Assembly (NCBI GenBank): GCA_963969395.1
Contig: OZ017805.1
Span: 682,001-746,000, forward strand
DNA from: Pseudoscleropodium purum
Lineage: Eukaryota > Streptophyta > Bryopsida > Hypnales > Brachytheciaceae
Direction of reading: 5' to 3'
DNA: 64,000 nt
A model generated the notes under the pieces. The model made no database searches. It saw nothing but the letters and a program-made list of their open reading frames with translations, and had not been told where the DNA came from. This document shows, piece by piece, positions 1 through 64,000 of this stretch. The translations under genes were made by a program, and so were the position numbers. How positions within the stretch are numbered: the first letter of the stretch is position 1; each line of letters starts with the position of its first letter.

Positions 1-2138
1 TCCAAGAGCTTGGGATCAGCTCCTCCATCCTCCAAAAAGGTCACATCTCGGCACTTGATGATGGCCTTGGTCTCCACATTCATGAGCCTATAAGCCTTGG
101 TTCCCTCACAATATCCAAGGAAAAGGCATTTGATGCCCTTGGGATCCAATTTCGTCCTCTTGGCACTGGGAACCAATGCATAGGCAATGCACCCAAAGGT
201 GCGCATGTGAGACACGTGGGGCCTTGTCCCACTCCAAGCTTCTTGCGGTGTCTTGCTTGTCAACGCTTGGGTGGGGCACCGGTTCCTCGTGTAAACCGCA
301 TTGGACACCGCCTCCCCCCAAAGCTCAAGCTTCAAACCTTGGCCATAAATCATGGCCCTTGCCATCTCCACAATGGTACGATTCGCACGCTCCGCTACGC
401 CGTTTTGTTGAGGGGTGTAAGGTGCGGAAGTGTGGTGCTCAATGCCATGGGCCTTCAAGTACGCCTCAAAGGCCTTGGACACATACTCCCCTCCATTATC
501 CGACCGCAGCACCTTCACCTTGCAATCCGATTGAACCTCCACGAGGGCCTTCCAAGTCTCAAAACGCCCAAACACCTCACTCTTGCACTTCAACATATAC
601 ACCCAAATCTTGCGAGAGAAATCATCAATGAAGGTCACAAAATACCTTGCTCCTCCTATGGACGTGGTCTTCATCGGCCCGCACACATCCGAATGCACAA
701 GCTGCAATGGCTTGGTGGCGCACGTTGCCCCATCCTTGGGGAAGGGCTGCCTCGCTTGTTTGCCCTCAATGCACCCCTTGCACACCATAGAATTCCAATC
801 ATGCTTGCAAGAAGAGAGGTTCAGACCCTTCACCATGTGTTGGAGGCTCTTCATGCTCTTCACATTCAAGTGCCCAAGCCTCCTATGCCAAAGCTCCACA
901 AGGTCTTCATGGGCTGATCCTTGGGCAACACACGCCATGGAAGTGCCATTCACCTTGGTGAAATGGAGGTGGTACAAGTTGCCCTCACGAGGGGCTGATG
1001 CAATCAAAACTCCACTTGGTGAACGCACCCCACACCCCACCATGTTGAAATGCACTTTCAAACCTCCCAAAGACAATTTGCTCACCGAAAGCAAGTTGGC
1101 ATGCAACTTGGGGACATGGAGCACCTCTTGGATTTGGATCCTCCTGGTCTTCCCCTTCACTTGCACCTCCACAAGGATCTCCCCCATGCCAAGGGCCTCC
1201 ACCATGCCATTGTCTCCCAAATAAATCTTCTTCCCCGAAATGGGCTGATACGTGTGGAAGGCATCTCGATGGCTGGTCATATGTTGCATGGCCCCCGAGT
1301 CCACAATCCAAGTGAACATGTTGGCCTTCTCCCCTCCTCCATTGGCTGCAAAGGCGAAATCCTCCTCTTCCTCCTCTTTGGAAGCTTGGTGTGCACTCTC
1401 CTTGTCCTTCCCTTGGCTGATCTTGCAATGCCTAGCAATGTGGCCCGGTTTGCCACACTTGAAGCACGTCCTTGTCTCCTTAAACGCCTTGGTGTTGCCT
1501 CCTTTGCCATGTCTTGAGATAAGCGCCGATCCCTCCCCTTGGGCCGCATTCTCCTTGCGCTTGGTCACTTCATGCATCAAGCGTGCGGTCACAAACTCCA
1601 TGGTTAGCTCCTTGGTGGGCCTCGTCTCCAATGCGGTGATGAGGAACTCATAAGACGATGGCAAGCTTGCCAACAAGGTCATCACCACATCTCCCTCGGT
1701 CACGGGCGCCTCCAAACAAGCCAACTCATCCGCAAGAGCCTTGACCTTGTTGACGTGATCCAACAAATCGTCCTCCTCTTGCATCTTGCTAGTGAAGAAC
1801 TTGCGGCGAAGAAATAGGAGGTTGGAGAGGCTCTTGGTCTCATGGATGTTGCAAAGGGTGGTCCACGCTTGGGCTGGTCCCTTGCAATGGCAAATGTGTG
1901 CAATTTGGCGATCCACAAGGTTGATGGCAATGAGAGCAAAGGCCTTCTTCTCCTTCCTCTCCCATGCCTTCTTGGTCTTTGGATCCGCATCTTCACTTGG
2001 AGGCTCCTCACTCCCATCCACCACGTCTCACAAGTCCTTCTCCGCAAGGATCATCTCCATCTTGAACTTCCACATGCCAAAGTTCTCTCCATCAAACTTG
2101 TCGATGATGCGCAAGCCCTCTCCTCCACTGGATGCCAT
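1..2138 (-). pseudogene. gag-pol: copia gag-pol polyprotein, partial, one internal stop
   Basis: Translation from the ATG at 2138 gives a UBN2-type Gag, then a CCHC knuckle CFKCGKPGHIARHC (about 1425-1470), the protease DSGA (about 1290-1303), the pre-integrase H/C region with CKGC (about 770-900), and the integrase core with FIDDFSRKIW, DNGGEY and YTPQQNGVAERANR (about 380-640). Reverse transcriptase and RNase H would lie beyond the left edge. The frame is clean except for a TGA at 2028-2030, where a Trp codon (TGG) is expected. That single G-to-A change truncates Gag after 36 residues, so this copy is probably dead but young. Assignment to Ty1/copia rests on integrase preceding where RT should be and on the QQNG block. 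Confidence 0.88.
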
Positions 2139-3019
2139 GGGGACGTAGCTCCCATTGTGTTGGATTTCATTGGAAAGGATTATACTACTCCGGAAGGGCG
2201 GTCATAGAAAGGGTGGTGAGCCGCGATCCCTACCTCGTACGCGTTCATGTCCTAGACGTTCCAAATAACCTCGATATGCCTCTTCCGTTTCCTGAGGGAG
2301 ACATAGTGTTCCTGCGACACTGCCCGGGAAGGTCAATCATGTGGGAGGCAGAGAACATCTATCCCCATGCAGAGTCTGAAGGGTCTTCTTCTGCTAGTGT
2401 CGACCGGCAACCGATACAAGTGGTCACAGATGAAAAACAAAAACAAAAACAAAAAACAAAAAACAAAAACAAACAAACCATACAAAAATTCAGCCTCCAA
2501 ACAATCCCTTGGTAGCCAATGGGGCTGAAATGGCACCAATCAGCCCTCACAAGGACCTCCAAAGATCCTTCCTACCCCAAGAACGATCCAACACTCTTCA
2601 CAAGTGCATCACCACCTCTCCACACCAATTCAGACCCTAATGAAGCTCCAAACTTCCAATCAGCCCTAAATGGAGGCTACTACTCCCAATCAGCACCTCA
2701 AGGGCAACAATGGCCTCCAACACCCCTAGTTGGATCACCCAAACTCCAAAGTAGCCTATTTGCCTCTCAATGGCTCCACAAGGACACAACTCAGCCCTCA
2801 ATGGACTCTCAATGTACTCTTCTAAGCACAAACTCAAACTAGGAGCATGCAACCAGCCCTCACAAGGTGTGATTACTACCATAAGCAATCTCTCACCCAA
2901 AATGCACTTCAAACCTCACAAACCAGCCAACAAAAGCCCCAAATAACTCACACCATATGGTTTGTAGGTGAATAAGACACAAAACGCTGATTGCTCCTCC
3001 AAGCTCCAAGATCTCCTCC
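2139..3019 (-). other. copia leader region (or inner LTR part)
   Basis: No clear gene. On the plus strand 2440-2500 is an A-rich stretch of AAAAAC units, and 2540-2880 holds five scattered copies of a CAGCCCTCA/CAGCCCTAA motif spaced 40-120 bp. A plus-strand frame at 2190-2430 has protein-like composition but no motif I recognise and could be captured host sequence. Confidence 0.4.
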
Positions 3020-3329
3020 AAATGATATGAAATTCTCCCTTAACCGCAACTCCAAGTGCGTGGGCCCATAACCTATTGAGATTACAAAGTCATGTATGAG
3101 AGAAAGGCTTTACTTAGATGGTAGAACGATACACGAAGCCACATGAGTGGGCTCAACTTAAGCTAGAAGCCTTTCCTAGTTATCCACAAACCATGTGGGA
3201 TAACTAACTACATTGGGCTGCCTTTGACTACGAGCAATACCCATGGACTCTAACACTAACTAAGTGTCTAAAGCTACTTCTAAGGCTAACTGTACATGGT
3301 CTATGCTAGTATGTACAAAATCTCTAACA
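3020..3329 (-). repeat. Probable copia 5' LTR
   Basis: On the reverse strand the segment starts TGTTAGAG at 3329 and runs about 310 bp to ATTTCATATCA, followed by TTTGG, a layout usual for copia LTRs. The inner boundary is uncertain: an alternative end at about 2158 (TCCAACA) would make the LTR about 1.17 kb. The second LTR is outside the window, so this cannot be settled here. Confidence 0.5.
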
Positions 3330-3376
3330 GAAATCCATTCACCACCAAACTCGACCCGATCTTACAAAGTTAGAAC
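3330..3376 (+). pseudogene. Copy B kinase fragment between copia and copy A
   Basis: These 47 bases match the kinase gene of copy C at about 61125-61171 (the stretch after the catalytic-Lys motif). They are what remains of B between the copia insertion at 3329 and the insertion of A at 3377. The same gene resumes at 21731. Confidence 0.85.
3369..3376 (+). repeat. 8-bp target-site duplication of copy A, left
   Basis: GTTAGAAC occurs here directly before CAGGGTTGAC and again at 21731-21738 directly after GTCAACCCTG. The empty site is seen in copy C at about 61164-61171, where GTTAGAAC occurs once. It fits the hAT target consensus nTnnnnAn. Confidence 0.95.
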
Positions 3377-3540
3377 CAGGGTTGACACGACGTCCGGACG
3401 TCCAGACGCTGTGTCCGCAGCGTCCGCTGACATTCGCGGTCCCGGCGGACGCAGCGTCCGTCGGGACCGCCCCGTCCGCCTAGACGGCCCTATTTCCCGT
3501 GACTGCCCTACCCAAATTGCCCCGCGGTCACTCCCTTAAT
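3377..3540. repeat. Copy A kinase-side terminus
   Basis: The first 10 bp are CAGGGTTGAC. The next 150 bp are dense in inverted GCGTCCG/CGGACGC words and end in a unique GC-rich stretch before AT-rich sequence. The same terminus occurs inverted at 22890-23181 (copy B) and 63566-63806 (copy C), and decayed at 44972-45200 (copy D). Confidence 0.88.
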
Positions 3541-3931
3541 CTTTAAACAATTAATTGTTAAATGAAGTGCAATGGTTCGCGATTTGTTATTAAAACAATG
3601 TCTCTCATAAGTTGAAAGATTATAAAGTTTGACCACGAGTCCATGATAGTCTTGAAAGTATGAAAAAATTTCAATTCATTTTCAAAAGGCAAACTAAAAA
3701 AATTTGTGACTTCAAATATATATATATATACTATTTAAAAAATCAAGATCAACACAAATACAAACATAATCAATATGGGCAAAATGTATTCAATTTAATG
3801 TAGAATACCATACATTGTGCACATTTGGCTAATTGCACATATAATTTTTTTCATTCCAACTCTATATTTCTAAACTAATTTTTAATGCCTATATAACCTA
3901 TTCAAGTATTCAACTACTACTTCTACACTAC
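3541..3931 (-). other. 3' flank of the copy A kinase gene
   Basis: AT-rich, with a short TA run near 3720. It matches the 3' flanks of the kinase genes of copies B (22542-22889) and C (61974-62354). No gene is visible. The gypsy element interrupts it at 3932. Confidence 0.75.
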
Positions 3932-4549
3932 TGTTGCAGACGGCAACTCTTGGACGGAACCAAGATCAGATTTGAGTTGATACCTCAAACAGAGACAAGA
4001 ACAAACTAGAAGTGAGGGGATTCCTCACTCATGACTCAGAACACGCTTCAAGATGAGAAAACTAGAAGATCTATTGATAACATGAAGTCAAGGAATGACT
4101 GGGTACAACTAGTGTTGAAGAGAGTGAGGGACAATGGCCCTCGACTCTCTATTTATACTAGACTAAGGAACCTTCCGGAATAAGGCCTTGGAAACCTTTG
4201 GAAATATCCGTAGGTCTTTCTGAAAGCTTGTAGAAGCTTCCGGAAACTAGGAGGATCTAGTGGAACCTTCTAGAAGCTTGTAGAAGCTTCCGGAAACTAG
4301 TGGAACCAAATGGAACCTTCTGAAAACTTGTGGAAGCTTCCGAAAACTAATAGAACTAAGTAGAAGCTTCCGGAAACAAATAGAAACTAATGAAGACTAT
4401 TGGAATCTACTAGAATCATTGGAAACAACTTGTACACTAGGCCACCGCTTTTGAGAAGGTTCTTAAGAGGCATCCTTGTTGCAAAGGTGGTGGAGACTCT
4501 ATTAGGGACGAAACTACTGGATAAGGCCCGGTATGGCACGTCCGTGACA
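3932..4549 (-). repeat. Gypsy 3' LTR (618 bp)
   Basis: Matches 9764-10441 over its length but is 60 bp shorter, because a run of imperfect repeats built on CTTCCGGAAACTAG and CTTGTAGAAG has fewer units here. Confidence 0.93.
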
Positions 4550-4563
4550 TCACCCCCCCTTCA
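4550..4563 (-). other. Gypsy polypurine tract
   Basis: On the reverse strand AAGGGGGGGTGA lies directly before the 3' LTR, the expected place for the plus-strand primer. Confidence 0.8.
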
Positions 4564-5020
4564 AGGAACGAGTTCCACGAGTTCACCTGTGGGCCAATAG
4601 CATCAATAGAAAAGAGAATGTTTACGTGGGACTTCACGTGACTGCGACAAAAGGAAAGAATGTTCGGTATACAGAATACCGTTAGACGAAATGTTGGCAG
4701 CAAAAAGGCGGCAAATGGCGGCGAATCCGACGGCGGTAAGAAATAGTAGCGCTACTAAACTGAAGTATAAGGCCGTGTGAATGACAACATGAGACATCGG
4801 CAAGGTGGTGATTACGATGTTATCGACTTTTTCGGCCGACGTGAGTTCGAAGGCCTGTCCCCTCAAAACTGAGCTAGTATACTGTTACCTCGTCGATACC
4901 ACCACCGTTTTAGTTCAAAGTCTCTACATCTGCACCAACATTAAGAAAAATCTTGTAGAACTTGGTGTTGGTGTTGGTCCAAACGCATTAAACTCAAACG
5001 CTCCTTGGTTTTTGCGGATA
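4564..5020 (-). other. Gypsy 3' untranslated segment
   Basis: Lies between the chromodomain and the polypurine tract. I see no conserved coding signal; open frames here have no recognisable motif. Confidence 0.6.
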
Positions 5021-6046
5021 CTATCGATGAAATTCTTGAATCATTTTAGGGGCGTTGTCGAGATTAGAGGCAGGCTCCCATGTTCTTTCGCTGACTTCGT
5101 AGCCTTGCCAATGCACAAGATATTCAAGTCGTCGTCGATGGATGCGGGAGTCAAGAATCTCTGAAACTTCAAATTCCTCTTCACCTTCGATTTCAATTGG
5201 AGGCGGAGATTCTTGAATTCTTCCTGGCAGTGTTGATTCTTTGTAGGGCTCGAGGAGAGAGACATGAAATACGGGATGAATCTTCATAGAAGGAGGTAGC
5301 TCCAATCGATAAACCACCTTGTTGATTTGTTTGGCGACTAAAAACGGCCCTAGGCGGCGGTAGTCAAGTTTGTCAGATGGCCATCGAGTCTTTAAATTTT
5401 GACGGAGCAGCCAAACCTTGTCTCCAATAGAAATCAAAGGATGTTGCTTGCAAGACTTATCTGCATTGGTTTTCTGATGCTCCTGGGCTTCAAGAATTTT
5501 TTCTTTCATTTGCTTCTGGATATCAGATAGTCGGGTAGCAAGATCTGTAGCAGCTGGATTCTCTGAGATGTTGAGATTGAATTGATCAAACTTTGGATGA
5601 TGGCTGTAATTTGCAAAGAAAGGCATCTGTCGGGTAGACCCTTGCAATGTATTGTTGTATGCAAACTCTGCTAGTGGCAATAAGTCCACCTAATTATCTT
5701 GATGGTAATTGATGGTGCAGCGCAAGTACTGCTCCAACACTTGGTTGATGCGCTCGGTTTGTCCGTCGGTCTAAGGATGGTATGCTAAAGGCAATTTGAT
5801 CTCCACCTCTAGGATTTTGAACAAGGATTGCCAAAACTTGGATGTGAATTGCGTCCCACGATCAGAGATAATATCGGCAGGTAAGCCATGGATTCTGTAG
5901 ACATTGTCTACAAAGAGTTTTGCCGTTTCTTCGCCGGTAACTATCTTGTGACACGGAATAAAGTGCGCCATCTTGGTGAGCCGGTTGACAACAACAAAAA
6001 TAGAATCAAAGGTCTTGGACGACGGAAGATCCACTATGAAGTCCAT
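5021..6046 (-). pseudogene. int: Gypsy integrase core and C-terminal chromodomain
   Basis: The integrase core carries MDFIVDLP, VVVNRLTKMAHFIPC and DRGTQFTSKFW, followed by the target-DNA block DGQTERINQVLEQYLR and LAEFAYNN. The GPF/Y-like module and a chromodomain (EILDSRIHRRRLEYLVHWQGY then RTWEP...) close the protein at about 5040-5230. Two in-frame stops interrupt it: TAG at about 5771 (expected Gln before TDGQTE) and TAG at about 5690 (expected Trp). The chromodomain directs insertion to modified histones in related elements, which fits a heterochromatic setting. Confidence 0.93.
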
Positions 6047-8766
6047 GGCTTCTCAAGAATTGGCAATGGTTGAAGTAGTCTGTATGGCCGATGACGAGGA
6101 ATCTTGGACCTTGAACAAGTGTCATATGTCGTGACGTATTCTTTAACGGCCTTCCACATTTGGGGCCACCAGAAATCCCGAGATACGAGCTCCATGGTCT
6201 TGTTATAACCAAAATGTCTTGCCGATGGAAAATCGTGTCGAGATTGGAGCACTCGGAGCCGACATGGGCCTTCAGGGACATAAAACAATCCTTGATAATA
6301 TAGCAGCCCATCTTGGAATTGGAATCTTGAATCATAATCATCTCGGAGTGTCTCACTTCCATAAGATCTACGGATCTGCGGACTGGACGTAGGTTGGTTC
6401 GGAGATTCCAAATCTACAACCTCTGAATTAGGAATTTGAGAGTCCATTCTTGGGATTTCTCCAAGGTTGGAATTACCAGCATTATTCTTGAGTTTCAAGG
6501 CCAAAGGATCAGATTGCAAACTCACTCGGATTTCTTGAAGAAACGATGTATCTACCGAAGTTGTGGTGCGCATAGCCTTGAGCTGGAGTTGTTCGGGCTT
6601 GATTAGAGTAGACCGTTGCTGATCGTAAGCTGCGTCTCCCTCTTTGGGTGCAAGATACGCTCGTCGAGAAAGAACGTCAGACTGAATTTGTTGGGAATCG
6701 GGGCGGTAGGTGATGACAAAGTTGAAGCGCGAAAGCGATATACTCCAACGGGCTTCTCGTCGATTCAACACCTTAGCAGACATGAAATACTCGAGGTTCT
6801 TGTGGTCGGTATAGACTGTAACCGGATATTGAGCTCCTTCGAGGAAATGTCGCCATTCTTGGAATGAATCAACAATAGCTAAGAGTTCCTTGCTGTGGAT
6901 TTCGTAATTGATCTCCGCGGCAGTGAACTTTCTTGAATGGAATGCGACAAGATGGAGGTGTTCGTCTTTACTAGATTGCGAGAGGACCGCTCCAAGGGCA
7001 AAATCAGAAGCATCCATTTCTAGGAAGAACGACTTTTGAAAGTCAGGATGTGTCAAAATAGGCGCCGTTGTAAATGCCTTCTTCAGAGTTTCAAATGCTT
7101 GGCCTGCTTCCGTACTCCACTCAAGTTTGTCTTTGCAAGTCAATCGAGTCAACGAAGCAGCAATCTTGGAATAGTTTTGGATGAAGATTCGATAGAAGTT
7201 TGCAAATCCCAGGAAACATTGAACGTCTCGAATGGTTGCCGGTCTCTTCCACTCGGTCACCGTCTGGATCTTCTTTGGGTCCATAGACAGACCCTCTCTA
7301 GAAACAATGTAGCCCAAGAACTCGTCTTGGGGTTGGTGGAAAACGCACTTCTCGAGCTTGGCATATAGTCCAGCGTTGCGCAGCTTTTCCAACACTAATT
7401 GAACGTGTTTTTTGTGGTCCTCTTCGTTCTTCGAGTAGATGAGAATATCATTAAGGTAGCAAACCACAAAATCGTCCAAGAATTCACGGAAGATATCGTT
7501 CATCAAATGTTGAAAGATAGCAGGTGCATTGGTAAGACCGAATGGCATGACATTGTATTCAAAATGTCCATACCTTGTTCGGAACGCAGTCTTCCATTCG
7601 TCACCTTCTTTGATGCGTATTAAGTTGTACGCTCCGCGAAGATCAATCTTGGTATAGATTTTTGCATGGCCAAGTTGATCGAGAAGTCCGGAGATGAGCG
7701 GTAATGGATACCGATTCTTGATCGTGACTTTGTTCAGTCCACGATAATCCACGCACATTCGAAGGGAACCATCTTTTTTCTTCACAAATAAGATAGGAGC
7801 TCTTGCCGGTGATTTGGAGTGCCGAATAAACTTCTTTGCAAGATTTTCGTCTAAGTAATCTCGCAACGCAACAAGTTCGTTTTGGGAGAGATCGTAGATT
7901 GGGCCAAATGGCGGTTGTGCACCTTCTTGTAGTTCGATGCCGCAATCGTACAGTCGATGTTGAAGAAGCGTATCGGCGTTCTTCTTCTCAAATATGTCCC
8001 GATATTGCTCATATTGTGCTGGTAACTCGGTTGATCCTTGAAAGGGTTGAGGCGTCAGAATTGTATACACTACAAACATATTCCCCTTCTTTGCAGCTCT
8101 CATAAAAGCTCGGGCTCCGACCATCAATGGTGTTTTAGCCTTGGTCCCTTGTACTTGATGTGAATGAAGTTTTGGGGCAACTACAGGATATCTAGGTGTA
8201 GTTTGGAACGTTAGCTTTCGCTTATTCCAATCTATATCAGGATTATTTCTATTTAGCCAAGAAAGGCCTAAAATGAGAGGATTAGAAGGGGAACTGATGA
8301 TGTTGAAAACAACGGTGCTTTGATGTCCTTCTAGGCTGATGTCTAAGGGTTTAGTCTCGTGTGTGACATCTCCCGAGATCAAGGGTCTACCATCGATAAC
8401 TTCTACTGCAATAGGATATTTTTTAGGAATTACGGGAAGGTTATGTTGTCCTACAAAGTCTTTATCAATAAAATAGGCAGAGGCTCCGGAATCTAGCAGG
8501 GCTTTGACCTTTATGATATGCGGAAAAAAATCTATTTTAAGTGGAATATCAAAACATGGAGAGGCTTCAGAGGATAGGATAGGACCTGATGATTTGACAA
8601 TATCTGCCAGCCGCACGGTCCCTACTGTGGCTGGCTGATGTCGTTTCCCGAGTTCATTTCTTCGCATCTCGGCTCGGAAGTGCTTGAGGTGTATCGAAAT
8701 TTGTGCGGCTTTGGAACTGCAACCTTCGCAGGACAGTTGTGTGCGCGGTGGTTCTTTCCTCCACAA
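6034..8766 (-). pseudogene. pol: Gypsy protease, reverse transcriptase, RNase H and integrase zinc finger
   Basis: A 910-codon frame. The protease has LLDSGASAYFID near residue 90. RT spans about residues 290-500 with KKDGSLRMCVDYRGLN and MPFGLTNAPAIFQ. The catalytic box reads CYLNDILIYS where the family has YLDD, so one metal-binding Asp is Asn. RNase H has FFLEMDASDFALGAVLSQ. The integrase HHCC finger (HDFPSARHFG ... TTYDTCSRSK) has Tyr in place of the first Cys. The frame then runs into a stop at 6034, because a short deletion between two copies of TGGACTTCA shifts the frame just before MDFIVDLP. The enzyme would be inactive. Confidence 0.95.
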
Positions 8767-9591
8767 TACATGCAGAAGTCTTCCTTTTGACGTCGATCTT
8801 TTTCTTCTTGAGTCAATCTCTTGACTCTTGAGGCGTCGATTTGCATGGGCTCTGGCATTGACACACTTGAAGATGTTTGGCGAGTTGGAGCTGCATACTC
8901 TGCTCGATAGAATCCAGGTGTTGATCGTCGCTCTTGTCGACGCTCAAACAGTCGATTATCGCAATTAACTGCTTGAGTCACGGCCTCAGATAGAGTGGTC
9001 GGTCTGGGCAAGTTCAATAGCAAGTCTTTTACATCGTCACGCAGTCCCCATTGAAACGCGCTGATGAGAGCGTTGTTGTCCCACTCTACGTCGCAAGCAA
9101 GTTGTCGAAATTCTGCAGCGTATGTTGAGGCTGCACGCGATCGTTGTTGCAGAGTTCGAAGTTTTGTTGTTGCTATGAAGACTCGATCATTTTCTCCAAA
9201 AGTATTATTGAATTCTTCTAAGAATTGATCGAGGTTTGCCAAAAGTGGAGAATTTTTTTCCAACAATGGCGAGAACCACGATAACGCAGTTCCGGTAAGC
9301 AAGGTTCCAATGAGCCCAACTTGTATTTCTGCGGTTGGATATCTTTAGGGTTGAAGGCGGAAAACAAAGCTGAATTTGATTCTTGAAGGCTTACAACTAG
9401 ATGAAGTAACAAATTTTTGCGTCGTGTACTCTTGGGATGACTACAGGAAGTGAAGATCTCAAAAAATTCAAGTAGAATTCTTCGCCTCGCTCTCGAATGA
9501 TGATATCTCTTAATTCGGCCTTTGACCTGAATAGAAAACGTACTTCTAAAGTAATTGGAGTTGTGGAAATAGGAAGACGATTCAAGTCCAT
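8622..9591 (-). pseudogene. gag: Gypsy gag, frameshifted
   Basis: The better part is a 226-codon frame from 9302 with LTGTALSWFSPLLEKNS and a Retrotrans_gag-like segment, ending in a CCHC knuckle CMYCGGKNHRAHNC (about 8750-8800). The N-terminal part lies in other frames: 9397-9591 contains MDLNRLPISTT and the TLEVRFLFRSKAELRDI stretch. Gag is therefore broken by at least one frameshift at about 9300-9400. It overlaps the start of the pol frame by about 145 bases. Confidence 0.85.
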
Positions 9592-9763
9592 GTACTAACT
9601 CTCATGAAGACTGGTTAAAAGGAAAATATCAACTTAGAAGTGGGTAATCCACAACCTCTAAGGCATCACAATTCCTTGAAGAAGAGGGGTAATCCACACT
9701 CTATCTTATAAGAGTAGACTCTAATATCAAAAAGAACTAGAGAAAGATGCATTCTCTTCAAAC

Positions 9764-10441
9764 TGTTGCGGACGGCAACTCTTGGACGGAACCAAGATCA
9801 GATTTGAGGGGATACCTCAAACAGAGACAAGAACAAACTAGAAGTGAGGGGATTCCTCACTCATGACTCAGAACACGCTTCAAGATGAGAAAACTAGAAG
9901 ATGTATTGATAACATGAAGTCAAGGAATGACTAGGTACAACTGGTGTTGAAGAGAGTGAGGGACAATGGCCCTCGACTCTCTATTTATACTAGACTAAGG
10001 AACCTTCCGGAATAAGGCCTTGGAAACCTTTGGAAATATCCGTAGGTCTTTCCGGAAACTTGTGGAAGCTTCCGGAAACTAGGAGGATCTAGTAGAATCT
10101 TCTCGAAGCTTCCGGAAACTAGGAGGATCTAGTGGAACCTTCTAGAAGCTTGTAGAAGCTTCCGGAAACTAGTGGAACCAAATGGAACCTTCCGGAAGCT
10201 TGTGAAAGCTTCCGAAAACTAATAGAACTAAGTAGAACCTTTCGGAAGCTTATGAAAGCTTCCGGAAACAAATAGAAAATAATGAAAACCAATGGAATCT
10301 ATTAGAATCATTGGAAACAACTTGTACACTAGGCCACCGCTTTTGAGAAGGTTCTTAAGAGGCATCCTTGTTGCAAAGGCGGTGGAGACTCTATTAGGAA
10401 CGAAACTACTGGATAAGGCTCTGTATGGCACGTCCGTGACA
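9764..10441 (-). repeat. Gypsy 5' LTR (678 bp)
   Basis: Ends in ACTAC duplication at 10442-10446. No convincing tRNA primer site directly follows it on the reverse strand; a decayed match to a Met-tRNA site may lie about 35 bp inside. Confidence 0.93.
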
Positions 10442-10450
10442 ACTACCAAT

Positions 10451-11943
10451 CTAATATAAATGGCGGAAATGTTCATTTGGCATCGGCCAACAATATGTAT
10501 TAGAAAATCGCATAATCACATGGGCCAAACTAGTATTTTCAACGTTAGTCTTCGAAGAAATGCACTTCAAGTAAGCATAAAACACTTTTGCAAAGTCATG
10601 AAAGGCAAATTGTGTCGCACTAGGTGTTTTTCGTAGCACGTTGAAATACGCCTCTTACATGTTGTTTCCATTCATCCGCTGAGCAATTTTTCGAATGGCA
10701 TACTCTTCCGACTTATGTGAATACATCGGAATGACTTCCACATCTGCACCTGCATTATGCAAATATGCAATACGTGGATCCACCCACCATCTCCTCTGCA
10801 AAGTTTGTTTCATCTCATCTGCTGATGTGAATGTGTACAAAGACTTCATTGGCTGAGAAGCTAAGGTGGTCATGCCCCAATCGCAAACTCCAATGTACAC
10901 ACGTGACTCATCTTCTGGAAAATGCAACAAATTGTTGTCCGGAGAAAGATCATTGTGCAAATGTCCAGCAAGATGCACTGCATACATTATATGCATAAAC
11001 GCCCATGTCAACTCCGCGCGCTTCTTTCGATATCGCCCTAAACGATGAGCTTTACAACCTCCTCTTCGGTTGGATTTGTATACATCAAACGGATTTGAAT
11101 GTTGTCTGGATAGTCCTTATCCATATTCAACATTTGTCGAAGAGTTCCACCATTCCACCAATACGCATAACCTTCACACGTCGTTCCGTGCACTGCAGCA
11201 AACCGTATCACACCCGTGTGTGGAATTCGAACAGCCATTGATTCGTTTTAATGTTCTAACTTTGCAAGATCGGGTCGAGTTTGGTGGTGAATGGATTTCT
11301 TTGTCGCAAACTCCTAATAAGGAAGTATTCCTGGACATCCTTCAATACGGACCTTTCGAATCGTTGCATATCCACCTCTCATCGTTCTATCATCAACAAC
11401 AATCATGCGTGCTGTATCTAGAAGTGCTATGAGGTGTTGTTTGGTCCTTTCCGCTTCAGCAACTCCATCATTGCTTTCCCACCAAGCAATTGAACCAACT
11501 CAATTGTGCTTTTTGGCGAATGGAGCACATTGTCCCCTAAATAAGTTCGCTTTCAGAATCACTTCTTCAAAATGGGCGCCATTGGGTCGATATTCCTTGC
11601 CATATTTAACCAAAATGACTTTGGAATTCCACAAAACGTCATGAACCTTGTTCTCCAAACATTTGGTGAAGTACGTTTTATGCATTTCGTCATGCCACTT
11701 CACCACATTCAATGCATCCAACAACATCTGTGTCATGTCTACCTTGAATTTAGACACGCACTCTTTTTGATATCTGATGTACTTATTGTCTAAAGACAAT
11801 GTTGTTTCCAATTCATAAAATTGAACGATGCGCTCCATCATGAATTTCTTGCATTCTTCCGAAGGACTTTGGCGAGCTACTTCCAAGTTCGATGGTCCCT
11901 CTCCATGTTTAACCTTCGCAACCTTCTTCTTCCCCTTCGTCAT
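10451..11943 (-). pseudogene. Copy A protein kinase gene, broken
   Basis: Same gene as 60480-61973. It starts at ATG 11943 with a Lys-rich N-terminus (MTKGKKKVAKVKHGEG). Visible kinase motifs are the glycine loop GGYATIRKV, the Lys motif EFATKKS, the catalytic loop HNDLSPDN and DWG (for DFG). Defects are a TGA after AFAKKHN (Arg in copy C), the shared TAG before EFATKK, a TAA before NESMAVRIP, a 1-nt deletion in an A run at about 11045 and a TAA before EAYFNVL. The catalytic Lys, HxD Asp and DWG Asp codons are all still present, so inactivation is by stops rather than by active-site loss. Confidence 0.85.
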
Positions 11944-12139
11944 TGTGACAAATGAAATTGATATAGATCAAATTTTTTAATTTGAAATTAAATTCACGCG
12001 CAAGTGTCCAAAAAATTGGCAACAAGGGGGCCCCAATAAACCACTCTTGCCTTGCCTCGGAAAGGAGCCAATGGAGGATGAACCACCAAGCTCTCCGCTC
12101 CACATTGCATTCACAAGGGGCAAAGCAAAAGTAACAATA

Positions 12140-12445
12140 CGGACGGCTCATCCGCCCATCTTATTGGGGCGTGGACGGCCCCAAATCGTCCGCCCGATCG
12201 GACGGGCCGGGGGTGGCGGATGCATCGGCCGTCCGCCTCCCCGAAACCCTCGAGCCCCGTCCGCCCGATCGGACGGCCACGGGCGGACAAATCTGGCGTC
12301 CGCCCGATCCGACAGGTCGCGGCGGACGGCCCCAAACCGTCCGCCTGATCCGATGGGTCGCGGCGGACAGCCCCAAACCGTCTGCCCGATCGGACGGGCA
12401 CGGGCGGACAAATCAAGCGTCCGCCCGATCCGATTTATTTTTCAT
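12140..12445. promoter_or_regulatory. GC island upstream of copy A kinase
   Basis: About 300 bp of GC-rich sequence in an AT-rich context, built from CCGTCCGCCC and GATCGGACGG words in both orientations, about 200 bp upstream of the kinase ATG. The equivalent block in copy C is 59880-60300. Promoter function is inferred from its position only. Confidence 0.6.
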
Positions 12446-13020
12446 ATTTGAAAATAGAATCTAAAGAAGAACCACTAATTGTCTAATTTGGGCATTTCTT
12501 CATACGAATAAGAAATCATTTTAGTTTTTAGCAATCGTTGAATGAAAAATAAAAAAATTTCAAATAATTTAATCTTTCATAAATTAATTAGAAATACATT
12601 TATATCATTTATGAGTTTCTAAATGTAATAAACACACAACAATAATTTCAAAATACACACCATGCTAGTACATATTTAACCTCGAATGCTAAATTCAAAA
12701 ATAGACATAATATGGCTCTTACAAAATTACATTTCTTCTTCATATTTTTATTATTTATCAAAGTCGCTTATAGCCTTATACATCAACGCTATTATAAAAT
12801 AATACAATGATGTCTTCAACAATATGCTTGCCTACATACATACTTGGTGTACACTATTACACAACACTTTTTGAAAAAGTGAACAAAATTGTTGTTCAAA
12901 ATTGTTCTATTCATTTAAAATTTTGTACTACTTCTACCAATTTAGTGCTCTATACTTGTCCTGAGAGTAAAAATGAGAAAATCGAGCAAACACATGCTCA
13001 CTAGATACTTGCATGTTTTT
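12446..13020 (-). other. AT-rich 3' flank of the copy A UIM gene
   Basis: No gene. It matches 58873-59454 of copy C closely, and AATAAA-like words are frequent, so it probably holds the 3' untranslated region and polyadenylation signals of the gene at 13021-14282. Confidence 0.6.
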
Positions 13021-14282
13021 TTATTCGGAATTTGAATCGGACTCAAATTGTTGACCGGTGCCTCTTCTTTGTACTCCAATGAACGGACCACCTCCGTAGT
13101 TTCCGTGATATCCACTCGGTGCACCTCCTTGTCCATAATTTGAACCTCCAAAAGTGGAAGGAGGAACCGGAGTAGTAGGCTCTAATCCTCTTTCATTTGA
13201 AGCCCCGTAATAAGAGGCCCCATGATGCCCGTATGAATCACTTCTAGTTGATCCCGGATAGTATTGGGCGCTTCCGTGAAGAGAACAACTATACTGCGGG
13301 GTTACATGGCTTCCTCTACTACCTTCGAAGCCCACTTGAGTGGGCGTCGTATAATATGAACCAGATTCAGTAGACCTACCATAGTGTGTGTTGCCATAGC
13401 TACCTGTTCCACCTAGAGAGCCAATTTCAGGGGGAGTGCCATAACGAGAACCAACTGCACTTGAACCACCATAATGCGTGGATCCATAGTTCCCTCTTCC
13501 ACCTTCATATCTATTTTGAGGATCGTAACCAGAGTATGAACCACCTCTTCCATGTTCAGATTCTTGCATTCCATGTTCATGTCCGTAGGACCCACCATGC
13601 CTATCTTGCCGTCCACGATCTTGAAGGCTTCTGCGTGTTGCTTCTTGCATTTGTTGCTCGAATTCAATTCATTCTCGTTCTTCTACCCGCTCGTGCCTAA
13701 CTCCAAATGTGACAGGCGCTTGCATATCATCGTCATCATCGTCATCTAACCACGCATCTTCAGCATCTCGTAAAACAACTAAAGGTTGTTGTAGATAACC
13801 TCGATTAGACCACTCTGGCATGCAATCGCTTGCACCCCTCCACTGTGTATCTATAACGGCATCCGTGCGCGTATAGTTCTCTACATTGCGACCTGTAGCA
13901 GTACGCCAGTCCACGTCCTTGTGGAGTACAATCTCTGCCCAAACCATTGCCATAACATTATAATTCATTATATTTGATTTGGCGCTTTTAATGCTAAGAA
14001 CTCGATGCACTTGTGTGTATCGTTGTTTGAAGTGCTCATTTTGGCACGTAGACATTTGTCCTTCCCAACGTGGCCAAAGTGCTCTACACGTTCACGTGGC
14101 TAAAGTTTTTGAATGTGAGTCATTTTTACATACTTCTTGCACATTGAAGAATCCCACACTCTTGTTGGTTCTTCTTCCCATCCCGGTTCACCCACGCACA
14201 ATGGATCGGCCCAAGCATCCCAATCGAACAATTGGGGTCTTCCCTTTCGACTACTTTTTTTGGGTGTTCTATCTTTCGACAT
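13021..14282 (-). pseudogene. Copy A UIM / G-S-Y-rich protein gene, broken
   Basis: Reads as the gene at 57637-58872 and is nearly identical over its first 180 bases. Defects: TAG at 14100-14102 (Trp in KLW), a 1-nt loss nearby that shifts the frame, and TGA at 13669-13671 where copy C has CGA, a CpG-type change. Relative to C, this copy keeps 26 extra bases after KLW. The old copy D has about 27 there in frame, so the longer form is ancestral. The G/S/Y-rich tail differs from C at only a few residues. Confidence 0.85.
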
Positions 14283-14493
14283 GATGAAGCTGAAGCAAAG
14301 AGAATGAAACAATTAGAAAGCTTAAGAACCAAAATTTTGATTTAACTAATTAATTAAAATTTTACAAGCGTGAACTTTGTGAAAATTTGTAACAATCTCA
14401 CAACAATCATTCACTCAAAGCGGAAGGGGCGCACAGAGCTTCCAATGCACTGGTCCGCCTACTCCAAAAGAGAACGATTGCTCAGAATGAGCC

Positions 14494-14912
14494 GTCCGCC
14501 TCCCCATATATATGCGGACGCTTCGAGGCGAACGTCCAGATCATGCGGACCACATCAGTCCGCGTGTCAATCGGACGGCCGTAACCGGGCGGACGGGTAT
14601 CAGGGCGGACAGGGCGGACGCCCGATAGGATGGACAAGGCGGACAGGTATCGGGGCGGTCGGGGCGGACGCAGGATCAAGCGGACAGGGGATCGGGCGGA
14701 CTGGGCAAACGGAGGACGGGGCGGATGGGTATTGGGGCGGACGGGGTGGTCGGGCCGGATAGGGCGGACTCCGGATCGGGCGAACAAGGCGAACGGAGGA
14801 CGGGCAGACAGATATCGCGGCGGACGGGGTGGACAGGGCGGACGAGTATCGGGACGGACGGGGCGGACAAGGCGGACGCCGGATCGGGCGGACAGGGCGG
14901 ACGGCTCATCTT
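14494..14912. promoter_or_regulatory. GC island with 10-bp periodic GGGCGGAC units and TATA box
   Basis: About 420 bp, mostly units such as GGGCGGACAG and GGGCGGACGG repeated every 10 bp, all with G on the plus strand. A CATATATATG TATA-like box at 14505-14515 lies on the gene side, about 225 bases before the ATG at 14282. Runs of three or four G spaced 5-6 bp could form G-quadruplexes. Confidence 0.65.
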
Positions 14913-15376
14913 AAACCCTTAACCTAATGAAGGAAATTGTTCTTTTTTCAAAATCTCATGGTAGAGATGTTTAACCCGTAAAGTTCTTTTCACTAAAAAC
15001 ACTTCAAAACTGCCAATAGTAGTGCAAATATCAAGTCTTAAAAGAAAAATACTTTGGGGCATATGTAACTGTAGCATCTTGTAGTAAATTAGTTGGAAAA
15101 AATGTGGAAAAATTTTTACAAAAATCCACCATTTGGATTGTAAGATATTAGATATTGAATGTTTCATTTAAGGGGACTACTCAATTATGTCTATTAATGA
15201 ACAATTGGTAGGCTAACAAACCTAACTTAGCATGTATTTTAATATTTGTTGCAATTGTTTTAGGAATATTATAACATAACACTATTATAATATTCTTATA
15301 AATGATATACTACTAAATCATTTCAAAATCAACATTCGAACACAATCTGTCAATCTTGTCTTTCATACTCGTTTAA

Positions 15377-15411
<35 letters not shown>

Positions 15412-17334
15412 TATATACATACATAAAATATATTAGATAAATCAACATGAACAAATCAATGATTATATATTTCATAGATCTATTCTTCATCAATCAAATA
15501 AGAGTGCATGTGCAAATATAGACAAAGATGGTTTCTCCATTTGTTCCCAAAAAATAGATAAACAAATAGAGAAAGATATGAAGTGAATGTTACTTGGAGA
15601 ATTGGAACGAAAGAAATTAAAGTACTCAATTGCATTTTATTAAATTGGAAAATTGCATGTGGATGACATGAATTAATCTTCATAGATGCTAAACTTATAT
15701 GAGTTGCATTTCAACATTTATGATTTATGCAATTGATTGAATTGAAAGCTCTTGTAATTACATTTTCAAATTTTCGATTCAATCATTCAAATTTGCAAGA
15801 GTGATTTATGATGGATTTATAACTTTAAATGTGAAAGCATTCAATGCCTTTATGCATTTGTTCATCAATATATTAATTTTAAATAAATAATATATATTTT
15901 TTATAACATATGCATAAACCATTACATTAAAAAAAAAAAAAAACTAAGAGCCAAGCCAAATAGGTTGGTCAAATGAAGAGAACAAGATAATAAGAGCCCT
16001 ACGAGACAGAAAACAAAGGAAAAAAAAGAAAATATCAAAAGGATTCAAAGGAAGAAACAAGATGCATTCTTGCAAGATCGTAGAATACATAATGATTTCA
16101 AAATCCAAACACAAATATATTTTCTATTTCAATGAGAGTCAAAAATGAACTACCTTGCTCTCAAAGATTGTATAATGTACACGTTATACAAAACGAACAT
16201 ATAACAGAAAGAGTAGAAGACATCTTTTATCATGATTGAAAATTGAAATGATTTTTTTTTTCTATGTAGAATATTTTATGAAATGTAACAATATATTTAA
16301 TTATCATAATAATTGGTAGAAATCTTTGTGCAATACATAGAAACATTTCATTCATGTGGAATTTTTTCATTTATTTAGGATTAAAATGGAAATATTATAC
16401 TCTACAAAGTACAAACCAAAAACAATACCATATACCTAAGTTCAAAAGTTTGCAATTGTTTCGTGAATTCATTTTGAAAACTCAAACAAAGAAATATTTT
16501 ATAATCAATATCTTGTTCATTTGAATCATTTCAAAGTTCGAATTCCGAATTCAATTCCTATTTATAATAGAAATTATGTTTGTCAATTTTTTAGATCTTT
16601 AAACAATGAACCTTCTTTTTTAAAATTAATATTTAAAAACATTTGAAATAAGAATATTGGAATTACCCTTCAAAATAAATATAGCACATGTATAATGTAT
16701 TCTACTCCACCAACTCAAGTAACAAATTTTTCTATGTTTTTAAGAAAAAATATAGCCATACATGATTTGAAAGTTAAAACATTGTTTCTTTATCTTTGTA
16801 TTCAAATCTAATCAAAATTTCATTAAGAAATATGAAAAACTCGATGTTCATTTGAAGATCGTGATGCACTTTTAATGAGAAATCACAACCTTTCATTAAA
16901 TATCATGAGGTTGAAATCCATTTAACTGTTATTCTAATTATGTATTGGGGTCTTTTTAAAAAATTTCATTTGCTTACAATGAAAATGGAATTGATTATCT
17001 TTGCAAAACATTTGATTTCCTAATGAACTTTAAAAAAATCCCCACCATCTTCAAATCTTCTCAAAACCTATTTAGAGGAATAATATCAGTAACTTATTCA
17101 AACATATTCAACTTAACCACATTCCCCTCATTTGTAAAACAATTTAGGGGAGAGAAGAAAAGGTTTAAGGTAATTAGGGTATAAGGTTTAGGGTTTACAT
17201 TTAGGAAAAAAAAAATAACAAACCAATTACATTGATCTTCATTTAGCAGTGATTATTAGGTTGTTTTATTTTTGAAATGTTACCGCTCTTTTTGAATAAT
17301 AATGGCCTCATAGGATGCACCAATTGACAGCTGG
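14913..17334. other. Central AT-rich spacer of copy A
   Basis: 2.4 kb without a credible gene, between two divergent GC islands. It holds a TA microsatellite at about 15379-15412 (shorter in copy C) and one TTTAGGG-like patch at about 17160-17200. The part at 14940-15180 is related to a 1.2-kb insertion in copy C (62355-63565). Replication or structural roles are possible, but nothing in the sequence shows them. Confidence 0.7.
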
Positions 17335-17610
17335 GTGGATGCCGTCGGCGGTCAGTGTTTAAGTGGGGCGGTCAGCGTGTCCAAAGCGCGGACGGCGTCG
17401 GAAGGCGGACAGTGCGGACAGTCCGAGCGGACGCGCCGGTCGGACGGGGCGGTCGGACAGGGTGGTCGGTCAGGGCGGTCGGACAGGGCGACGGCGGACG
17501 GTGCGTCCGCTGCCGAAGCGGACGTCGGCAGTCCGCGCGGCGGATGCAAGGTTCGGAGCCGCTTCTCGTGGTCCGGGGCAGGTCCGATGGCGGACGGCTA
17601 TAAGGGTGGA
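17335..17610 (+). promoter_or_regulatory. GC island and TATA box of the long RING-containing unit
   Basis: GCGGTCGGACAGGG-type units over about 260 bp run directly into a CTATAAGG box at 17598-17605. The first ATG in frame with the downstream gene is at 17818, about 210 bases on. The spacing from TATA box to ATG is close to that of the UIM gene. Confidence 0.65.
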
Positions 17611-17817
17611 GTGACTTTTCATTTCTTCTCACTTCAATTCTCCTTCGGTGCCAAGTTGGATGTGCTACTATTGCTTTATGCGCTAGTTGCTCCTACGGGG
17701 TGGAGAGTTGGGGTCCTCTATCTTGTGTTATTGTGTTGCGGTTGATGCCATCACTTTTGACTATCACGTGAGATTTTTTTATTCACTTCAATTGGTTATT
17801 GAATCCAATTGACAATC

Positions 17818-19911
17818 ATGAACGGCGAAGGTGATCGAAATATGGATGGGGTGACTCCAGGAAGCTAAGTGAAGTAAAAAAGCAAAGTGAAGGGGGCTAC
17901 GCACAACCTTCGGCTTGACATTTTAAATGATCCTACAATTAAAGCAGAGTGCAGGTGGGAAGATGAAGATGCGGAATATTGGACATCAAGAATGTGCAGG
18001 ACCTATGTTAAAATGTACCACATTGACAAGTTGTGGTCTCAAGAGTTGCACAAGAGTCATACACGGGATTTTTGTTGTAAACTATGGACTTGCAACAACA
18101 AACATTTTGTCCATCGATCTGAGGAGGTGTGGCGTGTTCTATTCGGAAACAAGCGCAGAAGTAAAGGCTATATTAATTGTAGCGTGGCGTGTATGGTTTA
18201 TGCAGAACTTATATTAGAGCGCAAGATCGATTGGAGCACGTTTCCGACGACAACAGCTTGCCCACTTCTACTTGAAGCCAATCAAAAGGACATTCCCGAC
18301 TTGTACAATTCAGAGGGAGAAACAGAAAAAGTATTAAAAAATACTATTGAGGTGAAAACGGATGGTGTGGAGAAAGCCTCAAATGTTGAAGAATTACGGT
18401 CTGTACAATCTCCAACAAAAGCAATCAATGAAAGCTCTTCGAAAAATGTGGGGAAAGATGTGGAGAAAGATGTAGAGGCGCAGGAGGGTGAAGTCTTTTC
18501 CATAGCTCCAACGCATTTGACCTTTACACCAAATGTTGCGACACAAACGCAAACGGAGTTTGTAAACAAAGGCAAGGTTTGCACGGAACGCGGGGAAACT
18601 TCAAAAAGTAAAGTAGACGAAGTCTTGGCGGAGAAAGTGGCAAAGGCTAATGCTACAATTGATAGTCTGATAGCCAACAATTGTTTTGATAGTTTGGTCT
18701 ACAAATCTCCGCCTGTGCATCAAGGTGTTGAATCTAGTCCAACGTTAAGTTTAGAAGACAAAGTACATACGCCTCGTGGACAAAGCGTGACGTTTGATAA
18801 TATATCCTCATTATGGAGTTCTGAGCGTAAAAGGCGGGCGGAGAAGTTTCCGTTTACAGCGTCATTGACGAGTCCTCTACATCGAACCTTGCAAGACATG
18901 TCTAATCCAAAACAATTGGAAAATCTTTTGATGCTCTCGGTTCAGTTTAGTAACCTTCATGAAGAAATAGGCGGATCGTCTAACCCCGATGATGGTGCTA
19001 CTACTGTTCCAATGAGTCCACTTGCAGATCCAAAGAATGTTGGACATATACTTGATACAGCTTTCAAGATGACGATGTCAACTGAATTTTTAGCGCAAGC
19101 TGCTCCGACTTTTATGAATTTGGCCAAGGAGTTTTCTTTCATGGCATCAAAGATGTTGAAAGGTGCTATAGCATTTCAGAATCTCACAAAGACTTTCGGA
19201 CCACTTTTCGAAGAAAGAGATGTTCACATACTACAATTGCTAGAATATGAGAAAAAAATTGCTGACCTTGAAGGAGTGAAAGCAAGGTGCAAAGTGTTGG
19301 AGTTGAAATTAAAGACTTCGGAGAGTGAGGTTGAACATTTAAATCAACAATCATCGAGGCAAATGGAGGAGTTGATGAAGATGCATAAACGGATTGCAGA
19401 ATTGCAAGGGACCTCCAAGAATCCAAGTGAGGTTGCAATCTCACCAGTGATTGTATTCGGAGATAGTCAAGAGACTCAAGAGAGTGAAGATAAGCTCTGT
19501 CTTCCTTTTGATAAGGCCAAAGCAAGCGACAACCCTGCCATTGTGAATGTACAAGAAAGTCACGATATGAGCATGTTAAAAACGACACAACAACCATCAA
19601 TGGAAAAGCTTTCATCCGTTTACGTGAATGCGGAGACGCAAACGGAGAGTTGTGACTTTGAAGAGTTGAAGCATAAATTGGAGGAGGCAATTGAAGCAAA
19701 AGGAATCGTTGAATCCAAGTTGAATCGATTGCAATTGTCCTTGGATTTGAAGAAGTTTATGCCATCTAACGGCTTGGAGTCTCGATGGTTAGCATGGGTA
19801 CAAAGACTCCAAGATAGACCCTCTATAGTATCTCGAGCAATGGTAGGTCTTCAAACATTGGCAATGGAGTCGAATGAAAATTGCGATGCCATTCAAAGCT
19901 CTTTGAGTTGA
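17818..19911 (+). CDS. Element protein 1, N-terminal part: shared MC-YVKM domain plus coiled coil
   Basis: An uninterrupted 674-codon stretch (17887-19911). The natural ATG in this frame is at 17818, but two TAA codons (17866, 17875) lie between it and 17887. The first ATG after them is at 17992, so the true start is unclear. From 17992 there is a domain (MCRTYVKMYHIDKLW ... MVYAELILERKIDW) also found in the UIM protein. A Ser/Thr-rich middle follows, then Leu/Glu/Lys heptad-like segments at about residues 440-510 and 600-635 that suggest coiled coils. The protein sequence is the same in copy C. A TGA ends it, and the RING part continues in the same frame. Function unknown; the coiled coils suggest a self-associating scaffold. 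Confidence 0.72.
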
Positions 19912-19920
19912 TTCAAGACT

Positions 19921-20409
19921 ATGTTTGACCAACATCCTTCAAAGGGATATACGGAGATCACATGTTGGGGAGACATGGATGCCATGTTTGAGCGGTTAAA
20001 CCACACAAAGAAGGACCAAGCTCCACCCATCAATTGGGCCTTGGAAGTAGAGGAAGGATGGGTCCCTTACAACACACTTTCAGTACACATCAATGTGAAA
20101 GACAAGCGAGTGGTGCATGCTTGTGATCCAGCCTCTCCAATCTTGGATGGTTGTTGTAGCCTTTGCCAAGGCCTCTTCGGACCGGAAGGTGCGATAACCA
20201 TGGGCCAATGTCGCCACACTTTCCATGTCACTTGCATTGTAAAAGCATCACTCATTCGTTCGGTGTGTGTCGAGTGTCGTAGTCCATTGAGTGCTAGGTT
20301 CTACGAAATGTTTGGTATCTTGGAAGCTATGCCTCCAGGCCACGAGTACAATCGTTGGAATCTTCCTCTTGATCAAGCGCTGTACAAATTTCAAAATTAT
20401 CAACGTTAG
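19921..20409 (+). CDS. Element protein 1, middle part: RING-H2 zinc finger
   Basis: 162 codons from ATG 19921, in frame with the preceding gene and separated from it by TGA and three codons. The finger reads C79-x2-C82-x14-C97-x-H99-x2-H102-x2-C105-x10-C116-x2-C119, a full RING-H2 spacing with the usual H-x-F-H-x-x-C-I core (CRHTFHVTCI) and a Pro two residues after the last Cys-Arg. RING-H2 domains normally bind two zincs and recruit a ubiquitin-conjugating enzyme, so E3 ubiquitin ligase activity is the likely role. The region before the finger (CWGDMDAMFERLNHTKK) is unrecognised. It ends at TAG 20407, after which the frame continues. Identical in copy C. Confidence 0.85.
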   Translation: MFDQHPSKGYTEITCWGDMDAMFERLNHTKKDQAPPINWALEVEEGWVPYNTLSVHINVKDKRVVHACDPASPILDGCCSLCQGLFGPEGAITMGQCRHTFHVTCIVKASLIRSVCVECRSPLSARFYEMFGILEAMPPGHEYNRWNLPLDQALYKFQNYQR

Positions 20410-21216
20410 GGGAAGCCAATCCGGTGGAATGCAAATGAACAGAGGCATGATTTGTACGAGGAATCTCAGCAACCATTGGATTTGGATGTGTGGATGACTC
20501 ACAATAGAGAGGTGGAATTGCGGGCTCGAGGAATCGTAGATGACGCGGCCCATGAAATGTTTTGTCGCAACATGGGGGGACATTGGAGCTTGCAACACGA
20601 AAAGTTCTTTCGTTTTCCAGATAAAAAAGTGGAGAGAGGACCAGAAGACAGTTGGGTGGAGGTGAACCATGGAAAAGAGTTTGCTGAGCAGTATAAGGCA
20701 TACGACCACACCCTCGTAGGTAGGGCCCTTCTATTGTCGAAGTTGGAAGAGGCTGCAAAAGTTCGTGCTGTCTACGATACAAATGGACAAACAAGCACAG
20801 GACATTCATTTGTAGATGTGGCAGCAGCATTTGATAGGCGCATTGGCGATATCATAGGGCATTGGAAGGCTTTCCTATTGGATGGAGACTGCCTCACAGC
20901 ATGGCAAGGGAAAGGAGATGATGGAGTTGTTCAAGCAATGGTAGATCGTATGGAGAGCAATTTGAGAACCTTGAAGGCAGACGAAGTCGATTTATCACCG
21001 AAAAGAAAACAAAAAAGGAAGCGTGAAGAGGACGATGACTTCTCTCCGGAAACCAAAAAACAATTTCATAAGGTGGACATCGAAGTTCAATCTGGAGGGC
21101 GAATAGTCCGTCCAAGTCAACAACGGTCAACTCGTCAATCATCTCCTAAACTCCTCGGTACAGCAGATTTTCCTTTTGTTTTGGAAGAAGGTAGTGGTCC
21201 ATCCGGTGGAAAGTAG
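20410..21216 (+). CDS. Element protein 1, C-terminal part: unrecognised domain with nuclear localisation signal
   Basis: Follows the RING frame in phase after TAG 20407; the first residues after the stop read GKPIRWNANEQRHD. There is no ATG near the start (open from 20410, nearest alternative start TTG at 20452), which argues that it is the tail of a longer protein rather than a gene of its own. Most of it is a compact, Trp-containing domain I do not recognise. A basic stretch PKRKQKRKREEDDD resembles a nuclear localisation signal, and a Ser/Gly-rich tail ends at TAG 21214-21216. Identical in copy C. Confidence 0.6.
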   Translation, partial: GKPIRWNANEQRHDLYEESQQPLDLDVWMTHNREVELRARGIVDDAAHEMFCRNMGGHWSLQHEKFFRFPDKKVERGPEDSWVEVNHGKEFAEQYKAYDHTLVGRALLLSKLEEAAKVRAVYDTNGQTSTGHSFVDVAAAFDRRIGDIIGHWKAFLLDGDCLTAWQGKGDDGVVQAMVDRMESNLRTLKADEVDLSPKRKQKRKREEDDDFSPETKKQFHKVDIEVQSGGRIVRPSQQRSTRQSSPKLLGTADFPFVLEEGSGPSGGK

Positions 21217-21515
21217 GATTTGAGGAGAATTTTGTTTTTTAAAAACAATGGGCCTTTCATTGTTTAAAAACAAAAAAGAATGTGAAAGATTTAAATCTTA
21301 AAAAGATCGTATAGGATTCAATAGTGATATTGGAACTATGTTTTCATGTATTTTGTTTATACATATATATTTATATATAAAGATGCTATATTTTCATTTG
21401 CGTATAAAAATATTTTTATATGTACATCTTATTTTACGTGGATGCATTCATTTGTGATTGTGTAATTTTCAAATTACATAATAATTTAAAATTTTCTAAT
21501 GACTAATGGCAATGC
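21217..21515 (+). other. 3' flank of element protein 1
   Basis: AT-rich, with TATATATTTATATATA near 21370 and several AATAAA-like words. A short inverted pair (TTTTTAAAAACAATG and CATTGTTTAAAAACAAA, 21236-21275) directly after the stop could form a hairpin in the 3' untranslated region. No gene. Confidence 0.55.
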
Positions 21516-21730
21516 GAAGTCCGCCCCGTCCGCCCTGTCCGTCCTCCCCGTCTGCTCTGTACGCCCGACCGCCCCGCCCGTCCGCTCTAGCCGTCCGCCT
21601 CCCGTCCGCCCCACCCCGCGCATCCGCCTTCCGACGGCGGGAGGGACGCTGCGACCGCTAGCGTCCATGCGTCCGGACGTCCGGAAAACGGACGCTATTT
21701 TGGGGCGGACGTTGAGATTCGTCAACCCTG
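21516..21730. repeat. Copy A terminus on the protein 1 side
   Basis: GC-rich array of CCGTCCGCCC words, then a palindromic GTCCGGACGTCCGG stretch, ending GTCAACCCTG. Only the last 10 bp are inverted relative to the other end; the rest is subterminal sequence specific to this side. The same end is at 50219-50415 (copy C) and at the right of the 315-bp element. Confidence 0.88.
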
Positions 21731-22541
21731 GTTAGAACATCAAAACAAATCAATGGCTGTTCAAATTCCACACGCGGGTGTGATACGGTTTGTTGCGGTG
21801 CACGGAACGACGTGTGAAGGTTATGCGTATTGGTGGGATGGTAGAACTCTTCGACAAATGTTGAATATGGATAAGGACTATCCAGACAACATTCAAATCC
21901 GTTTGATGTATACGAATCCAACCGAAGAGGAGGTTGTAAAAGCTCACCATTTAGGACGATATCGAAAGAAGCGGTCGGAGTTGACATAGGCGTTTATGCA
22001 TATAATGTATGCAGTGCATCTTGCTGGACATTTGCACAATGATCTTTCTCCGGACAACATTTTGTTGCATTTTCCAGAGGATGAGTCACGTGTGTACATT
22101 GGAGTTTGCGATTGGGGCATGACCACCTTAGCTTCTCAGCCAATGAAGTCTTTGTACACGTTTACATCAGCAAATGAGATGAAACAGACTTTGCAGAGGA
22201 GATGGTAGATGGATCCACGTATTGCATATTTGCATAAAGCAGGTGCAGATGTGGAAGTCATTCCGATGTATTCACGTAAGTCGGAAGAGTATGCCGTTCG
22301 AAAAATTGCTCGGCGGATGAATGGAAACAACATGTTAGAGGCGTATTTCAACGTGCTACGAAAAACACCTAGTGCGACACAATTTGCCTTTCATGACTTT
22401 GCAAAAGTGTTTTATACTTACTTGAAGCGCATTTCTTCGAAGAGTGACGATGAAAATACTAGTTTGGCCCATGTGATTATGCAATTTTTTAATACATATC
22501 GTTGGCCGATGTCAGATGAACATTTTCGCCATTTATATTAG
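21731..22541 (+). pseudogene. Copy B kinase gene, 3' part
   Basis: Continues from 3376 across the insertion of A. It encodes MAVQIPHAGV, the catalytic loop HNDLSPDN, CDWG and the C-terminal lobe ending DEHFRHLY. Two TAG codons, at about 21987 (LT-stop-AFMHI) and 22206 (RRW-stop-MDP), stand where copies A and C have TGG. No frameshift is visible from 21740 to the TAG at 22539. Confidence 0.85.
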
Positions 22542-22889
22542 ATTGGTAGTGCAGAAGTAATAGTTGAATAGGCTATATAGGCATTAAAAATTAGTTTAGA
22601 AATATAGAGTTGGAATGAAAAAAATTATATGTGCAATTAGCCAAATGTGCACAATGTATGGTATTCTATATTAAATTCAATATATTTTGCCCATATTGAT
22701 TATGTTTGTATTTGTGTTGATCTTGATTTTTTGAATAGTATATATATATATTTGAAGTCACAAACTTTTTTAGTTTGCCTTCTGAAAATGAATTAGAATT
22801 TTTTCATAGTTTCAAGACGATCATGGACTCATGGTCAAACTTTATAATCTTTCAACTTATAAGAGACATTGTTGTAATGACAAATCGCG

Positions 22890-23181
22890 AACCATTGCAC
22901 TTCATTTAACATTTAATTGTTTAAAGATTAAGGGAGTGACCGCGGGGCAGTTTGGGTAGGGCGGTTGGGGGAAATAGGGCCGTCAAAGCGGACGGGGCGG
23001 ACGAGGTGACAGGCGGACGGGGCGGTCCCGGCAGACACTACTTCCGCGGGGACCGCGAATGTCACCGGACGCTACTTCCGTGGGGACTGTGAATATCAGC
23101 GGACGCTGCTTCCGTAGGGACCGCGAATGTCAGCGGACGCTGCGGACACAGCGTCCGCGTCCGGACGTCGTGCCAACCCTG
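22890..23181. repeat. Copy B kinase-side terminus
   Basis: Same as 3377-3540 in inverse orientation, but longer: the word CGGACGCT-ACTTCCG-GGGACCGCGAATGTCA appears about three times in tandem here and once or twice in A and C, so the subterminal array expands and contracts. Confidence 0.82.
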
Positions 23182-23189
23182 ACCACCAC

Positions 23190-23655
23190 CATGACAACTA
23201 ATAACCTATTCCGGTACTAGTCTTTCCGTTCTCTTCCTATCTCGGTTGCTAACTCACCACTCTTTCTCTCAACTATATGTTTAGCAAGTTCAACAAGCAA
23301 AGAGGGAGAAAAAGAGGAGTAATGGTGGGTTTCAGTACCCAGCGCGCGACCGATAGTTCTCGGTCGAGAACGGGAGATGACCATTCCCTTAATAGTCTCC
23401 TAGTTTTTTAGATCAAAAGTCTAGAATGTAGGTTTGGAGAATTCGATACTTTTCCAGATTTTGGATCCATATCGGATTTGTTTCCGTACCATTACTAATT
23501 GTTTTAGCAACCCAGAAACTGACTATTTCTATTATAGTCGTAGTGTAGCGGAAATCTCTACAATTTACCAAAAAGAATGAAACTTGCAAGTCTATCTAAT
23601 CCAAATTCTAGACTAACTTAACCAATTTTGAGTTTTCGTACTCCCAAAGGAGTCA
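23190..23655 (-). repeat. Inverted repeat arm 1 (LTR-like or promoter segment)
   Basis: About 460 bp that match 27762-28223 in inverse orientation at roughly 75-80 percent by eye. On the reverse strand it starts TGGGAGTACGAAAACTC and leads into an ATG at 23192-23194, as arm 2 does at 28224. Copy B lies just after this ATG (ATG GTG GTG GT, then the element end). Confidence 0.75.
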
Positions 23656-24400
23656 TCAATGAAAACCATATTCTCTTTGCTAAATGTCGTCCTATCATTT
23701 AGATTAAAGAACAAGTGGTCTCCCATCACTTTGAACATAAGAAGCTTGTATTCATTTCCACTTAGTGTAAGAAATTTCCTTTCAAAAACTTCTATTGTTT
23801 GGCATTTATCCTACCCAAGGATGTTGAAGGGCAGTCTTTGATTCTGGAACAAGAATTAGGCTACTAGCTCTACCATCTTCTTATACATGGAACTCTAGAT
23901 TACAATATAATGAATGGTCTTAGACAACTTGTCTAAGAATTTCCTCACGTTAGGACGCACGTACATGGCTTTGGCCCTAATGACAATGGGAATCTTATCA
24001 CTAAAAATATTGCCATTGGCCGTGTGTGTTTGTTTTTCTTTAACAAAGGACCTAGAGAGGCATTGACAAAGCACTCCATTCAATTCCAATACGACGTTCA
24101 ACCACTTCAGTTGCATTTGAGGAACTAAGGAGGAGACGCATTAGGATATAATGTCTCTATGGCCTTCTAACACTACTTGATCAAAACATAACACAAGACA
24201 ATGTAGTTACCTATTGAAATACAAAATAGGGAGATCCATTTAGCGGAAAAAAGCATTGAACCCCACTAAACGACTTGAGAACCCCTCCATTAAGTGATTG
24301 TTTGAAAGCCAACGGATGGTGCACCCCTCTAAGTTCTTTAGGCTAGGACAAACATGGAGATGTTAGCTCATTAGACAAAAGTCTATTGAACATGTGTCAC
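23656..24400 (-). pseudogene. Decayed coding sequence, unrecognised
   Basis: Reverse-strand frames have protein-like composition, for example WLNVVLELNGVLCQC and KFLTLSGNEYKLLMFKVMG, and are broken by several stops, mostly TAG. A stretch at about 24300-24340 (LKNLEGCTIRWLSNNHL) is faintly leucine-rich-repeat-like, but one unit is not enough to call it. Confidence 0.4.
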
Positions 24401-24499
24401 CAAAATTTATTCAAAATAATTTATGGTACATTTTGGTAGATTGGTAGTTGAGCACTAGCCGGATCTATACAAGTGTTAACTACAATTTGTTTCGAAATC

Positions 24500-26108
24500 T
24501 ACACTGTGCGACAATACGGAGCCATACATGGGCAGTTCATCAACACGGGATGTTTAGAAACTATCCACTTCATTATGTAAACTAGAATGTATGGATATAA
24601 ACATCTCTCATTAATAAACGAAAATAGGATAAAAATTAGAAAAGCATCTATCACACATTCGGTTGACTCAAGTATAATTATAGGGGTCCGAGGAAGGATG
24701 TGAGAGTACCTTGTCAAAATCCATGCCCAATGTCTAGTCTTTCAAAATCTCCCCAAACCCAACACTATCATCATCCTTAGTATCTACAGGATTTTGAGAC
24801 CGTATAGGATATTCCACATTTGCAAATGCCGATGGGGGAAGAAGGGGATTTGTTGTAGCCACGTCATCTTGAATCTCTGGAATGGTCTCCTACTGTACTA
24901 AATGCTCTTCTATTTGATTATGCTTGCCTCAAGGATAATCAATTTCTTGTTGAGATTCCCCCAAAACATTTGCGGTACATTGAATCTCAACCAAAGTACT
25001 TGGATCCCCCATCAGAGGGGGAAGAGGAGCTGGATTCCCCATCAAAAGAGGAAGAGGAGAAATTGAATTCTTCATAGGAGGAAGAAGAGGAGGATAAATT
25101 GGATCCTTCATAAGAAGAGGAAGAGGGGCAAGATTATCTTTGCCTTGAAGATAATCCTGAGGGCTTGACTCTATTTGATTCTTAGGAAGGTCCTCAGAAG
25201 GCCCTCCCTCCCTCTACTCGATATGAGTCTTGGCCATTGATGTGGAAATAGCCTTCAATTCAACTAATCTTCGTTTTAATTCTCTATTCTCTTCCTTGAG
25301 AGCCTTTGCCTCCTCTTCTTTCTTCTTCAAGCCGCAAATCTCCTCTTCCATGGCCTTCATCCTTTCCTTCTCCACCTACTCTGCTTCTTTCTTCTCAGCC
25401 TTGTCTTTTTCTCGCTCTGTCTAGAATCTAGTTTTCTTAGGTTCCTCTTTAACTAGCCATAGAGGTATTTCGGATCGCTCAAGAGAGACTCCATTGTATG
25501 CTTCAACGTTGAAAAGAACCCCTTCACATTCACGATCATGCTAGTTTAATCCCAAAGGACCACTTTCTCTTCTTTAGGCCCCCCATAGTCGATGTCTTCT
25601 AAGTCGGGGTAATTCGACTCATCACTGCTGTTATAAACAACTCAACAGGGCATTGGGACAAGGATCTACGTGGGCTCCTTTCCCTTTCTCCTTCTTCCTA
25701 GAGCTTGTGAAGTCGAAGGTGGATCATGACCTTCGACTTGGAAATTGCACGTCATAATCTCCAAACCGCTCTATGAACAATGTCAATGTTCATCCCGAAC
25801 TCATTGATGTCTAGATTGGATTCCTCTAATGCACCTACATTGCCTTCCTCTAAAGGACCTTCAGCTTGCATCTCCTCTAGCTACCTTTCGATGTTCCCAT
25901 CATGTAACAGCTTTGATTCAAAGTTGAGGTCAGGAAAGGCAACAAATTTTGGATGAATGCAGATAGGTAGAAATGACAAATTGTCATGACAGAAGCCCTT
26001 CAAGTTAGTTCTGTTGTTGTGATATTTCGCCATTTCCCAAAACTTTTGGTATACATGCTTGTCAGTAAGGCCATAGTAGTACAGGCCATATAATTGAAAG
26101 ACAAACAA
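24500..26108 (-). pseudogene. Decayed gene with coiled coil, unrecognised
   Basis: From 26108 leftwards the reverse strand reads a Tyr/Trp-rich start (FVFQLYGLYYYGLTDKHV), an acidic linker, then a Glu/Lys/Leu-rich coiled coil (about 25230-25420: MKAMEEEICGLKKKEEEAK and LKEENRELKRRLVELK), then a Pro-rich segment with LPPLMGDP-type repeats (about 24930-25110). At least eight in-frame stops, most of them TAG. The layout of N-terminal domain plus coiled coil resembles the forward-strand pseudogene at 28224-30187, which may be a relative. No family recognised. Confidence 0.45.
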
Positions 26109-26150
26109 ATCTAATAAGTAAGAATTCCAATCCTACATAAGCAGGGTGTA

Positions 26151-26385
26151 TTAAGAGATAGAGAACATTATCTTCAAAGTGAAGATAAATTCATCAAAGA
26201 CTATGAGATGACTAAGAGCACTATAAGATGTCAAGAAGATTGTCCTCAAGGCAAAGATAAAGTCATCAAAGACTATGAGATGACTAAGAGCACTATAAGA
26301 TGTCAAGAAGATTATCCTTAAGGCAAAGATAAAGTCATCAGAGACTAAAAGATGAAGATTATCCTTGAGGTAAAGATAACTCAAT
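26151..26385. repeat. 72-bp tandem repeat, about 3 units, carrying hairpin motifs
   Basis: Units start at about 26191, 26263 and 26335 (TCATCAAAGAC or close) with a 72-bp period. Each contains a half or whole ATTATCYT...AAGATAA hairpin. It separates two blocks of the decayed reverse-strand coding sequence, as an intron might. Confidence 0.8.
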
Positions 26386-27780
26386 GAGAGATGTGAATTT
26401 CTACTTTGATAGCAATAATCAGCTTGGATTCCACATATATGTTGAAAACATTCTCACCAGTCATGGCAAAGCTCTGTAAGATGTCAATATAGAATTCCAT
26501 CTTTAATTCGGTTTGATAGAATCTATACTTTGACTCGCAATTTTTGGAGTAATCCATGTAGTAAGGATTATCCAATGTCACATATTCATCTAAGACTACA
26601 TCTACCTTGATAGGTTCCCTTGCTGCATCTTTCTTGAGTAGGAAGAGGAATGGCACTTTGGCAACAGTGGCATGATTAGTGATACCATTCAATCGCTCGG
26701 CCTTTGTTGGAATGTAGACCAATTTCTTCAAGACAAAGTTCTTTAGATATGTCAATACAAACTCCAAGACCTTCTTTTTGTTGAAGACGTTCCCAACAAT
26801 CTATAATCATGTTTCCAAGGTGAAGATTGAGGGCCTAAGCTGACTTCCCAAAAAATTTAGAAGTAGGTATGCAGTGGGGCCATCACTAGAACTAGGTTTT
26901 GGCTTCATTACTTGCCGATAATCGATTATAGTTAGTGGTATTTTCCTAGCTTGATATTGCCAAAGGGTGCTTGTGCAAAATGCCATGGAAAAGCATTCAT
27001 GACCTTGAATAAAAACATCAACACTTGGGTAGTCGATTTGGTTCTTCATCTTGAAGTATGTCTTGAATAATGGAAGGACATCAAGAAGCCCCTTCTTGAC
27101 ATAGAATGACACTCACCTATGCTTTGCCATGTTTGTCAAATGTTTCCTAGAAAATTTGTTTGGCATCTTTATCAAGAATAAGTCCCATGAAGCGGAAGTA
27201 AAGAGATGAACACGTTTCCAATTCCTCCACTCTGCATCTAGGACCTGTCTTTTCTTATCCATGAATTTCAAGGTTGGATTTATGTCGATGAATTCCTCAA
27301 TGATAACCTTTTTGCGCTTCCTACGCTCAACCCAATCTGCTACAAAGATGTTGTCTTCACAAAGAATTACTGTCCTATGGAAGGACACTTTGGGGTAGTC
27401 CTTCTTGCGATTTGGGGTTCTTCCAAGCAGGTGGATGGCAAACTCTTTCAAATCTTTATCTACAAAGTGCCCCATGTGCTTGAAAAACTCCCTTTTTAGG
27501 GAGGTGGTATTGGGGACAAAGCTCTTTTCAGTATTCAATCTTTCTTTGTCATAGGGTCAATTAAGGCCCCCTCCGAAAGCTTAATAAAGAATTCTTCCTA
27601 CAATTCATAGGTCTTATTGAGCAAGGTGATAATTTCAATTTTGTTCTTCAAATCTAATGTGAGACTCACCTTTGCCTCATCCTTTTTTGGGTTAATATTC
27701 TGGAACCGAAAAATGACAACATCTATGAACTTCTGCAATAGTACTCGGAGATAGAGGGGTGTGGGAGCACAAAAACTCAA
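26386..27780 (-). pseudogene. Decayed long reading frame, unrecognised
   Basis: From 27538 to 26386 one reverse-strand frame holds about 385 codons with only three stops (TGA at 27113-27115; TGA and TAG between 26768 and 26806). The segment 27598-27780 (LYLRVLLQKFIDVVIFRFQ) precedes it in another frame, so there is one frameshift at about 27545. Composition is that of a folded protein (FVADWVERRKRKKVIIEEF, FKTYFKMKNQIDYPSVDVF, LEFVLTYLKNFVLKKLVYI). I do not recognise it. The adjacent LTR-like arm 2 at 27762 may mark an insertion point in it. Confidence 0.5.
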
Positions 27781-28223
27781 ACTAGATAAATTAGTCTAGA
27801 ATTAGAATTAGATAAACTTACAAATTTTATTTTTTGTGGTAATCCCTAGATATTTTCGCTGCACTACAACTATGATAGAAGTAGTTAGTTTTCAAATTGC
27901 TAAAACCGTTAGTAATGTTACAGAAACAAATCTGATACGAATTCGGGATGCAAAAAAGTATCGGATTTCTAAAACCTACGTTCTAGACTTCCGGTCTAAG
28001 AAACTAGGAGATCGTTATGGGAACGATCATCTACCTATTCTTGACCGAGAATTGTCAATCGTGCGCCAAGTACTTAAACCCACCGCCACTTCTCTTTCTC
28101 TCCCTCTCTACTTGCCGAACTTGGTAAACGTATAGTTGAGAGAAAGAGTGGTGAATTAACGACCAAGATAGGAAGAGAACGAAAAGATCAATATCAGAAT
28201 AGGTTCTTAGTTATCGGTGATTC
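27762..28223 (+). repeat. Inverted repeat arm 2 (LTR-like or promoter segment)
   Basis: Partner of 23190-23655. On the plus strand it begins TGGGAGCAC and ends directly at the ATG of the pseudogene at 28224. The TG start and position before a gag-sized coding region suggest an LTR, but I found no second same-orientation copy downstream and no matching duplication, so a duplicated promoter region is equally possible. Confidence 0.7.
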
Positions 28224-30187
28224 ATGGCGGCAGCTACTGATTCGACTGTACGAAAGTCTGGAGTTGTAGCCTAGATGGTTTGGTTGGTTATCCCTTCTGA
28301 TTCGGCTCACCAAGCCTAGTTCGAGGAAGACCTCATGTATATAGGGTGTGTCGGATTGTTAGATAGGTCGTGGAACATGAAGAATGAGGAGATGATTCAC
28401 GAACTCATTTACAGAGTTCCAAACTAGTACAAGTTGACAATGAGAGACCGACCCAAAACTTGGATGGAAGACATCTAGGTTGATGTCTATTTGTTTAAAA
28501 ATAATGGACTCAGACTAACCAGAAGAGCAGATAAGTACGTAGCCGAAAAGTTCCGAAGTCAGGTCCATTCTAAGGAGGGTTTTGCCATTAGTGATTCTAA
28601 GAACGAGAGGCATAGACAGGTATTGAATTTTCTATTTCCAATCTTGTATCCGAAAAAGCCTACCTGGACTAAGGTCACAATGGCCAACACCATTTTCGAG
28701 GCTTTTGAGGACTGGATTGTCCATTGGAGGAGAGTGATTCAAAGAGTAGTGGGCAAACTAGTAGAGCACGTGGAACAGACAAAAGACAGTTCTATCACCC
28801 CGTATTTGTTCCACCTCTATCACCACAAGGAGGTCTTGAGTGTAGAGGAGACAATTTAGTACAACACTGGAGTCAAGATCCTGAAGTATCACCTTACGGA
28901 TGAGTTGGAGAAGGAGGAGAAGGAATCCAAAGAAGAACAACCGGAAGAGGAAGAGAAACTAGTGGATCAGAGACAAAGGAAGTCTATAGATCTGGCTACA
29001 CGAGGGAAGGCGCTAATATTGAAACAGGAGGAACCGATTCCAGATTCGGAACATCTCCAAGAGTTGGAGTTCTTTGAAGCCGGAATCTAGCAGATGTAGC
29101 AGGCCAAACAAATGTATGATGACCTAGAGGATCATATGCTTCTTATTGCGAGCGAACTCAAGGTGGAGTCAGATCAAATTTTGGAGGAGATTCGGAAACG
29201 TCCAAATCTGGAAGAGTTTCGACAAAAGGAGGAACAAATCTAGAAATTGAAGGAAGAAAATGCTAGCCTCAAGTCCCAACTCAAGTGGACGGAAGGGGAG
29301 CTGAACGTGGTGAGACAAAAGGAGACGGAGGCTCTTCGACTCGTCTACAACCTCAAAGAACTCGTCATGATTCTAAAACATATGGTGATCCGAGCTGACA
29401 TTTATATCGCCTAGTTAGAAAAAAAAGGGCACATGACCGGATCAAGGATGGTAAAGATCCTGATCAACTTCGAAGCCCGGATGGGGATTGTTTTAAAGGA
29501 CATGCGCAAATTATTCAGATACCTAGATTTGGAATGGGCCATTGACTTAGAAGGGTTTCCGGAAGTCCCCAAAAGCATATTCTGAGATATTCTAATTCGA
29601 CAAACTCTGATCCAGCAAGCTTTTAGTGGTCCGATTCAACCACAATCGGAAGGACTGAAATGTATCCTCACTCTAATTGTAGGTCCATCAAGCAGTCAAG
29701 CACTAACTCCATCAAGACCAACAATACCAAAGCTGGAGAAAGGGACAAGTGAGAAGTCTGTTTCGGCACAATAAGGGTTTCTATCCCAATTTTTCCACCA
29801 CTTAGAAAAATCATGGCCGAAAAGTTCATAATACTCGGATTGGCTGTTCATGGCAACCTCGACGTACAGATTGGAATGATGACAAATTCAGCCCGATCTC
29901 ATCTATAAGATTTCTCGCATATGCAGTTGTCGACAGCAAAGCGGGATCGTATTGAGATTGAACTGAGTGAGTCCCCACAAGCCAAAGATCCGGAGATTCA
30001 GGAGTCGAAAGAAGAGGTGTTGAAGTTTGAATCCAAGGAAGAGATGGAATCAAAAGACTCACCTCCAAAGGTTTCACGTAAGCCTCAAACCTAGTCATCA
30101 ACAAAGAGTATACCGGTGAAGGCTTTGGTGAAGACTCCGAGTAGTCAAAGTGGGAGCAGCTCGAAGAAGGCACGGCGAGGTAGATAG
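28224..30187 (+). pseudogene. Decayed gene with coiled coil and basic tail; stops almost all TAG
   Basis: One frame runs from ATG 28224 (MAAATDSTVRKSG) to 29774 over 516 codons. The first nine in-frame stops are all TAG (28272, 28317, 28425, 28476, 28857, 29088, 29097, 29241, 29412), then TGA 29583 and TAA 29772. Protein features are TMRDRPKTW, a block TPYLFHLYHHKEVLSVEE, an acidic stretch, and a coiled coil (about 29100-29400, KLKEENASLKSQLKWTEGE). A frameshift near 29740-29810 leads into a Ser/Lys-rich tail ending SSSKKARRGR at 30187. Gln fits most TAG positions. It could be a retrotransposon Gag or a captured plant gene. Confidence 0.6.
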
Positions 30188-31411
30188 ATAATAAGTAGTT
30201 GGGTAGGATTTTCATTCCTGAATGGGATTTCTAAGTGTAGGTCCAGGTAACAGACTGTTTTAGCAGTTCCAATGTTGTAGGGACAGTTGGGCTATGAATG
30301 TTTCGGATATACCGGTTGTTCATTAGTTGGTTGCCTTGATTTTTGGGGTGCCTTTTTGGCTTTTTAGGCATTGACTTTGGCTTTGGTTTTGGCTTTTAAA
30401 GGCAAGCAATTTTGTTGCCCTCTCATTCCATTCTAGCAAATATTTTGTTGTATTCCATTCCTTTCTTTAATCTGAGTCACTTGATGAACATTCTGGCTCC
30501 AACCGTGTATCCGGATTGTGTTGGTCTGTTTGCTTGAAGTGTTGAAATGTGAGAAAGACGGGTGAGGAAGACTCTGGATTTTGGATAACTGGATTGGATT
30601 AAAGGAGTGCTATTGTAATGCTATTAGATACGAGACAAAGGAGCTGCGCGTAGTGCCTTTGAACTACCAAAACGGTAATCAGGTTTCTAGTGAAAAGTAG
30701 TATAAATGTAGATCCAGAATTAGAAACGATTTTGTGTAGAGATTAGTGATCATCAAAAGAAACTCCCACTCACCGCAGTTCTACCAACCTTGGGATCTGT
30801 CTTACACCTAGAAAGATTACCCCCTTGTCAGTTCTGGGTGCCTGAGATCTGTCGTTGTAGTAAGGAGGAGTGAATGCAATTCTGAATGACCTGCATTCTG
30901 GATTAGCCATCCGGAATGACCTGCATTCTGGATCAGCCATCCGGAATATTGTGAGGATCTGGATCTACCTTTTGTGCTAAAACACCTTAATTTCTTGGGT
31001 GTTTATTTGTTTATTTTTACCTATGTAGTGAATAGAGAAAGAGTGGTAAAGTCCCTACCCCTCGAAAGATCAAGAGTAAACCGTCTAATGGTAAAATAGA
31101 AGAATTGAAAACTAGTGTAATGAAAGACGTAACCGGAAACCGAGTGATACCAAATGCAAACTAGAATTCGGATAATAGTTGAATTTGGAAAAAGAGTGAA
31201 AGAGATTAGTTGGTAGAAGAAAAAACGACCATGTAGATATTGAAGTTTGGGAACACATCTGGAATTACCTAGGACGATAATTCGTGTCATCTTACCATGT
31301 TTTCGTGTGTAAAAATATTTACATCTAGACCATGCATGTAACAATGATGTCACATATTTACATCATGATTCAATTAAAGTCTCTAATGAATGAAGAATAA
31401 ACAACTATCAA
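30188..31411. other. Non-coding segment with a 30-bp tandem duplication
   Basis: No credible gene. 30330-30410 is a run of GGCTTTTTAGGC/TTTGGCTTTGG-type repeats. At 30884-30943 a 30-bp unit (GAATGACCTGCATTCTGG...) occurs twice in tandem. Confidence 0.6.
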
Positions 31412-31439
31412 TTTATCTTCGAGTCAAAGATAAAATGGA

Positions 31440-32860
31440 ATGGAAGAACTTACGTTGTATGCGGCCAAATCATGTATTGATCCATTTTTCCTTGACAATG
31501 GCTTTGAGGATAGCTAAGTAAGTCGTTTGGCATTTATCCAAATGGATCTGCATGCACAAATTTGATTCCCCCGTATAAGCTGCCTTTGCTAGAGATGGTT
31601 TGTGGTGTTGTACCACTTTGAGATTTTTCTAAGCTTTGTGGCGTCTCTACTACATACTATGGTTGCTTGCCATGTTTGCAACTCCAATTTCCATTTTTCG
31701 GAGCAGCCTCTAGCTTGGAGATGCTTTGAAGTAGTGATGTTATGTTGGCCATTTATTATGAAGAAGTTTCCGTTTTTCATAGCATCCTAACTAGTGGAAG
31801 GCTCCAAGAGCAACTTCTTCCCTAGTGTAATTGGGATCAGACAAACTTTCTACTGTTACGTGTGATCCCCCATGTGGATGAGCTCCTGTTTCACATCTTC
31901 AACAATTGATTGCTCCAGCTTTTTAAAGACAACATTGATTGATGTTGACCGAAAATGTATTTGGGTGGAAGATAAAGCAATTCTAGTGCTTGTTCCAAAA
32001 TTCACTTTGATAAGCTGCCATAAGTTCAAATTGTTGAACTGGCCTAGAGTCATCTCTGCTCTTAGGTTGAACGTTCATAAGAGCCGAACCAGAACTATTG
32101 GCTGCTATTTGGAAGGCATCTGATGTAGACTTTCACCTCTTTTTTGGTTGCTCCTACATTGCTGGATTAGGAATCTTCTTCTTTTGCGACTAGGCCTAGC
32201 CTTGACCTCTTCTATTGCCCTTGCTTGAGGACCTTCCTTGTCTAGTGGACCTCGTTTCAGTCTGAAGTTCCTACACTTGTTGGACTCTCCTTCAACCACT
32301 TCTTTGCCCCCATCCTATTCTTTACATTGGACATTTTGAATAGCATATTTCTTGAGTCAATGGTGAATGATATTCAATTTCCGTGACTTGATTGCAACTT
32401 CTACCAACACCCACCAGCTGAATTGCTTCATAAAGTCCACCGCCAATGTATCTAAATCAACAAATGTGAAAGCGTTGACAAGTGTTGGATAGTCAAACGC
32501 TCCATATTTGTCAGCTAGATGGAAAATTATTGAGTGGGTGTAGTTGGTCTCTTCACCATCGTCACTAATTGCTCTAAGAGTAATGACAAGGAACTCTCGA
32601 TGATGCTCAATGTGTGCAACCTTTTCATTCAAGTTCCAATTTATCCATATCCCAAAGTCTTTCATTTTTTGCTGCAAATAGACATAGTCTTTAGATTTAT
32701 TGATTGCAAACGTCCATGAATCCACGTGCGGTCTAAATTGCCAGAGATCTCCATATATTTTTTGAAGTTGGAGAAAGAGTGGTTCTTCTCCCTGCCATCT
32801 GTTGAAGGGCTCAATGTAGTGTTGAATTGCTAAATAGTCATATCCTCCTTAGGATTCCAT
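31440..32860 (-). pseudogene. Decayed long reading frame, unrecognised
   Basis: One reverse-strand frame from a likely ATG at 32860 (MES, then TAA) to about 31589, roughly 420 codons with about eight stops and no visible frameshift. N-terminal part: FNRWQGEEPLFLQLQK, DSWTFAINKSKDYVYLQQK, FGIWINWNLNEKVAHIEHH and YGAFDYPTLVNAFTFVDLD. Then a Lys/Arg-rich linker (VKARPSRKRRRFLIQQ) and a C-terminal part LGQFNNLNLWQLIKVNFG. The aromatic-rich N-terminus looks like a folded domain. No family recognised. It may belong to the same decayed element as 26386-27780, with 27762-31411 inserted between. Confidence 0.48.
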
Positions 32861-32904
32861 TTTTTGTTTATTTACAGAAGTACAATTATAGTTAACCATA
32901 TACT

Positions 32905-33562
32905 TATAATTTATCTTCGGATCAAAGATACATTAGGTGTTGAATTTGGGCTGCTTTTTACTTTTGCAAAATCTCATTTAATGTATTGTTATCTTTGACT
33001 CAAAGATAATAGTTTATTTTCACTTTCTTTACTTGAAGATAATATTTTTTATCTCTTATCTTTTGGTGTTTGTTGTGGACTTGAATAGTGTTTTCCTCAA
33101 CAAAATCTTCTAGTTTCCGATTTCCATTTCTTGATTTTTTTTTTGTTGTGTTCTATTATCTTTGAGTCAAGGATAATTTATTATTTTTATTAATGCTTTA
33201 AGTTTTATATCTGAGCTAATGTAGTTCAATTTGTTTGTTATGTATGTTTTGTTATCTTTGACTCAAGGATATTTTGTTAGTTTGAATCTTTGTTTTTGTT
33301 TTTTTTAATGTTATTAGCTTTGTTGTTGTGTGTGGTAGAGTAGTTTATTCTATTTTGTGAAATATTGTGGTTATCTTTGAGTCGAGGATAATGAGAACTA
33401 CCCTAGCAATCCTCCAAGTCTAGTGCTTTATCTTCAAAGCAAAGATAATCATGGCAAAATTAACTTCGAGTCAAAGATGATTATCTTCACTGTAAAGATA
33501 AAATACTAGACTTGGAGGCCTACCAAGTCTATTCTCATTATCCTTGCCTTGAAGATAACCTC
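32905..33562. repeat. Cluster of eight dispersed TTATCTT...AAGATAA hairpins
   Basis: Imperfect palindromes with 7-10 bp arms and 3-7 bp loops, at about 32910, 32988, 33151, 33249, 33369, 33431, 33480 and 33537. The same motif is tandem at 38273-38833 and single at 25133 and 31412. Confidence 0.85.
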
Positions 33563-35277
33563 GACTAATTATTTGCATTGTTTTGAAGTATAAGAAGTCT
33601 GACTTGGAGCTTGTGTTTGCTGTAGAAATCCTAAATACCGTTTAAAACAACAACGTGCTACTACCTCTGTCTCTAACCACTACAGACCAAAGAAATTGTG
33701 AAAAAATAATTTAGAATGCATACACACAAAGTAGCTAAAAGACTCATTTGTTCTTCTACACTAGAAATTAGACCTACAAAAGAGAAGATTCCAGACAAAT
33801 AGAATTGAAATTTACACTTGTCCATTGTAAAAAAAAATTACTCACATATACAAATGCAAATACAAAAATCTAGTACTTAAGCTAAGACAAATAGCAAAAC
33901 TAATACCACGATAGCTAGGATTTTGCAAATGCCAATAAACATCAACTGTAAACAAACCTAAACCCTAAGGCCTCATCATCCAATTTCAAATCATGACACA
34001 TGAAAATATAAGTAACCAATTCAGAATGCAAAATGCAAAAATGACAGAATCAAAGTTCCACGTTGGAATGAATAAAATTCCTAAACCTGCAATTGGAATG
34101 ACAACAATTCAATAAAAAATTGACAAGTAGAGTTTTCTTAACTTCAAGTAGTATAATAGTTGGAGCAGTGGAATGTCGTAGCAATCACTTCCCGAAGTTG
34201 CAGCCCTCACAAAATAGCCAAGTAATATACAACTACAAACATACAAACTACTAAATCAGAACAAAAAATCATCAAAAACAATGAATCAATATAAATGCTT
34301 GCCAGACACACACTTAAGAAGCATCTACAAACATAAGTACATACAAAAACCGCAACAAAACAAAAAACAAGGAAGCACAAGTCACACACCTAACTCGTAA
34401 GCACATACTGCACTAGGCAAGCAAATTTTCCCGCACCACGATTAGCGCACAAGTATCACGCATCGTACACACAAGTATCAGTTTCCACACATCGTGCCAC
34501 ACACCACGCTCCACACATGAATACAAAGCTAGTAGAGAACATGCACAATTATGTACAAACACAAATACAAAAAGAAAGGCATGGAAGGAGCACGCAATTA
34601 CGAAAGTAACAAACATAGGAGGAGAGTGAGCAAACACATAAAAGAAGGAAACAAGAGGTAGGGGCTCACAAGAGAGGGAGATGATTGCCCAACCCTACTC
34701 CTAGAGCCTATCCTAAACCTACTTCAAAAGTACCCAAACCTACACAAACCTACACAACCTACACAAACTTTTTCTGAACCTGCCAAACATATATGAACTT
34801 GCACGAACTACCACAAACCTTCACGAACCTACAAGAACCTACCCTAAAGATCACAAATATCCCCTATTACAAGCCAAATCATTATTTCATCAAAGTTTTA
34901 TTGCCTTTATGTTTAAAATACTTATTATCAATTCTAAGCAGAGCCTTGATCAAAAGTGAACCTATATAATTATTTTACTAGAGAAGGACATATAATGAAT
35001 TTTATAGTTTCATTTATTTTAATTATTTACATGTTTGAGTAATTCAATTTCTATTTTAGCTCCATATTGTCATATATATCCAAATGTCATAAAATTATTG
35101 CATATGAAAGATATTCCTCATCTAAACCTTCTATAAAAAATTTAATCTTAAAATTTTCTTTGTCTCATTCATAGTTGTTTGCTTATAATTTTATTATAAC
35201 CAAAATTTACATATTGGATTTTCTAGAAGAAAATATTGTTTTAGATGATTGACAAGTCTAATTTTTTCAAATGAATT

Positions 35278-36255
35278 TAAGTAATAAATAATGCAATACC
35301 CCTATTTTTATATCAACAATATGAAGAACGTAAACATTATTGTTGACAAAAACACATGGGTTTATTGCATTAGACATCATCTACAATCTATTTAATGAAA
35401 TTAAGACTCAACTCCGAAAACATAAGTTGCTTATAGTGTCTTTTGCTAGTTTATAGATTTAAGGGTGGCTAAATATTTTGAAAGAGAAGTTATGTACAAG
35501 GATAAATTGCAACTATTTTAATAAAAAAAATTGTAAGTATGACTATTAAATGTAATGGTTTAGTACATAAATTTACTAAAACCATTGTCTTTAAAATAAA
35601 TAAAATTGTTAGGTTTGCTTGAAAAGGAATACACTACAAATAGTAATGTATTACAAACTAACAAAAAAAATGGAAAATGAATCATTCCCATATGAGTGAA
35701 TATGAAAATGGTTTGGGAGTTAGAGTGATATAATCTAACATCCAAAAATAATATGGAATATGGAAATGATTTGGATGTTAGAGTGATATGATCCAACACC
35801 CCAAAAAATATATAATATAGATATGGTTTAGGTAGAATTTTTAAATGAATTTTAAGTAATATGTAATGCAATATTCATATTTTTATGTCAACGAACTGTC
35901 CATCATAAACATCATAGTTGACATGAAAACATTGGTTTGTTGTATTAAACATCACCTACAATCTATTTAATAAAATTAAGACTCAACTGTAAAAAATTAG
36001 TACCTTCTTATAGTGTCTTCTACTGGTTTATTTATTTAAGAATGGCTAACTATTTTCAAAGAATGGTTATGTACAAGGATAAACTGCAACTACTATAAAT
36101 AAAAAGTTCTGTGAATATAATTATAAAAGTTAATGCTTTCTTAGAGAAAGTTACTTTTAATCATTGACTTTAAAATAAATAAAACTATTACATTTGCTTG
36201 GGAAAGAATACACTAGCCAAGGAGTACTAATGTATTATAAACTAACAAATCCAAA
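35278..36255. repeat. 575-bp tandem duplication containing a 58-bp duplication
   Basis: 35278-35660 (from TAAGTAATAAATAATGC) repeats at 35853-36255 with many differences, giving a period of about 575 bp. Between them a 58-bp unit (GGTTTGGGAGTTAGAGTGATAT and its variant) occurs twice at about 35700-35815. Confidence 0.75.
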
Positions 36256-37367
36256 ATAAAATTGGAAATTAAAGGTTAATTTAATTTCAAAAAATTGTTA
36301 GAATGAAATTTAAATTAAAAAAACTTTGCTCATCAATAACAAAAAAGAAGTTATTTCATCTACTTAACTTAGATGGATGAAAGAATTAAAAGACTATAAT
36401 TTTCAAACCTCAAAATCTTTTTTGGAAGAACTTGAAAGTATTTCATTCCAAAAGAGTACTTAATTTGTGACCAATTTCAATCTATTCGTATTAAATCTTT
36501 AAAAATTTGATTATGAATTGAGTCCGTTGGGTTTATGGCTAAAAACACAAAGGCAAACCTAGAAATTTTGGCAAATTAAATACAACATAATGTATAGAGG
36601 TTTTAATTCACGATGCTTAAACCTTTAAAATAGCTTAAAGTTAATGATTACATAGTGTATTCAACCAAGTCCAGTTATTTATAGGAAAGACATGTAGGTT
36701 AATAATACCTAATATTCCTTCCATATATTTCTATATGAATTGTGAAACTGTCCTTAATGAAAAAATGATGTTATAGGTGTAAAGATATAGATTTGTATTA
36801 TGTCATAACGTATGTCATAATGTAGAAGTTTGGAAGTTGTTAGTTTTTAGATCGACATTCAACGTTTTTATATACGAATTTAGGGTACTTCTAAGTACTT
36901 GAAGGTTTATACATCTGTGAGCCCAATAGTTGTCATTTGTGCCTCACAAAATTCTTTTTATCACTTTAGCTCATTTCCTAATCATGTTCTAATATTAAAA
37001 AAATTCTTTGATAGTATAAGTTTGTGGTATTCTTATACTTCCTTTTAAATTAAAATGTCTAACTTATCTAGTTTGGATTAGTAAGTTTAATATTTTGAAA
37101 ATCAAATTGATGCACATGATAAAAGGGTAAAACATTTAGATTTTAGGATTTTAGAATTTAAGAAAGATAAATGATTAAATGTCAATATAGTTTGAAAAAA
37201 ATCACACAATGATATTTGGTTTAGGTATTAGACCACAAAAGAAATGGAAATGGAAATTGCTAAATCCATACATTTATACATTTAGGCATTTCATAATAAC
37301 TTGCAATGTGAATTCTAAATCCTAAACTCTAACTTAAGCTTTATAAATTCTAAAATATCTTGCACCT

Positions 37368-37400
37368 TGAACCCTAAAACCTTAAACCCTAAACCCTACA
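37368..37400. repeat. Short telomere-like patch
   Basis: AACCCTAAAACCTTAAACCC and a further CTAAACCC resemble the plant telomere unit CCCTAAA over about four imperfect copies. A diffuse CCTAAACT background precedes it from 37318. Confidence 0.6.
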
Positions 37401-38272
37401 TCTTCAAATTTAATGTCCAAAAAATTCAAACATTTCCATGTCATTGTATATATTTATTTAATATGTGCCAAATATTGCCATCTATCGAATAAAAAAGTTT
37501 TCCGAAAAGGCCAAATTTTTAGGGCGGCGGAAGTTAAGAATCTTAGAAATGAGAGTTTTTGAAAGTGCTTTTCTCAAAATTCCACATTCTCTAAAAGGCA
37601 ACGGCTCCTACAAAAAAACTAAGCATATTGACTTCTTATTTATATATATGAATTTTTGGCGCAGAGTACAAAATTTGTTTGCATACATTAACTACTTGCA
37701 AGGGCTATGACATTACAACCCTAAATGAAGTTGTATTTAAATTCAATGCCCTTGAAACCAAGGAGATACATCTCCCCAATGCTAGAAAAAATATTCATTC
37801 AAATGTGGTTGCCCATTCCTACTAACTTTGTCCCATGCTTTTCTAAGCATCTCTCTCCTCATAACCGTCGCATTCTCTTACTCCATTGTTTCTTGTTATT
37901 CTTCTGTGCTTGCTTGTCTTCAACACTACTCTTGCGCCACTTCAAAACTTTTGGTTTATGATATCATTCTTAGTGACTATATCTGTAGAAGTAGTACTAG
38001 CATGGAAGCAGCTTCATTCCATTAGGATTCTCGTAAGTTCGTTTCTTCTATGCTTGTTTTTGTCACTTTTAGTTTTTGGAGTTTTGGTAAGTTGATATAT
38101 TTTGTCGGACTACGTAATGCTTTAGATTGTTGTATCACTATAGAAGATGTCCTTTGTATGGAACTTATTGTGATACCTGAATCCAGGTTTCGCACTATAG
38201 ATGTTGCTTCATCTTTGATGTATATTGCTCCGTCTATTGTGAGCAATTTTAATGCCGTAAATTCTAGAAGAA

Positions 38273-38833
38273 CTATCTTCGAGTCGAAGATAATAGTGAT
38301 TTACAAATTGGATATGGAATATCTTTGAGTCAAGGATAATAGTGATTCACAAAACTTTAAGTATTATCTTTGACTTGAGGATAATTGACTCACAAAACAT
38401 TGAAGATTATCTTTGACTCAAGGATAATAGTGGACTTACAAAATATTGAAGATTATCTTTGAATCGAGTATAATCGTAACTCACAAAATTTTGTAGATTA
38501 TCTTTGAGTTGAGGATAATTGTGACTCTCCAAACTCTGAGGATTATCTTTGAATCAAGGATAATAGTGACTCACAAAACTTTGAGGATTATCTTCGAGTC
38601 GAGGATAATTGTGACACAAAATTTTATGAATTATCTCTGAATCAAAGATATTCGTGACTCCCTAAACTTTGAGGATTATCTTTAAGTTGAAGATTATAGT
38701 GACTCACAGAACTTTATGGATTATCTTCAAGTCGAAGATAATAGTGACTTACAAAATGGATGTAGATTATCTTCAAGTCAAGGATAATAGTGATTTAGAA
38801 ATTGGATATGGATTATCTTCGAGTCGAAGATAA
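38273..38833. repeat. Tandem array of about 13 hairpin-bearing 45-bp units
   Basis: Each unit is ATTATCTTyGAGTCrAaGATAAT followed by roughly 22 bp like AGTGACTCACAAAACTTTG. The best cores are perfect palindromes with 10-bp arms TTATCTTCGA and TCGAAGATAA around one G. Differences between units often keep arm pairing. Confidence 0.9.
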
Positions 38834-39008
38834 AATTCTCTTATGTGCTTTGGGTAAATGTCTTGTATTTTTTTCATCTATTGGTCTTTGAATTATTGTT
38901 GGTAGGATTCATCCAAGGCTTTCACGTATTTGAGATCTTAATATATATTTATCCTTAAATCAAGGATAACTTATAGTTTGCAAAAAAATTTGTTTTTCTT
39001 CTGGCAGG
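38834..39008. other. Spacer between hairpin array and pseudogene
   Basis: No gene; one further hairpin (TTATCCTTAAATCAAGGATAA) at about 38949. Confidence 0.5.
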
Positions 39009-41636
39009 ATGGAGAATCATGCTGTAAACAAGTTTGCAGTTCAAGTGCTTGTTTTATTGGCAGGTGTAGCACCTTGTGAGGGTATTCTTTGTGCTTCTTG
39101 GAATATAAAGTGTGTAACATTGACAAATGACGACGGATTGGAGGTGGCTAAAGGGATATGTCACAATGTTGATGTAGACCTTGTCATTGACATGGATGGG
39201 AAGCAATTGGGTGATGACTAGATTGCAATCCAAATTGCAAAGTCATTATATGAAGCTGAAGTTCCATTGTCATGGATGTGGTCAATACGGTCTTGGCACA
39301 TTTTGAAGGTTTATCTCAAAGGTGCTAGCTTGTATGATTACAATCAAATTTTTTTTTACAAGGAAGCTCTCAATTCATCCAAGCATCGCTAAGTCAAAGT
39401 TTGTTCATATAAATCTTCCTGAGAGAGGAAAGAGCCAATCAACCCTTCCAAGAAGGAAGTCCTCATGACTACACAAGCAATTTTAGGGGTGTCTTCAATA
39501 ATTTGTTGCCACTTGAATTGCCTTCAAGCATTTTGACACAATAAAATTTAAGCTATTTGGTCCCTTATTCATGTGGATAGTGGAGTATTTTAGCGAAAGT
39601 CATGTCTACTTGACGTGCACAAGCAAATGCACCATCTTCCTAGTGGAAGAAAAGTGATCACCTTGGCAAAACGTGATATTTGTCCCACTACTTGGTGGAC
39701 CATCTATGGAGTCTTAAGAGCTACCTTCTATAGATACAAGGAGATGGCTAAAGAGGATAAACAACCAAAAAAGCATGGTAATCTAGGCTTGAAGAAACCA
39801 CGGACACAGACACTACAAGCCACGGACACCCTCTGAATTCTACTCGAATACTCTACTAACCCTATGCTACACAAGTCGAAGACACTTCAATCAAGAGAGA
39901 AAGCTCCATCTATGGTCCTACCATTTGCTTTTGGGTGGAGGGTCAAGTTGCCTAAGATCAACAATGTCAATTCATCTTTTCAGTTGCAACATATTATTGT
40001 AAGCAAATTGAAGAGGATCCGATGGAATTCATTTCTAGAATACGCTCCAAAGGCTCATGGAGATAGTTTTTCTCGTTGTGGTGTGTGTGACAAACTCAAG
40101 CAACTTAGGAGCACTTGCACTCCACATTTGAAGGCACAAAAAGTGTGGATTAACAAATTAAAAGTTCACTTTCAAGAACAGAGATCACATAAGGAACTAT
40201 ACTACGCAAACTACACTTTTTCTAAGAAGTGTCCTAGAAGGTTTTGACCATCATATACAAGAAAGTGGATCACTCAAAGACAACTTCTCCACATTTCTCT
40301 CACAAGAGCAAGGCAAATGAGTCTCATGAAGTTACCAATCACTAATATAGGTATGATTGCTCATGGTCATGGCGACGTGTGATATATGCACTATGGCTTA
40401 GACATCTTCCCAATAGACTCCAACCACACTATGGGGTCTATTGCAAAATTGTTGCGAGATCTTAAGTTTGAACCAAAGGTTTCTTAACATCAATTATTTG
40501 ATATGAGGACATGATTCATCCATTGCCAAAAGCTATACTACAAGGCTCTGAGATTTGTGTGGATTCCCTACTGAGTTGCCCTAAGGAAGGTGTTGAACTT
40601 CAATCCCTCCCTTCAACACTATTTCTTCAACTGGACAATGCCATTGGAGACAACAAGAACTGTTGGGTTTGCATTTTTTTCCCTTCTTGTCTACAAAGCT
40701 GTTTTTCGGAAGGTGTTAGTCAATTTTCTCATTGTTGGGCACACTCATGAGGACACTAATGCTCTTTTTGGTTGTTGGAGCAGCAAGTTGAAGATGAATG
40801 ACTACCCTATGCTTCCAAAGCTAATGAAGTCCTTTATGGATTGCGAAGCACAATTTGTGATCTCTAATTTCATTGAGGAGGTTCCTGACTTCAAGCAATT
40901 TGTAAAAGGATACTTGCATATAGGTGATGATTCTCTAATGGGTCATTTTCAAGCTTAGCAATTCAAATTTTACAAGAATTCCAACGGATGGCCCTTGATG
41001 TAGTATAAAATTCTTTGTACAGATGTCAATTGGTTGCCCAAGGAAGGAAGGAGAATTTGCTTGTGGAAGAAGACAACCAATAGGTGCCTAAAAGTGCCAA
41101 GGAGTAGTCCCAAACCTTTGGCTCCATAGCTAATGCGGGGCTTCAATGAAGTTTACAAAGGTTTAGACAAGTACATTGCATTGTGGGGTGCAATGGCAAA
41201 TCGAGAGTTACCTAGAGATTTTTGAAGGAAGAATGAGCCAATGAAGTAGTATTGGAAAGGTGTAAGAAGCGCTTTTAATGAACTTTTTGTGAGGCATGAG
41301 GCATTGCAGGATGGATTTTGGCTTCATTTGATAGTCACCAATGAGGTCAAGGATGAATTCCATGATGATCAGACGATACATGAGGAATTTGTGGAAAATG
41401 CACCCTTTGTTGGAAAGAAGCGTGACCATCCTACTCCTTCATTCAATGTTTATCATGATGTATATGCAGGTTACTTTCTTGTGGTGCATCTTGTTGATGG
41501 TGACCTTCGTCCATTTTGGCTTGCTCGGGCACTCACAAATCCTAATTCGGATCCAAGGCATATCAATTCCATTCAGTTGCAGTATTGGACTCCCACATCT
41601 TTTCAGCACATTGATAAAGACTCATATTCAAAGTAG
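39009..41636 (+). pseudogene. DUF7869-like transposase-type gene, decayed
   Basis: One plus-strand frame of about 875 codons covers the region, with roughly 20 stops and one pair of compensating frameshifts at 40240-40310. Recognisable blocks in family order: SRCGVCDKLKQLRSTCTPHL and KVHFQEQRSHKELYYANYTF (about 40070-40220), KVDHSKTTSPHFSHKSK, GMIAHGHGDV, GLDIFPIDSNHTMGSIAKLL (about 40350-40460), LDNAIGDNKN (about 40640-40670) and FLIVGHTHEDTNALFGCWSS (about 40725-40785). I know this block order from a repeated protein family of non-seed plants, algae and invertebrates labelled DUF7869, thought to be transposon-related. The spaced Asp residues (LDN, GHTHED) would suit an RNase H-like nuclease, which is inference. 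C-terminal DVYAGYFLVVHLVDGDLRPFWLA also fits. Confidence 0.7.
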
Positions 41637-43165
41637 GACACTAAAGAAGGGAATTCATGGTGTGAGGATAAGGCCATCTCCCTTAGCTAAACGCATACAG
41701 ATTGTATCATAATTACGTGGAAGTTGCGTGTTAGAGTAGGGACTTTGGATTCAAGAATCCAAATTCCAAAAGCACAAATTGCTATCAGAAAGTCATTGGT
41801 GGAATCCTACATGCTTGGTGAAAGCAATAATGCATCTTTGGTATGAAGATAAATGCTTAGTTTGTATCCATAATTAGGAAGTTGTTAAAGCTTTTAGAAG
41901 TTTTTCAATGTCCTTTTTAAGTAGACAAAATAGAAAAAAAGATAAAATATAGGAAAAAAATGAAAATTAGAATTAAAAAAAAAAGTGTGAATTAGAAATA
42001 GAATTAGTTATCAAATTTCTTTGTTTTTGAGGTTTGATTCTTTTTTATATTATTTGGAAATTGGATTTATAACACATTGGTCCATTAATGAATCTGTATT
42101 TTTATTATACTTTACTATAACTTTTTTTCTTCTGTTGGATATTTTCATAATTCAATTTTTTTTTCTAAAGTTAATATGATTCTAGATGTATTTTTGTACA
42201 ATTCTATGATCTAATTATGACCCGTAAACCCTATTAATTTTTAATTTTAAACATATCCAAGATCGTGTGCTTTAATGTTAAAGCTAATTACTTATTATGA
42301 ATGATGGTTCAAGTTTGAATCTTGAGAGACTCCTTCAAATGTTATATAATATAGAAGAGCTATGTGAATCTATCTTAAGATCCAATAAATAATGAGATGT
42401 ACTTTGTAATGAACCCATATAAGAAAATGAAATATGGAGTGTGTAATTAGTATATAGTCATAGTGCTATTTTCTAATTTAAACAAAATTTACAATTCTCT
42501 TCGCATATGGAAGTCTCAATTTATTAAAGTGTCTCAAATTAATGACCACTTCTCTATACTAAATTTAGAATCATGATTAAAATAAGACTCTACATTCTCT
42601 CATTTTGATGAATATGGCCTTGATTTATGAATTATACATTATGATTGAACTTAAAAAATGTAATTGGTTGTAGAAAAATAACTAAATCTAAATTTATTGA
42701 AGGATTTAATTACATTTTTTTACAATTAATGTCAAAGAATAAATTCAAATTATTTCATTTTAGAGAGTGAATTCAAATTAATTCATTTCACATAATGAAT
42801 TCAAAATATTTCATTTCAAAGAATGAATTCAAATTGATTCATTTGAGAGAATTTTAAGAGCATAAAGGAGACAAAGAAAAAAAAAGATACATATAATTGA
42901 AAAAAAAATGTTGAATAGATTAGGATTTTGAATTGAATGTAAAAATTTTACATGAAATGAAAAAATGATAAATTGAATTTTGTAATGTAATTTAGGATTT
43001 GTTATGCAAAAAAAGCAATTGAGGAGGAGGGAAGTGAATTTGGAAATTGAGTATTTCAATGTAGGGAATTGCAATGACTTTTGTTCAATGGCTACATGCA
43101 ATGTGTACAAAAATTATTTACTATCCTACTATTAGGTTTGTACATGATTTTAGGCTTGTGCCTAG
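41637..43165. other. AT-rich stretch without a gene; small tandem repeat
   Basis: No coding signal. At about 42730-42852 a unit of 31-33 bp based on GAATTCAAATTAATTCATTTC occurs about four times. Confidence 0.6.
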
Positions 43166-44296
43166 TTAATGCCCTTAAAAAGACATTTGGTCCTTCAAGG
43201 GGTAAGTGAAGCTAGGACAACCGTGTGCACAAGGGCGGGTGGGCAATCACATATAGGAGAAAGACACAATACTCTTGAAAGGGCATTTTTTCTCTCAAGG
43301 GGTACATGCGAATGAAGCAACTCCAAGTAGTAGGCAACTTGTGGATACAAGGGCAACCGCGCAAAGGAAAAAAATTTGATGCTCTTAAAAGGACATTTTC
43401 CCCCTCCAAAGGTGTGTGTGGATGAGATGACCGCAGGTGATGGGCAAATGTGGGTACAAGACAACCTTACGTAGAGAAAAAATACAATACTTTTGGAAGG
43501 ATATTTTCCCTTCAAGGAGCACAAGCCAAAGAAGCAATCGCAGGTGGTAGGCGAATGCAAGTACAAGGACAACCACATATAGGAAAAAACACAATGCCTT
43601 TGGAAGGACATTTTTTCCTTTAAGGGGCACATATGGATGAAGTGACCATAGGTTGGCAACTCTAGGTCCAAGGCAACCACGTACAGGAAAAAAAAACAAT
43701 GCCTTTAAAAAGATATTTTTTTCTTCAAGGGGTGCATGTAGATGAGGCAATTGTGGGTGGTGGGTGAATGTGAGTACAAGGTGACCGTGCACAGAGAAAA
43801 AACCAATGCCTTTGGAAAGTCATTTTTTTCCTTAAGGAGCGCATGAGGATGAGGTGACGGTGGGTGATCAGCAAATGCGGGTACTAGGGTGACCGCACAT
43901 ATGAATAAACACAATGCCTTTGAAACGTCATTTTTTCCTTCAAGGAATGCATGCATATGAGGCGACTGTGGGCAATGGGTGACTGTGGATATAAGGTGAC
44001 TACACATAAGAAAAAATCATAATGCCTTTGGAAGGACATTTTTTCCTTTAAAGGGTGCGTGTAGATGAAGCAACTGTGGGTGGTAGGTGACTTCAAGTCT
44101 AAGGTGACTGTGTATAGGTAAAAAATACAATACTTTTGGAAGGACATTTTTCCTTCAAAGAGCGCATGCTAAAGAGGCAACTACGGGTGGTGGACAAATG
44201 TAGGTACATAGGCGCCCATGCATAGGGAAAAAACCCAATGCTTTTGGAAAGACTTTTTACTTTCAAAAGGCACATGTAGATGAGGCGAGTGCAAGT
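43166..44296. repeat. 107-bp minisatellite, about 10.5 units
   Basis: Units begin with AATGCCTTTGGAAGGACATT or close at about 43166, 43270, 43379, 43486, 43593, 43697, 43804, 43912, 44020, 44128 and 44236 (last one partial). Unit length is 104-110 bp; three of the last four full units are exactly 108 bp. Reverse-strand frames stay open across several units (for example 43195-43680) with a repeated PLKEKMSFQRH-like peptide, but units of different length switch frame, so a real protein is unlikely. Confidence 0.9.
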
Positions 44297-44971
44297 AAAG
44301 AAAAGGACAGTTTGGCATAAAGAGATATTGAGAGATATGGTCATGATTAAGGTGAATCAACCATGTGCCTAGCAATTACAAAGGAAACATTCTAAAGTAG
44401 TTGAAAAAGCAAATTGTTTTTAAAAAACAATGGATAGAAATTGAAGTTAGAACTTACCCAATGTATTTAGTTTTTGCAATTTTCAAATAATCATCCAACT
44501 CATCTATTATAATATTATTGTCACATATATTTTATAAATAAGAAATATAGGATAGAGATTTAGTGATGAATCTGTCTATTTATTCTTTGCAACTATCTTT
44601 TTACCATAAATTATTTGTCACTTTAATGTATAAATTAAAAAAATAGTAATTTAGTTAAGAACTTTAAAAAAAATTTGTAGTTCTTTCCTTGTCATACTAA
44701 TTATAAATTATTTATGCTTGTTGATGTATAAAATTAAGAATGAAGGGAGGAGGTTTTAATAAAAACTTTGTTATTTTGTTTTTTTTAATTTTCAAAGAAT
44801 CATTCTATTCTTGTATTGATTGTCACATTGATCTAAAAATTAAAATTCAAAAATAGAAAATGAAGTGATAACATTCCTATTTATTTTTGTAATTCTCAAA
44901 AAATGATGCTATCCATTTATTATTTGACACAATGATATTAATAATAAAATACAAAAGGTAGATGTTTAAAT
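44297..44971. other. AT-rich flank left of copy D
   Basis: No gene. It is made of three or four loosely repeated segments of about 125 bp (ATTTTCAAAGAATCATTCT / TTGTCACATTGAT type). The last 8 bases, GTTTAAAT, may be part of a target duplication (see finding). Confidence 0.5.
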
Positions 44972-45541
44972 CAAGGTTGACAAGATGTCTAGATATGGAT
45001 GTTGGATCCATAGCGTCCGTTGACATTTACAAAATGTGTTGTCCGCGCCATCTCTTGCTTTTGTTCGCCCATTGGAATGCCCTAACCGTCCAGTCCACCT
45101 CGACCACTTCATTTGTTGCGTCGAACATCCTATTTGCCATGGCTACCCTATCTGCCTTGTCCGCCTTGTCCATCGCAACCACCTTGACCACATTGTCCAC
45201 CAATAATTCAAAATGTATTTTCAATTTAATATATATTTCCATACATTGTTGGTTTAGGATTTTAGATATACTATATAGTATACACAATTGCATACATAAT
45301 TACTTCTTGAATTCTATATTCCTCAATTAATTCTAGAGTTCTATATAGCATATTGAACTACTATTCTACTAATATGAATGGCGGAAATGTTCATCTGGCA
45401 TAGGCTAGTGATATAAATGACAAAATCGATGCATCACATGGGCCAAACGACCACAGTGACCCTCACCATTCAAGCAAAGGCAATTCAAGTATTGGTGAAA
45501 CACATTCTTAAATGTCTCGAACAAAAACTTGCTCATATTAG

Positions 45542-45856
45542 CAGGGTTGACAGGACGTCCGGACGCGGACGCTATGTCCGCAATGTCCGCTAACATTCGC
45601 GGTCCCGGCGGACGCAGCGTCCGCTTGCCCCCCATCCGCCCGTTCGCCCGTCCGTTCGCCCGATTACGGCCGTCCGATCGACGCGCGGACTGATCTGGTC
45701 CGCACGATCTGGGCATCCGCCTCGGGCGGTCGGGCCGTCTGCCCCGCCCATCCGCTTTCCAACGGCGATCGGGATGTTGCGTCCGTGCGTCTAGACATCT
45801 GGACGTCCGGAAAACGGACGCTATTTTGGGGCAGATGTTGAGATTCGTCAACCCTG
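45542..45856. mobile_element. 315-bp internally deleted derivative of the large element
   Basis: Starts CAGGGTTGAC and ends GTCAACCCTG, flanked by the 8-bp duplication CATATTAG (45534-45541 and 45857-45864). Its left 70 bp match the kinase-side terminus, its right 80 bp the protein 1-side terminus, and the middle is GC-rich. It is a MITE-like deletion product mobilised by the same machinery. Confidence 0.93.
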
Positions 45857-46729
45857 CATATTAGGGGTTTCACATTGCAATTTGAAGTAGGCCTCCGACA
45901 TGTAGTGCTTGTTGAATTTTGAATAATTTTGCCAACTATATATTCTTCTAATGCATGTGAATAATTTGGAATGATTTCTACATTTGCATCTTTTGTGTGC
46001 AAATATGCAATATCGGGATCCACCTACCATCTCCTTTGTAAGGCTTTTGTCTTCTCACTGCTTGATGTGAATATATACAAAGACTTGTTTGGTTCAGTAG
46101 CTAAGGTGGTCATGCCTCAATCACAAACTCCAATGTAGACACGTGACTCATCCTAGCAAAAGTGCAACATGATGTTGTCTAGAGAAATATCATTGTGCAT
46201 ATGTCCACTAACATACACTGCATTCATTATGTGCATAAAGGCTCATGCAAGCTCTATGCGCTTCTTCCGAAATCGACGAAGATAGTAAGCTTTTATAACC
46301 TCATCCTTTGAGGTGTGTGAATACGTCAACCAAACGTATATGTTTTCTTGATAATCATTATCCATGTTCAACATTTAGCGTAGAGTTCCATTGTTCCACC
46401 AATAGGCATAGCCTTCATACGTTGTTGTGTGCATTGTAGCAAATCGTATCATGACTGAATGTGGCCAATGACTTGTTTTAATGTTCCAACTTTGCAAGTT
46501 TAGATTGAATGCGGTAGTGAATGGATTTTTTTACTGCAAACTTCCAATTTGAAAGTATCCTAGGACATCCTTCAGTATGAATTCTTCAAATTGTTGCATA
46601 CCCACTTTTCATCATCCACACATCAATGAGAATCACCCGTGTTGTATTCGAAAGTGCTATGAGATGGCATCAGTTCCTATCCGCTTCAACAACTCCATTA
46701 TTGCTTTTCCACCAAGCAAACGACCCGAT

Positions 46730-46962
46730 CCATGGTTGTCATAGTGGACGGACGTCCGGTTCGCCCGTCCATTAGAAGTCCCGCTCGTCCGATACAGTCA
46801 ACACATAGTTGACTTTCTGATAATGGAAAAATAGGCTACGTGGATGCCATATGGATTAAGGAACATGCTGGGCGCGGACAAGATCGTTAGGGCGCAAAAT
46901 TAAAGCCGTCCAGACCGTCTGTCCGGTCCGATGACCCTAACTCGCCTGTTAAGACAACCATG
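46730..46962. mobile_element. 233-bp hAT-like MITE of a related family
   Basis: Starts CATGGTTGTC and ends GACAACCATG, flanked by the 8-bp duplication ACCCGATC (46722-46729 and 46963-46970). The ends resemble CAGGGTTGAC at 8 of 10 positions. The interior shares GGACG-type words but is otherwise different. Confidence 0.9.
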
Positions 46963-47619
46963 ACCCGATCCTATTGTTTTTTTTAGAAAATGGAGCACAC
47001 TGATCCTTGAATAAGTTTGCTTTGAGAACGACTTGTTGAAATGCTTCATCATTTGCTCAATATTCCTTGTCATATTTCGCCAAAATGACTTTGGAATTCT
47101 ACAACACGTTGTGAACCTTGTTGTCTAAGCATTTGTTGAAGTATTTCTTGTCTGTATCTTTTCACCATTCTAGAACATTCAATGCATCCATCACCTTTTG
47201 CCTTATGTCTACCTTGAATTTTGGCACACATTCCTCTTTATACTTGATGTATTTATTGTCTAAAGACAAAATTGACTCCAACTTATAAAAATATATGATG
47301 TACTCGATCATGAACTTCTTGCATGTCTCTAAGGGACCTTCCTAAGCTAACTCCAAGCTCGATGGCCTTGCTGCATGCTTCACCTTCTAAACCTTTGCAG
47401 CCTTCTTCTCCTTTGTCATTGTGATGTACCAATATTATGTAAAAGAATTCCAAAAAATTTGGTTATTGATCACCAAAATTTTCAATTTCTATTCCACATG
47501 CAACACTATAAAAAAATGGCAATAAGGGGCCTCCAATATATCACTCTTGCCTTCCCTAGAAAAGGAACCAATGGAAGATAAACCACCAAGCTCTCCGCTC
47601 TATACGACTTAACAAGCGG

Positions 47620-47885
47620 CAAGGCAAAAGTGAGAGGTGGACGAGCTATTTGCCCTTCTTAGATGAAGTGAAAGTAGCTTCCGCCTCATTGGATGGCTGG
47701 ATTGTATCCACCCAATCAAACGGGCCATATATGGCCAACAATCCAATGGTCGCGACAGGGTGGACATAGCATTTGTTCAACCGAATGGCCGACACGGGGT
47801 GGACGGGTCAAAGTAGACACATTTGCCATTCGTAGCATCCGATGGCCACAACGGGGCGGACAATATACTTCACATGTTTATTTTA
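47620..47885. promoter_or_regulatory. Decayed GC island of copy D (kinase side)
   Basis: Corresponds in position to 12140-12445 in A. Remnants such as GGGGTGGACGGG and GGGGCGGAC survive, while most CG pairs have become TG or CA. Confidence 0.5.
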
Positions 47886-48497
47886 ACATCAAAAGCCAAC
47901 TGAATTTGGATTGTGGTGTCTTCCGTGCACCTTAAAGGGATGACTCAAAGATTGTATGGACACCCAAAAATTTCAATCATTCATATCATCATAATCATTT
48001 ATAAGTGCCAAATATGCTCTTTCATTCATCCCATGTGAAGTACAAATTAGAAACATCAAGACAATATTGTTGTTATGGCTATTCGAGCATGTTCTTTTAA
48101 AACACTCAATTGGTAAGAATTTAATTATAAATGCATTTTGACTATTTACAAGTTTTGAAATTTAATATATAAGCACAGTCATTTCAAAAATTTCTAAATG
48201 AAATCATAAGTTCAAATTCGAATGACAAATTTAGTAAAAGGGCTCTTATATTTTTTTATAATATTTATATTTATTATCATTACCGCTTATACATCAATGG
48301 TATTAAAAAATAATGCAATGATGTATCTAGCAATCTACCTATATACTTGGCATATACAATACTTTTATCATATTTTCAAAACATTGTACTATAATTTATT
48401 CAAAACTTTGAACTATTTCTATCATTCTATACTTGTCATAGAGAGTAGAGTTAGAAGACTAAGTTGTAAGACGGATACTACAAAGATGCATTTTATT

Positions 48498-49686
48498 TCA
48501 TTCGGAATCTGAATTGGATTCATCTCTTTGACTTAGGCCTCTTGCTTGTATTCCAATGTAGGGACCACCTCTATAGTATTCTTGATATCCGCTTTGTTCA
48601 CCTCTTTGTTTATGATTTACATAGTTTGGACCTCCAAAAGTTGGAGGAGGAACTAGAGCATTATGTTGTGATCTACTTTCATTTGAACCACTGTAATAAG
48701 AGCCTCTACGATGCCCATATGAATCACTTCCATTAGATCCCGGATAGTATTGGGCACTTCTATGAGTGGAACCACCATAGTGTGTGGTTCCATGGCTTCC
48801 TCTACTACCATTAGAGCCAATTTTTTAAAGGGGCACTATAGTATGAACCAAATCTACTAGACCCACCATAGTACGTCGTTTCATAGCTTCTTCCTCCACC
48901 TCGAGAGCCAACTTGTGGATCGTAACTGTAGTATGAACCACTTCTTCTTTGTTCTAATCCTTTTGCTTCATGTTCATGTTGGTATGACCCGCCATGCCTA
49001 TCTTGCCACCCACAATCTTGTAGGGCTTTATGCATTGCCTTTTGCATTTCTTGTTCATATACAATACATTCTCGTTCTTCTTTGCGTTTGTGCCTCTCTT
49101 CAAATGTGACAAGTGGAGGAGCATTATCATCATCATTGTCGTTGTCATCCATCCACTCATCTTCTGCATCTTACATCACAACCAAAGGTTGTTGTAGATA
49201 GCCTCGGTTGGACCACTTTGGCATGCAATTGCTTGGACCCATCCACTATGTATCTATCTTGGCATCTGTATGAGTATAATTCTCCACATTGTGACTTGTA
49301 GCTGTGTGCTAGTCTACGTCTTTGTGGAGTATGATTTCTACCCAAACCATGGCCATAATGTTATAATTCATTCCATTCCATTCCTTGGTTGAAATTGATA
49401 AAACATATTGCGCTTGTAAGTATTTTTGTTTGAAGTGTTTACTTTGGCAAGTGGACACTTGTCCTTTCCAACAACGGGCTTGCTTCTCTATACAATCACG
49501 TGTCTAAAATTTGAAGAGATGTGTCATTTTCACATACTTCTTACACATTGTACAATCCCACACTTTTGTAGGTTCATCTTCTCATCCCGATTCACCTACA
49601 CACAATAGGTCTTTCTAAGCTTTCTAGTCAACATTTTGGAGTTTTCCCTTTCAACTTACTCTTTTGGGTGGTGTATCTTTTAGTAT
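48498..49686 (-). pseudogene. Copy D UIM / G-S-Y-rich protein gene, decayed
   Basis: The start ATG has become ATA (49684-49686). The shared domain remains readable (MCKKYVKMTHLFKF ... MAMVWVEIILHKDVD), as do the Asp-rich stretch, the UIM-like segment (EQEMQKAMHKALQD, with Ala for the usual Ser) and the GSYYSYDP-type tail. After KF it keeps about 27 in-frame bases that copy C lacks. More than ten stops. It shows that this gene and the kinase have travelled together for a long time. Confidence 0.78.
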
Positions 49687-49889
49687 GATGAAGTCAAAGA
49701 AAATACAATGAAAAGATTACAAAACTATAGTTAACTTTAACAACACATGAAGAAAATGCTTTGTATTTAAAATAAAATAAAATCAAGTACTTTAATTCTT
49801 TAAAGCTCTTCAAAACCCCAAATGATGTAATGATTTGTAACAATGCAATCTTCAAATACAAGTACAACCGTCCATACAAAATTGGAAGG

Positions 49890-50218
49890 GGTGCGCAGAC
49901 TCCAAAAGGCACTGGTCCACCCACTCCAGAAGTGAACAATTGTAAAGAATGAGCCGTCCACCATGCCATTTATAGCTTTCAACGGCATACCAAGCAAGGT
50001 GGATGGATCGAACAATCCCTTAATAGACGGCGAGATCCTTTCGACAATGTTAGTCCATGGGTCAATTTCACGAACAACAACAATGGGTAGACGGTGTCAC
50101 GAACTGCCACGGGCATAACGACTCCATAGTAGATGAGGTGGACAATTATATGAGTGAACAGGGTGTGTGATTGGGGTGGGCGGGGTGGTTGTGGCAGACA
50201 AGGCGGACAAGTGCACTT
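49890..50218. promoter_or_regulatory. Decayed GC island of copy D (UIM gene side)
   Basis: Matches the position of 14494-14912 in A. The upstream part CACTCCAGAAGTGAACAATTG corresponds to the leader of the gene at 57637. The island is cut at 50218 by the left end of copy C. Confidence 0.5.
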
Positions 50219-50415
50219 CAGGGTTGACGAATCTCAACGTCCGCCCCAAAATTGCGTCCGTTTTCCGGACGCTAGCGGACGCAGCATCCCTCCCGCCGTC
50301 GGAAGGCGGACGCGTGGGGCGGGGCGGACGGGAGGCGGACGGCTAGAGCGGACGGGCGGGGCGGTCGGGCGTACAGAGCAGACGGGGCGGACGGACAGGG
50401 CGGACGGGGCGGACT
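50219..50415. repeat. Copy C terminus on the protein 1 side
   Basis: Inverse of 21516-21730, nearly identical. Compared with A it lacks about 13 bp of the GTCCGGACGTCCGG stretch. Confidence 0.87.
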
Positions 50416-50716
50416 TCGCATTGCCATTAGTCATTAGAAAATTTTAAATTATTATGTAATTTGAAAATTACACAATCACAAATGAATGCATCCACGTAAA
50501 ATAAGATGTACATATAAAAATATTTTTATACGCAAATGAAAATATAGCATCTTTATATATAAATATATATGTATAAACAAAATACATGAAAACATAGTTC
50601 CAATATCACTATTGAATCCTATACGATCTTTTTAAGATTTAAATCTTTCACATTCTTTTTTGTTTTTAAACAATGAAAGGCCCATTGTTTTTAAAAAACA
50701 AAATTCTCCTCAAATC
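50416..50716 (-). other. 3' flank of copy C protein 1
   Basis: Same AT-rich sequence as 21217-21515 in inverse orientation, including the inverted pair directly after the stop codon. No gene. Confidence 0.55.
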
Positions 50717-51523
50717 CTACTTTCCACCGGATGGACCACTACCTTCTTCCAAAACAAAAGGAAAATCTGCTGTACCGAGGAGTTTAGGAGATGATTGACG
50801 AGTTGACCGTTGTTGACTTGGACGGACTATTCGCCCTCCAGATTGAACTTCGATGTCCACCTTATGAAATTGTTTTTTGGTTTCCGGAGAGAAGTCATCG
50901 TCCTCTTCACGCTTCCTTTTTTGTTTTCTTTTCGGTGATAAATCGACTTCGTCTGCCTTCAAGGTTCTCAAATTGCTCTCCATACGATCTACCATTGCTT
51001 GAACAACTCCATCATCTCCTTTCCCTTGCCATGCTGTGAGGCAGTCTCCATCCAATAGGAAAGCCTTCCAATGCCCTATGATATCGCCAATGCGCCTATC
51101 AAATGCTGCTGCCACATCTACAAATGAATGTCCTGTGCTTGTTTGTCCATTTGTATCGTAGACAGCACGAACTTTTGCAGCCTCTTCCAACTTCGACAAT
51201 AGAAGGGCCCTACCTACGAGGGTGTGGTCGTATGCCTTATACTGCTCAGCAAACTCTTTTCCATGGTTCACCTCCACCCAACTGTCTTCTGGTCCTCTCT
51301 CCACTTTTTTATCTGGAAAACGAAAGAACTTTTCGTGTTGCAAGCTCCAATGTCCCCCCATGTTGCGACAAAACATTTCATGGGCCGCGTCATCTACGAT
51401 TCCTCGAGCCCGCAATTCCACCTCTCTATTGTGAGTCATCCACACATCCAAATCCAATGGTTGCTGAGATTCCTCGTACAAATCATGCCTCTGTTCATTT
51501 GCATTCCACCGGATTGGCTTCCC
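50717..51523 (-). CDS. Element protein 1 of copy C, C-terminal part with nuclear localisation signal
   Basis: Identical in protein sequence to 20410-21216. It lies in the same frame as the RING part and is separated from it only by TAG 51524-51526. It has no ATG near its start, which supports reading it as the tail of one larger protein (by readthrough) or as a fossil exon. Confidence 0.6.
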   Translation of the reverse strand, partial: GKPIRWNANEQRHDLYEESQQPLDLDVWMTHNREVELRARGIVDDAAHEMFCRNMGGHWSLQHEKFFRFPDKKVERGPEDSWVEVNHGKEFAEQYKAYDHTLVGRALLLSKLEEAAKVRAVYDTNGQTSTGHSFVDVAAAFDRRIGDIIGHWKAFLLDGDCLTAWQGKGDDGVVQAMVDRMESNLRTLKADEVDLSPKRKQKRKREEDDDFSPETKKQFHKVDIEVQSGGRIVRPSQQRSTRQSSPKLLGTADFPFVLEEGSGPSGGK

Positions 51524-52012
51524 CTAACGTTGATAATTTTGAAATTTGTACAGCGCTTGATCAAGAGGAAGATTCCAACGATTGTACTCGTGGCCTGGAG
51601 GCATAGCTTCCAAGATACCAAACATTTCGTAGAACCTAGCACTCAATGGACTACGACACTCGACACACACCGAACGAATGAGTGATGCTTTTACAATGCA
51701 AGTGACATGGAAAGTGTGGCGACATTGGCCCATGGTTATCGCACCTTCCGGTCCGAAGAGGCCTTGGCAAAGGCTACAACAACCATCCAAGATTGGAGAG
51801 GCTGGATCACAAGCATGCACCACTCGCTTGTCTTTCACATTGATGTGTACTGAAAGTGTGTTGTAAGGGACCCATCCTTCCTCTACTTCCAAGGCCCAAT
51901 TGATGGGTGGAGCTTGGTCCTTCTTTGTGTGGTTTAACCGCTCAAACATGGCATCCATGTCTCCCCAACATGTGATCTCCGTATATCCCTTTGAAGGATG
52001 TTGGTCAAACAT
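51524..52012 (-). CDS. Element protein 1 of copy C, RING-H2 part
   Basis: Identical to 19921-20409. All eight zinc ligands (C79, C82, C97, H99, H102, C105, C116, C119 counted from the ATG at 52012) are present. Likely E3 ubiquitin ligase module; the substrate is unknown. Confidence 0.85.
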   Translation of the reverse strand: MFDQHPSKGYTEITCWGDMDAMFERLNHTKKDQAPPINWALEVEEGWVPYNTLSVHINVKDKRVVHACDPASPILDGCCSLCQGLFGPEGAITMGQCRHTFHVTCIVKASLIRSVCVECRSPLSARFYEMFGILEAMPPGHEYNRWNLPLDQALYKFQNYQR

Positions 52013-52021
52013 AGTCTTGAA

Positions 52022-54115
52022 TCAACTCAAAGAGCTTTGAATGGCATCGCAATTTTCATTCGACTCCATTGCCAATGTTTGAAGACCTACCATTGCTCGA
52101 GATACTATAGAGGGTCTATCTTGGAGTCTTTGTACCCATGCTAACCATCGAGACTCCAAGCCGTTAGATGGCATAAACTTCTTCAAATCCAAGGACAATT
52201 GCAATCGATTCAACTTGGATTCAACGATTCCTTTTGCTTCAATTGCCTCCTCCAATTTATGCTTCAACTCTTCAAAGTCACAACTCTCCGTTTGCGTCTC
52301 CGCATTCACGTAAACGGATGAAAGCTTTTCCATTGATGGTTGTTGTGTCGTTTTTAACATGCTCATATCGTGACTTTCTTGTACATTCACAATGGCAGGG
52401 TTGTCGCTTGCTTTGGCCTTATCAAAAGGAAGACAGAGCTTATCTTCACTCTCTTGAGTCTCTTGACTATCTCCGAATACAATCACTGGTGAGATTGCAA
52501 CCTCACTTGGATTCTTGGAGGTCCCTTGCAATTCTGCAATCCGTTTATGCATCTTCATCAACTCCTCCATTTGCCTCGATGATTGTTGATTTAAATGTTC
52601 AACCTCACTCTCCGAAGTCTTTAATTTCAACTCCAACACTTTGCACCTTGCTTTCACTCCTTCAAGGTCAGCAATTTTTTTCTCATATTCTAGCAATTGT
52701 AGTATGTGAACATCTCTTTCTTCGAAAAGTGGTCCGAAAGTCTTTGTGAGATTCTGAAATGCTATAGCACCTTTCAACATCTTTGATGCCATGAAAGAAA
52801 ACTCCTTGGCCAAATTCATAAAAGTCGGAGCAGCTTGCGCTAAAAATTCAGTTGACATCGTCATCTTGAAAGCTGTATCAAGTATATGTCCAACATTCTT
52901 TGGATCTGCAAGTGGACTCATTGGAACAGTAGTAGCACCATCATCGGGGTTAGACGATCCGCCTATTTCTTCATGAAGGTTACTAAACTGAACCGAGAGC
53001 ATCAAAAGATTTTCCAATTGTTTTGGATTAGACATGTCTTGCAAGGTTCGATGTAGAGGACTCGTCAATGACGCTGTAAACGGAAACTTCTCCGCCCGCC
53101 TTTTACGCTCAGAACTCCATAATGAGGATATATTATCAAACGTCACGCTTTGTCCACGAGGCGTATGTACTTTGTCTTCTAAACTTAACGTTGGACTAGA
53201 TTCAACACCTTGATGCACAGGCGGAGATTTGTAGACCAAACTATCAAAACAATTGTTGGCTATCAGACTATCAATTGTAGCATTAGCCTTTGCCACTTTC
53301 TCCGCCAAGACTTCGTCTACTTTACTTTTTGAAGTTTCCCCGCGTTCCGTGCAAACCTTGCCTTTGTTTACAAACTCCGTTTGCGTTTGTGTCGCAACAT
53401 TTGGTGTAAAGGTCAAATGCGTTGGAGCTATGGAAAAGACTTCACCCTCCTGCGCCTCTACATCTTTCTCCACATCTTTCCCCACATTTTTCGAAGAGCT
53501 TTCATTGATTGCTTTTGTTGGAGATTGTACAGACCGTAATTCTTCAACATTTGAGGCTTTCTCCACACCATCCGTTTTCACCTCAATAGTATTTTTTAAT
53601 ACTTTTTCTGTTTCTCCCTCTGAATTGTACAAGTCGGGAATGTCCTTTTGATTGGCTTCAAGTAGAAGTGGGCAAGCTGTTGTCGTCGGAAACGTACTCC
53701 AATCGATCTTGCGCTCTAATATAAGTTCTGCATAAACCATACACGCCACGCTACAATTAATATAGCCTTTACTTCTGCGCTTGTTTCCGAATAGAACACG
53801 CCACACCTCCTCAGATCGATGGACAAAATGTTTGTTGTTGCAAGTCCATAGTTTACAACAAAAATCCCGTGTATGACTCTTGTGCAACTCTTGAGACCAC
53901 AACTTGTCAATGTGGTACATTTTAACATAGGTCCTGCACATTCTTGATGTCCAATATTCCGCATCTTCATCTTCCCACCTGCACTCTGCTTTAATTGTAG
54001 GATCATTTAAAATGTCAAGCCGAAGGTTGTGCGTAGCCCCCTTCACTTTGCTTTTTTACTTCACTTAGCTTCCTGGAGTCACCCCATCCATATTTCGATC
54101 ACCTTCGCCGTTCAT
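52022..54115 (-). CDS. Element protein 1 of copy C, shared domain and coiled coil
   Basis: Identical over 674 codons (52022-54046) to the copy A protein. The candidate ATG is at 54115, with the same two TAA codons (54065-54067 and 54056-54058) before the open stretch, and the same TGA (52022-52024) before the RING part. Four shared stops in an 1,133-codon frame that is otherwise intact in both copies is the main puzzle of this gene. Confidence 0.72.
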
Positions 54116-54319
54116 GATTGTCAATTGGATTCAATAACCAATTGAAGTGAATAAAAAAATCTCACGTGATAGTCAAAAGTGATGGCATCAACCGCAACAC
54201 AATAACACAAGATAGAGGACCCCAACTCTCCACCCCGTAGGAGCAACTAGCGCATAAAGCAATAGTAGCACATCCAACTTGGCACCGAAGGAGAATTGAA
54301 GTGAGAAGAAATGAAAAGT

Positions 54320-54600
54320 CACTCCACCCTTATAGCCGTCCGCCATCGGACCTGCCCCGGACCACGAGAAGCGGCTCCGAACCTTGCATCCGCCGCGCGG
54401 ACTGCCGACGTCCGCTTCGGCAGCGGACGCACCGTCCGCCGTCGCCCTGTCCGACCGCCCTGACCGACCACCCTGTCCGACCGCCCCGTCCGACCGGCGC
54501 GTCCGCTCGGACTGTCCGCACTGTCCGCCTTCCGACGCCGTCCGCGCTTTGGACACGCTGACCGCCCCACTTAAACACTGACCGCCGACGGCATCCACCC
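54320..54600 (-). promoter_or_regulatory. GC island and TATA box of copy C protein 1
   Basis: Inverse of 17335-17610 and identical where compared. The TATA box CTATAAGG lies at about 54328-54335 on the reverse strand. Confidence 0.65.
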
Positions 54601-57010
54601 AGCTGTCAATTGGTGCATCCTATGAGGCCATTATTATTCAAAAAGAGCGGTAACATTTCAAAAATAAAACAACCTAATAATCACTGCTAAATGAAGATCA
54701 ATGTAATTGGTTTGTTATTTTTTTTTTCCTAAATGTAAACCCTAAACCTTATACCCTAATTACCTTAAACCTTTTCTTCTCTCCCCTAAATTGTTTTACA
54801 AATGAGGGGAATGTGGTTAAGTTGAATATGTTTGAATAAGTTACTGATATTATTCCTCTAAATAGGTTTTGAGAAGATTTGAAGATGGTGGGGATTTTTT
54901 TAAAGTTCATTAGGAAATCAAATGTTTTGCAAAGATAATCAATTCCATTTTCATTGTAAGCAAATGAAATTTTTTAAAAAGACCCCAATACATAATTAGA
55001 ATAACAGTTAAATGGATTTCAACCTCATGATATTTAATGAAAGGTTGTGATTTCTCATTAAAAGTGCATCACGATCTTCAAATGAACATCGAGTTTTTCA
55101 TATTTCTTAATGAAATTTTGATTAGATTTGAATACAAAGATAAAGAAACAATGTTTTAACTTTCAAATCATGTATGGCTATATTTTTTCTTAAAAACATA
55201 GAAAAATTTGTTACTTGAGTTGGTGGAGTAGAATACATTATACATGTGCTATATTTATTTTGAAGGGTAATTCCAATATTCTTATTTCAAATGTTTTTAA
55301 ATATTAATTTTAAAAAAGAAGGTTCATTGTTTAAAGATCTAAAAAATTGACAAACATAATTTCTATTATAAATAGGAATTGAATTCGGAATTCGAACTTT
55401 GAAATGATTCAAATGAACAAGATATTGATTATAAAATATTTCTTTGTTTGAGTTTTCAAAATGAATTCACGAAACAATTGCAAACTTTTGAACTTAGGTA
55501 TATGGTATTGTTTTTGGTTTGTACTTTGTAGAGTATAATATTTCCATTTTAATCCTAAATAAATGAAAAAATTCCACATGAATGAAATGTTTCTATGTAT
55601 TGCACAAAGATTTCTACCAATTATTATGATAATTAAATATATTGTTACATTTCATAAAATATTCTACATAGAAAAAAAAAATCATTTCAATTTTCAATCA
55701 TGATAAAAGATGTCTTCTACTCTTTCTGTTATATGTTCGTTTTGTATAACGTGTACATTATACAATCTTTGAGAGCAAGGTAGTTCATTTTTGACTCTCA
55801 TTGAAATAGAAAATATATTTGTGTTTGGATTTTGAAATCATTATGTATTCTACGATCTTGCAAGAATGCATCTTGTTTCTTCCTTTGAATCCTTTTGATA
55901 TTTTCTTTTTTTTCCTTTGTTTTCTGTCTCGTAGGGCTCTTATTATCTTGTTCTCTTCATTTGACCAACCTATTTGGCTTGGCTCTTAGTTTTTTTTTTT
56001 TTTTAATGTAATGGTTTATGCATATGTTATAAAAAATATATATTATTTATTTAAAATTAATATATTGATGAACAAATGCATAAAGGCATTGAATGCTTTC
56101 ACATTTAAAGTTATAAATCCATCATAAATCACTCTTGCAAATTTGAATGATTGAATCGAAAATTTGAAAATGTAATTACAAGAGCTTTCAATTCAATCAA
56201 TTGCATAAATCATAAATGTTGAAATGCAACTCGTATAAGTTTAGCATCTATGAAGATTAATTCATGTCATCCACATGCAATTTTCCAATTTAATAAAATG
56301 CAATTGAGTACTTTAATTTCTTTCGTTCCAATTCTCCAAGTAACATTCACTTCATATCTTTTTCTATTTGTTTATCTATTTTTTGGGAACAAATGGAGAA
56401 ACCATCTTTGTCTATATTTGCACATGCACTCTTATTTGATTGATGAAGAATAGATTTATGAAATATATAATCATTGATTTGTTCATGTTGATTTATCTAA
56501 TATATTTTATGTATGTATATATATTTATATATATATATATCATTAAACGAGTATGAAAGACAAGATTGACAGATTGTGTTCGAATGTTGATTTTGAAATG
56601 ATTTAGTAGTATATCATTTATAAGAATATTATAATAGTGTTATGTTATAATATTCCTAAAACAATTGCAACAAATATTAAAATACATGCTAAGTTAGGTT
56701 TGTTAGCCTACCAATTGTTCATTAATAGACATAATTGAGTAGTCCCCTTAAATGAAACATTCAATATCTAATATCTTACAATCCAAATGGTGGATTTTTG
56801 TAAAATTTTTTCCACATTTTTTCCAACTAATTTACTACAAGATGCTACAGTTACATATGCCCCAAAGTATTTTTCTTTTAAGACTTGATATTTGCACTAC
56901 TATTGGCAGTTTTGAAGTGTTTTTAGTGAAAAGAACTTTACGGGTTAAACATCTCTACCATGAGATTTTGAAAAAAGAACAATTTCCTTCATTAGGTTAA
57001 GGGTTTAAGA
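54601..57010. other. Central AT-rich spacer of copy C
   Basis: Inverse of 14913-17334. Identical to A near protein 1, with scattered single-base differences and a shorter TA run (about 56515-56541) toward the UIM gene. No gene. Confidence 0.7.
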
Positions 57011-57440
57011 TGAGCTGTCCGCCCTGTCCGCCCGATCCGGCGTCCGCCTTGTCCGCCCCGTCCGTCCTGATACCTGTCCGCCCTGTCCACCCCGTCCGCC
57101 GCGATATCTGTCCGCCCGTCCTCCGTCCGCCTTGTTCGCCCGATCCGGAGTCCGCCCTATCCGGCCCGACCGCCCCGTCCGCCCCAATACCCGTCCGCCC
57201 CGTCCTCCGTTTGCCCAGTCCGCCCGATCCCCTGTCCGCTTGATCCCGCGTCCGCCCCAACCGCCCCGATACCTGTCCGCCTTGTCCATCCTATCGGGCG
57301 TCCGCCCTGTCCGCCCTGATACCCGTCCGCCCGGTTACGGCTGTCCGATTGACACGCGGACTGATGTGGTCCGCATGATCTGGACGTTCGCCTCGAAGCG
57401 TCCGCATATATATGGGGAGGCGGACGGCTCATTCTGAGCA
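57011..57440 (+). promoter_or_regulatory. GC island and TATA box of the copy C UIM gene
   Basis: CCGCCCTGTCCGCCC-type 10-bp units over 400 bp, then a CATATATATGG box at 57405-57415 and a leader of about 220 bases to the ATG at 57637. A TTGCTTCAG at 57621-57629 looks like a 3' splice site, so the leader might contain an intron. Confidence 0.65.
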
Positions 57441-57636
57441 ATCGTTCTCTTTTGGAGTGGGCGGACCAGTGCATTGGAAGCTCTGTGCGCCCCTTCCGCT
57501 TTGAGTGAATGATTGTTGTGAGATTGTTACAAATTTTCACAAAGTTCACGCTTGTAAAATTTTAATTAATTAGTTAAATCAAAATTTTGGTTCTTAAGCT
57601 TTCTAATTGTTTCATTCTCTTTGCTTCAGCTTCATC

Positions 57637-58872
57637 ATGTCGAAAGATAGAACACCCAAAAAAAGTAGTCGAAAGGGAAGACCCCAATTGTTCGATTGGG
57701 ATGCTTGGGCCGATCCATTGTGCGTGGGTGAACCGGGATGGGAAGAAGAACCAACAAGAGTGTGGGATTCTTCAATGTGCAAGAAGTATGTAAAAATGAC
57801 TCACATTCAAAAACTTTGGCCACGTTGGGAAGGACAAATGTCTACGTGCCAAAATGAGCACTTCAAACAACGATACATACAAGTGCATCGAGTTCTTAGC
57901 ATTAAAAGCGCCAAAGCAAATATAATGAATTATAATGTTATGGCAATGGTTTGGGCAGAGATTGTACTCCACAAGGACGTGGACTGGTGTACTGCTATAG
58001 GTCGCAATGTAGAGAACTATACGCGCACGGATGCCGTTATAGATACACAGTGGAGGGGTGCAAGCGATTGCATGCCAGAGTGGTCTAATCGAGGTTATCT
58101 ACAACAACCTTTAGTTGTTTTACGAGATGCTGAAGATGCGTGGTTAGATGACGATGATGACGATGATATGCAAGCGCCTATCACATTTGGAGTTAGGCAC
58201 GAGCGGGTAGAAGAACGAGAACGAATTGAATTCGAGCAACAAATGCAAGAAGCAACACGCAGAAGCCTTCAAGATCGTGGACGGCAAGATAGGCATGGTG
58301 GGTCCTACGGACATGAACATGGAACGCAAGAATCTGAACATGGAAGAGGTGGTTCATACTCTGATTACGATCCTCAAAATAGATATGAAGGTGGAAGAGG
58401 GAGCTATGGATCCACGCATTATGGTGGTTCAAGTGCAGTTGGTTCTCGTTATGGCACTCCCCCTGAAATTGGCTCTCTAGGTGGAACAGGTAGCTATGGC
58501 AACACACACTATGGTAGGTCTACTGAATCTGGTTCATATTATACGACGCCCACTCAAGTGGGCTTCGAAGGTAGTAGAGGAAGCCATGTAACCCCGCAGT
58601 ATAGTTGTTCTCTTCACGGAAGCGCCCAATACTATCCGGGATCAACTAGAAGTGATTCATACGGGCATCATGGGGCCTCTTATTACAAGGCTTCAAATGA
58701 AAGAGGATTAGAGCCTACTACTCCGGTTCCTCCTTCCACTTTTGGAGGTTCAAATTATGGACAAGGAGGTGCACCGAGTGGATATCACGGAAACTACGGA
58801 GGTGGTCCGTTCATTGGAGTACAAAGAAGAGGCACCGGTCAACAATTTGAGTCCGATTCAAATTCCGAATAA
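57637..58872 (+). CDS. Element protein 2: shared domain, ubiquitin-interacting motif, G/S/Y-rich tail
   Basis: 411 residues from ATG 57637 (MSKDRTPKKSS); an upstream TTG at 57607 is not a plausible plant start. Residues 40-120 hold the domain shared with protein 1 (MCKKYVKMTHIQKLW ... MAMVWAEIVLHKDVDW). Residues 171-177 are seven Asp. Residues 195-213 match the ubiquitin-interacting motif: acidic lead-in, then M203-x-x-A206-x-x-x-S210-x-x-D213 (MQEATRRSLQD). From about residue 215 the protein is low-complexity and rich in Gly, Ser, Tyr and His (GGSYGHEHG, YGSTHYGGSS), like prion-like tails that condense. It is the only intact copy in the window, and a 27-base deletion between repeats of TTTGGCCACGT keeps the frame. 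Likely a ubiquitin-binding assembly factor; function unproven. Confidence 0.8.
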   Translation: MSKDRTPKKSSRKGRPQLFDWDAWADPLCVGEPGWEEEPTRVWDSSMCKKYVKMTHIQKLWPRWEGQMSTCQNEHFKQRYIQVHRVLSIKSAKANIMNYNVMAMVWAEIVLHKDVDWCTAIGRNVENYTRTDAVIDTQWRGASDCMPEWSNRGYLQQPLVVLRDAEDAWLDDDDDDDMQAPITFGVRHERVEERERIEFEQQMQEATRRSLQDRGRQDRHGGSYGHEHGTQESEHGRGGSYSDYDPQNRYEGGRGSYGSTHYGGSSAVGSRYGTPPEIGSLGGTGSYGNTHYGRSTESGSYYTTPTQVGFEGSRGSHVTPQYSCSLHGSAQYYPGSTRSDSYGHHGASYYKASNERGLEPTTPVPPSTFGGSNYGQGGAPSGYHGNYGGGPFIGVQRRGTGQQFESDSNSE

Positions 58873-59454
58873 AAAAACATGCAAGTATCTAGTGAGCATG
58901 TGTTTGCTCGATTTTCTCATTTTTACTCTCAGGACAAGTATAGAGCACTAAATTGGTAGAAGTAGTACAAAATTTTAAATGAATAGAACAATTTTGAACA
59001 ACAATTTTGTTCACTTTTTCAAAAAGTGTTGTGTAATAGTGTACACCAAGTATGTATGTAGGCAAGCATATTGTTGAAGACATCATTGTATTATTTTATA
59101 ATAGCGTTGATGTATAAGGCTATAAGCGACTTTGATAAATAATAAAAATATGAAGAAGAAATGTAATTTTGTAAGAGCCATATTATGTCTATTTTTGAAT
59201 TTAGCATTCGAGGTTAAATATGTACTAGCATGGTGTGTATTTTGAAATTATTGTTGTGTGTTTATTACATTTAGAAACTCATAAATGATATAAATGTATT
59301 TCTAATTAATTTATGAAAGATTAAATTATTTGAAATTTTTTTATTTTTCATTCAACGATTGCTAAAAACTAAAATGATTTCTTATTCGTATGAAGAAATG
59401 CCCAAATTAGACAATTAGTGGTTCTTCTTTAGATTCTATTTTCAAATATGGAAG
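58873..59454 (+). other. 3' flank of element protein 2
   Basis: AT-rich and close to 12446-13020 of copy A in inverse orientation. AATAAA-like words (for example AATAATAAAAATATG near 59140) suggest polyadenylation signals. No gene. Confidence 0.6.
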
Positions 59455-59870
59455 TTCACTAAAATGGTTTATTTATGGTTCTTTAATTGACAAATACATT
59501 GATAGAATGCACCGAAACACAAAACATTATTAAATACAAGAGTTAATCCTTCTCTTTATCTTTTCCATTTTTATTTAAAATTGTAAGTGCACCATTTATG
59601 AAAGACCTAGGGTCACAATAGGGACCTATGATGCAAGTCATTTGAAAATTTATAAATAAATTACAAATCTTTGAAAAAATACAAAAGCACTTGATTTTAA
59701 TTCCTCATCAATTTCTCTTTGTCTGAATAATGAGAAAAAATATTCCCATCCAAAAAAATAGATGACAAAAACGGATCAGCTCTCAGATGCACCGTTTTTG
59801 AGACTCCCAGCCTGCCTTAAGATTTGAAAACAAAATCAAATTCGAAACTCATATAAAAAATATATATATT
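59455..59870. other. Segment present in copy C but not copy A
   Basis: About 415 bp of AT-rich DNA between the 3' flank of protein 2 and the GC island, where A goes directly from one to the other. I see no terminal repeat or target duplication, so it may be an insertion in C or a deletion in A. No gene. Confidence 0.55.
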
Positions 59871-59879
59871 AGAGCAATC

Positions 59880-60300
59880 CGTCCCTTGCTGTTCGATCGG
59901 TTTACACCAGATTTGTCCGCTCGTGGCTGTTGGATCGGGCGGACACCTAATCCGTCTGCCCCTACCCATCGGATCAGGCGGACGCCAGATTTGTCCGCCC
60001 GTGGCCGTCCGATCGGGCTGACGGGGCTCTAGGGTTTCTGGGAGGCAGACGACCATTACTTCCGCCACTCGTGGCCCGTCTGATCGAGTAGATGGTTTGG
60101 GGCCGTCCGCCCCTGCCCGTCGGATCCGGCGGACGCCAGATTTGTCTGCTTGTGGCCGTCCAATCGAGCGGATGGGGCTCTAAGGTTTCAAGGAGGCGAA
60201 CGGCCGATATTTTCGCCACCCCCGGCCCGTCCAATTAGGCGGATAGTTTGGGGCCGTCCGATGGGGCGGACGGGCTGTCCGCATTTTCACTTTTGCTTTG
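59880..60300 (+). promoter_or_regulatory. GC island upstream of the copy C kinase
   Basis: Contains about two and a half imperfect repeats of roughly 160 bp, each with GGCGGACGCCAGATTTGTCC and GGGGCTCTAGGGTTTC, partly decayed. Less regular than the other islands and clearly diverged from 12140-12445 in A. Confidence 0.58.
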
Positions 60301-60479
60301 CCCCTTGTGAATGCAAAATGGAGCAGAGAACTTGGTGGTTCATCCCCCATTGGCTCCTTTCCTAAGCAAGGCAAGAGTGGTTTATTGGAGGCCCCTTTGT
60401 TGCCAATTTTTTTGACATTTGCGTGTGGAATTCAAATTTAAATTAAAAAATTTGATCTATATCAATTTCATTTGTCACG

Positions 60480-61973
60480 ATGCCGAAGGGGAAGAAGAAG
60501 GTTGCAAAGCTAAAACATGGAGAGGGACCATCAAACTTGGAGGTAGCTCGCCAAAGTCCTTCGGAGGAATGCAAAAAATTCATGATCGAGCACATCGTTC
60601 AATTTTATGAATCGAAAACAACATTGTCTTTAGACAATAAGTACATCAAATATCAAGAAGAGTGCGTGTCTAAATTCAAGGTAGACATGAAACAGATGTT
60701 GTTGGATGCATTGAATGTTCCGAAGTGGCATGACAAAATGGATAAAACGCACTTCACCAAATGTTTGGAGAACAAGATTCATGACGCTTTGTGGAATTCC
60801 AAAGTCATTTTGGTTAAATATGGCAAGGAATATCGACCCAATGACGCCCAGTTTGAAGAAGTGATTCTAAAAGCGGACTTATTTAGGGGGCGATGTGCTC
60901 CATTCACCAAAAGGCACAATCGAGTTGATTCGATTGGTTGGTGGTAAAGCAATGATGGAGTTGCTGAAGCGGAAAGGACCAAACGGCACCTCATAGCACT
61001 TCCAGATTCAACACACGTAATTCCTGTTGATAATAAAATGATGAGAGGTGGATATGCAACAATTCGAAAGGTCCGTATTGTAGGATGTCCAGGAATACTT
61101 CCTCATTAGGAGTTTGCGGCAAAGAAATCCATTCACCACCAAACTCGACCCGATCTTGTAAAGTTAGAACATCAAAACGAATCAATGGCTGTTCGAATTC
61201 CACGCGCGGGTGTGATACGGTTTGCTGCAGTGCACGGAACGACGTGTGAAGGTTATGCGTATTGGTGGAATGGTGGAACTCTTCAACAAATGTTGAATAT
61301 GGATAAGGACTATCCAGACAACATTCAAATCCGTTTGATGTATACGAATCCAACCAAAGAGGAGGTTGTAAAAGCTCACCGTTTAGGGCGATATCAGAAG
61401 AAGCGCACAGAGCTTACATGGGTCTTTATGCATATAATGTATGCAATGCATCTTGTTGGACATTTGCACAATGATCTTTCTCCGGACAACATCTTGTTAC
61501 ATTTTCCAAAAGATGAGTCACGTATGTACATTGGAATTTGCGATTGGGGCATGACCACGTTAGCTTCTTAGCCAATGAAGTCTTTGTACACATTCACATC
61601 AGCAGATGAGAGGAAACAGACTTTGTAGAGGAGATGGTGGGTAGATCCACGTATTGCATATTTGCATAAAGTAGGTGCGGATGTGGAAGTCATTCCGATG
61701 TATTCACGTAAGTCGGAAGAGTATGCCGTTCGAAAAATTGCTCGGCGGATGAATGGAAACAACATGTCAGAGGCGTATTTCAACGTGCTACGAAAAATAC
61801 CTAGTGCGACACAATTTTCCTTTCATGAATTTGCAAAAGTGTTTTATGCTTACTTGAAGCGCATTTCTTCGAAGAGTGACGACGAAAATACTAGTTTGGC
61901 CCATGTGATTACGCGATTTTCTAATACATATCGTTGGCCAATGTCAGATGAACATTTCCGCCATTTATATTAG
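60480..61973 (+). pseudogene. Element protein 3 of copy C: protein kinase with four in-frame stops
   Basis: One 497-codon frame from ATG 60480 (MPKGKKKVAKLKHGEG) to TAG 61971, without frameshift. About 185 residues of Lys-rich N-terminal region precede a kinase domain: glycine loop GGYATIRKV (about 188-196), Lys motif EFAAKKS (about 212), catalytic loop HNDLSPDN with H330, D332 and N337, and CDWG with D355 in place of DFG. No APE is evident; RWWVDPRIAYLH may take its place. The domain should phosphorylate Ser/Thr or Tyr if translated. Stops: TAA 60945 (Glu in A), TAG 61107 (Trp in D, TAG also in A), TAG 61569 and TAG 61626 (both Gln in A). It cannot be read straight through without recoding. 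Confidence 0.85.
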
Positions 61974-62354
61974 ATTTGTAGTGCAGAAGTAGTAATTGAA
62001 TAATTGAATAGGTTATATAGGCATTAAAAATTAGTTTAGAAATATAGAGTTGGAATGAAAAAAATTATATGTGCAATTAGCCAAATGTGCACACTATATG
62101 GTATATGTAAATTTTTGAGTCCACAATGTATGGTATTCTATATTAAATTCAATACATTTTGTCCATATTGATTATGTTTGTATTTGTATTGATCTTGATT
62201 TTTTGAATAGTATATATATATATTTGAAGTCACAAACTTTTTTAGTTTGCCTTCTGAAAATGAATTGGAATTTTTTCATAGTTTCAAGACTATCATGGAT
62301 TCATGGTCAAACTTTATAATCTTTCAACTTATAAAAGACATTGTTTTAATTTTT
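61974..62354 (+). other. 3' flank of copy C kinase
   Basis: AT-rich and close to 22542-22889 of copy B, with a local duplication of GTATGGTATTCTATATT-like sequence at 62095-62140. No gene. Confidence 0.6.
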
Positions 62355-63565
62355 TTTCCTATGTGGTTGAATTCCTAGAGGACTAACATGTGTTTTTGGG
62401 CAATATATAATTTTTGGGCATATACGTGACTGTAGATTTGCATATTTTGGGCTGAAATTTTTTAATAGAATGTGGGGAAGAGGAATATCTTCCATATGCA
62501 CAAATTTCATGACATTTGAAAATATGAGTCAAAAGTTATTGCATAATATGTTGTTTGTTTCTCAACTCGGGCAGTCCGGGGCTCCGGGCAGATCTAAAAA
62601 AATCAATTTTTCAAGAAATAAAAATTTGAAATTGGTTCTTGAAATTTATATGTATTCAAAAACCTTAGAATCATTGCATTTCAATAGTTGAGATAAAAGT
62701 TATGAGGCTTCTTAGTTTGCGGGCAGTCATAGAATCTTTACACCAAAAAAAACTTTAAAGTCCATTATTTTACTGAAATTTCAATATTTTTGAAAAATAA
62801 TAACAATACTGGATGTATAATGTTTATAACAACAATTCACCATTTGGATTGAAATTTTTTAATTCTATAACTAATTTACTAACAATTTAGTATTTTGAAT
62901 CATTCTCTATTTCTTTCTACTTATTAATTTTTTCCTATATGTTGTACAACTCCAAATGATCTGAAAATTTTCATATGTGTAGCGAGCTTGCCTTGAAGAA
63001 TGTATCCAGAGAAGAACAACCATTTTGGACATTTCTTCATAATGATCTAACCTTTTGAAGCACAGTTGCCCATTTTTTCGCAGGGTCAAAAAAAGGATTT
63101 TTGTCACTTCAAAGTTTAAACGCTAATATCTTGCATTCTACATGGTGGAAATTTCTGAAATTTTTTCCACATATTCTCAAATATGTTAGTACAAGATCAT
63201 ACGGTCACATCTGTGAAAAAATGATATTTTTCAAAATTTTGGTACTTGTACAAAAAAATGGCAGTTTTGGAGCATTTTTAGAGAGAACAGAATCAATGAC
63301 CTTTAGGGTTAAAACTCACAGTTTTTTAACTTGAAATAATATGAAATTAAGTGTTCAATGAATGCATTTGAAAATATATTTATTTTAGTTTTTAGTTTCT
63401 TAGTAGCCTTTTGCATTACAAATTTAGAAGTTTAAATTTTTTTGATATAAGTATATAACATGTCTACTTTGAGTTAGTAGGGTTACATTTCCCAAAAAAT
63501 TAATATAACTCATGAAAATGGTTTCTTTTCCCTTTAATTCTAAGGAAACATTTTTTTAAATTTTT
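62355..63565. other. 1.2-kb AT-rich insertion in the 3' end of copy C
   Basis: Copies A and B go directly from GACATTGTT to ACAAATCGCGAACC, while C has about 1.2 kb between. The insert is bordered by T-runs. Its part at 63120-63330 is related (about 70 percent by eye) to the spacer at 56750-57000, sharing words such as ATGGTGGA, TTTTTTCCACAT, ACAAGAT and GGCAGTTTTG. No gene seen. It may be a mobile AT-rich repeat of its own. Confidence 0.6.
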
Positions 63566-63806
63566 TTTATAACAAATCGCGAACCATTGCACTTCATTTA
63601 ATATTTAATTGTTTAAAGATTAAAGGAGTGACCGCGGGGCAGTTTGGGTAGGGCGGTCGGGGGAAATAGGGCCATCAAAGCGGACGGGGCGGACGAGGGG
63701 ACAGGTAGACAGGGTGGTCCCGACGGATGCTGTGTCCACCGGGACCGCGAATGTCAGCGGACGCTACGGACACAGTGTCCGCGTCTAGACGTCCCTGTCA
63801 ACCTTG
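63566..63806. repeat. Copy C kinase-side terminus
   Basis: Matches 22890-23181 but with one copy of the GGGACCGCGAATGTCA unit, ending GTCAACCTTG. The last bases read CTTG instead of CCTG, the same change as at the left end of copy D. Confidence 0.83.
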
Positions 63807-64000
63807 ATTTCAAATGACTTTGACTACCAATTTTGAAAAAAAATTTGTTAATGTTGAAAAAATGAGTTCAATGTCTAAATTTTTTTTTTTTAAGAAACCT
63901 TGATTTTCATTCTTTAAAAAATTGTTAAGTAGAAGTAGGTCCAAGATTGACAAAACCCGAAAATTGTTAATAATTTATAGATGGGATTGAAAGACAATAA
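63807..64000. other. AT-rich flank right of copy C
   Basis: No gene. It begins ATTTCAAA and resembles in composition the flank left of copy D (44297-44971). Confidence 0.45.

Follow-up and report, generated by a model that had tools for sequence, protein, structure and literature searches.

A high-copy hAT-type transposon family with conserved kinase, RING and UIM-like genes, and a sister type bearing a hAT transposase domain

A transposase is usually regarded as all that a DNA transposon requires, and transposons that carry other genes have often been ascribed to random capture. In the Ac/Ds system, autonomous and non-autonomous partners have shared ends and the transposase acts in trans, the Ds elements being deletion derivatives or containing unrelated filler; the VANDAL elements are Mutator-like. 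Accessory genes are described from fungal DNA transposons including hAT7, which bear TET/JBP, and from IS3EU, which bears an alpha-kinase (PMC12730594, accessible part). As for mosses, the accessible part of a 2018 survey reports hAT homologs as undetected in Physcomitrella (PMC6027215).

The stretch of DNA analysed here (the window, 64 kb) is made up of nested copies of an abundant DNA transposon of about 12 kb. The genome is that of a plant, probably a moss. Two of these copies, A and C, belong to a high-copy hAT-type family, in which they represent a type, here called R, without a recognisable transposase. The type R layout consists of a kinase gene and a UIM-like gene on one strand and a RING gene on the other, all of them single-exon.

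Nested copies in the window

Element A and its contents are as follows.

3377..21730, plus strand: element A, a type R hAT-type element (ends and 8-bp duplication; colinear with ten other genomic copies)
3369..3376, no strand: left target-site duplication of A, GTTAGAAC, matching the right one exactly
21731..21738, no strand: right target-site duplication of A, GTTAGAAC, matching the left one exactly
3377..3386, plus strand: 5' terminal inverted repeat of A, CAGGGTTGAC, which fits the plant hAT pattern (T/C)AGNGNNG given in the accessible part of PMC6027215
21721..21730, plus strand: 3' terminal inverted repeat of A, GTCAACCCTG, an inverted copy of CAGGGTTGAC ending at 21730
3932..10441, minus strand: Ty3/gypsy retrotransposon within A, with LTRs at 3932-4549 and 9764-10441
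10451..11943, minus strand: kinase gene of A, broken by four stops and the loss of one base (frame reading)
13021..14282, minus strand: UIM-like gene of A, broken by one stop and one frame-changing indel (frame reading)
14923..15955, no strand: part of the spacer between the UIM-like and RING genes of A, 94% identical to a type T piece (L060, see below)
17818..21216, plus strand: RING-H2/coiled-coil gene of A, broken by four in-frame stops (frame reading, Pfam)

An earlier sequence-only reading had described A as a 12-kb element with hAT-like termini (CAGGGTTGAC) and 8 bp duplicated exactly. The ends were confirmed at 3377 and 21730, with GTTAGAAC on both sides. A spans 18.35 kb; the Ty3/gypsy retrotransposon, bordered by a duplicated ACTAC and with LTRs 88% alike, is a later insertion, so that A without it measures about 11.84 kb. 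No RNA family was found at the gathering threshold.

The remaining copies in the window are listed below.

50219..63805, minus strand: element C, a second type R copy, 99% identical to A over 12440-21730 and 89% over the kinase part
50717..54115, minus strand: RING gene of C, broken; its four stops are identical to those in A (frame reading)
57637..58872, plus strand: UIM-like gene of C, an open frame of 411 codons (frame reading)
60480..61973, plus strand: kinase gene of C, broken by four stops (frame reading)
21739..23181, minus strand: 5' part of copy D, interrupted by A (comparison with other copies)
3329..3376, minus strand: 48-bp remainder of the kinase exon of D to the left of A, continuing D from 21739..23181
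45542..45856, no strand: copy B, a 315-bp miniature element with both ends present and CATATTAG duplicated on each side
44972..~49974, plus strand: copy E, an old, diverged copy with kinase and UIM-like genes, 68-81% identical to A by piece

Element A interrupts copy D, its two flanks being the halves of the kinase exon of D, and the target site of A in D is present uninterrupted in the kinase exons of A and C themselves. Element C has a mutated 5' end (CAAGGTTGAC) and an extra 1.2 kb at 62350-63560, and comparison of its flanks (GTGCACTT / ATTTCAAA) gave no match indicative of a target-site duplication. The genes had been thought to recur in C and partly in B and D; C has all three genes and D a kinase exon, and B turned out to be the miniature element inserted inside the further copy E. 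The gene frames in the window are mostly broken (A and C), with the exception of the UIM-like gene of C.

Copies across the genome and their three genes

Ten further copies from the 313-Mb genome are, without exception, colinear and full length, and carry the same three single-exon genes; the suspicion that other copies might lack these genes was thus dispelled for all ten. Differing host gene fragments from copy to copy, as in Pack-type elements, were not found, the same complete set being present in 10/10. The terminal inverted repeats of type R are CAGGGTTGAC at both ends with up to one mismatch. Exact 8-bp duplications flank eight of the ten copies and are absent in L047 and L053, so that the 8-bp target-site duplication characteristic of hAT elements is found at A, B and eight of the ten other copies, and not at C. 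Two RING places outside the ten copies (L003 and L004) show other insertions or breaks in the sequence examined.

Genome counts refer to the best candidates scored and are hence lower bounds. The RING gene gave at least 40 matches among 501 candidates in a DNA search of the genome and at least 43 among 1576 in a protein search. The kinase was found at a minimum of 86 loci among 1551 candidates, full length or nearly so and at least 93% identical, and 34 of the 86 among the matches listed are without stops. For the UIM-like gene the figure was at least 101 loci among 1323 candidates, and for hATC, with the hAT families pooled, at least 150 matches among 664.

The kinase is encoded by a single 497-codon frame (60480-61973 in C; complement of 10451-11943 in A), which is unchanged in length in 10 of 12 copies and has lost one base in the other two. 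Its kinase signature, recognised from the letters, was borne out by the Pfam Pkinase model, which 22 of the 23 homologs in the alignment matched at E<=0.01 (with the first member under the curated cut-off), and by Gly190, Lys215, Glu234, Asp332, Asn337 and Asp355, invariant in 23/23 homologs; the invariant Lys, Glu, Asp, Asn and Asp are the catalytic residues of eukaryotic protein kinases. The loop motifs are HND in most homologs and CDWG, instead of HRD and DFG. The structure model has a pLDDT of 83.6, and no relative was found in the PDB by sequence at E<=0.01. Relatives of this transposon kinase, two of them named, are listed in the database as Ceratodon purpureus proteins, which calls for caution in annotation.

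Lanisha (Repbase 2020) is reportedly a DNA transposon family proposed by authors working on Ceratodon. It was considered and rejected as the identity of type R; according to the accessible part of PMC12730594, it has an EnSpm-like transposase and belongs to a group for which duplications of 2-5 bp are given, as opposed to the 8-bp duplications found here.

The RING protein, a putative ubiquitin ligase, is of the RING-H2 type, as the earlier reading had it: all eight ligands (C3H2C3) are invariant in 7/7 homologs, and Pfam zf-RING_2 matched the same number at E<=0.01, with the first member under the curated cut-off. By sequence, the PDB gave a weak match to RNF24 (E 0.0011), and the structure model of the protein (about 1100 residues) is poor (pLDDT 37.6). 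A TAA at codon 57 is common to 7 of 12 copies, which points either to a start codon farther downstream or to a defect already present in many copies when they moved. Among the 43 matches listed in the protein search, 2 keep the frame open over 1075 codons.

The third gene is real and conserved among its homologs, as claimed, whereas the ubiquitin-interacting motif was not recovered, the Pfam UIM model giving no match in any of 17 homologs at E<=1. The motif therefore rests on by-eye reading of an Ala...Ser pattern after acidic residues, which lies elsewhere in some homologs. The RING and UIM-like proteins have a common N-terminal domain (99.7%, E 5e-27).

Transposase-bearing relatives

No hAT transposase match was found inside A, C or the ten other copies, nor, among the matches listed, within the element span of any of 66 RING loci; a transposase hidden inside A was discarded, since neither hAT protein matched the window. 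Having no hAT transposase of its own, type R can belong to the hAT superfamily only as a non-autonomous element.

In a sister type, type T, the same kinase as in type R is accompanied on the opposite strand by a hAT transposase domain, whose position is fixed. The 86 kinase loci among the matches listed comprise 18 with a UIM-like gene, 19 with a hAT match, none with both and 49 with neither. Kinase and UIM-like gene are paired on the same strand 2.2-3.0 kb apart, kinase and hAT on opposite strands 5.6-8.7 kb apart, and five decoy placements for kinase co-location gave 0, 0, 1, 0 and 0. Where partners are visible, spacing and orientation are thus fixed, which speaks against the genes sitting at unrelated loci, but this does not extend to the 49 kinase loci without a visible partner among the 86 listed. 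The 66 RING loci listed include 28 with a UIM-like gene, 14 with a kinase and 8 with both.

Type T is known in pieces, one end per locus, its 5' end from the L060/L061 locus and its putative 3' end from L058. The former agrees with type R in its 5' end, in the sequence preceding the kinase and in 1 kb of spacer; the parts of A matched by L060 are 12024-12318 and 14923-15955, the UIM segment between them being absent, and the 5' end in L061 belongs to the locus with the hAT match C44:6870874. L058, a hAT locus whose kinase was outside the sequence read, has a 3' end 84.5% identical to A over 129 bp, an hATC domain (E 4e-10) and 40% identity over 514 residues to the transposase of family 2 (see below). 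Pieced together, type T would have a 5' end and spacer like those of type R, no UIM-like gene, and the hAT transposase in the position of the RING gene. The hAT mobility guessed from the ends is now supported by relatives in which the same kinase or a type R-like end (5' in L061, 3' in L058) occurs with a hAT transposase. One-mismatch matches to CAGGGTTGAC beside other hAT genes (L010, L015, L016, L020, L021 and L029) were taken, from their orientation, as coding sequence and rejected.

Family 2 is a distant, younger family with a full-length DUF659/hATC transposase beside a RING homolog and many recent open copies. Its locus L059 contains a 1172-codon hAT frame (DUF659 E 8e-37, hATC 1.5e-9) and a 760-codon RING gene homologous to that of type R (hhalign 99.6%, E 2e-24). 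This second RING gene is present in at least 29 full-length copies at 97-100%, 19 of them without stops; a hAT match lies at <=15 kb in 17 of 30 loci, and in every case the closest one is on the opposite strand and the same side.

Selection, explanations and comparison with known systems

Single copies decay once inserted: the changes found in one copy only are not enriched at third positions. Shared changes behave differently. Compared with private ones, they are depleted in amino-acid changes in the kinase (p=4.6e-4, or 9e-5 with C>T/G>A left out) and in the UIM-like gene (p=0.0096, or 0.0066 with C>T/G>A left out), whereas the difference for the RING gene is not significant (p=0.36 for all changes, 0.40 with C>T/G>A left out). 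With C>T/G>A changes alone the contrast is weak (kinase p=0.077, UIM 0.20). Nonsense changes are fewer among shared changes in RING (1/121 vs 25/436 private, p=0.025); in the kinase and the UIM-like gene the corresponding difference is not significant (p=0.60 and 0.13, respectively). Shared changes may also stem from recurrent mutation or gene conversion. Relative to the old copy E, dN/dS is 0.32-0.39 for the kinase and 0.48-0.51 for the UIM-like gene; in the latter, the difference between codon positions is not significant (p=0.09). The expectation of a dN/dS below 1 thus held for kinase and UIM, in agreement with the private-versus-shared comparison, but RING showed no clear depletion.

These elements are probably a lineage of plant hAT transposons that carries a kinase/ubiquitin-type accessory module under selection and is mobilised in trans. 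The type T transposase would mobilise type R, and the kinase, RING and UIM-like proteins would form a phosphorylation/ubiquitin-type module that aids propagation of the family, most likely by marking a host silencing factor for turnover or, less likely, by tuning the transposase level. Copies would decay after insertion, chiefly through C>T and G>A changes, so that selection would act on lineages that keep transposing.

More tentatively, the two types may form a two-component transposon, in which type T gives the transposase and the co-amplifying type R gives an E3-ligase/UIM module disabling host silencing or licensing the transposase for both, as mutually useful parasites that have a single kinase and the same ends in common.

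It seems unlikely that type R is a plain non-autonomous hitchhiker on the type T transposase, its genes being old passengers without a role in propagation. Its lack of a transposase, the mostly broken sampled frames (among them RING, as counted above), the private changes without third-position excess and the absence of clear selection on RING would all fit. Yet the shared variants of kinase and UIM are depleted in amino-acid changes, the kinase dN/dS to E is low, near-full-length homologs of all three proteins exist beyond the copies of this genome (e.g. 72, 73 and 72% identity), and the distant, transposase-bearing family 2 keeps the RING gene too.

It is very doubtful that a new kind of transposase is to be found among the three proteins (the 1100-residue RING protein, for instance) and that type R is autonomous. 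The high copy number and fixed gene set without a recognised transposase would be accounted for; however, relatives with the same kinase or 3' end carry a hAT transposase, which makes a second one unnecessary, and the RING alignment has no match to a Pfam nuclease or transposase domain. Still less credible is that types R and T are one element split artificially by incomplete match lists: the 49 partnerless kinase loci among those listed would suit this, but the ten whole type R copies contain no hAT match, none of the 66 RING loci listed has hAT in its span, and the type T locus L060 lacks the UIM segment. Finally, Pack-type capture of host gene fragments by chance, known from plant hAT and Mutator elements, is not the origin of the gene set and scarcely merits consideration here, because the ten copies are colinear with the same three complete frames, two of the genes (kinase and UIM) also occur in the old copy E, and homologous proteins are found in other data.

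The preferred reading, a selected accessory module mobilised in trans, would mean that a kinase/ubiquitin-type module has persisted over dozens of sampled insertions at the least and is separate from the transposase, each on its own element type, its distant counterpart being the RING gene on the transposase-bearing family 2 with many open copies. Whether plant transposons use phosphorylation and ubiquitin against silencing can now be tested directly. In the literature searched, with most subscription papers and Repbase outside its scope, no hAT element with a kinase/RING/UIM set was found.

Type R resembles plant hAT elements of the Ac/Tam3 type in its 8-bp duplications, in the hATC transposase of its relatives and in its terminal CAGGGTTG, which fits (T/C)AGNGNNG (PMC6027215, accessible part); it differs in being about 12 kb long and transposase-less with a conserved kinase/RING/UIM-like set. 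Like the TET/JBP-bearing transposons, whose accessory genes are proposed to aid escape from methylation-based silencing, it carries accessory genes, and in IS3EU, as in type T, kinase and transposase face opposite ways. Those systems are fungal, however, and involve a dioxygenase or an alpha-kinase, the TET/JBP genes pass between superfamilies, and neither a RING/UIM module nor a two-type split is among the features described in the accessible part of the source (PMC12730594). VANDAL elements, too, are DNA transposons of plants, and their VANC proteins reportedly act against epigenetic silencing (PMC10398659, PMC5735166, accessible parts); they are set apart by description, belonging to another superfamily with other proteins, and in type R an anti-silencing role would be a matter of inference. 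As in Ac/Ds, types R and T would have shared ends and a transposase acting in trans, but type R has a conserved gene set where the transposase would be. What appears to be new here is the combination of a type R without transposase and a sister type T in which the same kinase accompanies a hAT transposase.

Copies of the element in the window and in the genome

The hAT-type ends and exact 8-bp duplication claimed for element A by the sequence-only reading are present, as CAGGGTTGAC at the ends and GTTAGAAC on either side. A is inserted in the kinase exon of copy D; in A and in the second copy, C, the same exon carries no such insertion and contains a single GTTAGAAC.

Mobile elements in the window
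3377-21730, element A, ends CAGGGTTGAC, flanked on both sides by GTTAGAAC
3932-10441, Ty3/gypsy element inserted in A
45542-45856, B, 315-bp miniature with both ends, CATATTAG duplicated
50219-63805, element C, second copy, inverted relative to A

C matches 6274 bp of A (15393-21666) with 10 mismatches, and its kinase part is 89% identical. This pattern (99% identity across 9 kb, 89% across 2 kb) resembles what gene conversion or inverted duplication would leave behind. About 1.2 kb in the 5' part of C (62350-63560) is missing from A and D. B sits within E, an old diverged copy; miniatures of about 310 bp with the same ends and exact 8-bp duplications were seen at 45542-45856 (CATATTAG) and at 858-1167 of the joined copy at locus L053 (GACTTGAG). 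Outside the elements are tandem arrays (38274-38833 and 43241-44291, repeat lengths near 45 and 108 bp), a direct (35264-35665/35838-36249) and an inverted (23193-23646/27762-28215) duplicated stretch, both at 78%, and, to the left, three long overlapping open frames (134-1517).

The window lies at 682001-746000 on contig C49. The genome (313 Mb, 52 contigs) was searched with 17818-19300 as DNA query, and the best 40 of 501 candidates were scored, all 95-100% identical. Ten of these places were retrieved for full comparison. The possibility that other copies lack the gene set was not borne out, all ten being colinear with A, with both ends present and a total length of 11.5 to 12.0 kb. Eight (L039, L041, L043, L045, L049, L051, L055 and L057) are flanked by exact 8-bp duplications; at L047 and L053 none was found. 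Outside the ten, L003 and L004 showed other insertions or breaks in a partial stretch.

In these ten copies, A and C, the kinase frame is unchanged in length in 10 of 12 and has lost one base in two; it is open in L043, L051 and L055. The RING frame keeps its 3399 nt or has lost one or two bases, and is open over 1075 codons in L055 only, downstream of a codon-57 stop common to seven of the 12. The UIM-like gene is open in C alone. Among the best-scored genome matches, 34 of 86 kinase copies have no stop, and 2 of 43 RING copies are open across 1075 codons. Close neighbours among the listed matches lie in inverted rather than direct orientation (kinase, 86 listed: 6 versus 0 within 25 kb, 6 versus 2 within 50 kb; RING, 40 listed: 3 versus 0 and 4 versus 0).

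Encoded proteins and the source of transposase

The kinase signature was upheld: none of the catalytic residues of protein kinases varies among the 23 homologs aligned, and Pfam Pkinase was found at E<=0.01 in 22 of 23, the element's own protein falling under the curated cut-off. The predicted kinase structure is confident (497 residues, pLDDT 83.6). The RING protein begins with an N-terminal domain, followed by a long helical middle region, a RING-H2 finger and a conserved C-terminal part. Its N-terminal domain is shared with the UIM-like protein (hhalign 99.7%), which ends in a Gly/Tyr-rich tail; the ubiquitin-interacting motif claimed for the latter was not confirmed by the Pfam scan. The protein collection searched holds 6 relatives of the RING protein (32-96%), 22 of the UIM-like protein (up to 72%) and 60 of the kinase (24-73%), including two from the moss Ceratodon purpureus (48% and 42%) and one 73% relative filed under a bacterial metagenome bin, which presumably contains moss DNA. 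The Ceratodon proteins suggest that the host is a moss.

No transposase was found in type R by sequence comparison, including that of hAT proteins with the element. A genome search for the hATC family (best 150 of 664 candidates scored) gave one match adjoining the L057/L058 copy, behind an end 84.5% identical to A's 3' end over 129 bp; this hAT locus (L058) is known here from its 3' end and hATC match. When the lists were compared, the 86 listed kinase loci had an hATC match in 19 cases, the UIM gene in 18, both in none and neither in 49. In those 19 cases the hATC match is found 5.6-8.7 kb upstream and on the other strand; with decoy placements, tried five times, the pairings numbered 0, 0, 1, 0 and 0. 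The 66 listed RING loci had no hAT inside their span, the UIM gene in 28, the kinase in 14 and both in 8. L060, a 2-kb piece of one kinase-hAT locus, aligns with A over 12024-12318 (89%) and 14923-15955 (94%), and GC-rich repeats occupy the position of A's UIM gene; the 5' end of this locus is CAGGGTTGACACGATGTCCGGACG (L061). From this match pattern and the list comparison, the sister type T, assembled from partial loci of which L060/L061 covers the 5' end side, appears to differ from type R in the UIM segment and the 3' gene. In A, the UIM gene is flanked by GC-rich tandem repeats (12297-12433 and 14588-14904). Because L060 has such repeats where the gene is absent, the gene may be gained or lost by recombination between them.

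In the distant family 2, locus L059 carries a 1172-codon hAT frame (DUF659 and hATC), weakly similar to Hermes in a PDB comparison, and a RING gene of 760 codons that is a homolog of the type R one, the N-terminal domains being related (33% over about 110 residues). Of 70 matches to this RING protein, 29 cover its full length at 97-100%, and 19 of these contain no stop; most others are older relatives (31-58%), many with stops. Among the matches listed, 17 of 30 RING loci have a hAT match within 15 kb and 13 none; in every pairing the nearest one lies on the same side, on the opposite strand. Seven matches show, some 2 kb past the RING gene, a 328-residue relative of its N-terminus. Between the hAT proteins of one family and those of the other, identity over the longer matches is 36-40%. 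A RING gene thus accompanies hAT elements in two distant families.

Selection and a probable mode of action

Of the private changes, those confined to a single copy, 74-81% are C>T or G>A, and there is no excess at third positions (codon positions 1/2/3: kinase 79/70/58, UIM 68/53/43, RING 139/115/111). Most changes shared between copies should have been passed on as copies transposed; others may stem from recurrent mutation or gene conversion. Amino-acid changes, nonsense included, are fewer among shared than private changes (all genes 167:95 versus 643:203, p=1.3e-4; kinase p=4.6e-4; UIM p=0.0096), not significantly so in RING (p=0.36); as C hardly differs from A in the UIM and RING genes, it was omitted for these two. 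When C>T and G>A changes are set aside, the contrast grows for the kinase (7:13 versus 57:12, p=9e-5) and UIM (5:7 versus 36:7, p=0.0066), not for RING (p=0.40); taken by themselves, the C>T/G>A changes give a weak contrast (kinase p=0.077, UIM 0.20, RING 0.62, all genes 0.049). A dN/dS below 1, which the sequence-only reading had proposed to look for, was found against E, itself broken, for the kinase (0.32-0.39, 421-425 codons) and UIM (0.48-0.51, 364-371 codons). Differences to E are uneven by codon position in the kinase (p=5.8e-5), not significantly in UIM (p=0.09).

Amino-acid change is thus depleted in the kinase and UIM genes. The most likely cause is that propagation is better in lineages whose kinase and UIM-like protein still work, which would keep the module. 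The type T transposase would recognise the ends common to both types and move both. Through the N-terminal domain that they have in common, the UIM-like and RING proteins may be directed to a single partner, which the kinase may mark and the RING protein ubiquitinate. The heavy C>T decay suggests that the copies are methylated, making a host silencing factor the first candidate target and the transposase the second.

Comparison with known systems

By its ends and duplication, type R is a non-autonomous hAT element: it shares both with the superfamily, and no transposase was found encoded in it. According to a 2018 survey, hAT homologs were not detected in Physcomitrella (PMC6027215). In the texts compared, which lie outside Repbase and most of the subscription literature, the gene set of type R and the split between two element types differ both from VANDAL/VANC (PMC10398659, PMC5735166) and from the fungal TET-bearing hAT7 and IS3EU with its alpha-kinase (PMC12730594). 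These DNA transposons carry genes that are reported or proposed to counteract silencing, and by analogy type R may work as they do.
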